Positions 1 through 64,000 of a stretch of DNA of 64,000 nt are shown piece after piece. The notes under the pieces are model-generated. The model was not told the DNA's origin and ran no database searches. It saw nothing but the letters and a program-made list of their open reading frames with translations. Source of the stretch: Isoetes taiwanensis (taxonomy: Eukaryota > Streptophyta > Lycopodiopsida > Isoetales > Isoetaceae); assembly GCA_021234155.1 (NCBI GenBank), contig JAJEKV010000071.1, positions 1,251,138 through 1,315,137 on the forward strand, in the 5' to 3' direction. Numbering within the stretch: position 1 is the stretch's first letter; each line of letters starts with the position of its first letter. A program made the position numbers and the translations under genes.

Positions 1-384
1 CCCGCGAGACTACTCCGGGTTGCATCTCCCCTTCCGATGGGGCAGGTCATGGAAGTGTCCCCTCTCGAGCATAATGGATCCTGGGTGTGCTGGAGACTAC
101 GTGCCACTAGATGCACACGCAGTCATACCCAACCAGAATTTCAAAATCCATGGACCTGCTAGGCGCGCCCATCGGTTTCCAGGACGTCCATATAGGCATG
201 CTCCTGCGACCCAGGGAGGGGGTATTACCGGGATTCACTGGCCCCACCGCGGGACCGACTATAAGTCATAATAATCGTAGGAGTCTTGTAGCCACACTAG
301 GCAAGACTCCACCTCGTTTCACCACCATTGTGTCATTGTCCGGTGCTGAATCGCCGTGATAACCTCCAATGTACCGTGTGGGCT
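1..384. repeat. LTR-like repeat remnant at left edge
   Basis: No gene is visible. The stretch shares phrases such as GGTTGCATCTCCCCTTCC with the interior of the LTRs at 385-1962 and 11935-13563, so it is probably part of another, rearranged copy of the same repeat that continues off the left edge. The short reading frames here overlap on several frames and resemble nothing known. Confidence 0.45.
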
Positions 385-1962
385 CAGGACGCCCCTCGCT
401 AAACATACACCTACCGGCACTCTAAGAGGGAAATCCCCCATCTCCCAGCCAACAAACCGTATGCCCTTTGCCTGCCCTCCGCGACTCGAGATGACTCTTA
501 GTGCGAAGGGGACACGCAGGTGCCCAGCCCTTTCCCCTATGGGCTCCTATAACAAATGCGAATGGGAATAAAATGCTCAACCAGCATCAAATAAAGCAAA
601 TACTCACTGGCACAACCACCATATCCTCAAGTGCAAGGATGATAAACATAAACCAGAAACATGAGAGCTCCTACCCGTGCTCGTACCATAAGGAGGATGG
701 ACCGGACCGCTAGCCTCAAGATAGAGCAAACCGAAATATGGCAATGGCGGTGGGTCGCATAAGACAATGGTTAGGTTGACCACCCATCCGCCTCCTCAGG
801 TATTAAGCCTTTGGTGAGGGCTAAATCGCTAAGTGATTCCAGCCTTCCTGGATACGCATAAATCCCATGGCATCACCCACGGACTACCCGTGCTGCATCT
901 CCCCTGGTCCCACAGTGAAGGGTTGCACTTCCCCTCCTGTGGTCTGAAGTCTGGTGGCGGCTAGAGAATCGCGGACGACACACCCATTCGCACTCCACTA
1001 ATCCCCCCAAAACGAGCCAAGTCGACACTTTGCAACTCTCGAGGCGCACCATGGTTCCCAGAGGTGTTTCTGACTCCATGCTCTTCCCTCAACAAGGACC
1101 GACCATAAGCCTAGCCCACTGGCGGGGATCCCCCAAGCTCCCCACTCCTACAGGGACCTCCCTCCACATTTCCGCTTCAGCCCCCGCTGTGTGTTCGAAA
1201 CGCATCATATCTCCCAATAGCCCGTGGGCTCCTAAGTGCACGTGCCGCAACCACGGTGAACTAAGGGATTCCACTCTGGGGAGCATACTACATATGGCTC
1301 CTAGGTCTCTATCCCCCTTCCCAACACAAGAGGAGCAAAACATGATCAACCATCATCACATAATCATCATATATCATGAGAATAATCATAAGAACATCTT
1401 AACCTAATCATAAAATCTGGAATCCAAGGTTAGGGGGTTCATTGATTAGGCCCTAAGATGATGAATAATGTTCTAGGAGGGCTCTCTACCCTAGATATTA
1501 AGATACTAGCACATCTCGCAATGCTAATTCCAGATAGAGCTATCATAACGACTTCAATGCAAGCATACCCGCCCCAAGCCTCCCATCCCAAAACCGGCCC
1601 CACCGCCCAAACCTCCCGCCCGTTCTACGCAACGTCGTCACAAGAATACAACAAAACGTCAAATCGCATAGGGTTAATATCCCAGCGTTAAAGCCTGAAA
1701 TGCAATTCCACTAATATAAGTTAGGTCCACCTAGGATGCCATGTGGTTCACCAGGGGTGAGCTCTGTGTGGCGGGAGCCCAATAGGTTAAGGCCACGTGG
1801 AAAAATGGTCTTAACCTATGGGTTGGCTGGTTAGAATAGCTTAGTCATGCCCCCTAGTGCCACCCATCCATGGTATGCATAAGACTATGAGCTTAGGTTT
1901 GTATAGTGATTTCTGGGTCCAGGAATATACGTATTTATGGCGTATATTCCCTGAACGTCACA
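385..1962 (-). repeat. 3' LTR of chromovirus A
   Basis: The stretch is collinear with 11935-13563. Both contain the 'CTCGCTAAACATAC' start region, the 'GAGATGACTCTTAGTGCG' block, the 'CATCATCACATAATCATCAT' block and the 'GCTTAGTCATGCCCCCTAG' block. On the minus strand it begins TGTGACG directly after the polypurine tract. The far end near 385 is eroded: the CGTCACA terminus seen in the other copy is not intact here. Confidence 0.75.
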
Positions 1963-1976
1963 TTCTCCCCCTTAGG
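1963..1976 (-). other. Polypurine tract of chromovirus A
   Basis: On the minus strand the sequence reads CTAAGGGGGAGAA immediately before the LTR start TGTGACG. This is the expected plus-strand priming site of an LTR retroelement. The same motif lies before the LTRs ending at 13563 and 16891. Confidence 0.75.
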
Positions 1977-2850
1977 ACAATAAGCCGCCTCCTCAAATGA
2001 CTTCAAGCAGCCATGCACTAACCCAAATTTTATGTCCAAGAAAAAGAAGTTCAACATAGCATACACTTGAATTTAATTTAACGATCAACTTTTTATTAGC
2101 GAAAGAATAAATTTGTACAGGCTCTCGTACCATACAAAACATATAGCCTTAAATGTATGGGTTAATATTTCCTACAATAATTCAAAACATTATTATAAGA
2201 GTTATTAGGGTTCATATTCTAAACTATGGTTCTATGTCTTCTCGTAATGCAGCCCTTATTGATGCCCTCGCCTACTGTTCACGTTTACAAGGAACACTTA
2301 TCACGCTAGTTTAATTAATAAATTTAGGTTTTAGGGGGACCACCTCTACTTCCTCGCTGGAGTCAACTTGCCTGGTTGCTCCCCGTAAATACCCTTGCAC
2401 AAGATCATGGTCTCTTCGGAGATTGAGCCATGACTCCATTACATGCCCTATCATTGCCCATGATCAGTATGCTACTGCATATGATCGCCTGACGTGAAAG
2501 TACACCCCGCTGCATCATGCCCCGAGGCCTTCAGCTAGGAAACGCTCACCTTCCCATCATCAAGCAAGATGGCGATCACTTTAACCCTCTTCACCGCGAC
2601 CCTCCTACGCCGTGCGATCGACGCATAGAGATCATCCGACGATGTTCCATCATCGCCCACCATGCCCTCGCCTCACCACATGAATCCTGAATTGTCAGCG
2701 CACTTTGCGCGCGGTGACCTAGAGAATGCTCTGGGGCATGCATCCCATCATCTTCACACGATCCAAGATCTCGCACATGCACCCTACTAATTCAGAATGC
2801 ATGTATTCCGGCTAACCAACAAGCATACTAGCTAACCACCGGGCAAGTGG
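1977..2850 (-). other. Non-coding 3' region of chromovirus A
   Basis: The 870 bp between the end of pol and the polypurine tract have no sustained reading frame. The second copy has the equivalent at 13577-14478, with the same blocks such as TTAATTAATAAATTT and CATGCCCCGAGG, so the tail belongs to the element and is not a later insertion. Confidence 0.6.
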
Positions 2851-5800
2851 GGTGACTAAGTTGGAGGCATTTAACCCATCAAACTCCTTCATAACTCGGG
2901 TATTGCTTCTCCAAATCTTGCTTCAATACCCATGTCGCTGCCTTCCGGTGGGGTGCTTCCACTTAACCAAATATTGGGAGGAATTGAGACCTCTAGTCTT
3001 CTTGAATGACTTATCAAGAAGTAATTCAGCACAATTTCTACTTAAACCACCGTCATTTTCAACAAAGTTGGAGTATCCAAGACCTCCTCAGGGTTAGGAT
3101 TGTGCCTTTTTAATAAACTTACATGTGGAAAACCTTGTAGGAACCTTTAAGGTAGGAAGATCCAACTTGTAGGCAGGAGCCACTCTCTCCAAAATCTTGG
3201 AAGAGGACCAGCCCACCTAGGGGCAAGCTTCTTACCAACTCCCAATCCGAAACTTGGGCCTATCGCCACCTTAAACTCTCTTCACCTCAGTCCCGTACTT
3301 TTGTCGGCCACTTCTCGCACTTTTGCTGCCAATAAGTAACCCCTTACTTTTCCACCAAATACGATATCTCCTAACATCTGCTAGATACTTCAACCTTCTC
3401 GACGGGGATTGTGCTGTATCAGGGGTTGAAACTTGTACCGTAATTTACCATGAAAGGAGACATCCAGATGACTCTGTTTACACAGAAGGACTCCCACCAA
3501 GTGGATGTACTCATCCCCTTGGACTGCTCGTTCCACACATAGCCTCAAGCATATCTTCAATGATTCGATTGTCCTCTTCCGTCGGCCATCTGTTTGGGGA
3601 GATATGTCATGCTCATGGAGAGCTTAGAATGTGGAATGGTAAAGAGGTCCCTAGCCAAAAGGCACTCATAAACTTAGAATCCCTATCAGACATTATCTAG
3701 AGGCATGCCATGGAGTCTAAAATCTCCCTTACAACAACTTAAAGATCTAATCTCTGATTCGATAGTCTTGCAAGGCAACAAAATGTGCCATCTTAAGATA
3801 ACTTGTCCCTCGACAACCATCAATGCATCCTTGCAAGAAGAGTTCTAGGGAGTCTCTAGATGAAATCCATGCTTATGACCTCCCACTTCTCGTGATTTTA
3901 GCACTCCTAATGGCTCTAAAGCACCTGGGTGAACTGGGTTAACAAGCTTTTATTCTGTAGCTAATAACTAGCAATTCAAATATATGCAGCCTATCTTCTT
4001 CATTCCTGGCCAGTAACCATTTCAATCGCGAAATAGGTCTTCTAAAGCCCTGCATGCCCACTATATATTGGCTGTGTATGTCATGAAGAATTAACTTCCT
4101 TACCCACTGATGATTGGGGCAAATCTTTGAAATAGGGTCTTCATAAAGCCCTGATATTGGGGTTATTGGGTCATTGTAGTGTGTCATGAAGAATTAACTT
4201 CCTTACCCCTGATGATTCTAGCACACAACTTATGCTAATGATACCTAGCAGGTTGCTCTTCTAACTATAATACTTGAAGGCTTCGCTCTTTCCTAATTTC
4301 CGGCTTCCCTCGAGGAGGCTTTTCCATACCTCCTTTGAAGTCCACATCCGTTGCGGCAGGACTCCTCATCTCTTCTTGCCAAACTCACCGAAAGAGGAAA
4401 TCGATACAATCGCTGCCCTTGTTCAAAGATCTCCTAGAGAGAGCATGCCACAACATTAGCTTGCGGGCTTTATATATAATATAAAACTATACTCCTCGAG
4501 GAATTCCATCCACCTCCTTTGCCTTAAGTTGAGGGTGGCATTTTGGGTGAAAATCTTGAAGGCTCTCGGTGATCGGATATCTGGCTGAAACTTCCTCCCC
4601 AACAAATAATGCCTCCATATCCTTAATGCCGCTCGACAATGGCTAGCAGCTCCCGTCATGGGTTGGGTAAGCTGTTGCTTTCGGCTGTGGTTCATCTTCT
4701 TTAGTAGAGCTACCCTTCCTTCCCCTTCCTTTATTTGCTAGATCAAGCATCAGTTGCTATCAACCTGTTTGGGATCAGGAGAACAAAACTTATCTTATTT
4801 GATCCGAGAACAAGCAAAAGACACTCCTTAAGCTTCTCAAAGGAAGCTTTGGACTTTCTCTAACCAATAGCTGAGTCAATCCTAATCTTCTGGCCCTTGG
4901 AGGTCCGGACAAAGGGGACCTTCACTAGCAAAGTCCCTTCACTTAACTTTCTGTAATATCCCGGCAAACTTCTTACTGAACATTCCTTGAGCTGGCCAAT
5001 CAACTATTGCCTCAATCTTAGATGGATGTCAGAGATTCCCTTGGATGTTACCCATACCCCCAAATATTCCACTCCTTTGTTGCAAAGTGGCACTTGGAGA
5101 GCCCATACAACCCATGACGTCTCAACTTTTTCCAACACTTTCCTCAGATGTCGCATACAATGCTCTTCAATGAATGACTTGTGAGATTAGAATGTCATTT
5201 AAGAAGACAATAACAAACTCATCCAAGAAATCCCTGAAGATGTCGCTCATGAGGCGATAAACTTGCCGAGCATTCGGCCAATCCAAAGGGCATTATCAGA
5301 ACTAAAAATTGACCATACCGGGCTCTAAAGGGTCTTATGGATATCTTCTTTTTATTCTTATCCGTGGTACTCCCACCTCAAATCAATTTTAGAGAATACC
5401 TTGTTCTTTGTAACTGGTCCATTAGATCATCTCACCTTGGCAATGCATACTTATTCTTTATCGTCGCTTGTTGAGTCACATAGCCTATGCACATTCTAAG
5501 CTCCCATCTTCTTCACGAAGAGGTATCGGTGTCTAAAAAGGAGACACACTTGCCTAATAAAACCAAGCTCAGCAATTCCCTGAGCCGCTTCTTTGAGCTC
5601 AATCCACCTGGGTGCTCATTCTATACTACATCTTGGAAGGGTTTACACCGAGCTAATGTGATCTCACATTCCACACCTATAAGGTAGTAGTCAATACGAT
5701 TTCATCAGGAATACATCCTTAACTCCTGAAATAAGCCTTGCTATCCGCTTGGGAATTGTTTCCCCTTGGGGCACTTCCATCCCGATTGCTTGGCTCGTTG

Positions 5801-8800
5801 ATTCCATCCCTCAAGATGTAGTCCACCTTATTCCTTTCTATACTCTTTCCTTAGCTGCTTCAAAGAGATACACCCGCATGGGAGAAGCTACCTTCTTACC
5901 TTTCACTATCAATTTGTTGTCTGTCCGATGCTCGCCATGGTGACTTGGCCCCGTCAACAATCGATCATGGCTTTGGCTCGGCTTCAAGAATTCCATCCCC
6001 ACTATAAGATCCATATCTTCCAAAATCCATGACTCCGCCCCCCATCGGGCCACTTAGTCCCACTAAGGTCTATGTCAAAGATGATCCTTCTCCCTTAATG
6101 TGCCGAATGGCGTTTGCCATAGCCACCGGCCTTGGCTTAGATTTCAAATACCTTTGTTCTTTCATTAGGGGCAGCCAACCTAGGAGATGCAAAGTTGTGA
6201 GAGCTACCAGTATCTATGAGGACCACATATGGGTTACTATCTATGATCCCATCAGCAGAATGACAATGACCGATTTTCAATATCACCGACTCAATGTTTG
6301 CACATATGTGGCAGCCACCATCTATGAAATCTCGGCCTCATAGCGGGTCGTCAGTTTTCGTCTTCTTTAAAACGGGGGGGAGTCCTTAATCCACCGCCAA
6401 GGCTGCCCGCGATGACTAATGGGGAAATCATGCTTCAAGGTTCCTCGGCTGGAAGCACCGAAGCATAGCTTTTTCTCGATGCATTCCTCGCCTCTTCTCC
6501 TTCGGCAGACCGTTTAGAAGACGCTTTAGAGCACCGGCCTCGATGCACTTCTCAGGCGGGCTTATGGTCCCCAAAGGCTTTACTCGAGCCCTTACCTTGC
6601 TGCGCTGGCCTCCCCGATGGTGTAGGCCGGCCGATTGCTTACCCCGATATTGCCCCCCGAGCACGCCTCGAACTCTTACCCGGAAGTTGGTTGTTTTCCG
6701 GGGTTGCTGGTGCCTTCTCCAAACTTATAGCTTTATCTTCGCCCGTGAATCGACCTTGGGTTGATTGCTCTAACAAGCCTCTTGATATTCTTTGCTCAAC
6801 CCCTCAATGTAGGTATCAACCGCTTGCCTTTTCCGAGACTCTGTGAACATGGAGCCCGGAGCCGCATGAATTCCTCTTCAGGTACTTTGCTAACTTGACA
6901 AGCTACCTGGTTCAACCTGTAGAACCGTTTGATCTCGGCCCGCTAGTATGAGATCTTGGCACATAGTGCTTACGAAAAACTTTTGCTGAAAGTCTTAAAT
7001 CCGCAATTGTTCTTCTTCCTTTGTTGGACTTAGCATATCCTTCCACCGCATCCTTGCGGTCCAATGAGGTTAGTCAGAGTAACTTTCCCTATATCCTTGT
7101 CTTTCATGCCGTAGGAGTTGCTAAATTCTTCCATTTCATCAAGCCATGCTTCAACCTTCCATGTTCGACCGTTTTCCCCGAACCGCCCAGCTTTGTCTTC
7201 CATATGTTGCTCATAGCACTATCCACCTTTTTTTCGGGTAGTCATCTGCCTTTTCTTGCCCTTTTCCCCTTGCTCTAGTGTGCCTGGATCGACCGCCGGA
7301 GCTAGAACCGCCTTTCACCGGAAGAGCTTATCTGATGTCGCCGGAGCTAGATGATGATGGGCTCCCTCGGTTCTCCTTTTCCTTCTCCTATCCCCTCGAC
7401 GTCCCTCGTTGCCCTCCCCTTCCGGGCCGAGGAACTTCGCCACCACCACTTGGTGGAGGTAGAGGACCGCCTTTTCCCAAGATTCATCGGAGGTGTCAGC
7501 CAGCTTGATGAGGTGTTGCATCTGGTTCTCATCTGTACCAGCCTTGCTTGCTGACCTCTGGTGACATGTCTTGCTCAAAGTCTTCTTTTCTCTCACGAAC
7601 AAGTTCCTTGGCACCCAATTATGCTTGTCGGCTACCGGGTCTTGGGATCCCGCGACTGAAGTTTCCTTTTGCCGCAAGGATTGATCATCAATACATGTTA
7701 TTTGGATTAGATGTTGATCACTCTTACTTGCAATTGAATTATTTTTAGTTATATAGAAATCATGCTAAGCATTGCATTTATAAAAATGCTTAATAATAGC
7801 CATTAATACATAGAAGTTACATGGTAGGATAGATATGTGCTAACACAATAGAGTTCAGGAAAACATTTAGCACAATTAAACTTAAAGGAAATTTTACAAT
7901 TATTCAATGGCCTCCCCGAAGCTTGAAGAAATTCTTGACATCCCCGAACCCGGAGGCCTTTACCGAGGTTGCGAAGATGTTCCTTTTGTCGATCCCCCCC
8001 TTCGAAAGTGCTCTGGTCATCTCCCGATTCCCGAGTTCCGCAGCTTGTCGCTACTAACCGAAAGTGATGCGCCCTCGAGGTGTCCTCTTGCAAAGTCGAG
8101 GCAATGAAGCGCCATCGGACCTCTTTGAAAAGGATGATGTGGTCCCATGGGCGATATCTTCGAAAGTGCTGCCCGAAGCCCGAGTGCTATGGAGAAGCGC
8201 CACGGATTCTTCCCCTTGGCTGAACTCCTTGTGGAAGACCACCATTTGCCCTTGGCCGAGGGCTGGAAGATAGTAGCGGCGCCGTGCCTTTACCCGTGCC
8301 TCGCGATCCGGTGCCCTTCCTTTGAGCCGCCCCGCCGTAGGCATCTACCGCCATAAGATCTTCATGGTCTCCACATGCTGGTTGCATTGTCCGTTGATGC
8401 CGCTGACCCTTCCCTCATGCTCCTCGGCTCGAATCGCCCGGCTTTGAGCTTGGGCCCTCCCCGGGTTTGGCCAATGTGTCCTCAGATATCCGGGCTGAAC
8501 TCCTCCTCCGAAATGATAGGTTCCCGCCGTCGATAGATCTCCTTATCGCCGATAGCCGCTATGTTCGACATTGTCTCCCAAAGATAAGAGTGTCTTCTCC
8601 GCCTCCCCTTTGGAATCTCCCCGGTATGAATAGTCGGCGAGGTCCGTGGCTTTTCCCATGTGCTATCATGCCTAGAAGCTCGCCGATTCAAGTCCCCGCT
8701 CTCGGCAAGATGACAAGTTAAGGATGTCATTTGTTAAGATGTAATTCTCTCCGGCCGATGACTATCTACGACGAGCCGCGGATTCCACCCGCGGCTTGGT

Positions 8801-9010
8801 GGTTTTTTCCGATGTCGCCGCCGTGCCTTGACATGTATCCTCGCATCCTTGTTGCCTCCCCGCCTCCCCATTCGGGTTTTGCTCCCCTAATCGCCAGAAG
8901 TCTTCGCCGACGGCAGAATCGGTGCCCCCGACGCCCGTGCCATGGTATTCATATGCGGAGGAATCTATGTTGAGGATTTGATCCCGGGCCCTCTGGCGTA
9001 TCAAGTGGTG
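2851..9010 (-). pseudogene. Chromovirus A gag-pol, broken
   Basis: Gag-pol of the Ty3/gypsy element is spread over all three minus frames with many stops. In order it shows a gag region (about 9010-6400, including 'TYIEGLSKEYQEA'), an aspartic protease with VLIDTGSSHNF (about 6191-6223), reverse transcriptase with FVIVFLNDILIS (about 5180-5222; the usual catalytic pair DD reads ND here), RNase H with 'ALRIWRHYLLGRKF' and 'LNLRQRRWMEFLEEY' (4480-4640), then integrase and chromodomain remains (about 4400-2851). Order and spacing match copy B at 14479-16503. The gag N-terminus and the gag-pol boundary are poorly defined. It is certainly non-functional as written. Confidence 0.75.
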
Positions 9011-10209
9011 CTAAGTCTAAGGGCTGAACGGAAGGTTCCCCTACTTTGTTGATTGACTTATAGTGCATGAAGAGGGCAAGGGCTGTCTCGAGATGAAAGG
9101 TACCTATGCCTATTATGTATGCGGTGTCATGTAATCGGGCATGGTCCTAGTCCTATCCCATAGCTGCTTCTTGCCTTTGGATCCTCCCCATCTCTCGACC
9201 TAAGGCTTGGGTGAGTGTCTCAAGAGAAACCCACCCTCCCCCTAGGAGGTAATCTAACTTCCCAAGGTAGGACATGTTGGTCGTATTGGCACATGATATC
9301 TCCGTGGTAGTATGGTGTTCTAGACATGAGTTGCATGAAGATCAAACAAGTGGTCAAACACAGAGAAGGCTTGTTCAACAGAAGCCGATGGATATGGCTT
9401 GCAAAGATTGTACCATCTTTCAAAGTTGTTGGGCCATTGAGCAAAGAAGGGTGCGTAAAATGGCTTGCAAAGATCGCTGAGGAATCAAAAATCGCCTTAA
9501 GTGGCTGGGAGCAGTTCGTTGAAGGGAAAAATGGCAAATGAGGTCCCTTTTATAGACTATGGTTGGCCTCTGGATTCGTGGCCAAAGGTACCTACATAGG
9601 AAGGCCTTGGTTCTATGGCTCGGGGTGTCCAAAATGAGCTACCATGAAGTGCAAATCTAAGCAAAACAAGGCAACAAACACTACATGGCGCTTTGTTTGG
9701 TCAAATTTGGCTAATTTGGGTCGAAAATGGCTGACCGGGTGAATCCATGGATGGCCTCCGCTCCGCCTTAACGCAGACGCCGTTTGGTGCGGTCTCACCC
9801 CGGTTGGCTATTTTGAGGAGCATTTTTGGTCAAATTTGGGAGTTTGAAGATGCTAACATGGCCAATTGATCAATTCTAACCTAACTAGCAACTTATTTTG
9901 AACAAAACTCCACACCTAAAGGCATATTTTTGCGACCCGGTGAATCATGAACGGCCATTGCCGCGGACGCTAGAGGCCATTGGCGGTCTCACCCTGGGCT
10001 GGCCCTATTTTGTGCTTTTTTGATGATTTTTTTGTCAAAAATTCTCGTTGTAGTCCCGATTTCTAAGGTATTCCTAGAATTCTACTACAATTGGGTTTAA
10101 TTTCCCTAGATTTCAAGCATCCAAAATTTTTCTACTTACAGAGGAAAACAACTTTTATCTTAATAGGGAAAAGCACAATTACAATAAAACTTAACTGCTT
10201 AACAAAATT
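9011..10209 (-). other. Non-coding spacer between H3-like frame and gag
   Basis: No convincing gene is seen in these 1.2 kb. A plus-strand frame at 9326-9541 is open for 71 codons but has no recognisable motif. The stretch contains a diverged direct duplication listed separately. Confidence 0.4.
9735..10045. repeat. Diverged direct duplication, about 200-bp period
   Basis: Two segments, about 9735-9845 and 9935-10045, both run GGTGAATC, then a GGCC- and CGC-rich core ending in GCGGTCTCACCC, then a T-rich stretch with TTTTTGGTCAAA or TTTTTTGTCAAAA. They are similar but clearly diverged. Confidence 0.55.
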
Positions 10210-11358
10210 TCAAAATTGAGGCTCTAGGGCCTCTCTCTCAATCCTCCGCGGCTAAGTGAATGTCCTTCGGCATAAGGGTGGCTCTCTTAGCATGGATGGC
10301 ACGTGAGATTCCCTTCCTCAAAGAGCTGCACCAGCTCTGCTTCAGCGGGGCCTTTGTGGGCCCGAAGTCATTAGAGGGGTAACCCTATAATCGGTCCTGA
10401 ACTTCCTCGTGATGATTTCCCTAAGGAGACGCCAAGGGCTTTCCTTATGAGGAGATTTGTGCACATTTGGAAGTGCTTGATCTCCTAAACACCCCGTGTA
10501 GGGACTATTTGGCCCTGCGGGTGAACCCTTTTGGGTTTTTCCGGCCTAGGTGGGGTGGCTTAGGCTGATTTTTTCTTTCGCCTGCCGCCTCGACGCCCTC
10601 TTCAGACTTCTCCTCGGCAAGACCGCCGTTGTACCTGGTCGGCCCGGCGGAGGTACTTCTTAATGCGCCTTCATCTTCTTAGCGAGAATTCGCGATCTGG
10701 CGGGCGTGAATTCCCGTTCTCAGGCTTATACCGCTTCCTTGACCACCTTCCGGTGGCTCAGAGCCCGTTAAAGGTAAAGGTGGTCTCAGCGTCGAGTTGG
10801 AAGACCCCCGGCACCCTGCCTCCTCTCCTCCTCGTCCCCTTCTTCCTTGTACCTCCTCCTCATCCACGGGGCTCTTCCAATAAGCGGTCGAAGCCGGGCA
10901 CATGCCGTTTCTTCTCTTACGTCCTCCTCTCCTGCGCCCTCAGCTCCGCTCTCGCTCCCTCTTCTTCCTAGCAGCCTTCTCCTCAGGCCACTCTGCAACT
11001 TTTCTCCTTGCCCTTCTTATTTGGTGCTGAAGGGCCCGCCTCTTGAGTTTGGTGCTTCCAGCTGGCTGCTTCTTGCACATCCACACGCTCCTCAACTGCT
11101 CTTCTACCTCTGTGTCCGGCGAGGGCCAAAGTGGAGTTCGCCCGGTTCTCTGGTGCCCTTTTGCCGGAGAAGAGCGGGGCTCGGTGCATCCTCTTTCTGC
11201 CGTGGAAGGTGTCGCCGCCACGCCGAGGGAGACTCCTCATCTCCCGGCCCGGTCAAGGTGCTCAGAACCTTCTTGACGATGCAAACCCCATCGCCTGGTT
11301 TCATAGAGAGGGTAGGTCGCCGTTGTACTTCCTTGTCCGTCTGCTTAGTTCGAGCCAT
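10210..11358 (-). pseudogene. Histone H3-like reading frame 1, broken
   Basis: The frame opens with ATG and MARTKQT, the exact start of histone H3. A Lys/Arg/Glu-rich tail of roughly 280 codons follows, spread over several frames. The H3 core is then recognisable in order: EIKHFQMCTNLLIRKA (about 10445-10500), PWRLLREIITRKFRTDYR (10384-10437), EAELVQLFEEGNL (about 10300-10340) and AIHAKRATLMPKDIHLA (about 10250-10302). Canonical H3 has REIRRYQKSTELLIRK, LVREIAQDFKTDLRF and [17 protein letters not shown] at these places. The HFQ and TNLLI spelling in the alpha-N/alpha-1 part recalls plant centromeric H3 (CENH3). Several frameshifts and stops make it a pseudogene. It lies between the primer site of chromovirus A and gag, on the same strand. 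Whether it was an element gene or a captured host gene is inference. Confidence 0.7.
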
Positions 11359-11918
11359 ATCTTACGGTTCGTAAAATGGATGACGTAAAGCCGAAAGCAA
11401 GAGGTGGTGGGGGAAAAGGTTGGGGAGAGAGAATGAGGTGTCAGATATTTAAAAAGGAGGGTCCCTAGGAATATTCTCCCACCATAATTACCCTATTTAT
11501 TAGCCTCCCCTTATTAATTACACCCTATTTAGTAATTATTTAATTATTAATGTATGTATTAACCCCCAGATTAATTCGTATTATACCTTAAATTTTTCGA
11601 ATTTTCTAATGGTTTGAAGTGCTAATTATGGATTTGCTTCATTTTTCACTTTCTGGTTCCGATTGGCATGATTCTTTTAACCCATTTTAGGTGAAATTTG
11701 ATGCAGATGCATAATTTTTACTCCAGATTTACTAGAAGATATATTGGACTCATTCATTCCTTCGTCTAACACTTAACCTTATTCGGACCCACTACCTAAG
11801 AGAAAAATTTTTTCCCTTATTTTCTGGGTTCGATGGTGGAAATTTTTATTTCACACCCCTATAGGCCTGTTAGACTACTTTCATGGTTATGGTCGCTAGT
11901 TCCTCGGTCAACCAAGAA
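11359..11918 (-). other. Leader of chromovirus A
   Basis: This is the AT-rich non-coding stretch between the primer site and the MARTKQT start. No gene or strong motif is visible. Confidence 0.5.
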
Positions 11919-11934
11919 CATCGCCTGATACCAT
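11919..11934 (-). other. Primer binding site, initiator-Met tRNA type
   Basis: On the minus strand the LTR ends GGGCGTCACA and is followed by ATGGTATCAGGCGATG. TGGTATCAG is the start of the usual plant initiator-Met primer site; the following bases differ slightly from TGGTATCAGAGC. This marks the LTR at 11935-13563 as a 5' LTR for the sequence to its left. Confidence 0.7.
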
Positions 11935-13563
11935 TGTGACGCCCTCGCTAAACATACGCACTTACCGCACACTCTAAGCAGAAATCCCCCGCCCCGGGCC
12001 AACAACCGCATACCCCTTCGTCGCCCAAGACTCGAGATGACTCTTAGTGCGGGAAGGGGACACGAAGGTGTCTTTGCGCGCCTTTCCCTATGGGCTCCTA
12101 TAACAGCCGAAGCAATAAACATGTCGAACTAGCATCAACAATACAAATACTACCTCGGCTGGGTAGTCCATCACATATCCCCAAGTGCAAGGATGATAAA
12201 CATAAACCGTAAAACATGAGAGCTCCTACCCGTGCTCAGACTGTGAAGGGAGGATGACCGACCGCTAGGCCTCAAGATAGAGGCATCGAAGTCATGGCAA
12301 TGGCGAGGGCTGGCATAAGACAATGGCTAGGGTTGACCATTCCATCCCCCTCCCCTGTGCATACTTTGCAAGATGGGCTAAATCAGGCTCCTGGACTCTA
12401 GCCTTCCTTCGGATATGCAATCCCATGGCATCACCCATCGGGACTACCAGTGTTGCATCTCCCCGGGGACGAGGCAGAAGGGTTGCATCTCCCCTTCCCG
12501 TGGTCTAGAAGTTCGCGGGCGCTAGAGAATCGGACGGACACACCCATCTGCACCGACTTAACCCCCCAAAACCAGAGCCAAGTCGACACTTGCAACTCTC
12601 GAGAGGCGTGGCGGCACCATTGCCCCAGAGGTGTCGGACCCATGCTCGGCCCCTCACTAAGGATCGCACCATGCCTAGCCCACTATGGGATCCCCCAAGC
12701 CCCCACGGGCATGGGGATCCTCCCTCCACATTGCTTCTAGCCCCGCTGTGTGGTGCCGAGTCAGATCATAGCCCCAATAGCCGGGTGGGCTCCTATGCAC
12801 AAAGCCGCAACTAATAGGAACTAAGGGATCTACTCTAGGAGCATACTACATATGGCCTTAGGTCTCTATCCCCTTCCCAACACAAGAGGAGCAAACATGA
12901 TCAACCATCATCACATAATCATCATATCATGAGAATAATCATAAGAACATCTTAACCTAATCATACAAATCTAACTAAGGTTAGGGTTCATTGATTAGGG
13001 TTCAAGATGATGAATACTGGTTCTAGGAGGGCTCTACCCTAGATATAAGATACTAGCACATCCGGAATGCTAATTCCGTGATGAGCTATCATAACGACTA
13101 CTCTACATACCCCGCCCCAAGCTCTCCTCCAGATCCCGGTGTTCCATGGTCTTCGACTCGTGTAATGCCGCTCTTGCTCCAAGAACGGGTCTACCCCCAC
13201 GGGGCCGCCGCACCAGCCTATGCCACAAAGAAACGATGTTCAAAATGGGGTTTCAAACCAGTAGATGAGTCCCAAGGTGCTAGGGCTGGGAAAGAGGCCT
13301 AGGTTAGGGTTCCCACTAATATAAGTTAGGTCCACCTAGGATGCCACGCGGGCACCAATAGGGTGAGTCCCGCGGTGGCGGGTGCCCAATAGGTTAAGGC
13401 CACGTGGAAAAATGGTCTTAACCTATGGTTGGCTAAGTTATGTGAATAGCTTAGTCATGCCCCCTAGTGCCACCATCCATGGTATACAAGACTATGAGCT
13501 TAGGCTTGTATAGTGACGGGTCCGTGAATATATGTATTTACATTATATTCCCCTAACGCCACA
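11935..13563 (-). repeat. Shared LTR: 5' LTR of copy A, 3' LTR of copy B
   Basis: The LTR is 1.63 kb. On the minus strand it begins TGTGGCG and ends CGTCACA, giving TG...CA ends with a short inverted repeat. It has a polypurine tract on one side (13564-13576) and a primer site on the other, so it serves two internal regions. This is what unequal recombination between elements, or tandem insertion, would leave. Short frames inside it are not genes. Confidence 0.75.
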
Positions 13564-13576
13564 TTCTCCCCTTAGA
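13564..13576 (-). other. Polypurine tract of chromovirus B
   Basis: The minus strand reads CTAAGGGGAGAA directly before TGTGGCG of the LTR, matching the tract of copy A with one G fewer. Confidence 0.7.
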
Positions 13577-14478
13577 ACAATGTCGTTCTCAAAGATTTGC
13601 TTAAGGTGACTAACCTACCTTATGCCCGCAAAAAGAAACAACATAGCATACACTTTAATTTAATTTAACGATCAACTTTTATTAGTGAGAGTCAAAATTT
13701 AGGCTATATTTGTACTTATACAAAATTATATAGCCTTAACAAGGTTACTTTTACAATAATTCAAAATATTATTATAAGAGTTATTAGGGTTCATATTCTA
13801 AATTATGGCTCCCCTATCTTCAGAATGCGCTCCTTATTGATGCCCACCTTTACTTGCCCGCACAAGGAACACATTACGCTAGTTTAATTAATAAATTTGT
13901 GGTTTTAGGGGACCACCCCCCTTACCTCCTTGAGCCGAACTACTGGCTCAAGGTTGCCCTACTACCTTGCACAAGATCATGGCCCTTTCGGATTTGAGCT
14001 TAAGGATCATTTAAGATGCTCCCATCATTGCCCATGATCAAGTGCTACCTCGTACACGATCGCCCCGATCGAGTACACCCCAGTGCATCATGCCCCGAGG
14101 GTTTCAGCTAGGGAACGACTCACGCCCCATCATCGCAAGATGATCACTTTAACCTTCACCATGACCCTCCTACGCCGTGTGTGCATTCCCCGCGATCGCT
14201 GCATAGAGATCATCCGATCGATGTCTCATCATCGCCCACCATGCCTCATTCCTCACTCACATGACCCTAATGGTCATGCGCACCCCTTGGTGCATGTGAC
14301 CTAGAGAATGCCCTAAAGGCGTATCCCATCATCGCCCACACGATCCAAGATTCCGCACATGCACCCTACTAACTAGAATGCATGCCGTGGTCTAGGCTAA
14401 CTAACAAGCATACTAGCTAACCACCGGGCAAGTCGGGTCCACTAAGCCTGGGAGACGACTCTTGCCCATCAAACTCCT
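13577..14478 (-). other. Non-coding 3' region of chromovirus B
   Basis: Collinear with 1977-2850 and without a sustained reading frame. Confidence 0.55.
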
Positions 14479-16503
14479 TCATAAACTCCGGTATTGCTTC
14501 TCCAAATCTTGCTTCAATACCCATGTCAAAAGCCTTCCACGTAAGTGCTTCCACTTAACCAAATATTGGAGGAATTGAGACCTCCTAGTCTTCTTGAATG
14601 ACTTATCAAGAAGTAATTCGTGCACAATTTCTACTTGCTCCTCCGCCATTTCCAACAAAGTTGGAGTATCCAAGACCTCCTCGTGGTTAGGATTGTGCCT
14701 TTTAATAAACTTACGCGGAAGACCTTGTGAACCTTAAGATGGGCCGAAGATCCAACTTGTAGGCTTGGGAGCCCACTCTCTCCAAAATCTTGAACGACCA
14801 GCCCACCTAGGGGCAAGCTTCTTGCAACTCCCAACCGAAGCTTAGCTTGCTTAACCTTGATCTTCAACCGCATTACTATCGCCTACCTTAAACTCTTTTT
14901 ACTGTCCTGGTGGCTCGCGGGCCACACTTTTCTCGGCCGACTTCTTGCCGCCAATAAGTAACCCCTTATTTCTTCCACCACCGCCGTGATATCTCCTAAC
15001 ATCCGCCGGGATACTTCAACCTTCGACATGTGATTGTGCCGTATCCGGGTTAGGCACCGGGTACCCGTAATTTACCATGAAAGGAGACATCCGAGATGAC
15101 TCCTCGCTTTGGCACTATTGTAGGCGAATTCCACCAAGTGGATGTACTCATCCCACTTGACCGCTTGTTCCACACATAGCTTCTCAAGCATGTCTTCAAT
15201 GATTCGGATTCGGCCCCTTCCGTCCCGCCATCTGTTTGGGGATGATATGCCGTGCTCATGGAGAGCTTCGCCCGAATGGTGCTAAAGAGGTCCCGCCAAA
15301 AGGCACTCATAAACTTAGAATCCCTATCGATATTATCTCCCAGGCATGCCATGGAGTCTAAAAAATCTCCCTTACAAATAACTTGGCAAGATCTAATGCG
15401 GTGTCAAGAGTCTTGCAAGGCACAAAATGTGCCATCTTAGATAACTTGTCTACGACAACCATCAATGCATCCTGCTCTCAAGAGTTCTAGGGAGTTCTCG
15501 TGATGAAATCCATGCTTATGACCTCCCACTTCAGATTTGGCACCCCCAATGGCTCTAAAGCACTGAACTGTTGCTCCGCTTTTAGTTGGCCGACACAACC
15601 GGGTAATTCGAATATATGCAGCTATCTCGCTTTTATTCCTCGGCCGGAAGTAACTACTTCAATCTTGAAATAGGTCTTCATAAAGCCCGCGATGCCTCGC
15701 TATTGGGGTCAAGTGTGTGTCATGAAGAATTAACTTCCTTACCCCCGATGATTCGCCACACACAACTTATGCTTGTGATACAACAGTTGCCTTCCTTCTT
15801 ATAATACTTGAAGGCTTCCCGCTTTTATCCTGCTCGCTTCCCTCGAGAGGCTTTCCCATACCTCATTGAAGTCCACATCCGCTGGCAAGGACTCCTCAAT
15901 CTTTCTTGCCAAACTCACTCGAAAGAGTGGAAATCGCATTACAATGCGCCCTTGTCCAAAAAAGGTCTCCTAGAGAGAGCACCGCCACAACATTAAGCTT
16001 GCCGGGCTTATATATAATATCAAAATCATACTCCTCGAGGAATTCCATCCACCTCCTTTGCCTTAAGTTGAGGAGTGGCTGGGTGAAAAGATACTGAAGG
16101 CTCTGGTGATCGGTATCTAGCTGAAACTTCCTCCCCAGCAAATAATGCCTCCATATCCTTAACGCCCTGACAATGGCTAGCAGCTCCTGATCATGGGTTG
16201 GGTAGCGTTGCTCGGCGTCGTTCATCTTCTTCGAGTCGTAGGCGACTACCCTTCCTTCCTGCATCAAGACTGCCCCTGTTGCTATCTTGCTTGCATCCGT
16301 TGCTATCAACTTATCTTTACTCGGATCCGGGAGAACAAGCACTGGCGCTGTTGTTAAGGCCTCCTTAAGCTTCTCAAATGAAGCTTGGACTTTCTCTAAC
16401 CAATGGCTAGTCCAATCCTTAATCTTTTTGGCCTTGGTGAGGTCCAACAAAGGGGACGCCCACTTAGCAAAGTCCTTCACGAACTTTCTGTAATATCCCG
16501 CCA
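14479..16503 (-). pseudogene. Chromovirus B pol 3' half, with chromodomain
   Basis: Truncated second copy. RNase H is open from 16504 to 15896 and shows ATDASK, YDSKKMNDAEQRYPTHDQE and TDHQSLQYLF. Integrase remains at 15352-15050 include DRDSKFMSAFWRDLF and STAYHPQTDGGTE. The region after it has AHLKVHKVFRVSLLK, the usual integrase C-terminal element. At 14673-14479 a chromodomain is visible: QVEIVHELLLDK, FLQYLVKWKHL and TWVLKQDLEK. In this family the chromodomain is known to direct integration to chromatin marked on the histone H3 tail. The copy stops abruptly at about 16503, inside the end of reverse transcriptase, where a different LTR begins. Stops and frameshifts between domains make it non-functional. 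Confidence 0.8.
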
Positions 16504-16891
16504 ACCAGTCTCCTGGCTGGACCCATTATCTCAGAAGGCATCCATTCCTCAGGTCTGTTACAAGAACTGGTAGCTGCGCTGGCTCTCCTCTTTTCCAATT
16601 CGAATTTGGGGCAGAAATGGGGTAGGACCCCAATTTCTCCTCTCAATTTGGCAAGTCCCACTTGGCCAATCGATTTGGGCCAGGTGGCACTTTACTATTG
16701 GCTTCAGTTAGCTAATTATAACCTAATTAGTGTAATTAGGTTATTTATCCACTAATATTTTTAGTATAGCTAATAAAATCCCTTTTAGGTGAACCCAAGT
16801 TATTCCCTATTGACCCTTAGGGGTCTAGTTAGATACTGGTGATGTGTCATAGTATGCGTACGTATACCGTATAAATACCTAGAACGCCACA
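16504..16891 (-). repeat. Partial LTR of a third element (C)
   Basis: On the minus strand TGTGGCGTTCTAGG follows a polypurine tract, as in elements A and B, but the LTR body is different and is cut off at about 16503 where copy B begins. It is probably the first 390 bp of a 3' LTR of a related family, joined to copy B by recombination or insertion. Confidence 0.6.
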
Positions 16892-16904
16892 TTCTCCCCC
16901 TTGG
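16892..16904 (-). other. Polypurine tract of element C
   Basis: The minus strand reads CCAAGGGGGAGAA immediately before TGTGGCG. It lies about 95 bp after the stop of the second H3-like frame. Confidence 0.7.
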
Positions 16905-16997
16905 ATTAATGTCGTCCTCAGCATTAGGGTTAGTACACAAAATTTGATTATATTTATATACAAAATTAGTACAACCAAAAGATGCTTGATGAGCAAG

Positions 16998-17557
16998 CTA
17001 ATTGTGGTCTCCCCGAATCCTTCGGGCGAGAGCTAAATCCTTCGTCATGATAGTGACCCTTTTGGCATGGATGGCACAAAGGTTGGCATCTCCAAAAAGG
17101 GCTATCAGGTAGGCAATGCAAATATGGCAAAAGTCTAGAACCGCAGATCGGTTTTGAATTCTTGGGCTATTTCCCGGACTAGGCGCTGAAAAGGGAGTTT
17201 CCTTAGCAATAGCTACGTGATCTTCTGGTACTTCCGTATTTCCTTTAAGGCCACACTGCCAGGCCTATACCGATGCGACTTCTTTGGTGGCGCCAATCTC
17301 TGAGTCTGTGTCAGCTTCTTGGGCAAGGTCGTGCCCCCTGTTACTGGGTGAGGCCGGGCTGCATCTACTTGGTCTTGCCGGCGAGCAGAGCTAGTCGCCT
17401 TGCCAATGCCCCCAATAGTTTTGAGCTTCTCTTTGTATGCACTTCCCGACTTACGGGCGGTAGACTTCCGTCGTCGCTTAACGGTGGGGGTCTCGGTCTT
17501 ATTGAATCCACTCCGTAGTGTCAAACCAAAACGAACTACGAAGAAGTCCAACAACAA
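16998..17557 (-). pseudogene. Histone H3-like reading frame 2, broken
   Basis: A basic N-terminal tail of about 90 codons (with RRRKSTARKSGSAYKEK, recalling the ARKSTGGKAPRK part of H3) leads into a near-canonical H3 core: [18 protein letters not shown] (17225-17280), [19 protein letters not shown] (about 17160-17212), KTDLRF, then [12 protein letters not shown] and [11 protein letters not shown], ending [12 protein letters not shown] and a stop at 16998-17000. The core is broken by TAG where H3 has Glu of STELL, by TAG at the Gln after DLRF, and by a small deletion and frameshift before AYL. The first 30 or so codons of the frame are not H3-like. It sits on the minus strand directly upstream of a polypurine tract and LTR start, so it occupies the 3' end of an LTR element. 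I am confident of the H3 relationship; its status as an element gene is inference. Confidence 0.85.
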
Positions 17558-18741
17558 TAGTTGTCAACATTTGCAAGACAGTTACAGAAACTTCATCTAT
17601 TCTGGATATCACTATATTTTTCTTGGACTATTATAGCTTTAAATTGAATTTAAAGAGTAAATCCAGATAGAAAATAACCACCTGAAGAAACGCCAAGACT
17701 GGCAAAGGAAAACTTTTGGATCTCAAAACCGCTTGCACTGCTGCAGAATCGTGCACAGACCAATATTCCTTGCTAGAAATCGCAATAACAGCATAGTCTC
17801 TTATAAGGGCTTACAAAAAAAGGCCCTTTCTTCAGGAAGCCCAATGCATTCCTTGCATTCGGAATGTGGAATGAGAATGCAACTACCTAAATTTACTTGT
17901 ATTAGGTATTACATGTAGACATTTGGACATTGAACTCATTGAAAATTGCTTTCGGTTGACCTGTTCTAGTGGGTCTAGCCAGACCCTACTTCTTGTGAAA
18001 AAGCACCTCCACAAGCAGCCCCACGACCGGCACGACCACCGGCCAAGAGGTGTGCTTCTCGCCCCGTGACCATCTCGACGATCATGGGCCATCGACATTG
18101 TTCGAGCTCGAGCTACAAAATAATTGACATTAAAGTGACCTCCAAAGGTCACTTTAATTTTACGTTCATAATTTTTTTTGGGTTAACTTTCTGTTAAGTT
18201 TATTAACCTAACATAAAGTAGTCTGAACATTGTTTGGGTTAGGGATTTTAGGTTAAAAAAATTAACGGAATGCTAATCATTTAACATAACGGAACATTAA
18301 CCTAAACTGTGATATGAATCTAAAACTCGATAAAAGCTTAACGGAATCCTAACTTAAACGGCGGGTGTGAAGGTACCCTTATATCTCTATTTTGGGACAA
18401 ATTTCATATTGCATATTTTTAGCATATTCAAATTCATAAATTTCACCTCAAAAGTATGAAAACATAATATCATATTATTTACAAAATAGTCAATATTTCA
18501 CAATATAGCACTATATCATAAAAACATGATGAACAAAATTTACATAATTATTCACTTTTCTTGAAGCACCCCCAATATGATAGCCTTCTTCCTTACATCC
18601 TGAGGCATTGCAATTATCACGTTTCTACTTGGAACATTTTTTGGAGTCCATGAGTATAATACACTTTTAAACTATAACTAGGATTTCTCCTCCACCTCTT
18701 TGTCCAACAATCTAAATATATTTCTTTACCTGAGACATTGG
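17558..18741. other. Non-coding stretch
   Basis: AT-rich sequence with no recognised gene. If element C was complete, its internal region should lie here, but I see no gag or pol motifs. Confidence 0.4.
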
Positions 18742-19307
18742 TCAACTGATGCACTGGACATCAATATCCCCTACGCATATGAAGTTAATATTACCTTCTT
18801 CTTTGCAAATATTGGAGATGGCGTATCCCAACCACATTGGATAGGTCTCTAAATCTGCTGGCTTTACTACCACAAATTGGTGGCACTCCAAGTCAGTAGA
18901 AGGTTCATAAGCTTCCATGCCTAGATACTTTGGCCTATTGTTCTTAGAACCAATATAGTGTTTGTCAGAAGGAGGAGGATCATATTGCTTACGAATGCTA
19001 CTAACAGCGTTCTCAGCACCTGCTAAGGTCTTGCACCTAGTTTTAGACAACTACCATTTTTTCAATTCTTCTGAGGATGTGTATACCTCCCCCAACAAGT
19101 TAATCACCTTCTTCCAGTAAGCTATCAATCACGATTGGTGTCATCGGGGTTGGTTTGCCAATGCTTTATATAGTCCTGGATTCCTTCCTTAGTCAATCCC
19201 AATTGCTTCACTTCTTTAGTAGAGTACGTGATGACCATGAATCCAGAGCGCGGGGCAATTTTGAATCTGGGCTTTGAAGACCTCGACATAACAAGGAGGT
19301 TCGCCAT
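18742..19307 (-). pseudogene. Unknown gene fragment with BAH/Tudor-like tail
   Basis: Two minus frames (19307-19125 and 19050-18742) join across a short gap. The first contains GFMVITYSTKEVKQLGL and ends in a stop; the second contains CKTLAGAENAVSSIRKQ and then FVVVKPADLETYPMWLGYAI. The latter resembles the small chromatin-reader-like module (hydrophobic-V-P...W-G) found at the C-terminus of DUF7869-type mobile genes, and compares with GMFVLVRPGDDETPTWLGF in the gene at 47303-48307. A fragment of a related mobile gene is the likeliest reading; the family is not certain. Confidence 0.4.
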
Positions 19308-20285
19308 CTTGTCCGATCACTTTGATAATGTAGTTCATTCTGATCAAAAGTGAAGCTCGCAACTGTATGCTATTTTCTCAGAATCAGGAGCTTCGTTTCC
19401 TAGTCTCCAACCTCTATGCCCGCACGCCTCAACATGAACCACCACTGGGGCATATGACTCAAATGCCTACAGTGGCATGGAGGTGGAGCCCGAGGCAGTT
19501 GAGCTGGAGTCGAGGACTTTTGCTGGGGTCCTACTTGAAGAATGCACACAGGCCTACAATGGACCAACCCACACAGACCAACCCACTCAGGCCTGCAATG
19601 AAAATAGAGGCATCGACAGCCCTGCTACTCAGTAGACCGGGCTTGATCAAGTAGGATTTTGCAGGGGAGACAAGTTTGTTTGGTCTCGAATGAGCCAGAC
19701 AATTTTGTATTTGGTCTATCCAGATTATAATTGTAAACTTTATCAATCAATACAACACTTTTGTCTATGTCTATCTTTCCCTTAAAATAATACTTGTTAC
19801 ATACGTTTTTTTAACCATTAAAATTGATTCGCCATTATTATTTCGCCTCACAAATATTTCAAACCCCATATTTGATTCGCTTTGAAATTCAAAAATTTTC
19901 ATGCAGTGTTCAAAGCTATTTCTTGGCAGCTTTTTTTTCTTCGAAAGCAGCCGAAAGCACTTATCCGAAACGAACTTCCGGGCTCGTTATTAAAGGATTC
20001 GGTGATGTCTTTAAAACAAGAGGTGGTCGAGGCAGACGGGGTCGAGGGAGCGATGGCCGAGAAAATTCAAAACTTGGCTCTTGTCAAGTTATAGAGGATA
20101 CTGATCAGACCCCTATTCAAGGTATTTAGCCTTCCTTTTCACTATGTATCACAAAGTTGTATAAAGAGTATTATATTTTGCATGAATTTGAATTCATTTC
20201 TTACAATATACAATGTATATTTAACTTTTATCAATTCTCTGAATATTGGCTTTTAGAATATAATTATACTATAGTTTTCTGTAGT
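19308..20285. other. No gene seen
   Basis: Apart from short overlapping frames around 19367-20129 with no motif, I see nothing to annotate. Confidence 0.35.
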
Positions 20286-21840
20286 TTTAAGCAGAGGGGT
20301 ACACGCCCAGCGTGAACTGGAGGTGTTTATAGAATAGAATAGAATAGAATATGATTTTATCGTCCACGGTAAAGGGACAATTAGAGATAGTGGTGTTCAA
20401 TAAGGATATGGGTCTATGCTTAGCGTGAATCACCTTGTCTATAGATAAACTGGAGTTAAAGTTTACTATATTGTATAATTACTAGAAGTTTCCTGCTGTT
20501 TTCGTGCATTTATGGTAAAGGCATGCATGAAATGTGTATAAGGAAGGAATTAGAAACACGCCAAGCTTGAATTGAACTAGTTTGAGCTTTAAATTCACGC
20601 CAAGCGTGATATCATGTTTAAAAGTTTGCTAAATCATGTTCTTGTTTGTTTTGCAGTGCCAAAGAGGAAGAATACCCTAATAATTCCAGATCTATTCCTG
20701 ATAAGAAGCCAAGGGTAGATGACCCAGATGTGACACCACATGATCTTACCTTAGATGATGAAGGGCCTATACTTATAGCAACCACTGAAGCCCTGAAGAA
20801 GAAATGGATGAGGATGCTGAGTGGTTCCCAAGACAAATGGCAAGCTGGACTTAACACTCTTCTCTGGGAAAAAAGAAGCAGACAAGATGACCAAACAAGG
20901 TATCATAATCTCATGCAAGGAAGAGGACAACACCTCAAGGCAGAAGAAGGATCTGCTCAAACTTACTCATTGTAGAGCAACATCATATAAAGATACTTTC
21001 ATGAAGATGGAAGCAATGTTGAGACATGTTTTAAGTATGGTTGGCTTATTAAAGTAGTAGTCACACCAATATCTATATGCCATGGGGTTACAGCCGTGCG
21101 TAGAGGCATGTTCAATAAACCTACTCAAGTCACTACCGCAAAGAAGCTAGAGAATTACGGTTGTCGAGGGCATGGAGGCTTCAGGCTTTGAGAATGAACA
21201 AGGCAGAGTGGCATAGCTAGAGGTCATGAACAAGCTAAATAAGTGCTCTGACCATTATTCATGAGGTCTTAAGACAACATTTCATATCCATATAAAGCAC
21301 CTCATCTATTCTCCGAGCTCCATTTACGTCAACAGACGTTACGACCCAGCTCATGCTATAGAGATTGTACATAGCATGACTAATAATCCAGGTCAAATGC
21401 CTATGACTGCAGATGTGTTACCTTGGGATTCGAACACAAAGAAGCCTATTGAGTGGTCGACTGATTATAAGGCCTGATTAGACAGGCAGAACAAACAAGT
21501 CAGCAAATGTTCTACAATCACTATGCATATAGAAGGTGCCGATTCTTGGGTGCCAATACCTCACCAACAGATTTGGCAGAGATTAGTGCCGCCTTAAACG
21601 AAATGGGGAATACTTACAAAAGGTATTTTACTACAGTAAGATGTTATGCTTTTAATATTAAAAGTTAAATCAATTTAATTCATGCCAGCGTGCTTTTTAA
21701 AATCAGATAAAGCATGTCAAAGTAAATTGCATTGATTTAAAAGCACGCCCGGGCGTGAATTATGTTAATTTAAAAGCATGCCCGGCATGAATTCAGCTTT
21801 GTCTAGAATTGTAAATAGAATACTGCGGGCGTGATCTCAC
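20286..21840. repeat. Cluster of CACGCC/GGCGTG-type short palindromes
   Basis: A short imperfect palindrome of the form CACGCC-(0-2 bases)-GGCGTG followed by AATT recurs near 20303, 20416, 20560, 20594, 21685, 21744, 21776 and 21825, usually next to TTTAAAAG. Weaker versions continue near 25755, 25860, 25905 and 25985. Confidence 0.5.
20646..21060 (+). pseudogene. Unrecognised decayed reading frame
   Basis: The plus frame 20646-20975 is open for 109 codons (KKPRVDDPDVTPHDLTLDD, ALKKKWMRMLSGSQDKW) and appears to continue in another frame to about 21057. It is rich in charged residues and shows no known domain. Fragments of similar style continue at 21470-21600. It is probably part of a decayed mobile element; I cannot name it. 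Confidence 0.25.
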
Positions 21841-22217
21841 TAACTTAGTGGCATCACCTAAGCACACTTGGAGTGTTTCTGTTCTAAGATACAAATCTCA
21901 TTTCTTATACTATTGTAGTCCATACGTGGAGGGATTGCACCATGCTCGTCAACAATGGGTAGAATATAGCTGCCCATTACCCATCAGACAAGCGGGTCAA
22001 AGTTTGAAGCGCTCAAGTTGCTGGAACGGACTCCATCGCAGACTATTATACATGATAAGAAGAAGACTATAAAAAATCAAAGAAAAAAGATGGTGATAAC
22101 AATGCAAATCAGAATAGTAACCCATGGGAGACCGCTCGAGTAGATCTTGGTATTGCGTTCCCGAGGCACCGGCATAAATGAGTAGAAGCGACTACTCATA
22201 AACGTCTAGACGATTTT

Positions 22218-22362
22218 TGTAACGTTCCTAACCAACATGCCATTAACCAACTGGGCAAAACCGTCTAGACGTTTATGAGTAGTCGCTTCTACCCATTTAT
22301 GCTGGTGTCTCGGGAATGCAACACCAAGATCTACTCGAGCAGTCTCCCATGGGTCTGTTACA
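22218..22362 (-). repeat. TRIM-1 complete LTR (145 bp)
   Basis: Ends are TG and CA on the minus strand (TGTAACAG...CGTTACA). It matches the plus-strand LTR at 23227-23371 in inverse orientation and is the same length. Confidence 0.8.
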
Positions 22363-22524
22363 ATCTCTCCTACTAAAACTATGTTCGTCCTCTAAAACTA
22401 TGTTCGTCCTCTAGCATCACAATACCATAGACCACACCATCCCATGGTGTCCAAGACCAAGTCATGACCTACCATCCAACGGTATTTCGGGTCATCCTTG
22501 CCCCCATGGAGACTCGAACTTGAG

Positions 22525-22540
22525 CCCTGCTCTGATACCA
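22525..22540 (-). other. Primer binding site of TRIM-1
   Basis: The minus strand reads TGGTATCAGAGCAGGG two bases after the LTR end ACGTTACA. This matches the initiator-Met tRNA primer site TGGTATCAGAGC. Confidence 0.85.
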
Positions 22541-22594
22541 AATGTAACGTTCCTAACCGATATGCCCTTAACCAACTGGGCAAAATCGTCTAGA

Positions 22595-22866
22595 GGGTGT
22601 AAATATGGTAATGCTACCCAAAAAGCACCATCCGGACAAGTGCTTTAGGTGCTTTGCTTGAAGACATTTCTCTTCAACGACCTTAGAGTTGTTACTTAAA
22701 AAACAATATATATGATGTAGGAAGGCGTGGAGCGATGATATAGATCTCGTGGGAGGAGCGCATAAATTGTGGAGGTCAAGTTATGACACATTTTTTCTTA
22801 GTCATAGGTGCTTTAGGTGCTATGTGCTTTCGCGCTTTATTGGGTAGCATTACCATATTTACACCC
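22595..22866. mobile_element. MITE with perfect 26-bp inverted ends
   Basis: The 272-bp element begins GGGTGTAAATATGG and ends with the exact inverse complement. The 26-bp ends (22595-22620 and 22841-22866) match perfectly. TAGA flanks both sides (22591-22594 and 22867-22870), a possible target duplication. It lies inside one LTR of TRIM-1, so it inserted later. It has no coding capacity and I cannot assign its superfamily. Confidence 0.8.
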
Positions 22867-23067
22867 TAGACTTGGCGAGGACTTGGATCGCCGTTGTTGT
22901 CTCCCCACCCGACTTGGTCGTAGCTAGACGTTTATGAGTAGTTGCTTCTACCCATTTATGCTGATATCTCGGGAACGCAACACCAAGATCTAGTCGAGCG
23001 GTCTCCCATGGGTCTGTTACAGTTTTGCCCAGTTGGTTAAGGGCATGTCGGTTAGGAACGTTACATT

Positions 23068-23083
23068 TGGTATCAGAGCAGGG
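23068..23083 (+). other. Primer binding site of TRIM-2
   Basis: TGGTATCAGAGCAGGG follows the LTR end AACGTTACA after TT. It is identical to the site of TRIM-1 in inverse orientation. Confidence 0.85.
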
Positions 23084-23226
23084 CCCGAGTTCGAGTCTCC
23101 ATGGGGGCAAGGATGACCCAAAATACCGTTGAATGGTAGGTCATGACTTGGTCTTGGACACCATGGGATGGTGTGGTCTATGGTATTGTGATGCTCGAGG
23201 ACGAGCATAGTTCTAGTGGGAGAGAT

Positions 23227-23371
23227 TGTAACAAACCCATGGAAGACTCCTCGAGTAGATCTTGGTGTTGCCTTCCCAAGACACTGGCATAAATGGGTAG
23301 AAGCATCTACTTATAAATGTCTAGATGGTTTTGCCCAGTTGGTTAAGGGCATGTTGGTTAGGAACGTTACA
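23227..23371 (+). repeat. TRIM-2 complete LTR (145 bp)
   Basis: TGTAACAAACCC...AACGTTACA, preceded by the purine run GTGGGAGAGAT. It is the direct partner of the partial LTR at 23022-23065. Confidence 0.8.
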
Positions 23372-23389
23372 AGATCCTTCTGATAGCAC

Positions 23390-24530
23390 ATCCAGTAGGT
23401 CAGGTCCAACAGACTCGTATAAGATTGTCTTTTGTAGGGAGGCAGTATGGCTCAAGTGGAATGAATTTCGCGGATGCTTATGCACAAAAGAAGCTTTTAG
23501 ATACCATGGGTAGGGTGTCTTCTCGTTGATGTAAGCATTTTTACTTGAATGTTGAGAAAGACTCGAGGGCTAGATTTTAATGGGTTTTAGACCAATGCTT
23601 GAAGAAGGAGGCCTTGTATAAGAAGAGTGTTTTTATTAAGAAGGCAAGTACAATGAAGTTGACTGTAGGAGCTAAGTTGAAAAGGCTATCAGAGGATGTG
23701 GTATTAATATCTAAAATTGGATTACTAGACAAGTAAAAATTCAATAATCGATGACATAAAAAAAATATGTATTTTGGTCAAAGGTCTTCTCAGAAGAAGT
23801 GGAAGGCTAAGAATGCAAAACATAAAGAGACTTTGCCCCCTAAGGTAATCGGGCCGAGTTGAGAAGAAAAGTGGCCCTTGTGCAGTAAGATTACTAGAGA
23901 AGAAGACACTATCCAGTATTCAGCTCCATTGAGTACAAAGGTCTCTTACCTAAATCAAATACTTGTCTTAGAAACATATCACTCTTTACGTTGAACAGTA
24001 GAGGTGGGAGAGGAGACATGGGGATGAACCAGAAGGACTATAGCATCTTCTTTATCAGATGTATCAGATCAACAATTGAGAGATCCTTTGCCATTATCAT
24101 CGTATGTCCTTCAGTTGACTCACATCTAAATGCACTATCCACGCGCTCATGATCTAGAGTGCCCGAAAGTCATTAGAGAGGGATGCCCGATATATGTTAA
24201 ATAAAATGGTAATTGACACAACGTGCTTGGAGCTTCATGTTGGAGGCTGATAGCCTGAGAGGCTCTGATGGATGTTAGAAGATGTCACTATTTTGTGAGT
24301 GATGAGCAGGCAAAAGACTTTCTTGAACCATTCCTCTTGCATATACTTGCCAAATCTCCTAAAGGTGCTTATGGAAATCTGAAATCTCCAGCAATCAAAA
24401 GCCTTGTGGACTTGTCAAATTCCAAATGGATGATGGATTTGGTGAGGGACCTAGTAATGCACGCTTTGATAAGGAAACTAGTGAGCAATTGGTCGCTAAA
24501 CTGGTTGCTCAAAGTAATGTTATAATGCAG
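23390..24530 (+). pseudogene. Unrecognised decayed mobile gene
   Basis: Several short plus frames follow one another (for example 23325-23513, about 23570-23900 and 24268-24525 with DEQAKDFLEPFLLHILA). They are separated by stops and show no domain I recognise. Composition and arrangement suggest remains of one long gene of a mobile element, cut from the piece at 20.6-21.6 kb by the TRIM insertions. This is inference only. Confidence 0.25.
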
Positions 24531-24721
24531 ATATGGGGGATATGATATAGTGGTGCTCGTGGGAGTGGCTATGGGAGCAAGAGAATGAGAAAGAAAGTTA
24601 AAAATGTAGAAGCCAAACCATTGAATGAGATACCTAAACTAAATTATTACATTGAGATAAGGTTCTTAATCTTAGTTGGACCATAAAATTGAGAAAAATA
24701 AGCAAGGTTTTTATTATACCT

Positions 24722-24769
24722 AAGAATAGAATAGAATAGAATAGAATAGAATAGAATAGAATAGAAGAG
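24722..24769. repeat. AGAAT microsatellite
   Basis: About nine AGAAT pentamers in a row. A shorter run of the same unit lies at 20333-20351. Confidence 0.85.
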
Positions 24770-24779
24770 AATGTGGAGA

Positions 24780-26035
24780 CTTCCAAAAAAGGTTAAGTGC
24801 AACAAATGTACGTGGATCTTCAAGTAGATGTGAGAAGATATTAAAGGCGCCTTTAGCTTTTATAAGGTTCCTTTAGAAAAAGGTTAAGGCCTTTGTATCT
24901 TTATATAGAAGCAACGACCTCTTTATAAGAAGGAGCGGCATTTTACTAAATGGCATCTACGAATCAAGGGCGGGCAGGAACATCTTGGCTAGTGATCGTA
25001 CTTCATGGTCGACTAATACAACTGTACTTCGGCATCTCCAACATCCGCAATGAAGTTTCTACCAGGCGACTAATCTTAACAACGGGCTACTGCACCAGAG
25101 CTTTGGTTCTTCATCAATATTCCTTAAGTTTCCTTCTGATTTTCCTTCTTAACTATTCTTAAGCCTATATCTGTGTCGTGGAAACTCCTCAATCTAAATC
25201 CTAAATTTCTGTTTAAGACTTCTTTTTAAGCCCAATCTCTTATTAAATTCGTGTATTCACTAGGTTGAGGATTCTCTAGTGGGTAGATTGTTTTCCCTTA
25301 AGCCTATCATTTTCCAAAATTCAGTCTTTCTTGGGGATTCTCTTGCTCAAGATAGCCCGGTTGGGTGGTGAGCTTTGTCCTTAAAGAGTGGATTGATATT
25401 TATTTCTTTTGTGTCTTGATGATTGTTTTGCAGAATCACTCTAGAAAATATAGGTTCGTATCAGGATATCTTTGCCTCCCTTGCAGGTGGTGCAACCATC
25501 TTTATAACAGATTCATAGATAAACAAGGATTTAATTGATAAGGCAACCGAGAGAGAAAGGACCAGTGATAACGCAGTTTAACTCTAGTGATTCCTGTGTT
25601 TGCCAATTCAACACTAAAATAATGTCAATAGTGAAGGACATAAAGAATCTAACAGAAAATGACACTTCTAACAATCAAAAGAGGACGAAGATTAATTGTG
25701 GCTGGCAAAAAGGAGCATGATGCCGACGACAACAGTGAAATTGAAGATGAAAGGTATGGCAGCATGCTTATCGTGATTTCATTATTATATGTAATAATAA
25801 TGAAACTATTTCACGCATAGCTGTACGTAATATTGTTCGCCTTACATATGAAATTGCGCCGTGCATGGTTTAGTTTATCTTCAGCCTCAAATTGAGTTGT
25901 GCCAAGCATGCTTTAATTATATTTCATCGCCGACTAAATCACGAAAGTGCGATTTAGTTAAGCCTTATAACATCAAAGTAAATCATGGTCGGGCGAATTT
26001 GTGTTGTTGCATATGATATAAGGGTGTATTTGCTT
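24780..26035. other. No gene seen
   Basis: AT-rich sequence with a few copies of the CACGCC/GGCGTG-type motif near 25755-25990 and no credible coding region. Confidence 0.35.
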
Positions 26036-26672
26036 CTAGAAATACTATGGATAGACATGGACAAGAATGCTATGCTAGGGTCATAAAATGTAATAGAATT
26101 TGTACCCTCATGCTGACCAGCCTTGTCGGGTGAAATATATATTACAATAAAGAAGTTGAAATAAACTCATGTTCGAGTTGCCTTCCCTATTGAACTGGGC
26201 CTTGAGCCTAGAATCCAAACACCTTTGTTCAAGTTCCAAAATGCACTTACCAACCGCTTCCCCCGCATACACAAGAAAATGACCAAAAGCCACTAAGGCT
26301 ATCCAAGGCACGAGGGCCTCCATCCGTGCACGAGGGCCTCAACCCAGCACAAAGGCCTCCATCCAGCACCTAGGGCCTCAACCAAGCACTAGGCCTCCAA
26401 CAAAATGTTAGCTTACACAATTAAGGTTCACAATTGGGAAATGGGAGGGGGGGTGGGGCCCAACACTAGGAAGGAGAAAGAGAGATGCAACGAGAGCTGA
26501 TAAAGAAGAAAAGGGAGGGAAAAGAAACTAAATAGGGAGCTAGAGGAAAATGACAAAATAACTAAAAACTACCTCCGTATTTCTAGAACCTTGTTTTCCT
26601 TCTATTCGGTGTAACGAAGGAAAACGACATTTCTAGAAATACTACGGATAGACATGGACAAGAATGCTGAAA
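26036..26672. repeat. Flanking duplication around a 555-bp insertion
   Basis: A roughly 40-bp block (TTCTAGAAATACT, then GGATAGACATGGACAAGAATGC) occurs at 26036-26076 and again at 26632-26672. The sequence between contains a GGCCTCCATCCAGCAC minisatellite (26309-26399, about five loose copies of 20 bp) and one copy of the repeat shared with 29037-29206. Confidence 0.55.
26457..26631. repeat. Direct repeat, left copy (pairs with 29037-29206)
   Basis: Both copies run from CCAACAC(T/C)AGGAAGGAGAAAG through AGGAAAATGACAAAATAA to CCTTGTTTTCCTTCTATTC and GAAGGAAAAC. They are 2.4 kb apart and nearly identical. They could be LTRs of a non-autonomous element, but I could not find clear TG...CA ends or a primer site. 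Confidence 0.6.
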
Positions 26673-28304
26673 TAGAGGCAGAGAAAAAGCAATGTAATCT
26701 TAGAAGGTGGCACAATTTCCAGTTCCAAAATCTGTGCAGAGAAAAATCTTCTACGCAACATGAATATGTAGTGGGCAAAGGTTAATAAAAGAGAAGGATT
26801 AGGGGAACAAAGAATGAATCTCAATAAAATAATAATGTTTATTTTAGGAGGCTTGGCACTCGACCAAATACCCACCTTGAAAAGGAAACATAGGCTCCAC
26901 TTTAAAGGTGCATGCACGCAAGAGCAGTATAACAGAGTGTGTAGCAGATTGTGTACGTGGAGGCATAGAGACAAATGGAATTTGAGTGGAAACTAAGCAA
27001 AAATGGCATAAATGAAAGGTCAAGACTGAGAAAGAAATGGATATATGCCAAACATACCAACATCACTTAAAAGTCTGTGACAAAACCAATGTTAGCAACT
27101 TAACAATCTTCAAGAATTGGCGCCTGAAAACAAGGCCATTAACCAATATCCAGTATAGTTAAGATATTTAAAACCTCTGATAAACGTCAAATAATAACCA
27201 TAACCATACACAGGCACGTGCATCAAATATAACCCCTCCATCTTGTAGCAAGGCCTTTAACAAACATTTATAGAGTTTCTTGGTCCATAAAAAATCAACT
27301 TAAAATACCAAAATAAGAGTTCAATTTATGTTAAAGATTAAAAAAGGAAACTAGGTCTTCCCCAATTGGACTAAACACAATCTTGGTTGCGTAGGGCTAT
27401 CATTTTTGCAATTGGTCTTAAGAATCTATGCCACTAGCAATATACCACACCACTCAAAACTTTAACGGCCTTGTCCGGCAACTAGCTACAACTTGGAGGA
27501 AAACAAAAATGAAACTCAAATCTCAATGTTCCTATATCGTGGAAAACTTATATCTTGGTCGATATACCGGAGCTATGCCCCAAATAGAAAACTAGATATT
27601 TATGATAGGACTAAATTTAGGGCAAAGATAAGAAAGGGCAGAATACTTAGGTCTAAACCGAAAAAAGGCTACTTTAACTGCGGCTATAGGTTGGGAAGAA
27701 CCGGCCATGACCTTAGGCTTCATTTCGGCTCAAAACCGCAATACTATCATGCCTCCAGTTGGGCTATGATTTTGGCTTCATTCCGGTGTTCTGCCTTCGA
27801 CCATGGTTTTGGTTTGGCCAGGCAGGTTAAGATGCCAGGAATTGCAAAAAAGACAGACAGACACAGGTAAAATGGCTTCGATTTCTGTAATTTATAGCAA
27901 GCAAGAAAACCCAGGTCTTGAAATCGACAGTCACAAGCCCCTTCTTGCAGTCGAGGTTGCCACAGACAAGAATTTGACAGAGGTAATTTGACAGAGGTCG
28001 CTACAGACAAGAATTTAACAGAGTAATTTGACAGAGATAATTTCTGTAGCCAGAAAGACAATTGCACCACAAGATAACAGAAAAGGATTACCTTGAGAGA
28101 AAAACTCAAAACATATCTGTAAGCTTTCTTGAAGCTCTTCTTCATTCAAACTAAAGACAATCTCTTCCTCCTCAATTTAAACCCAATAAATGGGAACCCA
28201 AAAACATACTAAATAAACAAGAGTCTTTAACATCGACAAAGCATCCTGACCTTCTGAACGAACTTACAACCTATCTAACAGAAAAGCATATCTAGCCAAA
28301 GCCA

Positions 28305-28790
28305 TCAGAAGGGTAAAATCCCCATTTCAAGGCCCTTTTTCACATCAGAAAAAACTAAATCCCCCATTTCGTAGAATTCAGCAACTCTTGGACCTTCCCT
28401 ATCCCTGATGCAAATAAAATTTTGTCTGTTAGAAAGTAGAGTGTTACCTTTATCAATGATTGCTTCTGCTACTACGTCCAGAGACTTGTGCGACCGCAAA
28501 TGGTGTGCTAAATCTGCAAACAAATCCTCTAATTGATTCAAGAAATCAAACTTTTTGATATTCTCATGATACTTCAAGATAGGAGTTCTTGCTTTCCTGC
28601 TTCTCCGCTGGATCTCCTCTTGGAGAGAAGCGATCTTCGATTCCAAAGCCACAACAATCTCATCCTTAGAGCCATTCAGATCATGAAACTTAGCCTCAAA
28701 TCTGCTTTCCATGCCTTTAAGCCATCATGCTGGGATTTGCTCAGAATCGGTCTGCTTCCTCCTAAGCTTTGCACTGTGTTTTGGAGCCAT
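28305..28790 (-). pseudogene. Coiled-coil, gag-like hypothetical frame
   Basis: The frame at 28712-28305 codes 135 residues: MESRFEAKFHDLNGSKDE, then a heptad-like stretch with VALESKIASLQEEIQRRS, then NQLEDLFADLAHHL, ending in a stop. Upstream in frame, separated by one stop, is MAPKHSAKLRRKQTDSE. Charged N-terminus, coiled coil and position between two direct repeats fit a gag-type leader protein of a non-autonomous retroelement, but no zinc knuckle or enzyme domain is present. The identity is uncertain. Confidence 0.35.
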
Positions 28791-29036
28791 AGCATGCAGT
28801 AAATGCAGGAGAAGAGGCGTGATGCACAGCAAGCCCTTTAAGAGTTGAAAATAGTCGAAAACAAATGAAACCTCAGGAAGGCAGGGATTGTTGTACAAAA
28901 ACAAAAGAGGAGAAGATCTGGTCTGTGGCAGCAAGGCACGAAAACGGATTAGGTGGGCTATTGTGCAAGCCACGAAACTCTGGCAGACTAAAACTGGCAG
29001 ACTAAAATCGACCCACCTAAAGCAACAAGGGAGAAT

Positions 29037-29206
29037 CGCCCAACACCAGGAAGGAGAAAGAGAGATGCAACGAGAGCTGACGAAGAAGAAAAGGGACGGA
29101 AAAGAAGGGAGCTAGAGGAAAATGACAAAATAAGTAAAATGCTAACTACCTCCGTATTTCTAGAACCTTGTTTTCCTTCTATTCAGTGAAACGAAGGAAA
29201 ACAACA
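29037..29206. repeat. Direct repeat, right copy (pairs with 26457-26631)
   Basis: Collinear with the left copy, with small indels. The right part overlaps a Stowaway-like foldback. Confidence 0.6.
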
Positions 29207-29303
29207 TTTATCATATTTTACTGACTAGATACCATGTTTGACGTTTCAGCTTCTCTTGCATTTCTAACAAGGTTGTGGTATTCGACCTAAACGGAGTAGT
29301 TCT
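29145..29303. mobile_element. Possible Stowaway-like MITE
   Basis: ACTACCTCCGTATTTCTAGAACC at the left is answered by an inverse, diverged GGTTGTGG...AAACGGAGTAGTT at the right. A compact version of the same foldback is at 26568-26650, where CCTCCGTATTTCTAGAA meets TTCTAGAAATACTACGG. The CTCCGT ends recall Stowaway elements; the match is imperfect. Confidence 0.4.
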
Positions 29304-29780
29304 TTATAAGACCTTTTTTAAAAATAAAGTGGCTCCAGATTAGTTTCGCCAGTCACCAGTGAAATCAAATTCTAAATGGATCTATCCACAGTCGCACTTG
29401 AAGAAGATGCTAGATGAGGCATTTAGGTAATTTCAAGTTGGTATTTGGTCATCCATGGAAGGATACTGTGGAGGCCTTTGGGGAAATGGGTAGACATGGT
29501 TGACCTTTTGGGATCAACATAAATGTGTGAAGTTCACTAATCCCAAAGATCCTACAGGCAAACCTATCTTCATCAAACACTTGATGATGATGCTTCTACA
29601 ATCAAATGCAGGCCCTAAATCCACCATCTTATGATTCAAAACTTTTTGCGACAAATGATTTTCTGATCAAGTTTTTGCCTATTATGAATAATCCAGCTAT
29701 GGGGATGACAGTGCGTGAAGTGCTAGATTCACACCCAAACCACACCTTGTTAAATATGTGGAAAAACATGGATTGATCCC
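29304..29780. other. No intact gene; faint coding remains
   Basis: Short plus-strand pieces such as FTNPKDPTGKPIFIKHLMM look like decayed coding sequence, but I cannot name a family. Confidence 0.25.
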
Positions 29781-29781
29781 C

Positions 29782-29970
<189 letters not shown>

Positions 29971-29989
29971 TTGAAGGACGACAAACTCT

Positions 29990-30819
29990 TATTCAATATT
30001 CCAGAAGAAGTACACACATAGATGCAGAGACAGGATTAAAATCTCAGTAGAAAAAGATAATCCATTGAATGCAGCCACCTCTATGCATAAGATAAGATAC
30101 CCAAATATTCCTCAAAAATCAAATGTTTTTTCTCAGGAGCAAGCTGAGAACATAGGTATGCCTCACCAATCTATCTTGCGCCTCGTGAAGAAGTTGGTCG
30201 ACACTAATTGATAAGCATTTGAAGATACACAACCGGCTTCTTTTCCAAAAAGACCACAACAACCAGCTTGAAGCTAAGTGGAAAGCCTGTTCCTGCAAGC
30301 TATTCCAAGTGGAAGGATAAATGGCGAGAAGCACCTGCTGGTTAGTCAAGGCCACATGGAAGAAGTTAGTAACCATGACCAAATTGGCTGAACTTGGTCA
30401 CATAGAAAGAAGCATTGCTCGAGACTCTCAACCACCGCATACACAAGGGCGAGTTACGAAATGCGGGATAAAACTTATGAACCAGCACATTAACCCGCAG
30501 GCAGCTGTGAAGAGTTGCCACCATAAGGTAGAAACTTTGGGATGAAGCAATTTATTTCAGACCCAGGACCACATATGCTTCCACTGAGGAGGGGGAATGC
30601 GGAGCTGCCAATCAGCCTGAGGGGGGACAATGTCAACATCAACCAGCTTTTGATATAATAAATGCACAAGACGTTGTGCATTAATAATTTGGGGACCAGT
30701 CCAAATAGGCACATCAACTGATTGTGAAGGAGCGTCTGGCAGAATGTCAGCCAGCTTTTGCCACAAAGTTCTGTCCCATCGAGATAGCATAAACTTAGTC
30801 TGAAAGCATCCCAAGTCAA
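29990..30819 (-). pseudogene. LINE 3' fragment (zinc-finger RVT region and tail)
   Basis: Minus frames at 30814-30120 carry the C-terminal part of an L1-like LINE ORF2: MLSRWDRTLWQKLADILP, IPPPQWKHMWSWV, then PKVSTLWWQLFTAACG and further pieces with LVMVTNFFHVALTNQ and DRLVRHTYVLSLLL. W-x-x-(L/V)W...PKV..(F/L)W is the signature of the reverse-transcriptase-associated zinc-binding region. Stops separate the pieces. About 120 bp of 3' UTR follow, then the AAT tract. It continues the LINE piece at 35862-36660; a copia element lies between. Confidence 0.7.
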
Positions 30820-31018
30820 TGAAAGTCTATTAAATTCAATGCATTGAAGGAAATAGAGACAACAAAGGAAAATGAAGCGTAAGCTATCTCAGAATGCTAC
30901 AGAGAAGAACCACTGCTCTAAGCTGACTATGACATTTATAGTAGGATGCCATGTCAGCACAATAGGTGACATATTATGCTGAGTCATCATAACAATGTGA
31001 TATAGTGAATGTCTAACA
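30820..31018 (-). repeat. Copia 3' LTR
   Basis: 199 bp, minus-strand ends TGTTAGAC and GACTTTCA. The GGTCATCAGGGAGGA purine run lies directly upstream (minus strand), and GTCAA follows on the other side. Confidence 0.92.
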
Positions 31019-31077
31019 TCCTCCCTGATGACCAGCATAACTGAAAATCTAAATCATAACAAAAAAGAACCTTAAGC

Positions 31078-33703
31078 GGTTTTTATTCCCCCTTGGGAAT
31101 AAGCCACAGGTGCAACATGTAAGAAAATTTTCATAGTGGAGAAATTGTTGCCTGTAAGACCCTTAGTGAAACCATCAGCACGCTGATCCTTAGTAGAACA
31201 GTAGGAAAGTGTAAGTAACTTATTCTCGCAATGTTCTCGAACAAAAAAGTAGTTTGATGTCCATGTGCTTGATTTGTAAATGAAGCTGATAGTCCTTCGC
31301 ATGTTGTATTGCTCCAAGATTGTCACAGTATATCTTTGCTGGTGTGGTTAGAATGCCAAGATCTTCAAATAAATGAACTAACCACAACATTTCCTGCACT
31401 GTCAGAGTGAGGGCTTTAATTTCTGCTTTAGTGGTACTAATACCGTTAGAGTCTTGTTTTTGGGATTTCCAGCTGATCGGATTATCACCAAAGAAGGAAA
31501 GATAGCCCGTGAGACATTTTCTAGAGTCAATATCGGTGGAGGCCATGTCTGGATCAGAGTAAAGGATAAGTTGTGGATTAAGCACTTTAGTGTAGTGTAG
31601 ACTATCTGTGGCAGTGCCTTTTAGATATCAAAGTACACGCTTTGCTGCCTTCCAATGTGATTGTTTGGGATGTGTCATAAAGCGAGATAAGACTCTGATG
31701 GCATAGACAATATCAGATCGAGTGGTACAAAGATATAGGAGTGCTCCAACTAATTGTCTATATAATGTAGAATATTCACATCTTCTTCTGCAGACTCTAA
31801 TACTAGCTTTTGACCCAAGTCAGATGGTGTTGGAGATGTATTGCAGTCTGCCATATGGAATTTCTCCAAAATTTCTGAGAGGTATTTTTGTTGAGACAGT
31901 GAGATACCTGTATGATTCTGCCAGACTTCTACTCCAAGACAATAGTGCATGACCCTAGATCTGTAACCTCAAAATGATTTTTAAGAAGACGTTTTATAGA
32001 AAGGTTAAGATCAGCGGCATCTCCCATCATAATCGTGTCATCCACATACAAGAGTATTATAGAAACCAAATCCCCTTGGAATTTGAAATATAAATTCGGA
32101 TCTGCTCTTGATCTTTGGTACTCCCATATCGAGAATGAACGTATTGATCTTCATATTCCAACAATAAGTGGTGCTTGTTTCAAGCCATAGATACTTTTCT
32201 TGAGCTTGCAAACATAATTAGGTTGATTTTGATCTACAAATCCGTGTGGCTCTTTGATATCTGAGTTCTTCTTGTAGATCTCCATTTAGAAATGCGGATT
32301 TGAAATCCATTTGATAGATGGGCCAACTTTTCTGTGCTGCCAAAGACATAACAACTCGCATAGTGTCCAATCTTACCACAGGTGCAAATACTTCATTGTA
32401 ATCAAAGCCTTCCTCTTGTGTGTACCCTTTAGCTACCAGTCTAGCTTTGTGTTTAGATAGTGTGCCATCGAAAGTGATACTGCATTTAAAAGATCCACTT
32501 GGCTCCAATAATATTGTGATCTCTTTGGTTTTGGAACTAGTTCCCAAGTTCCTTGCTTAGAAAGCATGGACAATTCTTCTTTCATAGCTTGTCATGAGTA
32601 AGCATGTTTTGCTGCTTGAGAATAGGTAAGAGGATCACGTTCATGTAATACCTTTATAGCCATCAATGTATAATTACAGAATGTATAATTTGTATTACTG
32701 GAACATTGTAAAGAGGCTATTCGAGCAGACCTGCGTGGTATTATACCTCCGCAGTACTTTGAAGATCAACACTAGGTTCAACATCTTCAGATATAGCAGG
32801 AGATATAGCAGGTTCAACATAATCAGTGGGTACAAAATAAGCATTGGAGATTGTTGGGACTATTTGAGCATCTGAACTTGATGGAAGAAGCACTGTTTTT
32901 GAGGAGGAACTGATAGATGGTTCCATAGTGAGTGGCTGAGATGTAACCTGAGAGTAATGGTCATCCAAGGGATTGCAAATGACTTTGTCATAATCTGTCT
33001 TGTCTAACTGATAAAAATCTGATGAATAGACTGCATCCTCCACAAAAATCATACTTCGCGAAGCAAAAACTTTCTTTAAGGATCATAACAAATGCCATGC
33101 TTTCATATTGGTTATATATCCTATAGATATGACCTTGAGAGACCTGTCGGACAATTTGCCATTCTTCTGTAATATCTCACGAGGGAATGGAGCATAACCC
33201 AGGCAGCCAAATATCTTAAAATGTGAGACACGACCATACAAAACCTCAAAAAGGTGTTTTTAGCAATAAAGACTTGGTTGGCGCTCTATTGGAGATATAT
33301 ACTGTAGTGACATCAGCTTCAGCCCAAATAACAGGTGGTAATTGTTTGTGCTTGAGCATACTCCGAGTGAGAGCCATAATAGTTATGTTTTTGCGCTTAG
33401 CTACTCCGTTTTGAGGATGTGCATATGGGACAATCAACTCCCTGTGTACGCCTTTGGATTTCAAAAAATCTTCAAATTCTTGAGATTTGTATTCTTTGGC
33501 ATTGTCAGACCTCAATGCCTTGATTGTTGTAGAAAATTCATTTTCCACAAGTTACTGAAATTTTTGTAAATGGAAAATACTTGAGACTTAAATGTGATTG
33601 GATATATCCACGTATATCTACTAAAGTCATCGACAAATATGACAAAGTACCTGCTGCCCAATAGTGACTCAAGTGGTAAATAGCATATATCCGACTGAAT
33701 CAA
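31078..33703 (-). pseudogene. Copia pol: integrase, RT, RNase H (broken)
   Basis: Integrase core: YFVIFVDDFSRYTWIYP (33660-33610), then TIKALRSDNAKEYKSQEF and VPYAHPQNGVAKRKN (33530-33380). A variable linker lies at 33052-32741. Reverse transcriptase: HKARLVAKGYTQEEGFDY and FAPVVRLDTMRVVMSLAA (32460-32330), QMDFKSAFLNGDLQEE, KLKKSIYGLKQAP and the catalytic LYVDDTIMMGDA (about 32050-32020). MHYCLGVEVWQNHTGISLSQ starts at 31950. RNase H remains run from 31585 to 31078, with SYCSTKDQRADGFTKGL near the end. At least six breaks of frame separate these pieces. Frame order and motif spacing are typical of plant copia. Confidence 0.9.
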
Positions 33704-35218
33704 TTGAAGAGGCGAAGTGGCATGAAATTGAGCATAGTCTGGAAAAGATGCTTGAACATGCTTTCCAAGACTGCAGGCTGAACATTTTAGTCTTGTTCTT
33801 TAAGAAGTGGTAATCCATTACTATTTGATGTTTGGACGCTATTGCTAAAGCAGAGATACCTATATGTCCATATCGTGCATGCCATAGAGATCCTTGAGTG
33901 CTAGATACTGCTGCTATATATGAACTTGCTGAATCGTTTGTTGGAGATTTATTTTGCAGCGTATAGCCCATCTGGGTTAAGAATTCCTTGTGCAATAGGT
34001 CCAAGTTCTTGAAGATCAATGTAAACCAGTGGATTTTTTTGAAGAATGTGAACAAATCCTCCTGTGAACAGTACTGACAGCTTCAATTTCTTATCAAATT
34101 CACTAACACTTAGCAAATTGACAAGTAATCCAGGCACTAAGATCACGTCCTCCAGCTTGAAAGTGAGGCAATTGTCTGTAGGAAGACTAACAGTACCTTT
34201 GCCAACTGATTTTTCTTCAGTCCCATCTGCCATTCTGACAAGTCTTATCATAAGACTTTAAAGTCTAAAAGACAGCAGAATTTCCAGCAAGATGCTTAGT
34301 AGCGCCAGAATCAACTAACCAAACATCATCACTTCCTAAATTTTCCGTAGCAAGGTTGAGGAATTGCCCTTCCAGTATATCAATATCAATATGAGCAACA
34401 TGGGCAGCAACTTCAGGTGGAGAAACAGTTTCTGGTGATCGAGCATGAGGAGATGGCTTATCTTTGCAAAATTGGACAAACTCGCTCTTGAGTTTTCTGC
34501 AGTTACGTTTGATGTGACCTTTTACACCACAATACCAGCAAGTAAATGGCTCTTTGCTAGAATTAGACTCAGATCCCGAGATAGACCTTTTCTGAAATGG
34601 ATTGGAAGAGTTAGAAGTGGGCTTAACCTTGGAATAATGTGCTGCTTCTTGCTGGCACAACTTCTTGCACTCCAGTTCAGCATCATTTGCTGTTGTAATT
34701 GATGAAAGGTGATGTGGATTTTTTGCTGCAATGTATAAAATTGTTTGACATGTTTATATTCTGCTCCATTCAAAGCATACAAGATTAGCTTGATTTCATC
34801 CATTTGACCACCAGCTCCAAAGTACTTCTCTTGTAAGGCCTTCAACTGTTGTAAATAATCCCTCATATTTGCACAATCAGCCAATCTGAGGTTATCCATT
34901 TTGCCTTGTAGAGATAATTGTTTGCCATCTCCTTGATGAACACATGTAGTTTGAAGAAATTCATAAGCCTTCTTGAAGGCCTTGCAATCTCTTATGTCTC
35001 TCATAAATTCTGGAGAGATACATGCCCTTAAGTGATTTAGAGCATAGAAATCCTTCTTCAGCTCTGCTGAAGTGAGAGGATTCTAGGTGCTCTCAAGAAC
35101 CTCACCCAGATCTTTGAGATTCAAGTTTGTTTGAAAGGCATCTTTCCAAGTAAAATAATTGTCCCCATCTAATACTGGATGCTGGAAATATTTCCATGGA
35201 TCTTGACTAACTGCCATT
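33669..35218 (-). pseudogene. Copia gag and protease (broken)
   Basis: Gag starts MAVSQDPWKYFQHPVLDGDN at 35218 and continues as CKAFKKAYEFLQTTCVHQ and NMRDYLQQLKALQEKYFGAG (35004-34700). The zinc knuckle CWYCGVKGHIKRNC lies at about 34541-34500. Protease: VWLVDSGATKHLAGNSAVF at 34325-34268, ending in a stop. The pre-integrase region LWHARYGHIGISALAI (33900-33850) follows. Stops and frameshifts at 35083, about 34660, 34265 and 33780 break the polyprotein. Confidence 0.9.
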
Positions 35219-35640
35219 GTTAAGATCAGAGAATAGAGAAAGCAATTAGATCCAGTGAATCTTGCCAAAAAGAACACTGATCTGTGAGGAATTATTGAAA
35301 AAGAGAAGTGCAATGATAATCTTGCAAATCCTCAGGAAATTCTGACGTGAAGAATCCGACGTGAAGTGTGAAGAATCCGACGTGAAGTGTGAAGTGTGAA
35401 CGTCAATCAAAAAACAATGAAGAAATTCGAAGTGACGAAATTCGGCACAATCCGGTACAATCCGGCACAATCCGGCAATTCTGGGACAAAAACGTCTCAA
35501 ACTCCTTGTTCTTGCAGATTCGGCAAAAACTAATCACCGTTCTTCTGATTCAAGAAATCCTGGGCTTGATTACAAGCACCAGCAATTTCGACCCATTCTT
35601 AGAAGAATCCAGCTCCAAATCAATGCTGACTCTCTCCTTC

Positions 35641-35658
35641 AACCAGGCTCTGATACCA
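35641..35658 (-). other. Copia primer binding site
   Basis: The minus strand reads TGGTATCAGAGCCTGG directly after the LTR end ACTTTCA, a perfect initiator-Met tRNA primer site. Confidence 0.92.
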
Positions 35659-35856
35659 TGAAAGTATATTGAATTCAATGTATTGAAGGAAATAGAGACA
35701 ACAAAGGAAAATGAAGCGTAAGCTGTCTAGAATGCTACAGAGAAAAACCACTGCTCTAAGCTGACTATGACATTTATAGTAGGATGCCATGTTAGCACAA
35801 TAGGTGGCATACTATGCTGAGTCATCATAACAATGTGATATAGTGAATGTCTGACA
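35659..35856 (-). repeat. Copia 5' LTR
   Basis: 198 bp, minus-strand ends TGTCAGAC and TACTTTCA. It aligns with 30820-31018 over the full length. Confidence 0.92.
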
Positions 35857-35861
35857 GTCAA

Positions 35862-36660
35862 CAAGTGTCCAGCCTCATACCAAGCACCAACTGCGAGAAT
35901 ACCAGCAAGCCTCCAACGTCGCCGAGTCAATGGATGTACAGTAGCACAGAGAGGCATGTGATTATCCAGAGGAATCCACCAACACAAAGAATCTACGTGT
36001 GGACACACACCTAGATTAATCTTAAATAGCACACGAACTGTCTCATACGAATCAAGCAGTCCCTTCAAGAAGGAGGAAGCATTCGGATATGGACGAAGCT
36101 GATAAAAGAGACACCAAGGAAGAACTGCCCTATGTGCCAGTTTCCCAAAAGGAATACATTGCCCAAGTGCTTGCGCAAGCAATCTCATTCCAGGCGAATG
36201 TACCATGCCCGCCAAGTAGCGACAAATGAACTTAGATATCATAATTTTACTCTGTAAATGAAAGTCAATCATACCTAGACCTCCAGCAAATCTTGGTTTG
36301 ATACATGTGGACCAAGCGACCTTCACAACTACACCTGTCTCAGTACCTGCCCAAATAAAGTTACGGACAATCTTGAAACTTTGTTTGTAAGGCAAGCACA
36401 GTAGATGCCATATACACATGAGTATTGGAATATATGATAATTTTTTTTTTTTTATGATATTCATATGTATCCATAATGTTGGGGTTCCAATTGCCTCCAA
36501 TAGTTTCATCTCAATGCTCTTGGATTTTGATGTCATCTATTTTAGTAACTTGCCCTTCAGTTTTGCATATTTCAATTCGCATCTAAAACGACGCATGGAA
36601 ATTGCAACCTTATGTGATTTATCAAGTCCCAAAAAGAGATTTTAAAAAATAAGAACCCCC
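35862..36660 (-). pseudogene. LINE reverse-transcriptase C-terminal fragment
   Basis: The minus frame 36536-35727 contains LSYIPILMCIWHLLCLP, FKIVRNFIWAGTE, VAWSTCIKPRFAGGLGM and IDFHLQSKIMISKFICRYL. This is the conserved stretch that follows the catalytic core in plant L1-like ORF2 proteins (W..(I/V)C.PK..GGLG). Its reading continues after the copia insertion at 30814 downwards. The catalytic YADD part and the endonuclease are missing. Coding sequence ends at the target duplication near 35861; the remainder of the open frame reads into the copia LTR. Confidence 0.8.
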
Positions 36661-36807
36661 TAGAAAACAACCGCAGGTTCGGGTGACTTTGGAGATGACA
36701 TAATCCCAATTTAATTGAATGATGGTTACGCACACGACAATGACAAAATGCAAATGAGACAATTGCTTTCAATAAATACTATAACATCATTGACTTTCAT
36801 TCTATAT

Positions 36808-36970
36808 GCAGTCCTAGAACATATGAGGAAAGACAAGTGGATCAAATTCTGAGATCTTTTGAGTTGGATGTCAAAGAGCATGGCAAACTTGACGAGGAGG
36901 CTAGGCTAATAGAGCAACGAGTTTTTCTTGCAAGTCATTTTAATTTCAATTCAGTCACATTTTTGAATTG
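36808..36970 (+). pseudogene. Possible lone exon of unknown gene
   Basis: After an acceptor-like TTCATTCTATATGCAG the plus strand is open for about 53 codons: PRTYEERQVDQILRSFELD, VKEHGKLDEEARLIEQRV, ending in a stop. It is charged and helix-like and looks like real coding sequence, but no other exon is visible nearby. It may be a gene fragment carried by the Helitron ending at 38297. Confidence 0.25.
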
Positions 36971-38263
36971 ATAACCACAGTTACATTTGTTAGTGGTATA
37001 TGTAATAAAATATCTCCAATGGAATCCCATTAAGCATGGGTACTTCACAATGGATAGACCCATTACCTTGCATCAACACAGATTCCTGCACTGTTTGAAT
37101 GACAAACCGAAGGGTGCTACACCTTTTAGATTCAAAGACCAGGCCTCTAATGCTAGCTGTGCTTGGCATTTTGTAATTTCTTAAAGTGACAAGTGACATA
37201 ACTAGTTTAACAACAATCAACAGTAAGTGAAATTCAGTCTCTACCAACAAGGTTTGATTCCATACAAGGTTGCATGGGAGCTATAATTTAAATCATTGCT
37301 GATAGTTCGCGGGTCTGTACATTGTGTTATTTTTTTTTGTATGGCAACTGAAAGCTTCAATTGTGCATAATATAGTATGAAGTAACAAGGTTAAATCTAT
37401 TTTCGACTGCAATAATTTTTAAAAAACATGAGCTTCTTATGTGCATTAATAAGAGTGAAGAAAATGAAAGTGCATTTGAAACATGACTTACTGCCACATC
37501 ACGTCTTAGAAAGGTGTTACTACCAAAATTCATTGCCAATAATTCATGAAATATCCGTATAACTCTTGCACAATGTGCATTCCCATTTTGCATTTAGGCA
37601 TTATGGACAAGAATAATTCTTTATGTCAGTAGTCAGTTGTTGGCATATAAAGGCTTCTCTAAGAAGAATACTTTGGCCCATATGTCATATTTTCATTTTA
37701 CTCCTTAAAAGGTGATGTTGTAGTGTGATGCAATTTATGGTAGGTAGGCCTCCCTCTCCTCCTTCCTTCTCTATTTTGATAGTCTAGAAAATTCTTCGTA
37801 TTGGCAATCAATAAAGCTCCAAAATATGAGTGCTATTTAATTTATACCATATTGGAATCATGGAAGGTAGTTTTTTGTTGTTGTTGTAGGGTTTTGTACA
37901 ATTTTTTCACTAACTCATCTCATCATATTTAGCTCCAAGCCAATACTAATGCTATATGTATTACAATATTTAGCAAATTAATCGCCTACTTGCCCAGCAA
38001 CGCTAAGCAATTTTTCTATATTCACATATTATTTTGACATTGGTGTTTCACCACAACATTTTGAGTTAACACTTAGGTTTTCTATAAGCAAGAACCATTC
38101 TAATCAATCAGGGATACCGATGCAACACACTATCTAACATGAAGGAGCTAAGTTGTTAAGTTTCTTTAAATCGTTTTTAAACTATTGAATATTTTTGTTA
38201 TAAAAGAAGGTTACTGCATACTTTTTCAGTGCGGTCAAAATATTTACAGACTTCCAACTTATA
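36971..38263. other. No gene seen; Helitron-like body
   Basis: AT-rich with no credible reading frame. A degenerate hairpin phrase GCCCAGCAACGCTAAGCAA near 37990 resembles the Helitron terminus that follows. Confidence 0.35.
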
Positions 38264-38297
38264 CCCAGCAACAGCAATGTTGGGAACCGTTACTAGT
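38264..38297 (+). mobile_element. Helitron 3' terminus
   Basis: CCCAGCA...TGTTGGG forms a 7-bp hairpin with one G-T pair (38264-38284). Eight bases later comes CTAGT (38293-38297). A GC-rich hairpin 8-12 bases before CTRR, with the insertion before T, is the Helitron 3' signature. No Rep/helicase gene is seen, so it would be non-autonomous. The 5' end was not found. Confidence 0.55.
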
Positions 38298-39112
38298 AAA
38301 TATATAATATTCTAGCTAGTATTCGAACAAGGCTAACACTAATCCAATTCTGTTTGTGATGTAAAAACCAATGTTTTAATTGAAAGTAGATTTCTATTGT
38401 CCAAAGCAACACGATTTGTGATATTGCCAACTCCATAGCAAGAATTACAAGGTTTTCCTTTTTATGCCTACTCATTACAATCCTATGCTTTCCTATGGTC
38501 TTTTGGACGTTAAAGTTTTAAGTTTAGTATTCTATTCTATTCTCACATCATGCATGTAGATGTAACTTTCTCTTTATCGAGCTGAGGCAATAAAAGCATT
38601 TATTTTTGAGGGCTTGCACATATAGATTCTTGCCATAAGACTTGGTCTGACTGAAACCATCGCGGTAAATCTCGGACGTGGGCATGTTATAGCCAGCCTT
38701 AAAAGGCAAAAAATCCACAGTCCACAAAAACGCCGTGTGTCCGATAAATACGGTGCTCCTAACCGAAACACTACTTTTAGATATTCAAGTTCACTCTAAA
38801 GATTTAAAATTAGTGATGCCCTCTCTAAGCTTACAAGCTATAGCTAAAAGTCCAATAGGTACATCAAGGGGTGTTCAAAATGCACACCTATTTACTTAAT
38901 CAATATTACGCAAAGAGGTTCGAGCTAAAAAATGTCTAAGATCCATTTGTAAACATATGGTATGAAATGCATGCCTGATGTAGAATGGCACATTCTATTG
39001 GATCCCGTGAGGAGAGAAGGACGAATGCAGGCTTTCTCGTGACTGTGCAGAGGCTATATCCTTCCAAAATACTGCATAAAAAAACTGAAATGACTTGTTA
39101 GAAAGAGCAAGC

Positions 39113-40203
39113 ATGCTCGGCCACAGAACAGAGATGGAGGGCGCATTAAAGGCGCTCATAATCTTCACGTTAGTCAGCTTGGCAAGCAGCCGATTGAGCA
39201 CCTCTTTTTACGACGTTTCCTGCCCGCAGGCCCGGCCCATAGTTCGCACCATTATTTCTACAGCCATAAACCAAGAGCGCAGAATCGGAGCTTCCATTCT
39301 TCGCCTATTCTTTCACGACTGCTTCGTTAACGTAAGTGCCTAACGCGCGTATTCCCCTTTCAATATACATTTATTTAACATTTTGAAAAAAAAATTCAAG
39401 TGTTTTAACTTACGTATGCCCCATGGGCTCTGTAGGGTTGTGATGGATCAATCCTTCTTGATGACACCCCTACACTCATCGGCGAGAAGACTGCCAATCC
39501 TAACCTCAACTCTATCCGCGGTTTCGACATCATCGACTCCATCAAGTCCATGCTTGAGGCTTTCTGCCCCAGAACCGTCTCTTGTGCTGACATTCTTGCT
39601 ATGGCCACCCTAGAATCCGTCACCCAACTTGGTGGCCCATCATGGGATCTTGCCCTTGGTAGGAAGGATAGTAGAAGTGCTAGCAAAGAACTTGCTAATG
39701 TTGATATTCCTTCTCCTAACTCCACCCTATGGATGCTTCTTTCCAAATTTGGTTCCAAGGGCTTATCATGTCAAGACCTAACTGCCCTCTCTGGTGCCCA
39801 CACAATTGGGGTTGCCAGATGTGCCACATTTCGTGACCGCCTTTATGGTTTTCGAGGGTCGAATATGCCCGATCCTCGTATGGATCCTATGTTTTTGGCA
39901 TTTCTACAAAGTCAATGTCCTAAAGATGGGGATATGGGTAAACTTGTGCCCCTAGATTTCATGTCACCTGGCTTCTTTGACAATGGCTACTTTAAAAATG
40001 TCTTGGCCCAACACGGTGTTCTTAACTCCGATCAAGAACTCATCACTGGTGGTGGTTGTGGATTTGTCAACACATATGCGTCGGATCCTAGAAGCTTTTT
40101 CCTTGACTTTGCTAATGCAATGGTGAAGCTTGGCAACTTAGCCCCACCTTTTGGGTTTGATGGAGAAGTTCGTATCAATTGTCACTTTGTCAATGGAAAT
40201 TAG
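39113..40203 (+). CDS. Class III peroxidase, two exons
   Basis: Secreted haem peroxidase that oxidises phenolics with hydrogen peroxide, acting in the cell wall. Exon 1 is 39113 (or ATG at 39134)-39331 and exon 2 is 39436-40203; the intron has GTAAGT and TGTAG borders and splits FVN from GCDGS. From the 39134 ATG the protein is 321 residues, usual for the family. It has a hydrophobic signal peptide (KALIIFTLVSLASS), the distal haem site LRLFFHDCFVN (His at about 61), the calcium-site phrase [21 protein letters not shown], and the proximal haem ligand SGAHTIG (His at about 188). The C-terminus INCHFVNGN is intact. The second ATG puts the signal peptide at the very start and is preferred. It faces the peroxidase at 40439-41715 tail to tail with only 235 bp between. 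Nothing looks broken. Confidence 0.95.
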
Positions 40204-40438
40204 TTCCATTCATGAAAGATTTGTGTGTAATTTAAAAGGGACATATTACTATACTTCAAGAGCATTTCGTGAAAGACATGTTATTTATGCTAAGTTGCAA
40301 ATTTGCAAAGTGTTGAAAAAAGCAACTCGTATCTTACAATCAAACTTGGAATTGGATTACAACACAATGGTTTCCAATTTATGAAGGATGTTACAGTAGT
40401 TACATATATAACACAAGAATAAGTATGTGATATACAGA

Positions 40439-41715
<1,277 letters not shown>

Positions 41716-41823
41716 TCTTTAATTCGAATCAGAAGGAATGAAAAGATATCTGCACTCTGCACTCTGCTCTGATCTGATGCAGAAGGCTTAGAAATGTCTT
41801 GATCAGTAGCATTGCAGCAAGCC

Positions 41824-41835
41824 GATTTATACAAT
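41824..41835 (-). promoter_or_regulatory. Candidate TATA box of the minus-strand peroxidase
   Basis: The minus strand reads ATTGTATAAATC about 110 bp upstream of the ATG at 41715. TATAAAT at this distance would give a 5' UTR of about 80 bases. The assignment rests on motif and position only. Confidence 0.45.
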
Positions 41836-41839
41836 TGCC

Positions 41840-42902
41840 AACCTTTTGCAAGTGGCATGAAGCTTAAATTGGCCGCGTGGACTTGCAAGTCTGAGGTAGT
41901 TTGTTTTCTGGATGTTGCAATACACGCCTATAATTTATTACCCAGTCGGTGCATTCATCTCTCATGGCGTTAGACTTGACGACGGTGTCTCTTGGTCAAT
42001 GTAATCCATGTGCTTGTTATCATTTTGTGGGCCACATCTTAAAAAAGGAAAAAAAAAGTGACAAAAGTACAACATTTGAAACAAAGTTATTTGAAGACTC
42101 AAAAGTCTCCTCCCTTGCTTTTGCATTTAATTACGTTTGTTATGGTTGATGGATGCTCTAGTGTATTCCCAGCCGCAGGATGCAAGAATATTCCCTCGGA
42201 TATTCCCTCTAGGAGCAGTGCAGCCGTACACGTCATTCAGAGATGGGGTCAAACGCTTAGTTGGCCCTATTCTTTAGGGCCCTTGACAACCATTGCACAA
42301 GCACTTAATATTGCATTGACCCCATATTAGAAGATGGCCTGAAATAGGCAGCAATCTGAAAATAGAAGAAAGGCACACGTTTGCAGCCACCAAAAAGGGC
42401 TGCACCAACTGAACTCCCTACCTTCTGCTGCGTCCACCAGGCTGCTGCAACTACAAGTGAAATGGGGAAACAGACTGGGGGATTCAACCCCCCTGCGCAA
42501 TGCGCAGCTCCAAGCAATTTGCCCGCCCTTAAAGGGCAGGGGCTATTCCCATGCACATGCATATGCAATCACACCATGCTTTTCCCTTTATTTTTTCAGT
42601 TTTTCAGTTCTTTTTTCCACAATCAATCATATGAAGCCACAAAAACACACCAATCTGGTTTTTCCAATCAGAAACACACTTTTTTTTTCTCACCTGCAAT
42701 CCATTTCCACATCCCTTTTGCATTTTTTATTTCCTTTTCTGATGCATAACACCCGTAGCACACAAAGCACACACAGAAAGAAAGCAAAGCAGAGAATCAT
42801 ACAAGCATACCAGTATCTAGTTGTTGTTCATAACAGCATTGTGGCGCCTGGCCAAAGTGTCAATTTGCCGCAATTTCCTGATAAGAAGAGCCCGGGCTAG
42901 AT
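41840..42902. other. No gene seen
   Basis: Between the peroxidase promoter and the ORF at 42903 I see no gene. Plus frames at 42381-42900 have compositions typical of chance reading. On the minus strand 42902-42825 stays open in another frame (LARALLIRKLRQIDTLARRH), which might be a shifted continuation of the ORF at 42903-43343. Confidence 0.35.
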
Positions 42903-43343
42903 TCATATGTGCCCGCATATGCTGGCGCTCATCTCTACCTCTTCCCACTCCATGTGGGAAACGGCCTCCTCCAATGCTGCAAACAGGCGGCCAAGCTGCA
43001 TCCTAAACAATCTGACAGAGGCACACACAGACTCGGCAAGAGTATTAATGTTAACAATGCTTGAGACCACTTCCAGAGCAACCTGGACACGCTCCCCGTT
43101 CGGAGAGAATGCAACAGGAGAGGGCATTGCATTATGAATTACATCATGGATACTTGGCCCGGGAGCAGCAGGCATGTGAGGAGGGGAAGATGAGGCCTCT
43201 TCATCACTGTCAATGTTAATCACGCCATCCCCGACAGTTGGCCTCATCCTGACAACTCCAACAGGCCTGCTGGTAGCAGCAGCCCCATTCCCAATCTCCA
43301 TCCCTACAGTCCCATTACCACGTTCCATCTCTAGTCCAGGCAT
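42903..43343 (-). CDS. Hypothetical partner ORF downstream of HUH gene
   Basis: 146 codons from an ATG at 43343. The N-terminal half is Gly/Met/Pro-rich with INIDSDEEASSS; the C-terminal half (VQVALEVVSSIVNINTLAES, VRLFRMQLGRLFAALEEAV) looks helical. No known domain. A strong acceptor-like sequence (GCATCTTTGTTTGCAG) lies 10 bases before the ATG, so this may be the last exon of a transcript that starts in the HUH gene. It begins 88 bp after the HUH stop on the same strand. The frame near its end may be shifted, since another minus frame stays open to 42825. Confidence 0.4.
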   Translation of the reverse strand: MPGLEMERGNGTVGMEIGNGAAATSRPVGVVRMRPTVGDGVINIDSDEEASSSPPHMPAAPGPSIHDVIHNAMPSPVAFSPNGERVQVALEVVSSIVNINTLAESVCASVRLFRMQLGRLFAALEEAVSHMEWEEVEMSASICGHI

Positions 43344-43430
43344 AAAGAAATAACTGCAAACAAAGATGCAACATCAAAACAAAGAGAAACATATGTACAA
43401 AACCTGCAGGCAGCCCCCTACAAGCACAGG

Positions 43431-44546
43431 TCAACCAATTGCCATTGTGTAATCCGTGGTGTCAAGAGGTATGAAATCAGTCCCAGGCATGTCCACGACA
43501 GCCTGAGGCCTGAATTCATCATCCTCCCCTTCCACGAAGTTCTCATCCATATCTCCAGGCGTGGCAGCCTCATCCCAATATCGTTTTCTACCCTTCCCAA
43601 TCCGCTGAATGGGTTCCATCCCAGCCGGGATGCCATACAGCACACACCTCACATCACTTGGCAATGCGACTTTGGGGTTTAGTGTCAGGTGCCAGGCGGC
43701 CTTCACTCTATGCTCAGATATAAAAGCTGTGTTAGAAGGAAGGATCCAGCTAGTAGACAACACGAATTTACCGGTTCTAAGCATCCTAGTGACTGTGTAC
43801 ACAAGGCTAGAACTCAGCTGCCTTCCCCCATGATAGTTCACAAAATGAAGGGCTCTTCCCAAGAGGTTCCTGTTATCCAAAACTATCACATGCTTGATGT
43901 CCCCTGCACCATAGAGCAAGTACAGGTCCTTGCCCATCTCCAACTGGTGCTCAGACACATTCTTTGTGTGCAGCTTGAAGTGTGGCTTCCCCATATCCTT
44001 CATGCAATACCCTATTAGCCCCTCGAAACCATGGAGCTTGCTATTCTTTAACGCCTTACAAACAAGAACAACCCCCACAGGCTTCTTACCTCCCCACCCA
44101 AACCTCCGCTTCATGGCCAAATTCACAACTCTAGGGGACTTCGGAGCAAGCCTAAAGACACACTGGTAATGCAGGTGATCTAAGTCACTGCCCCCCTCCG
44201 CTGCAACAGCACCTGAAACACAGTCCTTCTCACAGAAATTAAGGAGCATGTCATAGAACTCTGGGGGCGCATCCATGCCTGCCACACCCAGTGTCACACT
44301 CACGTCTATGAGGCCTATGCCTTCATCCTCAACAGCATTTCTCAATGCCTCCACATCAGACCTCCCAGAAGAAGAGCCTGGCTGCCCATTCCTGGCTGCC
44401 CGCCCTGCTCTTCTAGCATCCCTCCTAATGGAAACAAAGCAAAGACAACAGGGAAAAACACAAGGAAATCTGAAGCTCGCCTGATTAGGTACGCAGCCGG
44501 CTCCAAGCTCAGGATTTATAGACTGTAAGAGGGTCGGATTCCCCAT
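43431..44546 (-). CDS. HUH (Rep-type) endonuclease-like protein
   Basis: 371 codons, uninterrupted. The three motifs of the Rep/HUH single-strand nickase fold are in order: motif I as DVSVTLGVAG (81-90), motif II as the metal-binding His pair in DHLHYQCVF (His124 and His126, after AAEGGSDL), and motif III as GYCMKDMG with Tyr180 and Lys183 (Y-x-x-K). The Tyr would be the nicking residue that attaches covalently to DNA. The remaining 190 residues show no Walker A motif and no helicase; they end in an acidic region (GDMDENFVEGEDDEF). A single catalytic Tyr and no helicase differ from Helitrons and from CRESS-virus Rep, and recall the Replitron group of eukaryotic transposons. Residues 19-40 read like an intron (pyrimidine-rich, ends CCATTAG), so the true N-terminus is unsure. 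Domain call is mine by eye. Confidence 0.6.
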   Translation of the reverse strand: MGNPTLLQSINPELGAGCVPNQASFRFPCVFPCCLCFVSIRRDARRAGRAARNGQPGSSSGRSDVEALRNAVEDEGIGLIDVSVTLGVAGMDAPPEFYDMLLNFCEKDCVSGAVAAEGGSDLDHLHYQCVFRLAPKSPRVVNLAMKRRFGWGGKKPVGVVLVCKALKNSKLHGFEGLIGYCMKDMGKPHFKLHTKNVSEHQLEMGKDLYLLYGAGDIKHVIVLDNRNLLGRALHFVNYHGGRQLSSSLVYTVTRMLRTGKFVLSTSWILPSNTAFISEHRVKAAWHLTLNPKVALPSDVRCVLYGIPAGMEPIQRIGKGRKRYWDEAATPGDMDENFVEGEDDEFRPQAVVDMPGTDFIPLDTTDYTMAIG

Positions 44547-45171
44547 CTTATCCGCTTCCAGCTTGCCAGGAACAGAAAGAGGCGCCTTCCAAAGATAGCG
44601 CCTGCATCAAACCATGCATCCGACCTGCTTGCCCACATCCCGCAGACTCCAGAAATACAGCGAACCAATTTGCCCTATTTCCATACTAACTTTCATACAA
44701 TACCTAACTTTAACCATTCAAACCATATGTCATAAACATACGGTTTCACAAACTGGGACAGCTTATTGTTAGAACTTTTGTAAGTAAATATCTATTTTTT
44801 AAATTTGGTTTTTCCGACATGCAGAAAACGTTTTGGATTTTTTTTCCAAGTTGATTTCCAAAAATCGAGCATGTAAATTTTCCTATGATTTGGAAAATGG
44901 CATTTTGGGTCTAGAAATTGCAATGTTTTTTTCGTATGATTTGCACGAGGTCATATGTTGGTTGTCGATGGTATGGATGCCACCATACTTCAGGCAGATT
45001 GTGCTCTTCCTAGCGATGCCCGGGCTGAATGCATAGATCCGGCTCCAAAATCCAATTGCGGCCACTGCCTGGCTTACAAAGCCTAATTCATTGATTTTGC
45101 CCAACTAAGCACAATTTCATTATAATGGGAAAATTTTTAGTAAACTGGAATTTTTTCATTATAGGGGTTGT
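44547..45171. other. Upstream region of HUH gene, no gene seen
   Basis: A minus frame across 44690-44530 (DAWFDAGAIFGRRLFLFLA) is open and may be an upstream exon or chance. The rest is AT-rich. Confidence 0.3.
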
Positions 45172-45267
45172 ATAGACCTTATGCAGGGGTTGTATACACG
45201 TGTACAGTACCCTGTATCATAGACCTTATGCAGGGGTTGTATACACGTGTACAGTACCCTGTATCAT
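45172..45267. repeat. Two tandem 47-bp repeats
   Basis: The unit ATAGACCTTATGCAGGGG...ACAGTACCCTGTATC occurs at 45172-45218 and 45219-45265, apparently without mismatch. Each contains the 10-bp palindrome TACACGTGTA. Confidence 0.9.
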
Positions 45268-45984
45268 ACATACATGAATATTTAGAGAACATAATAACAC
45301 GGTATCATATACCAACTTCCAAACACAATAGAGACCGAAGTATGAACTATGTATGTCCCTAGTAACCTTCCCCCAGGTTCCTAACCCCTTCCCCTTCCCC
45401 TTTCCCTTCCCCTACGAGGTCTAACCCATGCATCTGGGTTAGGAGTCAAGAGCTCACGCTCATCCCAGCCTGATTCTTCCCACCATATGGGGTACCTAGT
45501 CATTAGAAAAAGTAATTCCACAGGATGATACTCACGGAAGAAGAGCGGACCCAACTCCACAAAACCGTTGTACACACGTTGTAGTACACCCTAATAAGGC
45601 CATACATATGTCCCTTAGAAATTTCATGAATGAACTCTGATATGTATGCATCCAGAGAGTGTGCTAAATATCCAGCACGAAGAAGAGGCCTCAATTGCTG
45701 TAGCATCTCGTCCAGATAAGGAGGGGGTTCAAGCATTCCCCTCATTGCAAGTCTCCTATAACATTGGATGGATTAATTTCCATCGGTGGCTCATGACCAC
45801 AATCAAATCGCTCAGAATGAAGTTGATCAACTCCATTGTAAGCTCCTTGGTGGGACGTGGCGCAACCTCCACTCAAGAAATGGTCCCATAGCTCATCCAT
45901 TCCGGGCCGCCTGAGAATGCAGGGCATGCTTGCAGGCCTCCGAGTAGCCAGGGGAGGATTGGGTCCAATCATTTGCAAAAGCAA

Positions 45985-46470
45985 GCAAGGATCACCAAAT
46001 TTTGAGCAAGGAACACGGAAAGCGAGCAAGTAGCAAGTTCAAGAGCAAGCAACAAGATCAAGTAGCAGGGAGCACGGGAATGAAGTAGCAAGGAACAAGG
46101 ATCAAGATCAAGTAGCAAGATGCAATGAACAAGGAAGATCAAGTAGCAAGAAGATCAAGGAACAAGGAAGATCAAGGAGCAAGAAGCAAGGATCAAGATC
46201 AAGTAGCAAGGAACAAGATCAAGTAGCAAGATCAAGAGCAAGGAACAAGATCAAGTAGCAAGATCAAGAGCAAGGAACAAGATAAAGTAGCAAGGAGCAC
46301 GGAATGAAGTAGAAAGGAACAAGGATCAAGATCAAGTAGCAAGAAGCAATGAACAAGGAAGATCAAGTAGCAAGAAGATCAAGGAACAAGGAAGATCAAG
46401 TAGCAAGAAGATCAAGGAACAAGGAAGATGAAGGAGCAAGAAGCAAGGATGAAAAGTGAGAAGTGAAAAC
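45985..46470. repeat. Degenerate GATCAAGTAGCAAG minisatellite
   Basis: About 480 bp of loosely repeating AAGATCAAGTAGCAAG and AAGGAACAAG units, with larger blocks repeated (the ATGAACAAGGAAGATCAAGT block at about 46125 and 46352). No frame is meaningful here. Confidence 0.85.
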
Positions 46471-46496
46471 AAGGTAAAAGAATTTATAGCTACGAA

Positions 46497-46612
46497 TCCA
46501 ATAATGTTGAAGTATAATACCAATAATGTTGAAGTATAATACCAATAATGCTGACGTATAATACCAATAATGCTCACATTATAATACCAATAATTTGAAG
46601 TATTATACCAAT
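46497..46612. repeat. CCAATAATGTTGAAGTATAATA tandem repeat (22-25 bp)
   Basis: About five units containing CAATAATG(T/C)TGA(A/C)GTAT follow one another directly after the minisatellite. Confidence 0.8.
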
Positions 46613-46669
46613 AATGCTACAACGACTATAAAAGCAGCTCCATTCGTAAGTAAGTCATTCATCTCCCAT

Positions 46670-46908
46670 GGCTTATAATATTTATGATGATCGGTTTGAG
46701 ACCATTCTTTGCTCCATGAGCTACAATGATATTAATCATTTGCATACATAAAGGTGTTAAGCTGGATCCTTACTTACAATCCAAAGCAGAAGGTCGTGAG
46801 TGTGATTGCCCCGGCCTTACTCGTGTTGTGATCCATCTTCTTTGGGTTCCTGAGCGCCATGCCTACGAGCTGAATGCGATCACAATAGCAGGGATTGATG
46901 ATGAGTGA
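46670..46908 (+). pseudogene. Small unrecognised ORF
   Basis: An ATG at 46670 opens MAYNIYDDRFETILCSMSY in one frame; after a shift near 46745 the sequence continues as GVKLDPYLQSKAEGRECDC and TRVVIHLLWVPERHAYELN in another frame to a stop at 46906-46908. The two halves look like one small protein broken by a frameshift. No family recognised. Confidence 0.3.
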
Positions 46909-47302
46909 ATCATCGACTCTATAATGCCATCAATAATATGTGCATCTAAATTATATGTATGCCATGAATAATGTGTGCATCAGATGTAATGATGTGTATT
47001 AAACACCTATTATAAAAGATGTAAGGATGTTAGTATAAGCATAATGAAAGCTAATTGATGTATCGACAATGTATTAATTGTCCAAAATGCTTAAGTATTA
47101 TAGCAAAAGAAATTACATACATAATTATCGAGAACATGACTGAGATGCTGAGCTTTTAGCTAATGCTATGTCCCCCCACATGTCAACAATGTATTTTGGA
47201 ATACGAGCAGGTCTTTGGTCTTTTGCCATTTGCATCCCATGCATAATGTATGGCATCTAACTTCTCATACCTTGATGGATCGATGGATTGGGTCGCCAAC
47301 GT

Positions 47303-48970
47303 TTAGTTAAGCAACTCAGTATAGTCACGACCAACAGGCATCCACCATGATACATAAATGTGACCATAATTGGTAGACTCTGGATCTAGGATGGCATCTT
47401 CTTCTGTAAAGCCCAACCACGTTGGAGTTTCATCGTCTCCAGGTCGGACTAAAACGAACATACCTTTCGTAACATGTGCATGAGGATCAAACTCATCCAT
47501 AGGCAACACTGGACGCCCATCTGCTGGCCCACAATACGTAGGCAAAGGTCTTACAAGCACAGCGGCTTCATCGACCTCTGGAGTAAATGCAGCTTGTAGA
47601 GGTTCTTGCCTTGTACGCAACCAAAAGTTGTCATTTTGAGGTCGTCCTGGAGATACATCTTCCAAACACAAAAGAATCTCGTTCCAGTAATCCATAGTTG
47701 CTTTGTACTGTCGTGCAAACACACTATCTTCTTGATTTTTGCAGAAGGAATTCCATAATGCTATGTACTTGCGATCTTTTGTCTCGCCGAGCCGAGGGAG
47801 ATCTTTCAATGTCTTCCTTGGAGGGATATTTTTAGGCACCCCTGTTGGTAACGTTGGCTCACCATTTTCATCCTCCTTCCACATTCTTATTCCTTTTTCT
47901 GGAATCCACTCTTTATGGGTTGGCCGCATCTTATATTGCATAATGGGCCATTTCCCATCCATTTTAAATCGGAATAGCAATGGGTCGGTATGGCCTGTTA
48001 GACGTTGGCCTTTATCAGGGATATATCCCTTGACAAAGCCTTTCCAATCTGGAACTTCATCCACAAAATATGGAACAGGAGACTTTGCATTGCACTTGCT
48101 AAACAAGTAAAGCAACTCAGGCAAAGTTAGAGCATCCGATGAACTCATTAACGTCGAAAAGTTCCCAAACAATGCATCAATATCATCATGAGTATGCCCA
48201 ACCATCATGAATCCAACCTGAATCTCATCGAATACCTTAAGCCATGTCAAATAAGAGAGGTAGGAGAACACATATCTATTTTTATTTTGACCCGATGCAT
48301 TATCCAACTGTAAGTAGAGATTTCGAGGGAAGAGGATTGAAGCCTTCTAAGTTGGCGTAGAAGATGAAGGCATCTTCTCTTGTGTCTGCGCTAGCTTATC
48401 TTTGCCGCAGATGGTCGAGTATCTTTTAGGGCTTGCATCAATTTGCAATCGTAGTTACGCTTCCCACCACGGATCACCGCGACTTGTCTTCTTTAGGCAA
48501 CTCAAGATAGTGTAGGATCCTAGAGAGTGATCCAACATGAAAGTTTGAGTCATCCTTCCAAAGATCAAGAGAAATGGCCATAAGCCCGTCCACCATGACC
48601 ATGTGTCAATGCTCTGTCAAAAAGCTGCTCTTCAAGCGATCTCCTCTCCAAACAGATTTTGCGAGATGGTGACTTCTTGGTGTGAGTGTTTTGACACGAT
48701 CCATCTTATCATGTATTATGCAGAGGTGACTTTTTCGCGAACGATGTGATAATGCACGCCAATGCCAATATTGACTCCCTACAGAACGTTGTTCCAACAT
48801 ATGTGCCCGCCGTTGAATTGAAAGGTTGCGCCTCTCCCTTGTATCTTTTGTTCTTTCCAATTTCGCTTGATGACTACACATATGTTACACTTGGAGAATC
48901 TTTGTATTTTTGCTATGTCGACGTCCGGAAACTCTTTCTTCCAAATATTGTAAAAAGAGGGCAAGGTTAC
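47303..48970 (-). pseudogene. DUF7869-type mobile gene, partly broken
   Basis: The frame 48307-47303 is open for 334 codons and starts at an acceptor (TCTACTTACAG) with LDNASGQNKNRYVFSYL, followed by FMMVGHTHDDIDALFGNF. This D-N...K-N-R-Y / G-H-T-H-D-D-x-D signature is that of the DUF7869 family, found in repeated, transposon-like genes of many eukaryotes. The end carries GMFVLVRPGDDETPTWLGF, a small reader-like module. Upstream minus frames contribute FYNIWKKEFPDVDIAKIQRF and SKCNICVVIK (48960-48890) and LCIIHDKMDRVKTLTPR (48730-48670), the N-terminal parts of the same family, but separated by stops and shifts. An intron probably lies just above 48308. The conserved acidic residues suggest a nuclease-like core; this function is inferred, not known. 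Confidence 0.65.
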
Positions 48971-50500
48971 ACTCTTTCTGTCAATTCTTCCACCACGGCA
49001 CCCACTTCCTTATGTATGCTCTTCTTATTAAGGATGGAAGGAAGTTTGCGAACATTCTCCCTTATATCATCCTTTCCTTTTTGCTTCTATGTGGAATGCT
49101 CTCCGCATTCTCACTAATGAAGGTATCAAGCACACTTTACGTAGCTAGTGTCACGGATCTAGGCTTCTTTAGAGCACAGATTACCATGCTCGCCCGTTTT
49201 CCACCTAACTTTCGAACCTCTTCCTCCAACTATAAAGCGTGGTCGAGCAACTCCTAGAGCCACGCAGCGCCATGCGGTGTGACACTCTCACTCCGAGAGA
49301 CCACTACTTTTAGCCTCCGACCGCCTGTATAAGTTACACTCAACACATCAAAAACAAAGCGTAATCCACGGCTTTGCTTGATTGAGAATAAAATTCTTTT
49401 CTTAAGGCACATACTTGCTCTCGGCTCGGTTTTTTTGATACATTCGTCCTTGCGGCATGTTGATTTTAGAGCACTCTTGATTGACTTGGAAGCGCACATC
49501 CTCTCACCTTGCTATCCCCTTTGGTTCCCTCGACCCTCTTCACATAGTTATATTTCCTTTTCCTCTTGAATTGCTTCTCAACATCGCTTCCAAGCACTCA
49601 ACCCGAGTCATCATGTTCGAGGAGCAGCAAGAGCTTGTAAATGTTGTGAAACTGTCCTACCATCATGAAGCAAAAAGCAGCATGGGTCTCCGAGGTTACT
49701 AGATCTGTTAGCTATAGGCCTCTCAAAGACAAGCATGACATGACCTGATATTTTGGTTTCCCGTTGGATCTATTATGTTACCCAATCGAAAGCCCGACCT
49801 TTGATACACCCAAGAACTCATCGTCTATAGCATCCGAGGATCACTAAAGACTATATTAAGCCTCCAGAATATTTAGATCCGTGAGGGAGTGAAGAATGTA
49901 GCATGGCAAACCTAGTAGATCTGTTTCCGAGTAGTAGGCTGTCTCATCTTCAGGCTTAAACAACACGAGACCAAGACGGGCAGCTAGATTCTCATGACCT
50001 CCAATCTCCTCTACTATCTCGTTCTTCTTCATTTGTTCTTTGTGTTGCTTGGTTCACCACGGTGGAGCAAGTGAAACCGATGTCCGTCCCAAAACTCCAA
50101 AAAATAGACTCTTGGCTAAAAGATATGATGGTGGACTACTAGATGAATCCTCTTGTGAAGAGGGCAAATTGAGGGATCTCGAAGGCGTATCTTCACTTGA
50201 GGGCCACTCAATTGGTTTTACATCCCTCTTAGGCCTTGAATGAATGTGCCTCTTGCCTCACCAATGTTATCGCCCCGCAGGGACTGGAAGCTCTGTCGAT
50301 GGGATCACGGACTCCGTGACCTCAATTGCTACATTTGAAGGATCTATTTCCTTCCCATGAAGAGTGGTTCTATTCAAAATATGTCCCCGGGCAACAATTG
50401 TCCTTTAAAGCCGAATAGGTTGTACAGGGAAAATTAAACTGTTTCAATCAAGCAAGGCGATACTTTTGAGAACATATGAAATAGAGGAAAAATAAGCAAA
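48971..50500. other. No gene seen
   Basis: Remains of the DUF7869 gene may extend to about 49100 on the minus strand. A plus frame at 50040-50243 is open but has no motif. Confidence 0.35.
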
Positions 50501-50564
50501 AAAAATAAGCTTAAAATGGCGCTATTTAGTACAAAAGTATAAATTTTGGTCCAAATTTGGAGCT

Positions 50565-50770
50565 AAATGGCGCCATGGCGCTATTTGGTGTAACGGTGAA
50601 CACTTGGATCAAATGGCGCCATGGCGCCATTTGGTCGAAATGGTGTTTGGATCAAATGGCGCCATGGCGCCATTTGATCCAAAATCACACCTATGAATGT
50701 GCCATAGGTGTGAATTTGGATCAAATGGCGCCATGGCGCCATTTGATCCAACACCATTTCGACCAAATGG
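50565..50770. repeat. GGCGCC palindromes inside a large inverted repeat
   Basis: Copies of a 22-bp palindrome with core ATGGCGCCATGGCGCCAT lie at 50565-50586 (imperfect), 50611-50632, 50654-50675 and 50723-50744 (perfect). The last two sit in a larger hairpin: 50627-50696 is nearly the inverse complement of 50700-50770, including CACACCTATG/CATAGGTGTG next to the centre and CGAAATGGTG/CACCATTTCG outside. Confidence 0.92.
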
Positions 50771-51394
50771 CTTAGCTCCATCACAAAATCTACACGAGGT
50801 GCCTATGTTATGCATTCTTGCTCCCATTGCTGTATATGTGTCAATAAGAGCAGGCATGCGGGTGAAAGCATGCTACGGTGTACCACTTTTGGAACCCTCA
50901 AAAGTACCTACACTGGGTACTTTTAAAATTGGTACTTTCTGTTTTTTCTTCCCATTAAAATCAATTTAAAAATTTTGAATTGAAGGTCAATAATATGTTA
51001 ATCTATAGTATTAGTGGGTAACAATACTATTAAAGATTAAAATGAATGAATCAACTCTCAAACTTATTACTTATTGAGACATTTATGCAAGTTCCCAGTA
51101 CCCAATGCTGGGTACTTTTCTGGGTAGTTTTGCACTCCCTAAAAAGAACTTTAGATGGTACACCCTAGCATGCTTTCACCCATGCATAACATGGGCACCC
51201 CATGCCAACTTTGCAATTGAAACCAAGGTTCTTAGTGTCCTAGCAGCATTAATGTCAGCATTTGAACACTCTATACACATGGCAGCAATAGAACAGAATT
51301 TATACCAGAAACAGTGGACTTACTTGATATTAGATAGATCCATAGTGGTATGTCCTGGAGCAGTAGATAGAACAGGAAAATCAAGCTGATCCCA

Positions 51395-51482
51395 GCAGAT
51401 ATATTGGCAGAAGAATGCGCCAAGAAGAGCGCCAAGAAGAAAGCGCCAAGATTTCTGGAATGCGCCAAGAAGAGCGCCAAGA
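51395..51482. repeat. GCGCCAAGAAGA short tandem repeat
   Basis: GCGCCAAGA recurs at least five times within 90 bp. It lies in a 900-bp stretch (51390-52260) that is unusually rich in GCGCC relative to its surroundings. Confidence 0.75.
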
Positions 51483-52346
51483 AGAATCACCTGGGATTTC
51501 TGTGAGCGCGAAGAAGAAAGCGCCTGACAGCACGCATGCGCCTTGCAAAGTTTCTGCCTAGGCGCCTGAAAAAAGAAGCGCCTTTTATGCGAAGCACCGT
51601 CGAGACGAAACAGCGGATTCGAAAGCGCCTGAAGCGCGGCAAACGTAAAACGCGTCAAGGCGTGGCATGGTCGCATTAAGTGGGAGCACGGCGGCAAAGA
51701 GGGAGCTTTAAAGGCAAAGTACAATTTTCAAAATGGACGATTCAAATTTGGGATTGTGTGGCGATCAAATTTCAATATCGCGGGCGGGAATTCGAACTTT
51801 TATGTTAATTGCGGCTAAGGGAATTTTGAATTTTATGTTCAAATTTGGGGCGGGCGGGCGTTTAGGCGGGGAAATATTCAATTTCAAAATTGAATTGTGG
51901 CGGCATGGGCGCTGGACCGCCACCGACACACGGGCGTGGGCGGCTGGATGGCATGGGCGCTGGACCGCCCCACGGGCATGGGCGCTGGGACGGCGATGGG
52001 CCCTAGTTGGCACTGCTTTTTTACGGAAGCTTCTCATTCGCTTTATTCGTTTTCGATTCCGGCCCCAAATCGACCTTAGCCGCCCGGCGCCCGGTAGCCT
52101 AAAGCCCCAGCGCCTAAGCGCCAGCGCCCTAAAGCAACCCTTTTTCATCCTTTTTTTCATTTGATTTACGGCGCCATTTCCCTGCAGATTCGGCGCCTCA
52201 ACACATCTAGATACACACGGTTTTGGGACCAAATTCAAAGCTAGCGAAATGGAAATGGACAACCGGAGCTCCTCAAAATGTGGAGACAGAGGCTAGCTTA
52301 CCTCGAGGTACAGGTATGTCGTCTACTTGCATTGTTTGTTTGGGCT

Positions 52347-52785
52347 AAATGGCGCCACCGCGCTATTTAGATGCATGGTAACCACTTTAGGGTCTTATAG
52401 TTGACAAATGGCGCCATGGCGCCATTTGGATGATTGAGTGCACTTTAGGAGTCAGCTACTTTAGGATGCCTGGTAGCTTACTCTACGGTCTTTGATGTCT
52501 ATTAGCTTACCATAGGGCCTGTTGTTGGCAAATGGCGCCATGGCGCCATTTGATGTGTATTAGCATACATTTGGGACTTGTTGTTGGCAAATGGCGCCAT
52601 GGCGCCATTTGATGTGTATTAGCTTACCATAGGGCCTTGTTGTTGGTAAATGGCCACAAAGCCATTTGATGTGTATTAGCTTACCATAGGGCCTTGTTGT
52701 TGGCAAATGGCGCCATGGCGCCATTTGATGTCTATTAGCATACATTTGGAACTTGTTGTTGGCAAATGGCGCCATGGCGCCATTT
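52347..52785. repeat. Intronic array of GGCGCC palindromes, 59-bp period
   Basis: Copies of the 22-bp palindrome (core ATGGCGCCATGGCGCCAT) start at 52347 (imperfect), 52406, 52530, 52589, 52648 (degenerate), 52705 and 52764. The last five are spaced about 59 bp apart, in units containing TTGTTGTTGGCA upstream and GATGT(G/C)TATTAGC downstream. Within each unit the palindrome is the best-conserved part. All lie in the first intron of the methylase-like gene. Confidence 0.92.
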
Positions 52786-52844
52786 TTATCTGCGTCCAGT
52801 CCTTTAACACTAATGGAGTCAGCGGCATATGTATTCTCCTACAA

Positions 52845-52899
52845 GTCGCAGGTGCCTCGACCCAGTCAGGGGCTTGGACTGGGTCGAGGCACCTGCGAC
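52845..52899. repeat. Perfect 23-bp inverted repeat
   Basis: The arms 52845-52867 and 52877-52899 (GTCGCAGGTGCCTCGACCC... and its exact complement) flank a 9-base loop. A diverged relative is at about 53040-53058 and 53112-53129 (GGTGCCTCCACCCAGTCC / GGACTGGGTGGAGGCCTC). Each is followed about 60 bases later by a GGCGCC palindrome. Confidence 0.9.
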
Positions 52900-52958
52900 C
52901 AAACGCAGGGAAATGCATTCGTACTGCTTCCATTTGCTTATGCACTGAACTCGGATGC

Positions 52959-53214
52959 AAATGGCGCCATGGCGCCATTTGCCTAGTCATCGATGCATGC
53001 GCTCCGCTGTTACGTTGTGCTCTCTCTCCTACGAATGGCGGGTGCCTCCACCCAGTCCGATCCACTCTCCTTCGAACCATCTTCCTCGAATATTGCGAAG
53101 GGGAGTGGTTTGGACTGGGTGGAGGCCTCTTCGACCAAACGCAGGGATAGGCATACGAACCGCCTCCGTGCTTATGCACTGGACTCACATACAAATGGCG
53201 CCACGGCGCCATTT
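52959..53214. repeat. Two further GGCGCC palindromes
   Basis: Copies at 52959-52980 (perfect) and 53193-53214 (one central change, CACGG), each after TGCACTG(A/G)ACTC and before TTTGCC. Confidence 0.9.
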
Positions 53215-55064
53215 GCCAACCACAACCGATTGTCTGCCTGCTTGTTCTAACCATTTACTGATGCCTCTTTGTTACTGATGCCTCTTTGTTGCAGCTATCT
53301 TACGTGCGGAAACACAATTTCAATCCGACCAGACTATGATGCTGATAGACAGGCACTGGTGCATGGAAGTAATGCGGGTGAGCCCCTCTACTGCTACAGG
53401 CTCGAAAGGAGACTGCAGAAGAGAGCTCTGCCTCCTTATAAGGGAGACAGACACAGAAACAGCCGGCATTTACCAGCCAGGTATCTTGGTCCAAATGAAG
53501 TTGGTTGCCAAGAGCGGTCGCGAGGATTGGATCCGGGTGGTCTGTGAGGATACTTTGAAGCAGAAAATAATTGTGTACTATGTGGACTGGAAGTTTTATG
53601 ATCCCACTGTAATGTCTGCTAGCATTGCAAATGTAGCTGGTTCGGCGAAGAAGCAAGGCTGGGCGCTGCCGTCGTACAACAGCTTTGAAGAAGCTGACAT
53701 CAAAGGTCCACAAGAAATCTTGAGGGGCTTTATGATTCTTCGCAATCGGATGAACGAGTCGAAAAACTCACCTTCATTCGTTGTCAAGGCAATAGCCCAG
53801 CAGAAACTACCCGCCATTGTGGACACGGCCTGGCTAAAATCAGTGAGCAAGAAGAAGACAAGACAACCTAGGGATACACCTGCAGCCGACAAAGACTCCT
53901 CATCTTCTACTGAGGATGTCCAGGAACCGGAGGAAGGAAAGGCGGCGGGCAAGAAGAAAGTTAAGAGAAAGGATCACAAAGATCCAGATATGGAAAAGAA
54001 GGAAAAGAAGCAAGCTAAAGAAAACGAAGAGAAGGAAAAGGAAGAGAAGGAAGATAAAGAAAAGAGGGAAAAGAAGGAAAAGAAAAAGGAAAGGAAAGAA
54101 AAGGATAGGGAAGGCAAGGGGCAGAAGGAAGGAAAGGCGAGACAGGAAAAGGAGGGAAAGGAAGTGGAGACAGAGGAAACGGATGGGAAAAAGAAGAAGA
54201 AGCACAGGCCGGAGACCATTCAGAAGGAGAGGACACCTAAAAAACAAAGGAGAGCGCCTCGGACTCCAAGTCCTGCTGGAAGTCCTAGAAGTGGTGGTGA
54301 ACCTCCGAGCCCAAGGCATAGCGAGGATCCTGTGGACACACCGGCCAAAAGGGTCCCCATTAAGAAGCTAGAGCCAAAGAAGCTCACATTAAGAATAGCT
54401 CAGCACTTGCTAGAGGTGCCTGCAAATCTTGGTGGAAAGGTCGAAGAGGAAAAAAGACGGCAGAGAATACACCGCAAAAATTTACGATCACCGCAGATCT
54501 GTTTCCTCTCGGTGTCACATTCATTAAAAAAAATAGACGTGTTCAAATTATATCAAGGACCAAAGCAAATCGACATCTAGACCAAGGAATATGGAGCACA
54601 TCAAAACTTTGGTGGAGTCCTTTCGAGAGAGACCCACATCCAGTCTTCACTCCCGCTGATGTGATTCCATTCAATCCCCTCACAAACAAACTGGTTCCTT
54701 GGAAAACCGAGGATGACCTCATGGGGATGCACTATTATATAGTGAATGGTAATCATTCAGTTATGGCTGCTCAACTTGTATGTAGAAGACTCGGCACACC
54801 AAAGTCCCAAGAGCAAATGTCAAAGATTTATCTTGAACGGAATTGCCGAAAGTGTTGTCCGCGCACGATCAGCGAACAGGAATGCCTGCATTTTCGGTTG
54901 TGAAGTCAATGATATCACTGCGAAGACTATTTTCAAAGAGCCATTCATTGATAACATAACCCACCTGCGGCAGCAATATGCTCTATGGGAAGCCCGATCC
55001 ATCGGGACGGGCAATCTCGCCGAACCATACAAGGTACATGTTTTAATTTTTCGCGAAGATTATG

Positions 55065-55145
55065 AAATGGCGCGCGTGCGCCATTTTGTTCACCAAAAAC
55101 GCGCCACGGGCCATTTTTCACCAAATGAAGCCCGCGGCGCCATTT
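55065..55145. repeat. Degenerate palindromes in a later intron
   Basis: AAATGGCGCGCGTGCGCCATTT-like at 55065-55086 and AAATGAAG...GGCGCCATTT at 55123-55145, with GCGCCACGGGCCATTTT between. They sit in the putative intron starting at 55034. Confidence 0.75.
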
Positions 55146-56964
55146 GCTCATTAAATGTTCAAGTCTAACTTCTTGTTGTTTCCAACGTTATCTGGCTTTG
55201 GCTGAAGTTACCATGCGTGGTAAGCATCCTAAAGATTTCAACCAGTGGGTCTTCATGCCAGAGGATATTTTTCAGTTATTCGTGTCCCTATGGAACTTGT
55301 GGAAATCTTGCAAGCTAAAAGACAACAAGGGACAAACTATTACCATGGCGGGCAAAAGAATCGACTACTTCCGGTCGGACCTACCGAGGTGCATGAGGGG
55401 TATGGACTACTAAGACCGCCGGGTTGTTCGTTCCGTGAAGTCTTTGGATGGGAAGACCTTCGTCAAGGTCACCCGGTGATTATACTGGTGGTAAGCAATT
55501 CTTCAAGGCAAGGGCAAAGACACTAAGATCCATATCTTTCTTGAAGAAGGAGATTTTTGCATACGTGAAGGATAATTTCCCGAGGAAGTTCAAGTCCTTC
55601 ATCGATCTCGAGATCGCCCGGTCTTGGGGGCCGAGGATACCGACCTGATTTCCATGGCCACCTTGCATAGTAAGTGGGTTGAAACCGAGTGGGCAAGGAA
55701 GGCATTTTGGTAACGTGCCACCGCCTTTGGCAAGATTCATACATAATGTTGCCTTGAAGAGAGAGGATATGAAGACTTCCGCAAGGCGGTTGAACTAACA
55801 GTACGACAAGGGACAAGTTGTTTGCACTCTGCGTACAAGTATCCTTGATTGCCCCGGACACTAGAGGCATATTTCCAATGTGGGACAAAACCACACTAAC
55901 AAATTTCTTTAATCAAATACCGTAAAGAACACCACGGTGATTCTTTTTGGATAGTGGTCTTTGCAAGGCCGGAGCACAACTTTTTGATTTCATCTGTATT
56001 GGATGATCTGGATTCCAGATCCAGAGTTTATATTGGCATGTATGAGGACGAATACAAGAATCCGCCTCCCCCTGGGAGTTCGGGGAGGCCCATTCACTAG
56101 TGTATGCCACAAAGATTCAGCCGAAGGTCCTCTGTCGGTTATTGACCTCAAGTTCCCCTTCAACCATCATCCTCAAGAACCGCCACCGGTTCGTGCCTAA
56201 CGAAGAAGACTAAGACGGGAGACCGAGGCTATGGCGGGAAGCTTCTCGCAACTGGCCAGGATCCAGTATACGGTACCGGGCAAAGGCTTGCCGGGGGACA
56301 TAATTATGAGAAACCACCGGGGGCTGCTACATGCTCGTACCTCGTGCAGAAAATGGTACCGCCAGGAACAGGGGTGTTTGATTACTTCTCCTGTGGTTCT
56401 TTTGGCCGGGCTTCATTGCTGAATAAGAGATTTTGCATTGTATTCGAAAGTGACCCGCTTAAGCATGAGTGCCTAAAGGGGATTCTTGATAGGCTTGACC
56501 GCCTACTGAATCCTACCATCGCAGCTGTTCCTGTGACAGAGAGACCACCTGCTGTAGTTGAAGAAGCTGTAGATCCACCAAATCCAGAGATGCCCGAAGC
56601 TCCACCCGATGTGGACTATGATGTGATCAAGAATACACAATTCAACTGACCGCCTTGATGATCCCAATTTCACTGCCACAGCGTTCGAGAGCTTTCAGGG
56701 AGATCCTATGGTTGCTTCTTCTAGCCATGGCCCTGGCCATACGGAACCTGATCCTATTGTGGAGCCTGTTCCTGATGAGGAACCCTGAATTTTGTATGAA
56801 AATAATGTAAATTGTACATTAATACTCTTGTATACAGACTACCTCTTCCGAGTCCTTGCCTGTTTTGGCAAATTTTTTAATATGCAAATCTATGAATTCG
56901 GAATTTTTAACTATTTTTGTGATGTTATGTTTCTCCAGCTTCATTATATGCAATGCTAGAATTT

Positions 56965-57022
56965 TTAATGGCGCCAATAAATGGCACTTTAGATGCATAT
57001 TTTTTTTAAATGGCGCCATAAT
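56965..57022. repeat. Decayed GGCGCC palindromes after the gene
   Basis: AATGGCGCCAATAAATGGCAC and AAATGGCGCCATAATTG look like half copies of the same motif, about 180 bp beyond the last coding remnant. Confidence 0.6.
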
Positions 57023-57039
57023 TGCTCAAAAAATTGGCA

Positions 57040-58919
57040 TAAATTTGACTAAAAAGGATTTTCGTTCCTAATTGGAATCACGAAATTTCTCATTTTAATG
57101 AAATTGTGCTTAACTTACAGACAGAATCCGGTATTAAGCTGAGTTGGGTTAGGTCGATCTGCTTATGTGGAGATTTTCGATGTTCTAGCACAAATTATCT
57201 AGGGTACGTAAGAACGCCTGGTAAGTTTTCTACTTCGTTGGGTGACATCTAATCTATAGGGTTCAGAGTTTTGAGTTATGCTTGAAACTGGAATGCTTCA
57301 TTGAGATTCCGATGAGCATCCATATATTACATCTCCAGACTGAGGTTTTATTTTAGTCATGTCCATGTTAGATTTTTTTGAATATGCATTGCTCTGATCA
57401 ATCTATTTTGTTGGCAGCCTGGAGATATATTTGGATCCCCATTCGTCCATGGACTTTAAAGCTTTCATTCCTCATTTTTTATGCCAGGTAGATGTAGATG
57501 GAGCAAATAATACAATAAAAGGATTACCATTACTTTATTTCCTCCAAAGCGATTTCAAGTATTGCACTCCAGATTTACAACATGAACCATGTACACCATC
57601 TAGAGTAGTTTTGCACATGGTTTCTTATTGCCCCGCCTTGCCCACACATAAGACAATGACAAATTAATCATATAAAGAAAAGACACCACCCTGTTCACTA
57701 CATCCCCTTCAGAGGAACATAGAATTCAAACCATAATATTTAAATCTAGGACATGGTATTCAAATGTTACACATCTCCAATGTTCCCACCGATCCTTTAC
57801 TTTAGTGAATGTATTTGAATACAAAATTGTGTTATGCTTTCAAATATGTTAAGTTTTTGCTTGGTATATTGAGAAAAAAAAAATTGTTTTGTGGTTTCAC
57901 AATTTGTTGATAGGATCCATCTTTCTACTCTACACAAAAAAAATTTAGAGCTTGAATTATTTGCATTATCCATATCCAATAAAGTTTAGCACACACAACT
58001 TCTCATCCCTGGCATTGTTGTATAAGACTTGGCATACACAACTTCTCATGCTTGATATTATTATACACTTATGTTCAACAACCCTTTCTCGAACATAACA
58101 TATTGTTATAAAGCTTGACGTTGGGCATCTATGTTCAACAACCATTTCATCAAACATAACATGTTGTTACAACGCCCGGCAACATATCATCTCTCCACTT
58201 GAAGATGCTCAGAAAGAGACCCTTATGATGGTTGAAATTTGTCTACACCCATATCTATTGCATAGGTTATGTCATGCACCTCTTAGTTCTACTACTTCAA
58301 TAGACATATAGCCTTACATTTCTGTAAAGATAGTTGTCATAATCTTGTATTCAAGCCACTTGAATCAATGCATTTTACATGCTATTAGAGACACTTATAA
58401 ATGTGCTTATGCTTGATACACATCTTGGATGAAGTTGACCTTCCTTTATATATGACTACGCATACATTACGGGGATAACATCCAATAAAATGCCTACCAT
58501 TCTGCTACTCCATGAGAATAGATACACATTGCATCTTCCCTCTAAGGCACATTGCTTATTTTGCTTCGTTCCTTGAATTGTTGCTAAAGGCCACTTTATT
58601 GTGTTCATCTTCTTCCTTCATACATGACAACTATAACTATGCATGATATAATATAAATATACGTTTCGATGCTACAATGCATTATTGTTTCAAGCATACA
58701 AATTGTCATGCATTCTACGTTAAATGACTTCCACTTAATGACAACTTTGCAATAAAACATTTGCCTCCTAGAGAGCAGTTCAAAACTTGGACAATGTACC
58801 CAAGTTAACTTAGATTCCTATGCACAATTTCATTTACATTCATGCTATTTGATAATTCTTTTGCTCTTTCACAAAAATGACACTAACACAACATCCCAAC
58901 CTCATATATTGCTGACAAA
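57040..58919. other. No gene seen; probable Helitron body
   Basis: AT-rich sequence with loosely repeated phrases (ACACAACTTCTCAT at about 57988 and 58035; TATGTTCAACAACC at about 58070 and 58130) and no credible gene. It ends in a Helitron 3' terminus. Confidence 0.35.
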
Positions 58920-58949
58920 GCCCAGCAACGCTGGGCACCCATTACTAGT
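58920..58949 (+). mobile_element. Helitron 3' terminus
   Basis: GCCCAGC AAC GCTGGGC forms a perfect 7-bp hairpin (58920-58936). ACCCATTA and then CTAGT (58945-58949) follow. This is the Helitron 3' signature and closely matches the terminus at 38264-38297, so both come from one family. The 5' end was not located. Confidence 0.65.
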
Positions 58950-59154
58950 ACTAGTTAATAATAAAGTTTCTTCTCTTACCTCATCAGAATCATCAACATA
59001 ACATATAGTCTGAATGTCACAAAAGTACAAGGATAAGAATTATGAACACAAGGTTGAAATGACAAAATGTACAATACTTACATTCAATGGTTCTTTTTCC
59101 TTTCTTTGATTTTGTCTTAAATACGACACCCAGGCTTATTCCCTTGATATAATC

Positions 59155-59893
59155 TGATACGGATCAAATGTTTGCCAGTAATAAAAAATTAAACATGTAA
59201 TAAATCAACACTAAATCATTAAAGATTCTAAAACCAGGCCTTTAGCCCAAAGCTCTCCACCCAACCGGGTTGTTCCAGAGCTAGAGATCTCCAGAGAAAG
59301 ACTGAATTTATGGGAAAGAAGGAAGGCTTAGGGAAAAACCAATTAGCACTAAAGACTCCTCTTTAGCAATTCACAAATTTAAGGAAAGGCTATGGAATTA
59401 ACTCGAAGGATTCTTAACAACTTTGGTTAACCAGCAATTCAAATGGAATGGCTTTGATTAGAATATTAGAATTGGATCCAGAAGGGGCCGGTAATGGGTC
59501 GACGATGTCAGATCTGGGATTAGAATCACTATAGCAATATCCACAGCTACTGTAGCAGTCGCCAAGTGTCGCTGTGCTGTCCGCCAGATGTTTTGCTCAG
59601 ATGCCGTTGTCGCCAGATTGTTGATGCCCCCCTTCATTGCTGCTGTTCCCGCCCTCTTATAGAGCGTATAGAAAAGGTGTCGCCCCTTTTCTTAAAAATA
59701 ACTCTTGTTTCTATAAATGAGCATAAAGTCTTTGAAGCTTCAATTTTAAGCCTCAGCCTTTTTCTTTTGGATGTTGGATCTTATCCTTACATCCCTTATC
59801 CAATTAATTTACTTGGCTCAAGGCATAAAGTGTTTTGTTCTTTCTTTCTCTTTCTCATGCTCTACAACCGCTCCCCCGAGCGCCACCGTATCA
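59155..59893 (-). repeat. 3' LTR of the LARD-like element
   Basis: Complete copy with TG...CA ends and terminal TGATAC/GTATCA inverse symmetry. Ends and neighbouring purine run define its borders. Confidence 0.75.
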
Positions 59894-59907
59894 ATTCCTC
59901 CCCTTCC

Positions 59908-61375
59908 CAGGATTGATCGTCCTCGATCAAGAAATTATATGGCAAATTAACATAACCAAGTCCATGGTTACAACCCTGATTGAATCCACAATCAGAAATA
60001 TTCAATTCCAGCCCTTTAGGCTAAAAATTTCCAAGTTCGGCCCTTTAGGCTAAATATTTCCAGTTCTACTAGGAATAGCCTCATTTCATTTAGAGGTCTT
60101 TAATCTGTTGTCCGATAAAGATTTTCATTTCAATTCTATTAGAAATGGCCTCAGTTCTCTTAGAGGACTTGACATCTTTATTCAAGAAGACTATATATAT
60201 CAATCTTTAGATATTTTCATAGATAAAGAATTCCAAATATAAAAACTTGATTGTCTCCCAACTTTGCTTGTTATTTTTGCAAACTTTGCTTATACTCCTC
60301 CACGAGTTTCATTTACGACGTAATATCCCATCCTGGGATAACTCAACGAACAACGTTAGACTAGCAAACCTGTCCAAATTGATGTGGCTCGTTTGGTTTG
60401 CTGCTTATGCCATTAACTACATCATGTTCTTCGATCCATCATGACTGCAAATTATAAACTAAGGATTCTTGTCCTTAAGACACGTATTCAAACCACTAAT
60501 AAAATATTTCAATCACCTAAGGAAAAAACATAATACACCCCCGTGTTTCAAGGTTAGTTGAACCCAAGCAAAGTTCTTTGCAAAGAATTCAAAGATAATA
60601 CTTCTCCTAATATACCCTTATGATTCAATAATGTTTTACTCTTCCTATGATCCGAAACAATATATCTTACTCAGACTAAAAAAAACAAAACGACAAGGTG
60701 TTAATTTTTTTTCCAATGTGGGATACCCATACCTGGTATTCTTTGTTAGGCAGTAAGCAAAAAGCTTTCATGTCCTTTTTCCCTCCAAACCCTAATGAAG
60801 GTATCGAAAAAGGTAATTTTAGGTTTTGGAAATCTTCCAGAAAAGGATGCTGCAACGGTTTCGGACATGCTTCAGGAGCAGTTTCGGCTGTAGAAGAGGG
60901 GAGTTTGATCAAAAGAACTTCGGATTTGTAAGTAGAGTCGGCTTGAATTCAATATAGAACTACGAATTGATCATGAAACAAAGGTTTAGCAAACAACAGT
61001 TCGTGGCCTCCTCCTCTGCTCCAGATAAAATAATTTCGCAGCAGTAGGGTTCAGTATCATGGCAAGTGCATTTTCATTCAATTCGAGATCTGTAATCTAT
61101 CCTGCAATATAATTCATCTTCCTACAGCAATTAATCCAGGTATTGTGCAGGTCCGGATTTTGAGATTCTAAGTCCTCAAGGCAGAGTCTTGTGATTTTTA
61201 TTTGGCCAGTTACTGACAGATTTAACTTTCTGTTAGCAGCTTTGTAAATAATAATAAGTAATCTTACGAAGTAAGGTCAGCTTGAATTTAAATCTTCCTA
61301 GATCAAACATACAAGTCTCTGCTTCAACAACAATATCAGACTACTACTCACAGGCTCCAGAGAAATTGGAATCGT
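59908..61375 (-). other. Internal region of the LARD-like element
   Basis: No gag or pol motif on either strand. A minus frame at 60912-60676 (78 codons) is not recognisable. The region has pyrimidine runs but no sustained coding. Confidence 0.45.
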
Positions 61376-61639
61376 GCGCTGATACCAATTGATACGGATC
61401 AAAAGTTAGCCAGTAATAAAAAATTAAACATGTAATAAATCAACATTAAATCGTTAAAGATTCTAAAACCAGGCCTTTAGCCCAAAGCTCTCCACCCAAC
61501 CGGGCTGTTCCAGAGCTAGAGATCTCCAGAGGAAGACTGAATTTATGGGAAAGAAGGAAGGCTTAGGAAAAAACCAATTAGCACTAAAGACTCCTCTTTA
61601 TCAATTCACAAATTTAAGGAAAGGCTATGGAAATGGGGA

Positions 61640-62230
61640 ATCCTGATATCACAATGATATCCAAAAAGTAACTGGAAGCATTAGGGTTTTTTTGAGATTA
61701 AAAAAGGGCCTTCAAAACATGCCAACTAAGCCAAATGAAGATAAATGAGCTACCAATCAGAAATCAGAGCCTGACGGGTCCAGTCAGCAAAACTGTTATA
61801 ACTAACTCACTGGATCACATTTTTTAGCATAACTATTGATAGAAAAGTCCAAATGAGCTCTCGTTTAGTGCAATAGATAGATCTTATTGAGATCTTTCCA
61901 ATCTTAGGTGCTTTGCATATATTTTAACCACTTATGATTGTCAAAACTCCAAAAAATATGGTTTTTACCATTTTTTACTATCCTACGGGGCTAAAAGATA
62001 TGCAAACCACCCAAGGTTGGAAAGATCTCAATGAGATCTATCTACTGCACCAAACGAGAGCTTATTTGGACTTTTCTATCAACACTTATGCTAGAAAATG
62101 TGATCCAGTGAGTTAGTTATAACTGTTTTGCTGACTGGATTACCAGTTCTGCTTTTTGATTGGTAGTTCATATAGCTTAGTCAGCAATTCTTAGAAGGCC
62201 CTTTTATGATCTCAAAAAATCCCTAATGGA
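61640..62230. mobile_element. Foldback/MULE-like insertion with long inverted arms
   Basis: The left arm (about 61683-61910, ATTAGGGTTTTTTTGAGAT... GGTGCTTTGCATAT) is answered by an inverse right arm (about 61995-62226, ATATGCAAACCACC... ATCTCAAAAAATCCCTAAT). The arms are over 200 bp with a short centre. It interrupts the second LTR between sequences that are contiguous in 59155-59893 (GGCTATGGAA and GGATTCTTAAC). No coding capacity. Superfamily not assigned; long arms fit Mutator-like or foldback elements. Confidence 0.7.
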
Positions 62231-62600
62231 TTCTTAACAGTTTTGGTTAACCTGCAATTCAAACGGAATGGCTTTGATTAGAAAATCAAAATTGGGTCCA
62301 GAAGAGGCCGGTAATGGGTGGATGATGTTGGATCTGGAATTAGAATCACTATGTCAATGTCCACAGCTACTGTAGCAGTTCCCAAGTGTCACTGTGATGT
62401 CCGCCACATGCTCCGCTCAGATGCCGTTGTTGCCAGATTGTTGATGCCCCTTCGTTGCTGTTGTTCCCGCCATCTTATAGAGTGTACAGAAAAGGTGTCG
62501 CCCCTTTTCTTAAAAATAACCCTTGTTTCTATAAATGAGCATAAAGGCTTTGAAGCTTTAATTTTAAGCCTTGGCCTTATCCAATGGGCCCCAACCTTTC

Positions 62601-63780
62601 CAGGCTTTATCCCATACCCTATAGACCATATCACGACGATTCGAAGAATAACTAATGAAGAGAACGACTACTTAGGAGTCTAGCCAAAGGAATTGCGTAC
62701 AATCTCAAGAGCCGTCTCCAAATAGCTTCAAACATCATGTAGGAGGAACAATTATTACTCAAAAATAAGATTAAGAAGTAGGCCAGAATGCCAAAGAATC
62801 AACTGTCATCACATCTTTAGTTAGAGTATGAAAGCATATTGCGCCGTAATCAACGGATATTGAATTAATGGACCTACCCAGAGTACGAGCTGACATACAA
62901 ATAGGAGGAACATTGACACCACTGCCATGGAATACGTGTGCACCTCAAGGGGAGGCACTAGGAGGACCTAATAGCTTTAGTAATATTTGTAATCGCGTAA
63001 GCTATATGCCTTGCATGTATATTATCCTTGTTATTCCCTCCCTCCCATAGTGTAACAGATCAAAAGAATGTCGTTTATATAATATGCTATCTAAACCTTC
63101 GTAAGGATGTAATTCCTTCCAAAGGCATGTAAATAACCTTCAAGGTCCTTGTAAATATAATCGAAAATTGTCCTATTTTAAGTATAGCAACTGTAAAATA
63201 TATACCTGTAAGGTTGAAGCATCACCATGTGGCGAACGAGAGTTACACGTTTAACATTGGATCTGATGATAAGGAACCCTAGCTATATGATAAATAATAA
63301 AAATATTTTCTAAATTAAAGCACAATTTCATTATATATGGACTTTCTCTGAGTCCATATGCCTCTGAAATGATGTCTAATTTTTAAAATTTTGCACTTTT
63401 TTTATTAAAACGATGCATTACTTTGGGAATTGTGCTGGTAGATGAGCTGGTAGGCATTATGTCAATTGGCTCACGAAAGAGAAATATAGGACAGTGTTTT
63501 TGAAAATAACCCTCGTCATCAGAGGTGTTGTTAGTTAAGACGAGCTTGTGCAAAATATTCATACTAATTTCCATTCTCTCCATGAATTCTTGGGAGCTAG
63601 TGATTTATTTCCCTTCTCTTCTACCTCATGTAGAGGCGACTTCTCGATCTGTGAAGACTCTCAAAACTCTCATAGCCATTGATTATGCACAGCAATAAAA
63701 GTTCGGTTAGAATAAAAGGTTCTGCCAACTAAAAAAAAACACCGCCATTTAAATACCTATATGCTAAGAAAAAATTACCC
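62601..63780. other. No gene seen
   Basis: AT-rich, no credible gene or sharp repeat boundary. Confidence 0.35.
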
Positions 63781-64000
63781 TTGGGGGTGTTGCCTTGCAT
63801 GGCAAAACGTTTTCCCCCAAAGGCCAAACTGGGCGAGCGCCCACTTTGCCCCCAAGGGGTGTTGCCTTGCATGGCAAAAAGTTTTCCCCCAAGGGCCAAA
63901 CTGGGCGGGCGCTCAATTTGCCCCAGGGGGTGTTGCCTTTCATGGAAAGAAGTTTCTTCGTAAGGGCCAAACTGGGCGGGCGCCCAATTTGCCCCATGGG
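63781..64000. repeat. Tandem 71-72-bp repeat, running off the right edge
   Basis: Three units, with the phrase TGTTGCC starting at 63788, 63860 and 63931. Each unit runs GGGGTGTTGCCTTGCATGG, then TTTTCCCCCAAGGGCC, then AAACTGGGCGGGCGC and TTTGCCCC. The GC content is far above that of the flank. The array may be the edge of a larger satellite. Confidence 0.9.

Follow-up and report, generated by a model that had tools for sequence, protein, structure and literature searches.

A decayed histone H3-like sequence in the leader of a dead Isoetes taiwanensis chromovirus, probably a functionless passenger

How does a reading that opens with the N terminus of histone H3, MARTKQT, come to lie between the primer binding site of an LTR element and its gag? 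The question arises in a 64,000-nucleotide stretch of the Isoetes taiwanensis assembly GCA_021234155.1 (contig JAJEKV010000071.1, positions 1,251,138 to 1,315,137), here called the window, for which a preliminary description had reported such a frame inside a chromovirus. Our best explanation is that this sequence, relic A, is probably an intronless H3-family gene copy of plant origin, now dead, which bears a long additional tail at its N terminus and was captured by, or inserted in, the chromovirus leader and carried there as a functionless passenger. Coordinates of the elements, of relic A and of a second H3-like sequence, relic B, are collected in Table 1.

Table 1. Features of the two H3-like relics and the retroelement remains around them (positions in the window)
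Feature	Positions	Strand	Remarks
Partner LTR, far end of element holding relic A	388..1962	-	starts at 1962 after polypurine tract; 388 is the alignment end
RNase H remains, element holding relic A	4372..4967	-	identical residues with the RNase H reading at 15899-16504: 139/193; 22 frameshifts and 1 stop
H3-like relic A	10231..11358	-	MARTKQT start, charged tail, H3-aligned part; frameshifts and stops
H3-aligned part of relic A	10231..10652	-	H3 residues 1-134; first ~25 residues align poorly
Primer binding site TGGTATCAGGCG, tRNA-Met type	11922..11933	-	one base after LTR
LTR (TG...CA) upstream of relic A; also 3' LTR of truncated neighbouring copy	11935..13563	-	preceded by polypurine tract (13563 side), followed by primer site (11935 side)
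3' half of second copy	13564..16504	-	RNase H, integrase-like reading, weak chromodomain, polypurine tract
Start of another LTR	16525..16891	-	after polypurine tract; lower limit approximate
H3-like relic B	17007..17500	-	H3 core preceded by a divergent, TARKS-containing tail; 1 frameshift, 2 stops, 5-residue gap

The similarity of relic A to histone H3 is real. MARTKQT begins at 11358 on the minus strand, as had been described, and is the sole exact copy in the window's six-frame translation (127,996 residues), where 3.7e-5 copies are expected from composition. Because relic A changes frame, a canonical H3 query was aligned to the DNA with frameshifts allowed. This alignment scored 193 with 64 of 134 residues identical, five frameshifts and three stops; 300 dinucleotide shuffles of relic A gave a mean of 40.9 (SD, 5.7) and a maximum of 63. 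Across both strands, 5 of 172 tiles scored above 52 in the same alignment, each of them overlapping relic A or relic B. The H3 core pieces that had been recognized were recovered by phmmer as well, canonical H3 matching the six-frame translation at 10302-10646 (E = 2.1e-5) and 10244-10300 (E = 1e-3). One-frame searches of relic A in Pfam, PDB and NCBIfam were too weak to use: the Pfam Histone profile (PF00125) reached 18.4 bits, under its cut-off of 26.4, and the best single-frame hit in PDB had an E of 0.11. The resemblance that a profile search had been proposed to detect stays under threshold there and rises above chance in the shuffle comparison. Of the H3-like frame originally claimed, the start and the core are present, but they do not make up one frame: the MARTKQT frame holds 12 stops across 10210-11358, and the H3 alignment, with its frame changes, ends at 10652, short of the MARTKQT start. 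Relic A carries frameshifts and stops, and the present copy is dead, in agreement with the preliminary description.

Between the MARTKQT start and the H3-aligned part lies an N-terminal tail of about 228 codons. Lysine plus arginine make up 20-24% of the tail in all three frames, so its basicity, partly a matter of composition, means little by itself. No family match to the tail was obtained in Pfam or NCBIfam, and no relatives of it turned up in the Pfam, PDB and NCBIfam searches. GC content, followed in 150-bp steps, is 0.27-0.41 at 11937-11488, 0.46 across the start (11487-11338), 0.51-0.61 at 11337-10288, 0.35-0.40 at 10287-9988 and then 0.44-0.51 again. This GC-rich stretch, which is flanked by AT-rich sequence and covers nearly everything between the ATG and the end of the H3 part, suggests a single ORF; relic A was therefore probably an intronless reading frame that spanned about 375 codons, opening with the ATG and closing with the H3 sequence, and has since been broken. 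The H3 core contains no introns, and we infer that MARTKQT, tail and core once formed a single ORF. Chance likeness in a purine-rich, basic-coding stretch, for which the lysine and arginine in all three tail frames and the weak single-frame searches might speak, is refuted by the null tests and by the exact MARTKQT and has next to no probability.

Relic A sits between the LTR ends 11935 and 1962 of one element, whose LTRs are 78.8% identical over 1,252 alignment columns (388-1583 versus 11938-13127). The marks of a chromovirus found here are the LTR pair, the primer site and the polypurine tract; plant chromoviruses are Ty3/gypsy elements with a chromodomain in the integrase. Since it is flanked by an LTR with its primer site in one direction and by pol remains with a related LTR in the other, relic A is inside the element, barring complex rearrangement. 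The primer-site pattern is no commoner in the window than chance predicts (47 sites within 3 mismatches of the 12-mer TGGTATCAGAGC, against 48.9 expected), and weight is therefore carried by its position one base past the LTR. Gag, at about 7800-7000, and protease, near 6200, were read from motifs by eye, and no Pfam domain was found at 6000-10209 at E up to 0.01. The placement first described, after the LTR and the tRNA-Met-type primer site and on the coding strand, is borne out by reading, while the gag downstream is a motif reading. From the primer site to the gag-like reading the leader measures about 4 kb; its part between relic A and gag contains weak, diverged direct repeats at 8270-8830 and 9690-10000 (minus strand), with spacings of 194, 261 and 539 bp. 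The element holding relic A is an old, dead chromovirus.

The neighbouring truncated copy at 13564-16504 runs into the LTR at 11935-13563 and so stands in tandem arrangement with the element that holds relic A; it is 78-79% identical to 1708-4967. Its RNase H (15899-16504) matches PF17917 at E = 3.3e-35, and its Chromo match (14494-14613) reaches 23.5 bits (E = 5.2e-5), under the cut-off of 25.1. The integrase in this copy was read by eye alone, the ORF at 15050-15352 giving no Pfam match, integrase included. A comparison of RNase H with viral and prokaryote genome collections returned no related locus. When 388-4967 is set against 11938-16504, gaps are unusually many, with 135 openings versus 293 mismatches over 2,555 columns of one alignment.

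For relic A to have been captured, the element would have copied in, between primer site and gag, either a transcript of H3 type or an H3 gene without introns, for example by template switching during reverse transcription, and would then have carried it as a passenger; as the element decayed, the H3 copy and the element would have broken at a similar pace. We infer that relic A was already inside the element when the element inserted. The damage to the relic A core, of the same order as that to the element's own RNase H, argues for capture. At matched identity (the RNase H reference degraded to 0.56 identity, ten trials), the core has 2.0 frameshifts per 100 bp versus about 3.1 for RNase H, rates of the same order that speak somewhat against equal age and are not decisive. 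Against capture stand these fewer frameshifts, the tail without relatives, the direct repeats of 14-16 nt that flank relic A (for example, 9450-9463 and 11366-11379, 93%), although such repeats often arise by chance, and the single copy, no second one showing relic A within element borders. With a leader of about 4 kb and a shared LTR, a later nested insertion is possible; beyond these short direct repeats and one 25-nt inverted pair (72%), no repeats bounding a nested insert were found around relic A.

Relic B, absent from the preliminary description, is better preserved than relic A and matches H3 more strongly. Canonical H3 aligned to 17007-17473 with a score of 360, against a shuffle maximum of 47 (n = 300), and the rice CENH3 aligned as far as 17500. 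The corresponding phmmer matches were 84.8 bits at 17108-17302 and 47.6 bits at 17007-17147, and the Pfam Histone profile gave 59.8 and 46.7 bits in two frames, above the cut-off of 26.4. A first protein search with the relic B ORF found nothing at E = 1e-3 among 71 candidates; a longer single-frame query returned 7,963 matches. The 120 of these that were listed are all labelled Pfam Histone, and tandem H3 copies raise the best-ranked among them. With some H3 proteins the alignment extends into the tail of relic B, but that tail alone reached at most 7.0 bits (E = 0.14) among 193 H3-type proteins of the 7,963 matches. Relic B ends 115 bp before the LTR start at 16891, an LTR of which the first ~50 bases alone resemble other LTR starts and for which the window holds no matching 5' LTR. 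Membership of relic B in an element is unproven, because no Pfam domain was found upstream of it at 17500-20500 (E up to 0.01). Repeats around relic B comprise six direct families and eight inverted pairs; of these, only two weak direct pairs straddle it (25 nt at 72% and 14 nt at 93%). A sequence of about 160 bp at 18150-18309, MITE-like by eye, is an imperfect self-inverted repeat with 65% identity.

In the core, 39 of 88 residues are common to relics A and B, whereas identity to canonical H3 is 50 of 95 for relic A and 71 of 89 for relic B. Each is nearer canonical H3 than it is to the other, which gives no sign of one element-borne H3 family; apart from being H3, nothing ties the two together.

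Whether relic A descends from a host CENH3, as its pseudogene, concerns the donor and is compatible with the other readings; we regard this as possible, though not favored. In its support, relic A has the CENH3-like residues HFQ, TNLLI and TLM, one extra residue before loop 1 and a long tail, and CenH3 variants in general are described as having a long unconserved tail (PMC4357034). However, canonical H3 fits better, with its score of 193 versus 148 for rice, 122 for maize and 118 for Arabidopsis CENH3, the references being sequences from these three angiosperms only. Residues diagnostic of H3 only and of CENH3 only number 7 and 7 in relic A, as against 13 and 4 in relic B. A tree of 17 rows, 4 of 21 having been dropped beforehand, had no starred branch among its 13 inner ones and gave relic A a very long end branch (1.9); relic B joined a metagenome protein (P0154) with support of 91/88, under the star threshold. 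Literature on CENH3 in early land plants yielded no usable sequence. Measured against these angiosperm references, relic A fits CENH3 no better than canonical H3, and its affinity to CENH3 appears equivocal; the earlier view that the core is nearer plant CENH3 was not upheld by these scores and residues.

It is rather improbable that relics A and B are what remains of host genes or pseudogenes of the H3 family, neighbors on one strand that were never mobile and were split when chromoviruses inserted and recombination occurred. In favor of this are the closeness of the two relics, which lie less than 7 kb apart in one orientation and in differing contexts, and the lack of pol upstream of relic B, but relic A is bounded by the LTR and primer site and by the pol remains and related LTR.

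Still less likely is a standing accessory gene, an H3-like ORF that the chromovirus family would carry ahead of gag, perhaps as a chromatin-targeting protein or histone mimic paired with the element's chromodomain. The sense orientation, the GC stretch that resembles a single ORF and follows an AT-rich leader, the retained MARTKQT, the second H3 relic beside another LTR and the weak chromodomain match in the neighboring copy are consistent with such a gene. Against it, relics A and B are both closer to canonical H3 than to each other and lie at opposite ends relative to LTRs, the region upstream of relic B lacks Pfam domains at the threshold given above, and the tail of relic B scored as poorly as noted among the H3-type proteins. 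The ARTK start of H3 is recognized by chromatin readers, and a plant chromovirus lineage with its own long-tailed H3 ahead of gag might have kept that start and used the protein with its chromodomain for chromatin targeting or DNA packaging; we consider such a lineage more doubtful again. Of the origins offered in the preliminary description, a captured host gene accords with our preferred reading of relic A as a passenger, while a targeting or mimic role is without evidence, given one dead copy and a relic B that is not specially related and occupies another position relative to its LTR.

The rest of the window contains further features of mobile and host type. Inverted tRNA-like repeats at 22100-23420, SINE-type by eye, carry exact TGGTATCAGAGC at 22529-22540 (minus strand) and 23068-23079 (plus strand), and ARAGORN called no tRNA in them. 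Copia-type-like pieces were seen by eye at 31072-34753 (minus strand), with TGGTATCAGAGC at 35647-35658 (minus strand). Two peroxidase genes, or pieces of them (PF00141; class III by eye), face opposite ways at 39436-40203 (plus) and 40439-41014 (minus); together with the Replitron domain given next they suggest a land plant. On the minus strand, an ORF of 391 amino acids at 43431-44606 contains a Replitron HUH endonuclease domain (PF21859, E = 3.9e-15), and one of 347 amino acids at 47303-48346 matches DUF7869 (E = 2.6e-35) and is transposase-like by eye. At 53279-54903 (plus), a lysine/glutamate-rich ORF of 433 amino acids overlaps one of 179 amino acids, and Pfam gave no match to either with E up to 0.001.

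Like plant chromoviruses, the element holding relic A shows a TG...CA LTR, a tRNA-Met primer site, RNase H, a polypurine tract and, in the neighbouring copy, a weak chromodomain match under the cut-off; it differs from them in that an H3-like ORF sits in its leader, which measures about 4 kb, and integrase and gag were read by eye. Relic A resembles plant CENH3 and H3-like variants (PMC4357034) in joining an H3 core to a divergent long tail, and differs in its better fit to canonical H3 than to the three angiosperm CENH3s and in the roughly 235 codons that precede its H3-aligned part. Host gene capture by LTR elements and H3 capture by a DNA transposon are already known. As a single dead copy, relic A is one more gene capture or nested insertion; if other copies carried the ORF, it would mean a retroelement encoding a core histone. 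Among the literature matches listed (titles and abstract starts, with few subscription journals), there was no H3-bearing plant LTR element, and a word search did not find 'histone' in the main text of a 2026 review of plant gene capture (PMC13317346). In maize, 425 LTR elements with gene fragments, from at least 189 captures, are described (PMC2774510); as in relic A, a piece of a host gene lies between the LTRs of a plant element, although by word search 'histone' occurs 0 times in that main text and in that of a second source on such captures, and the capture of relic A rests on one copy. Relic A as a single copy is of interest mainly because fungal transposons, too, have captured H3. In Dothideomycetes, hAT DNA transposons captured and amplified H3 without introns (PMC6710886). 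These sequences are, like relic A, intronless and H3-like within a transposable element, with dead copies in Pseudocercospora fijiensis; unlike relic A, which is one copy with a long extra tail in a plant LTR retrotransposon, they were carried by a DNA transposon and number hundreds of copies.
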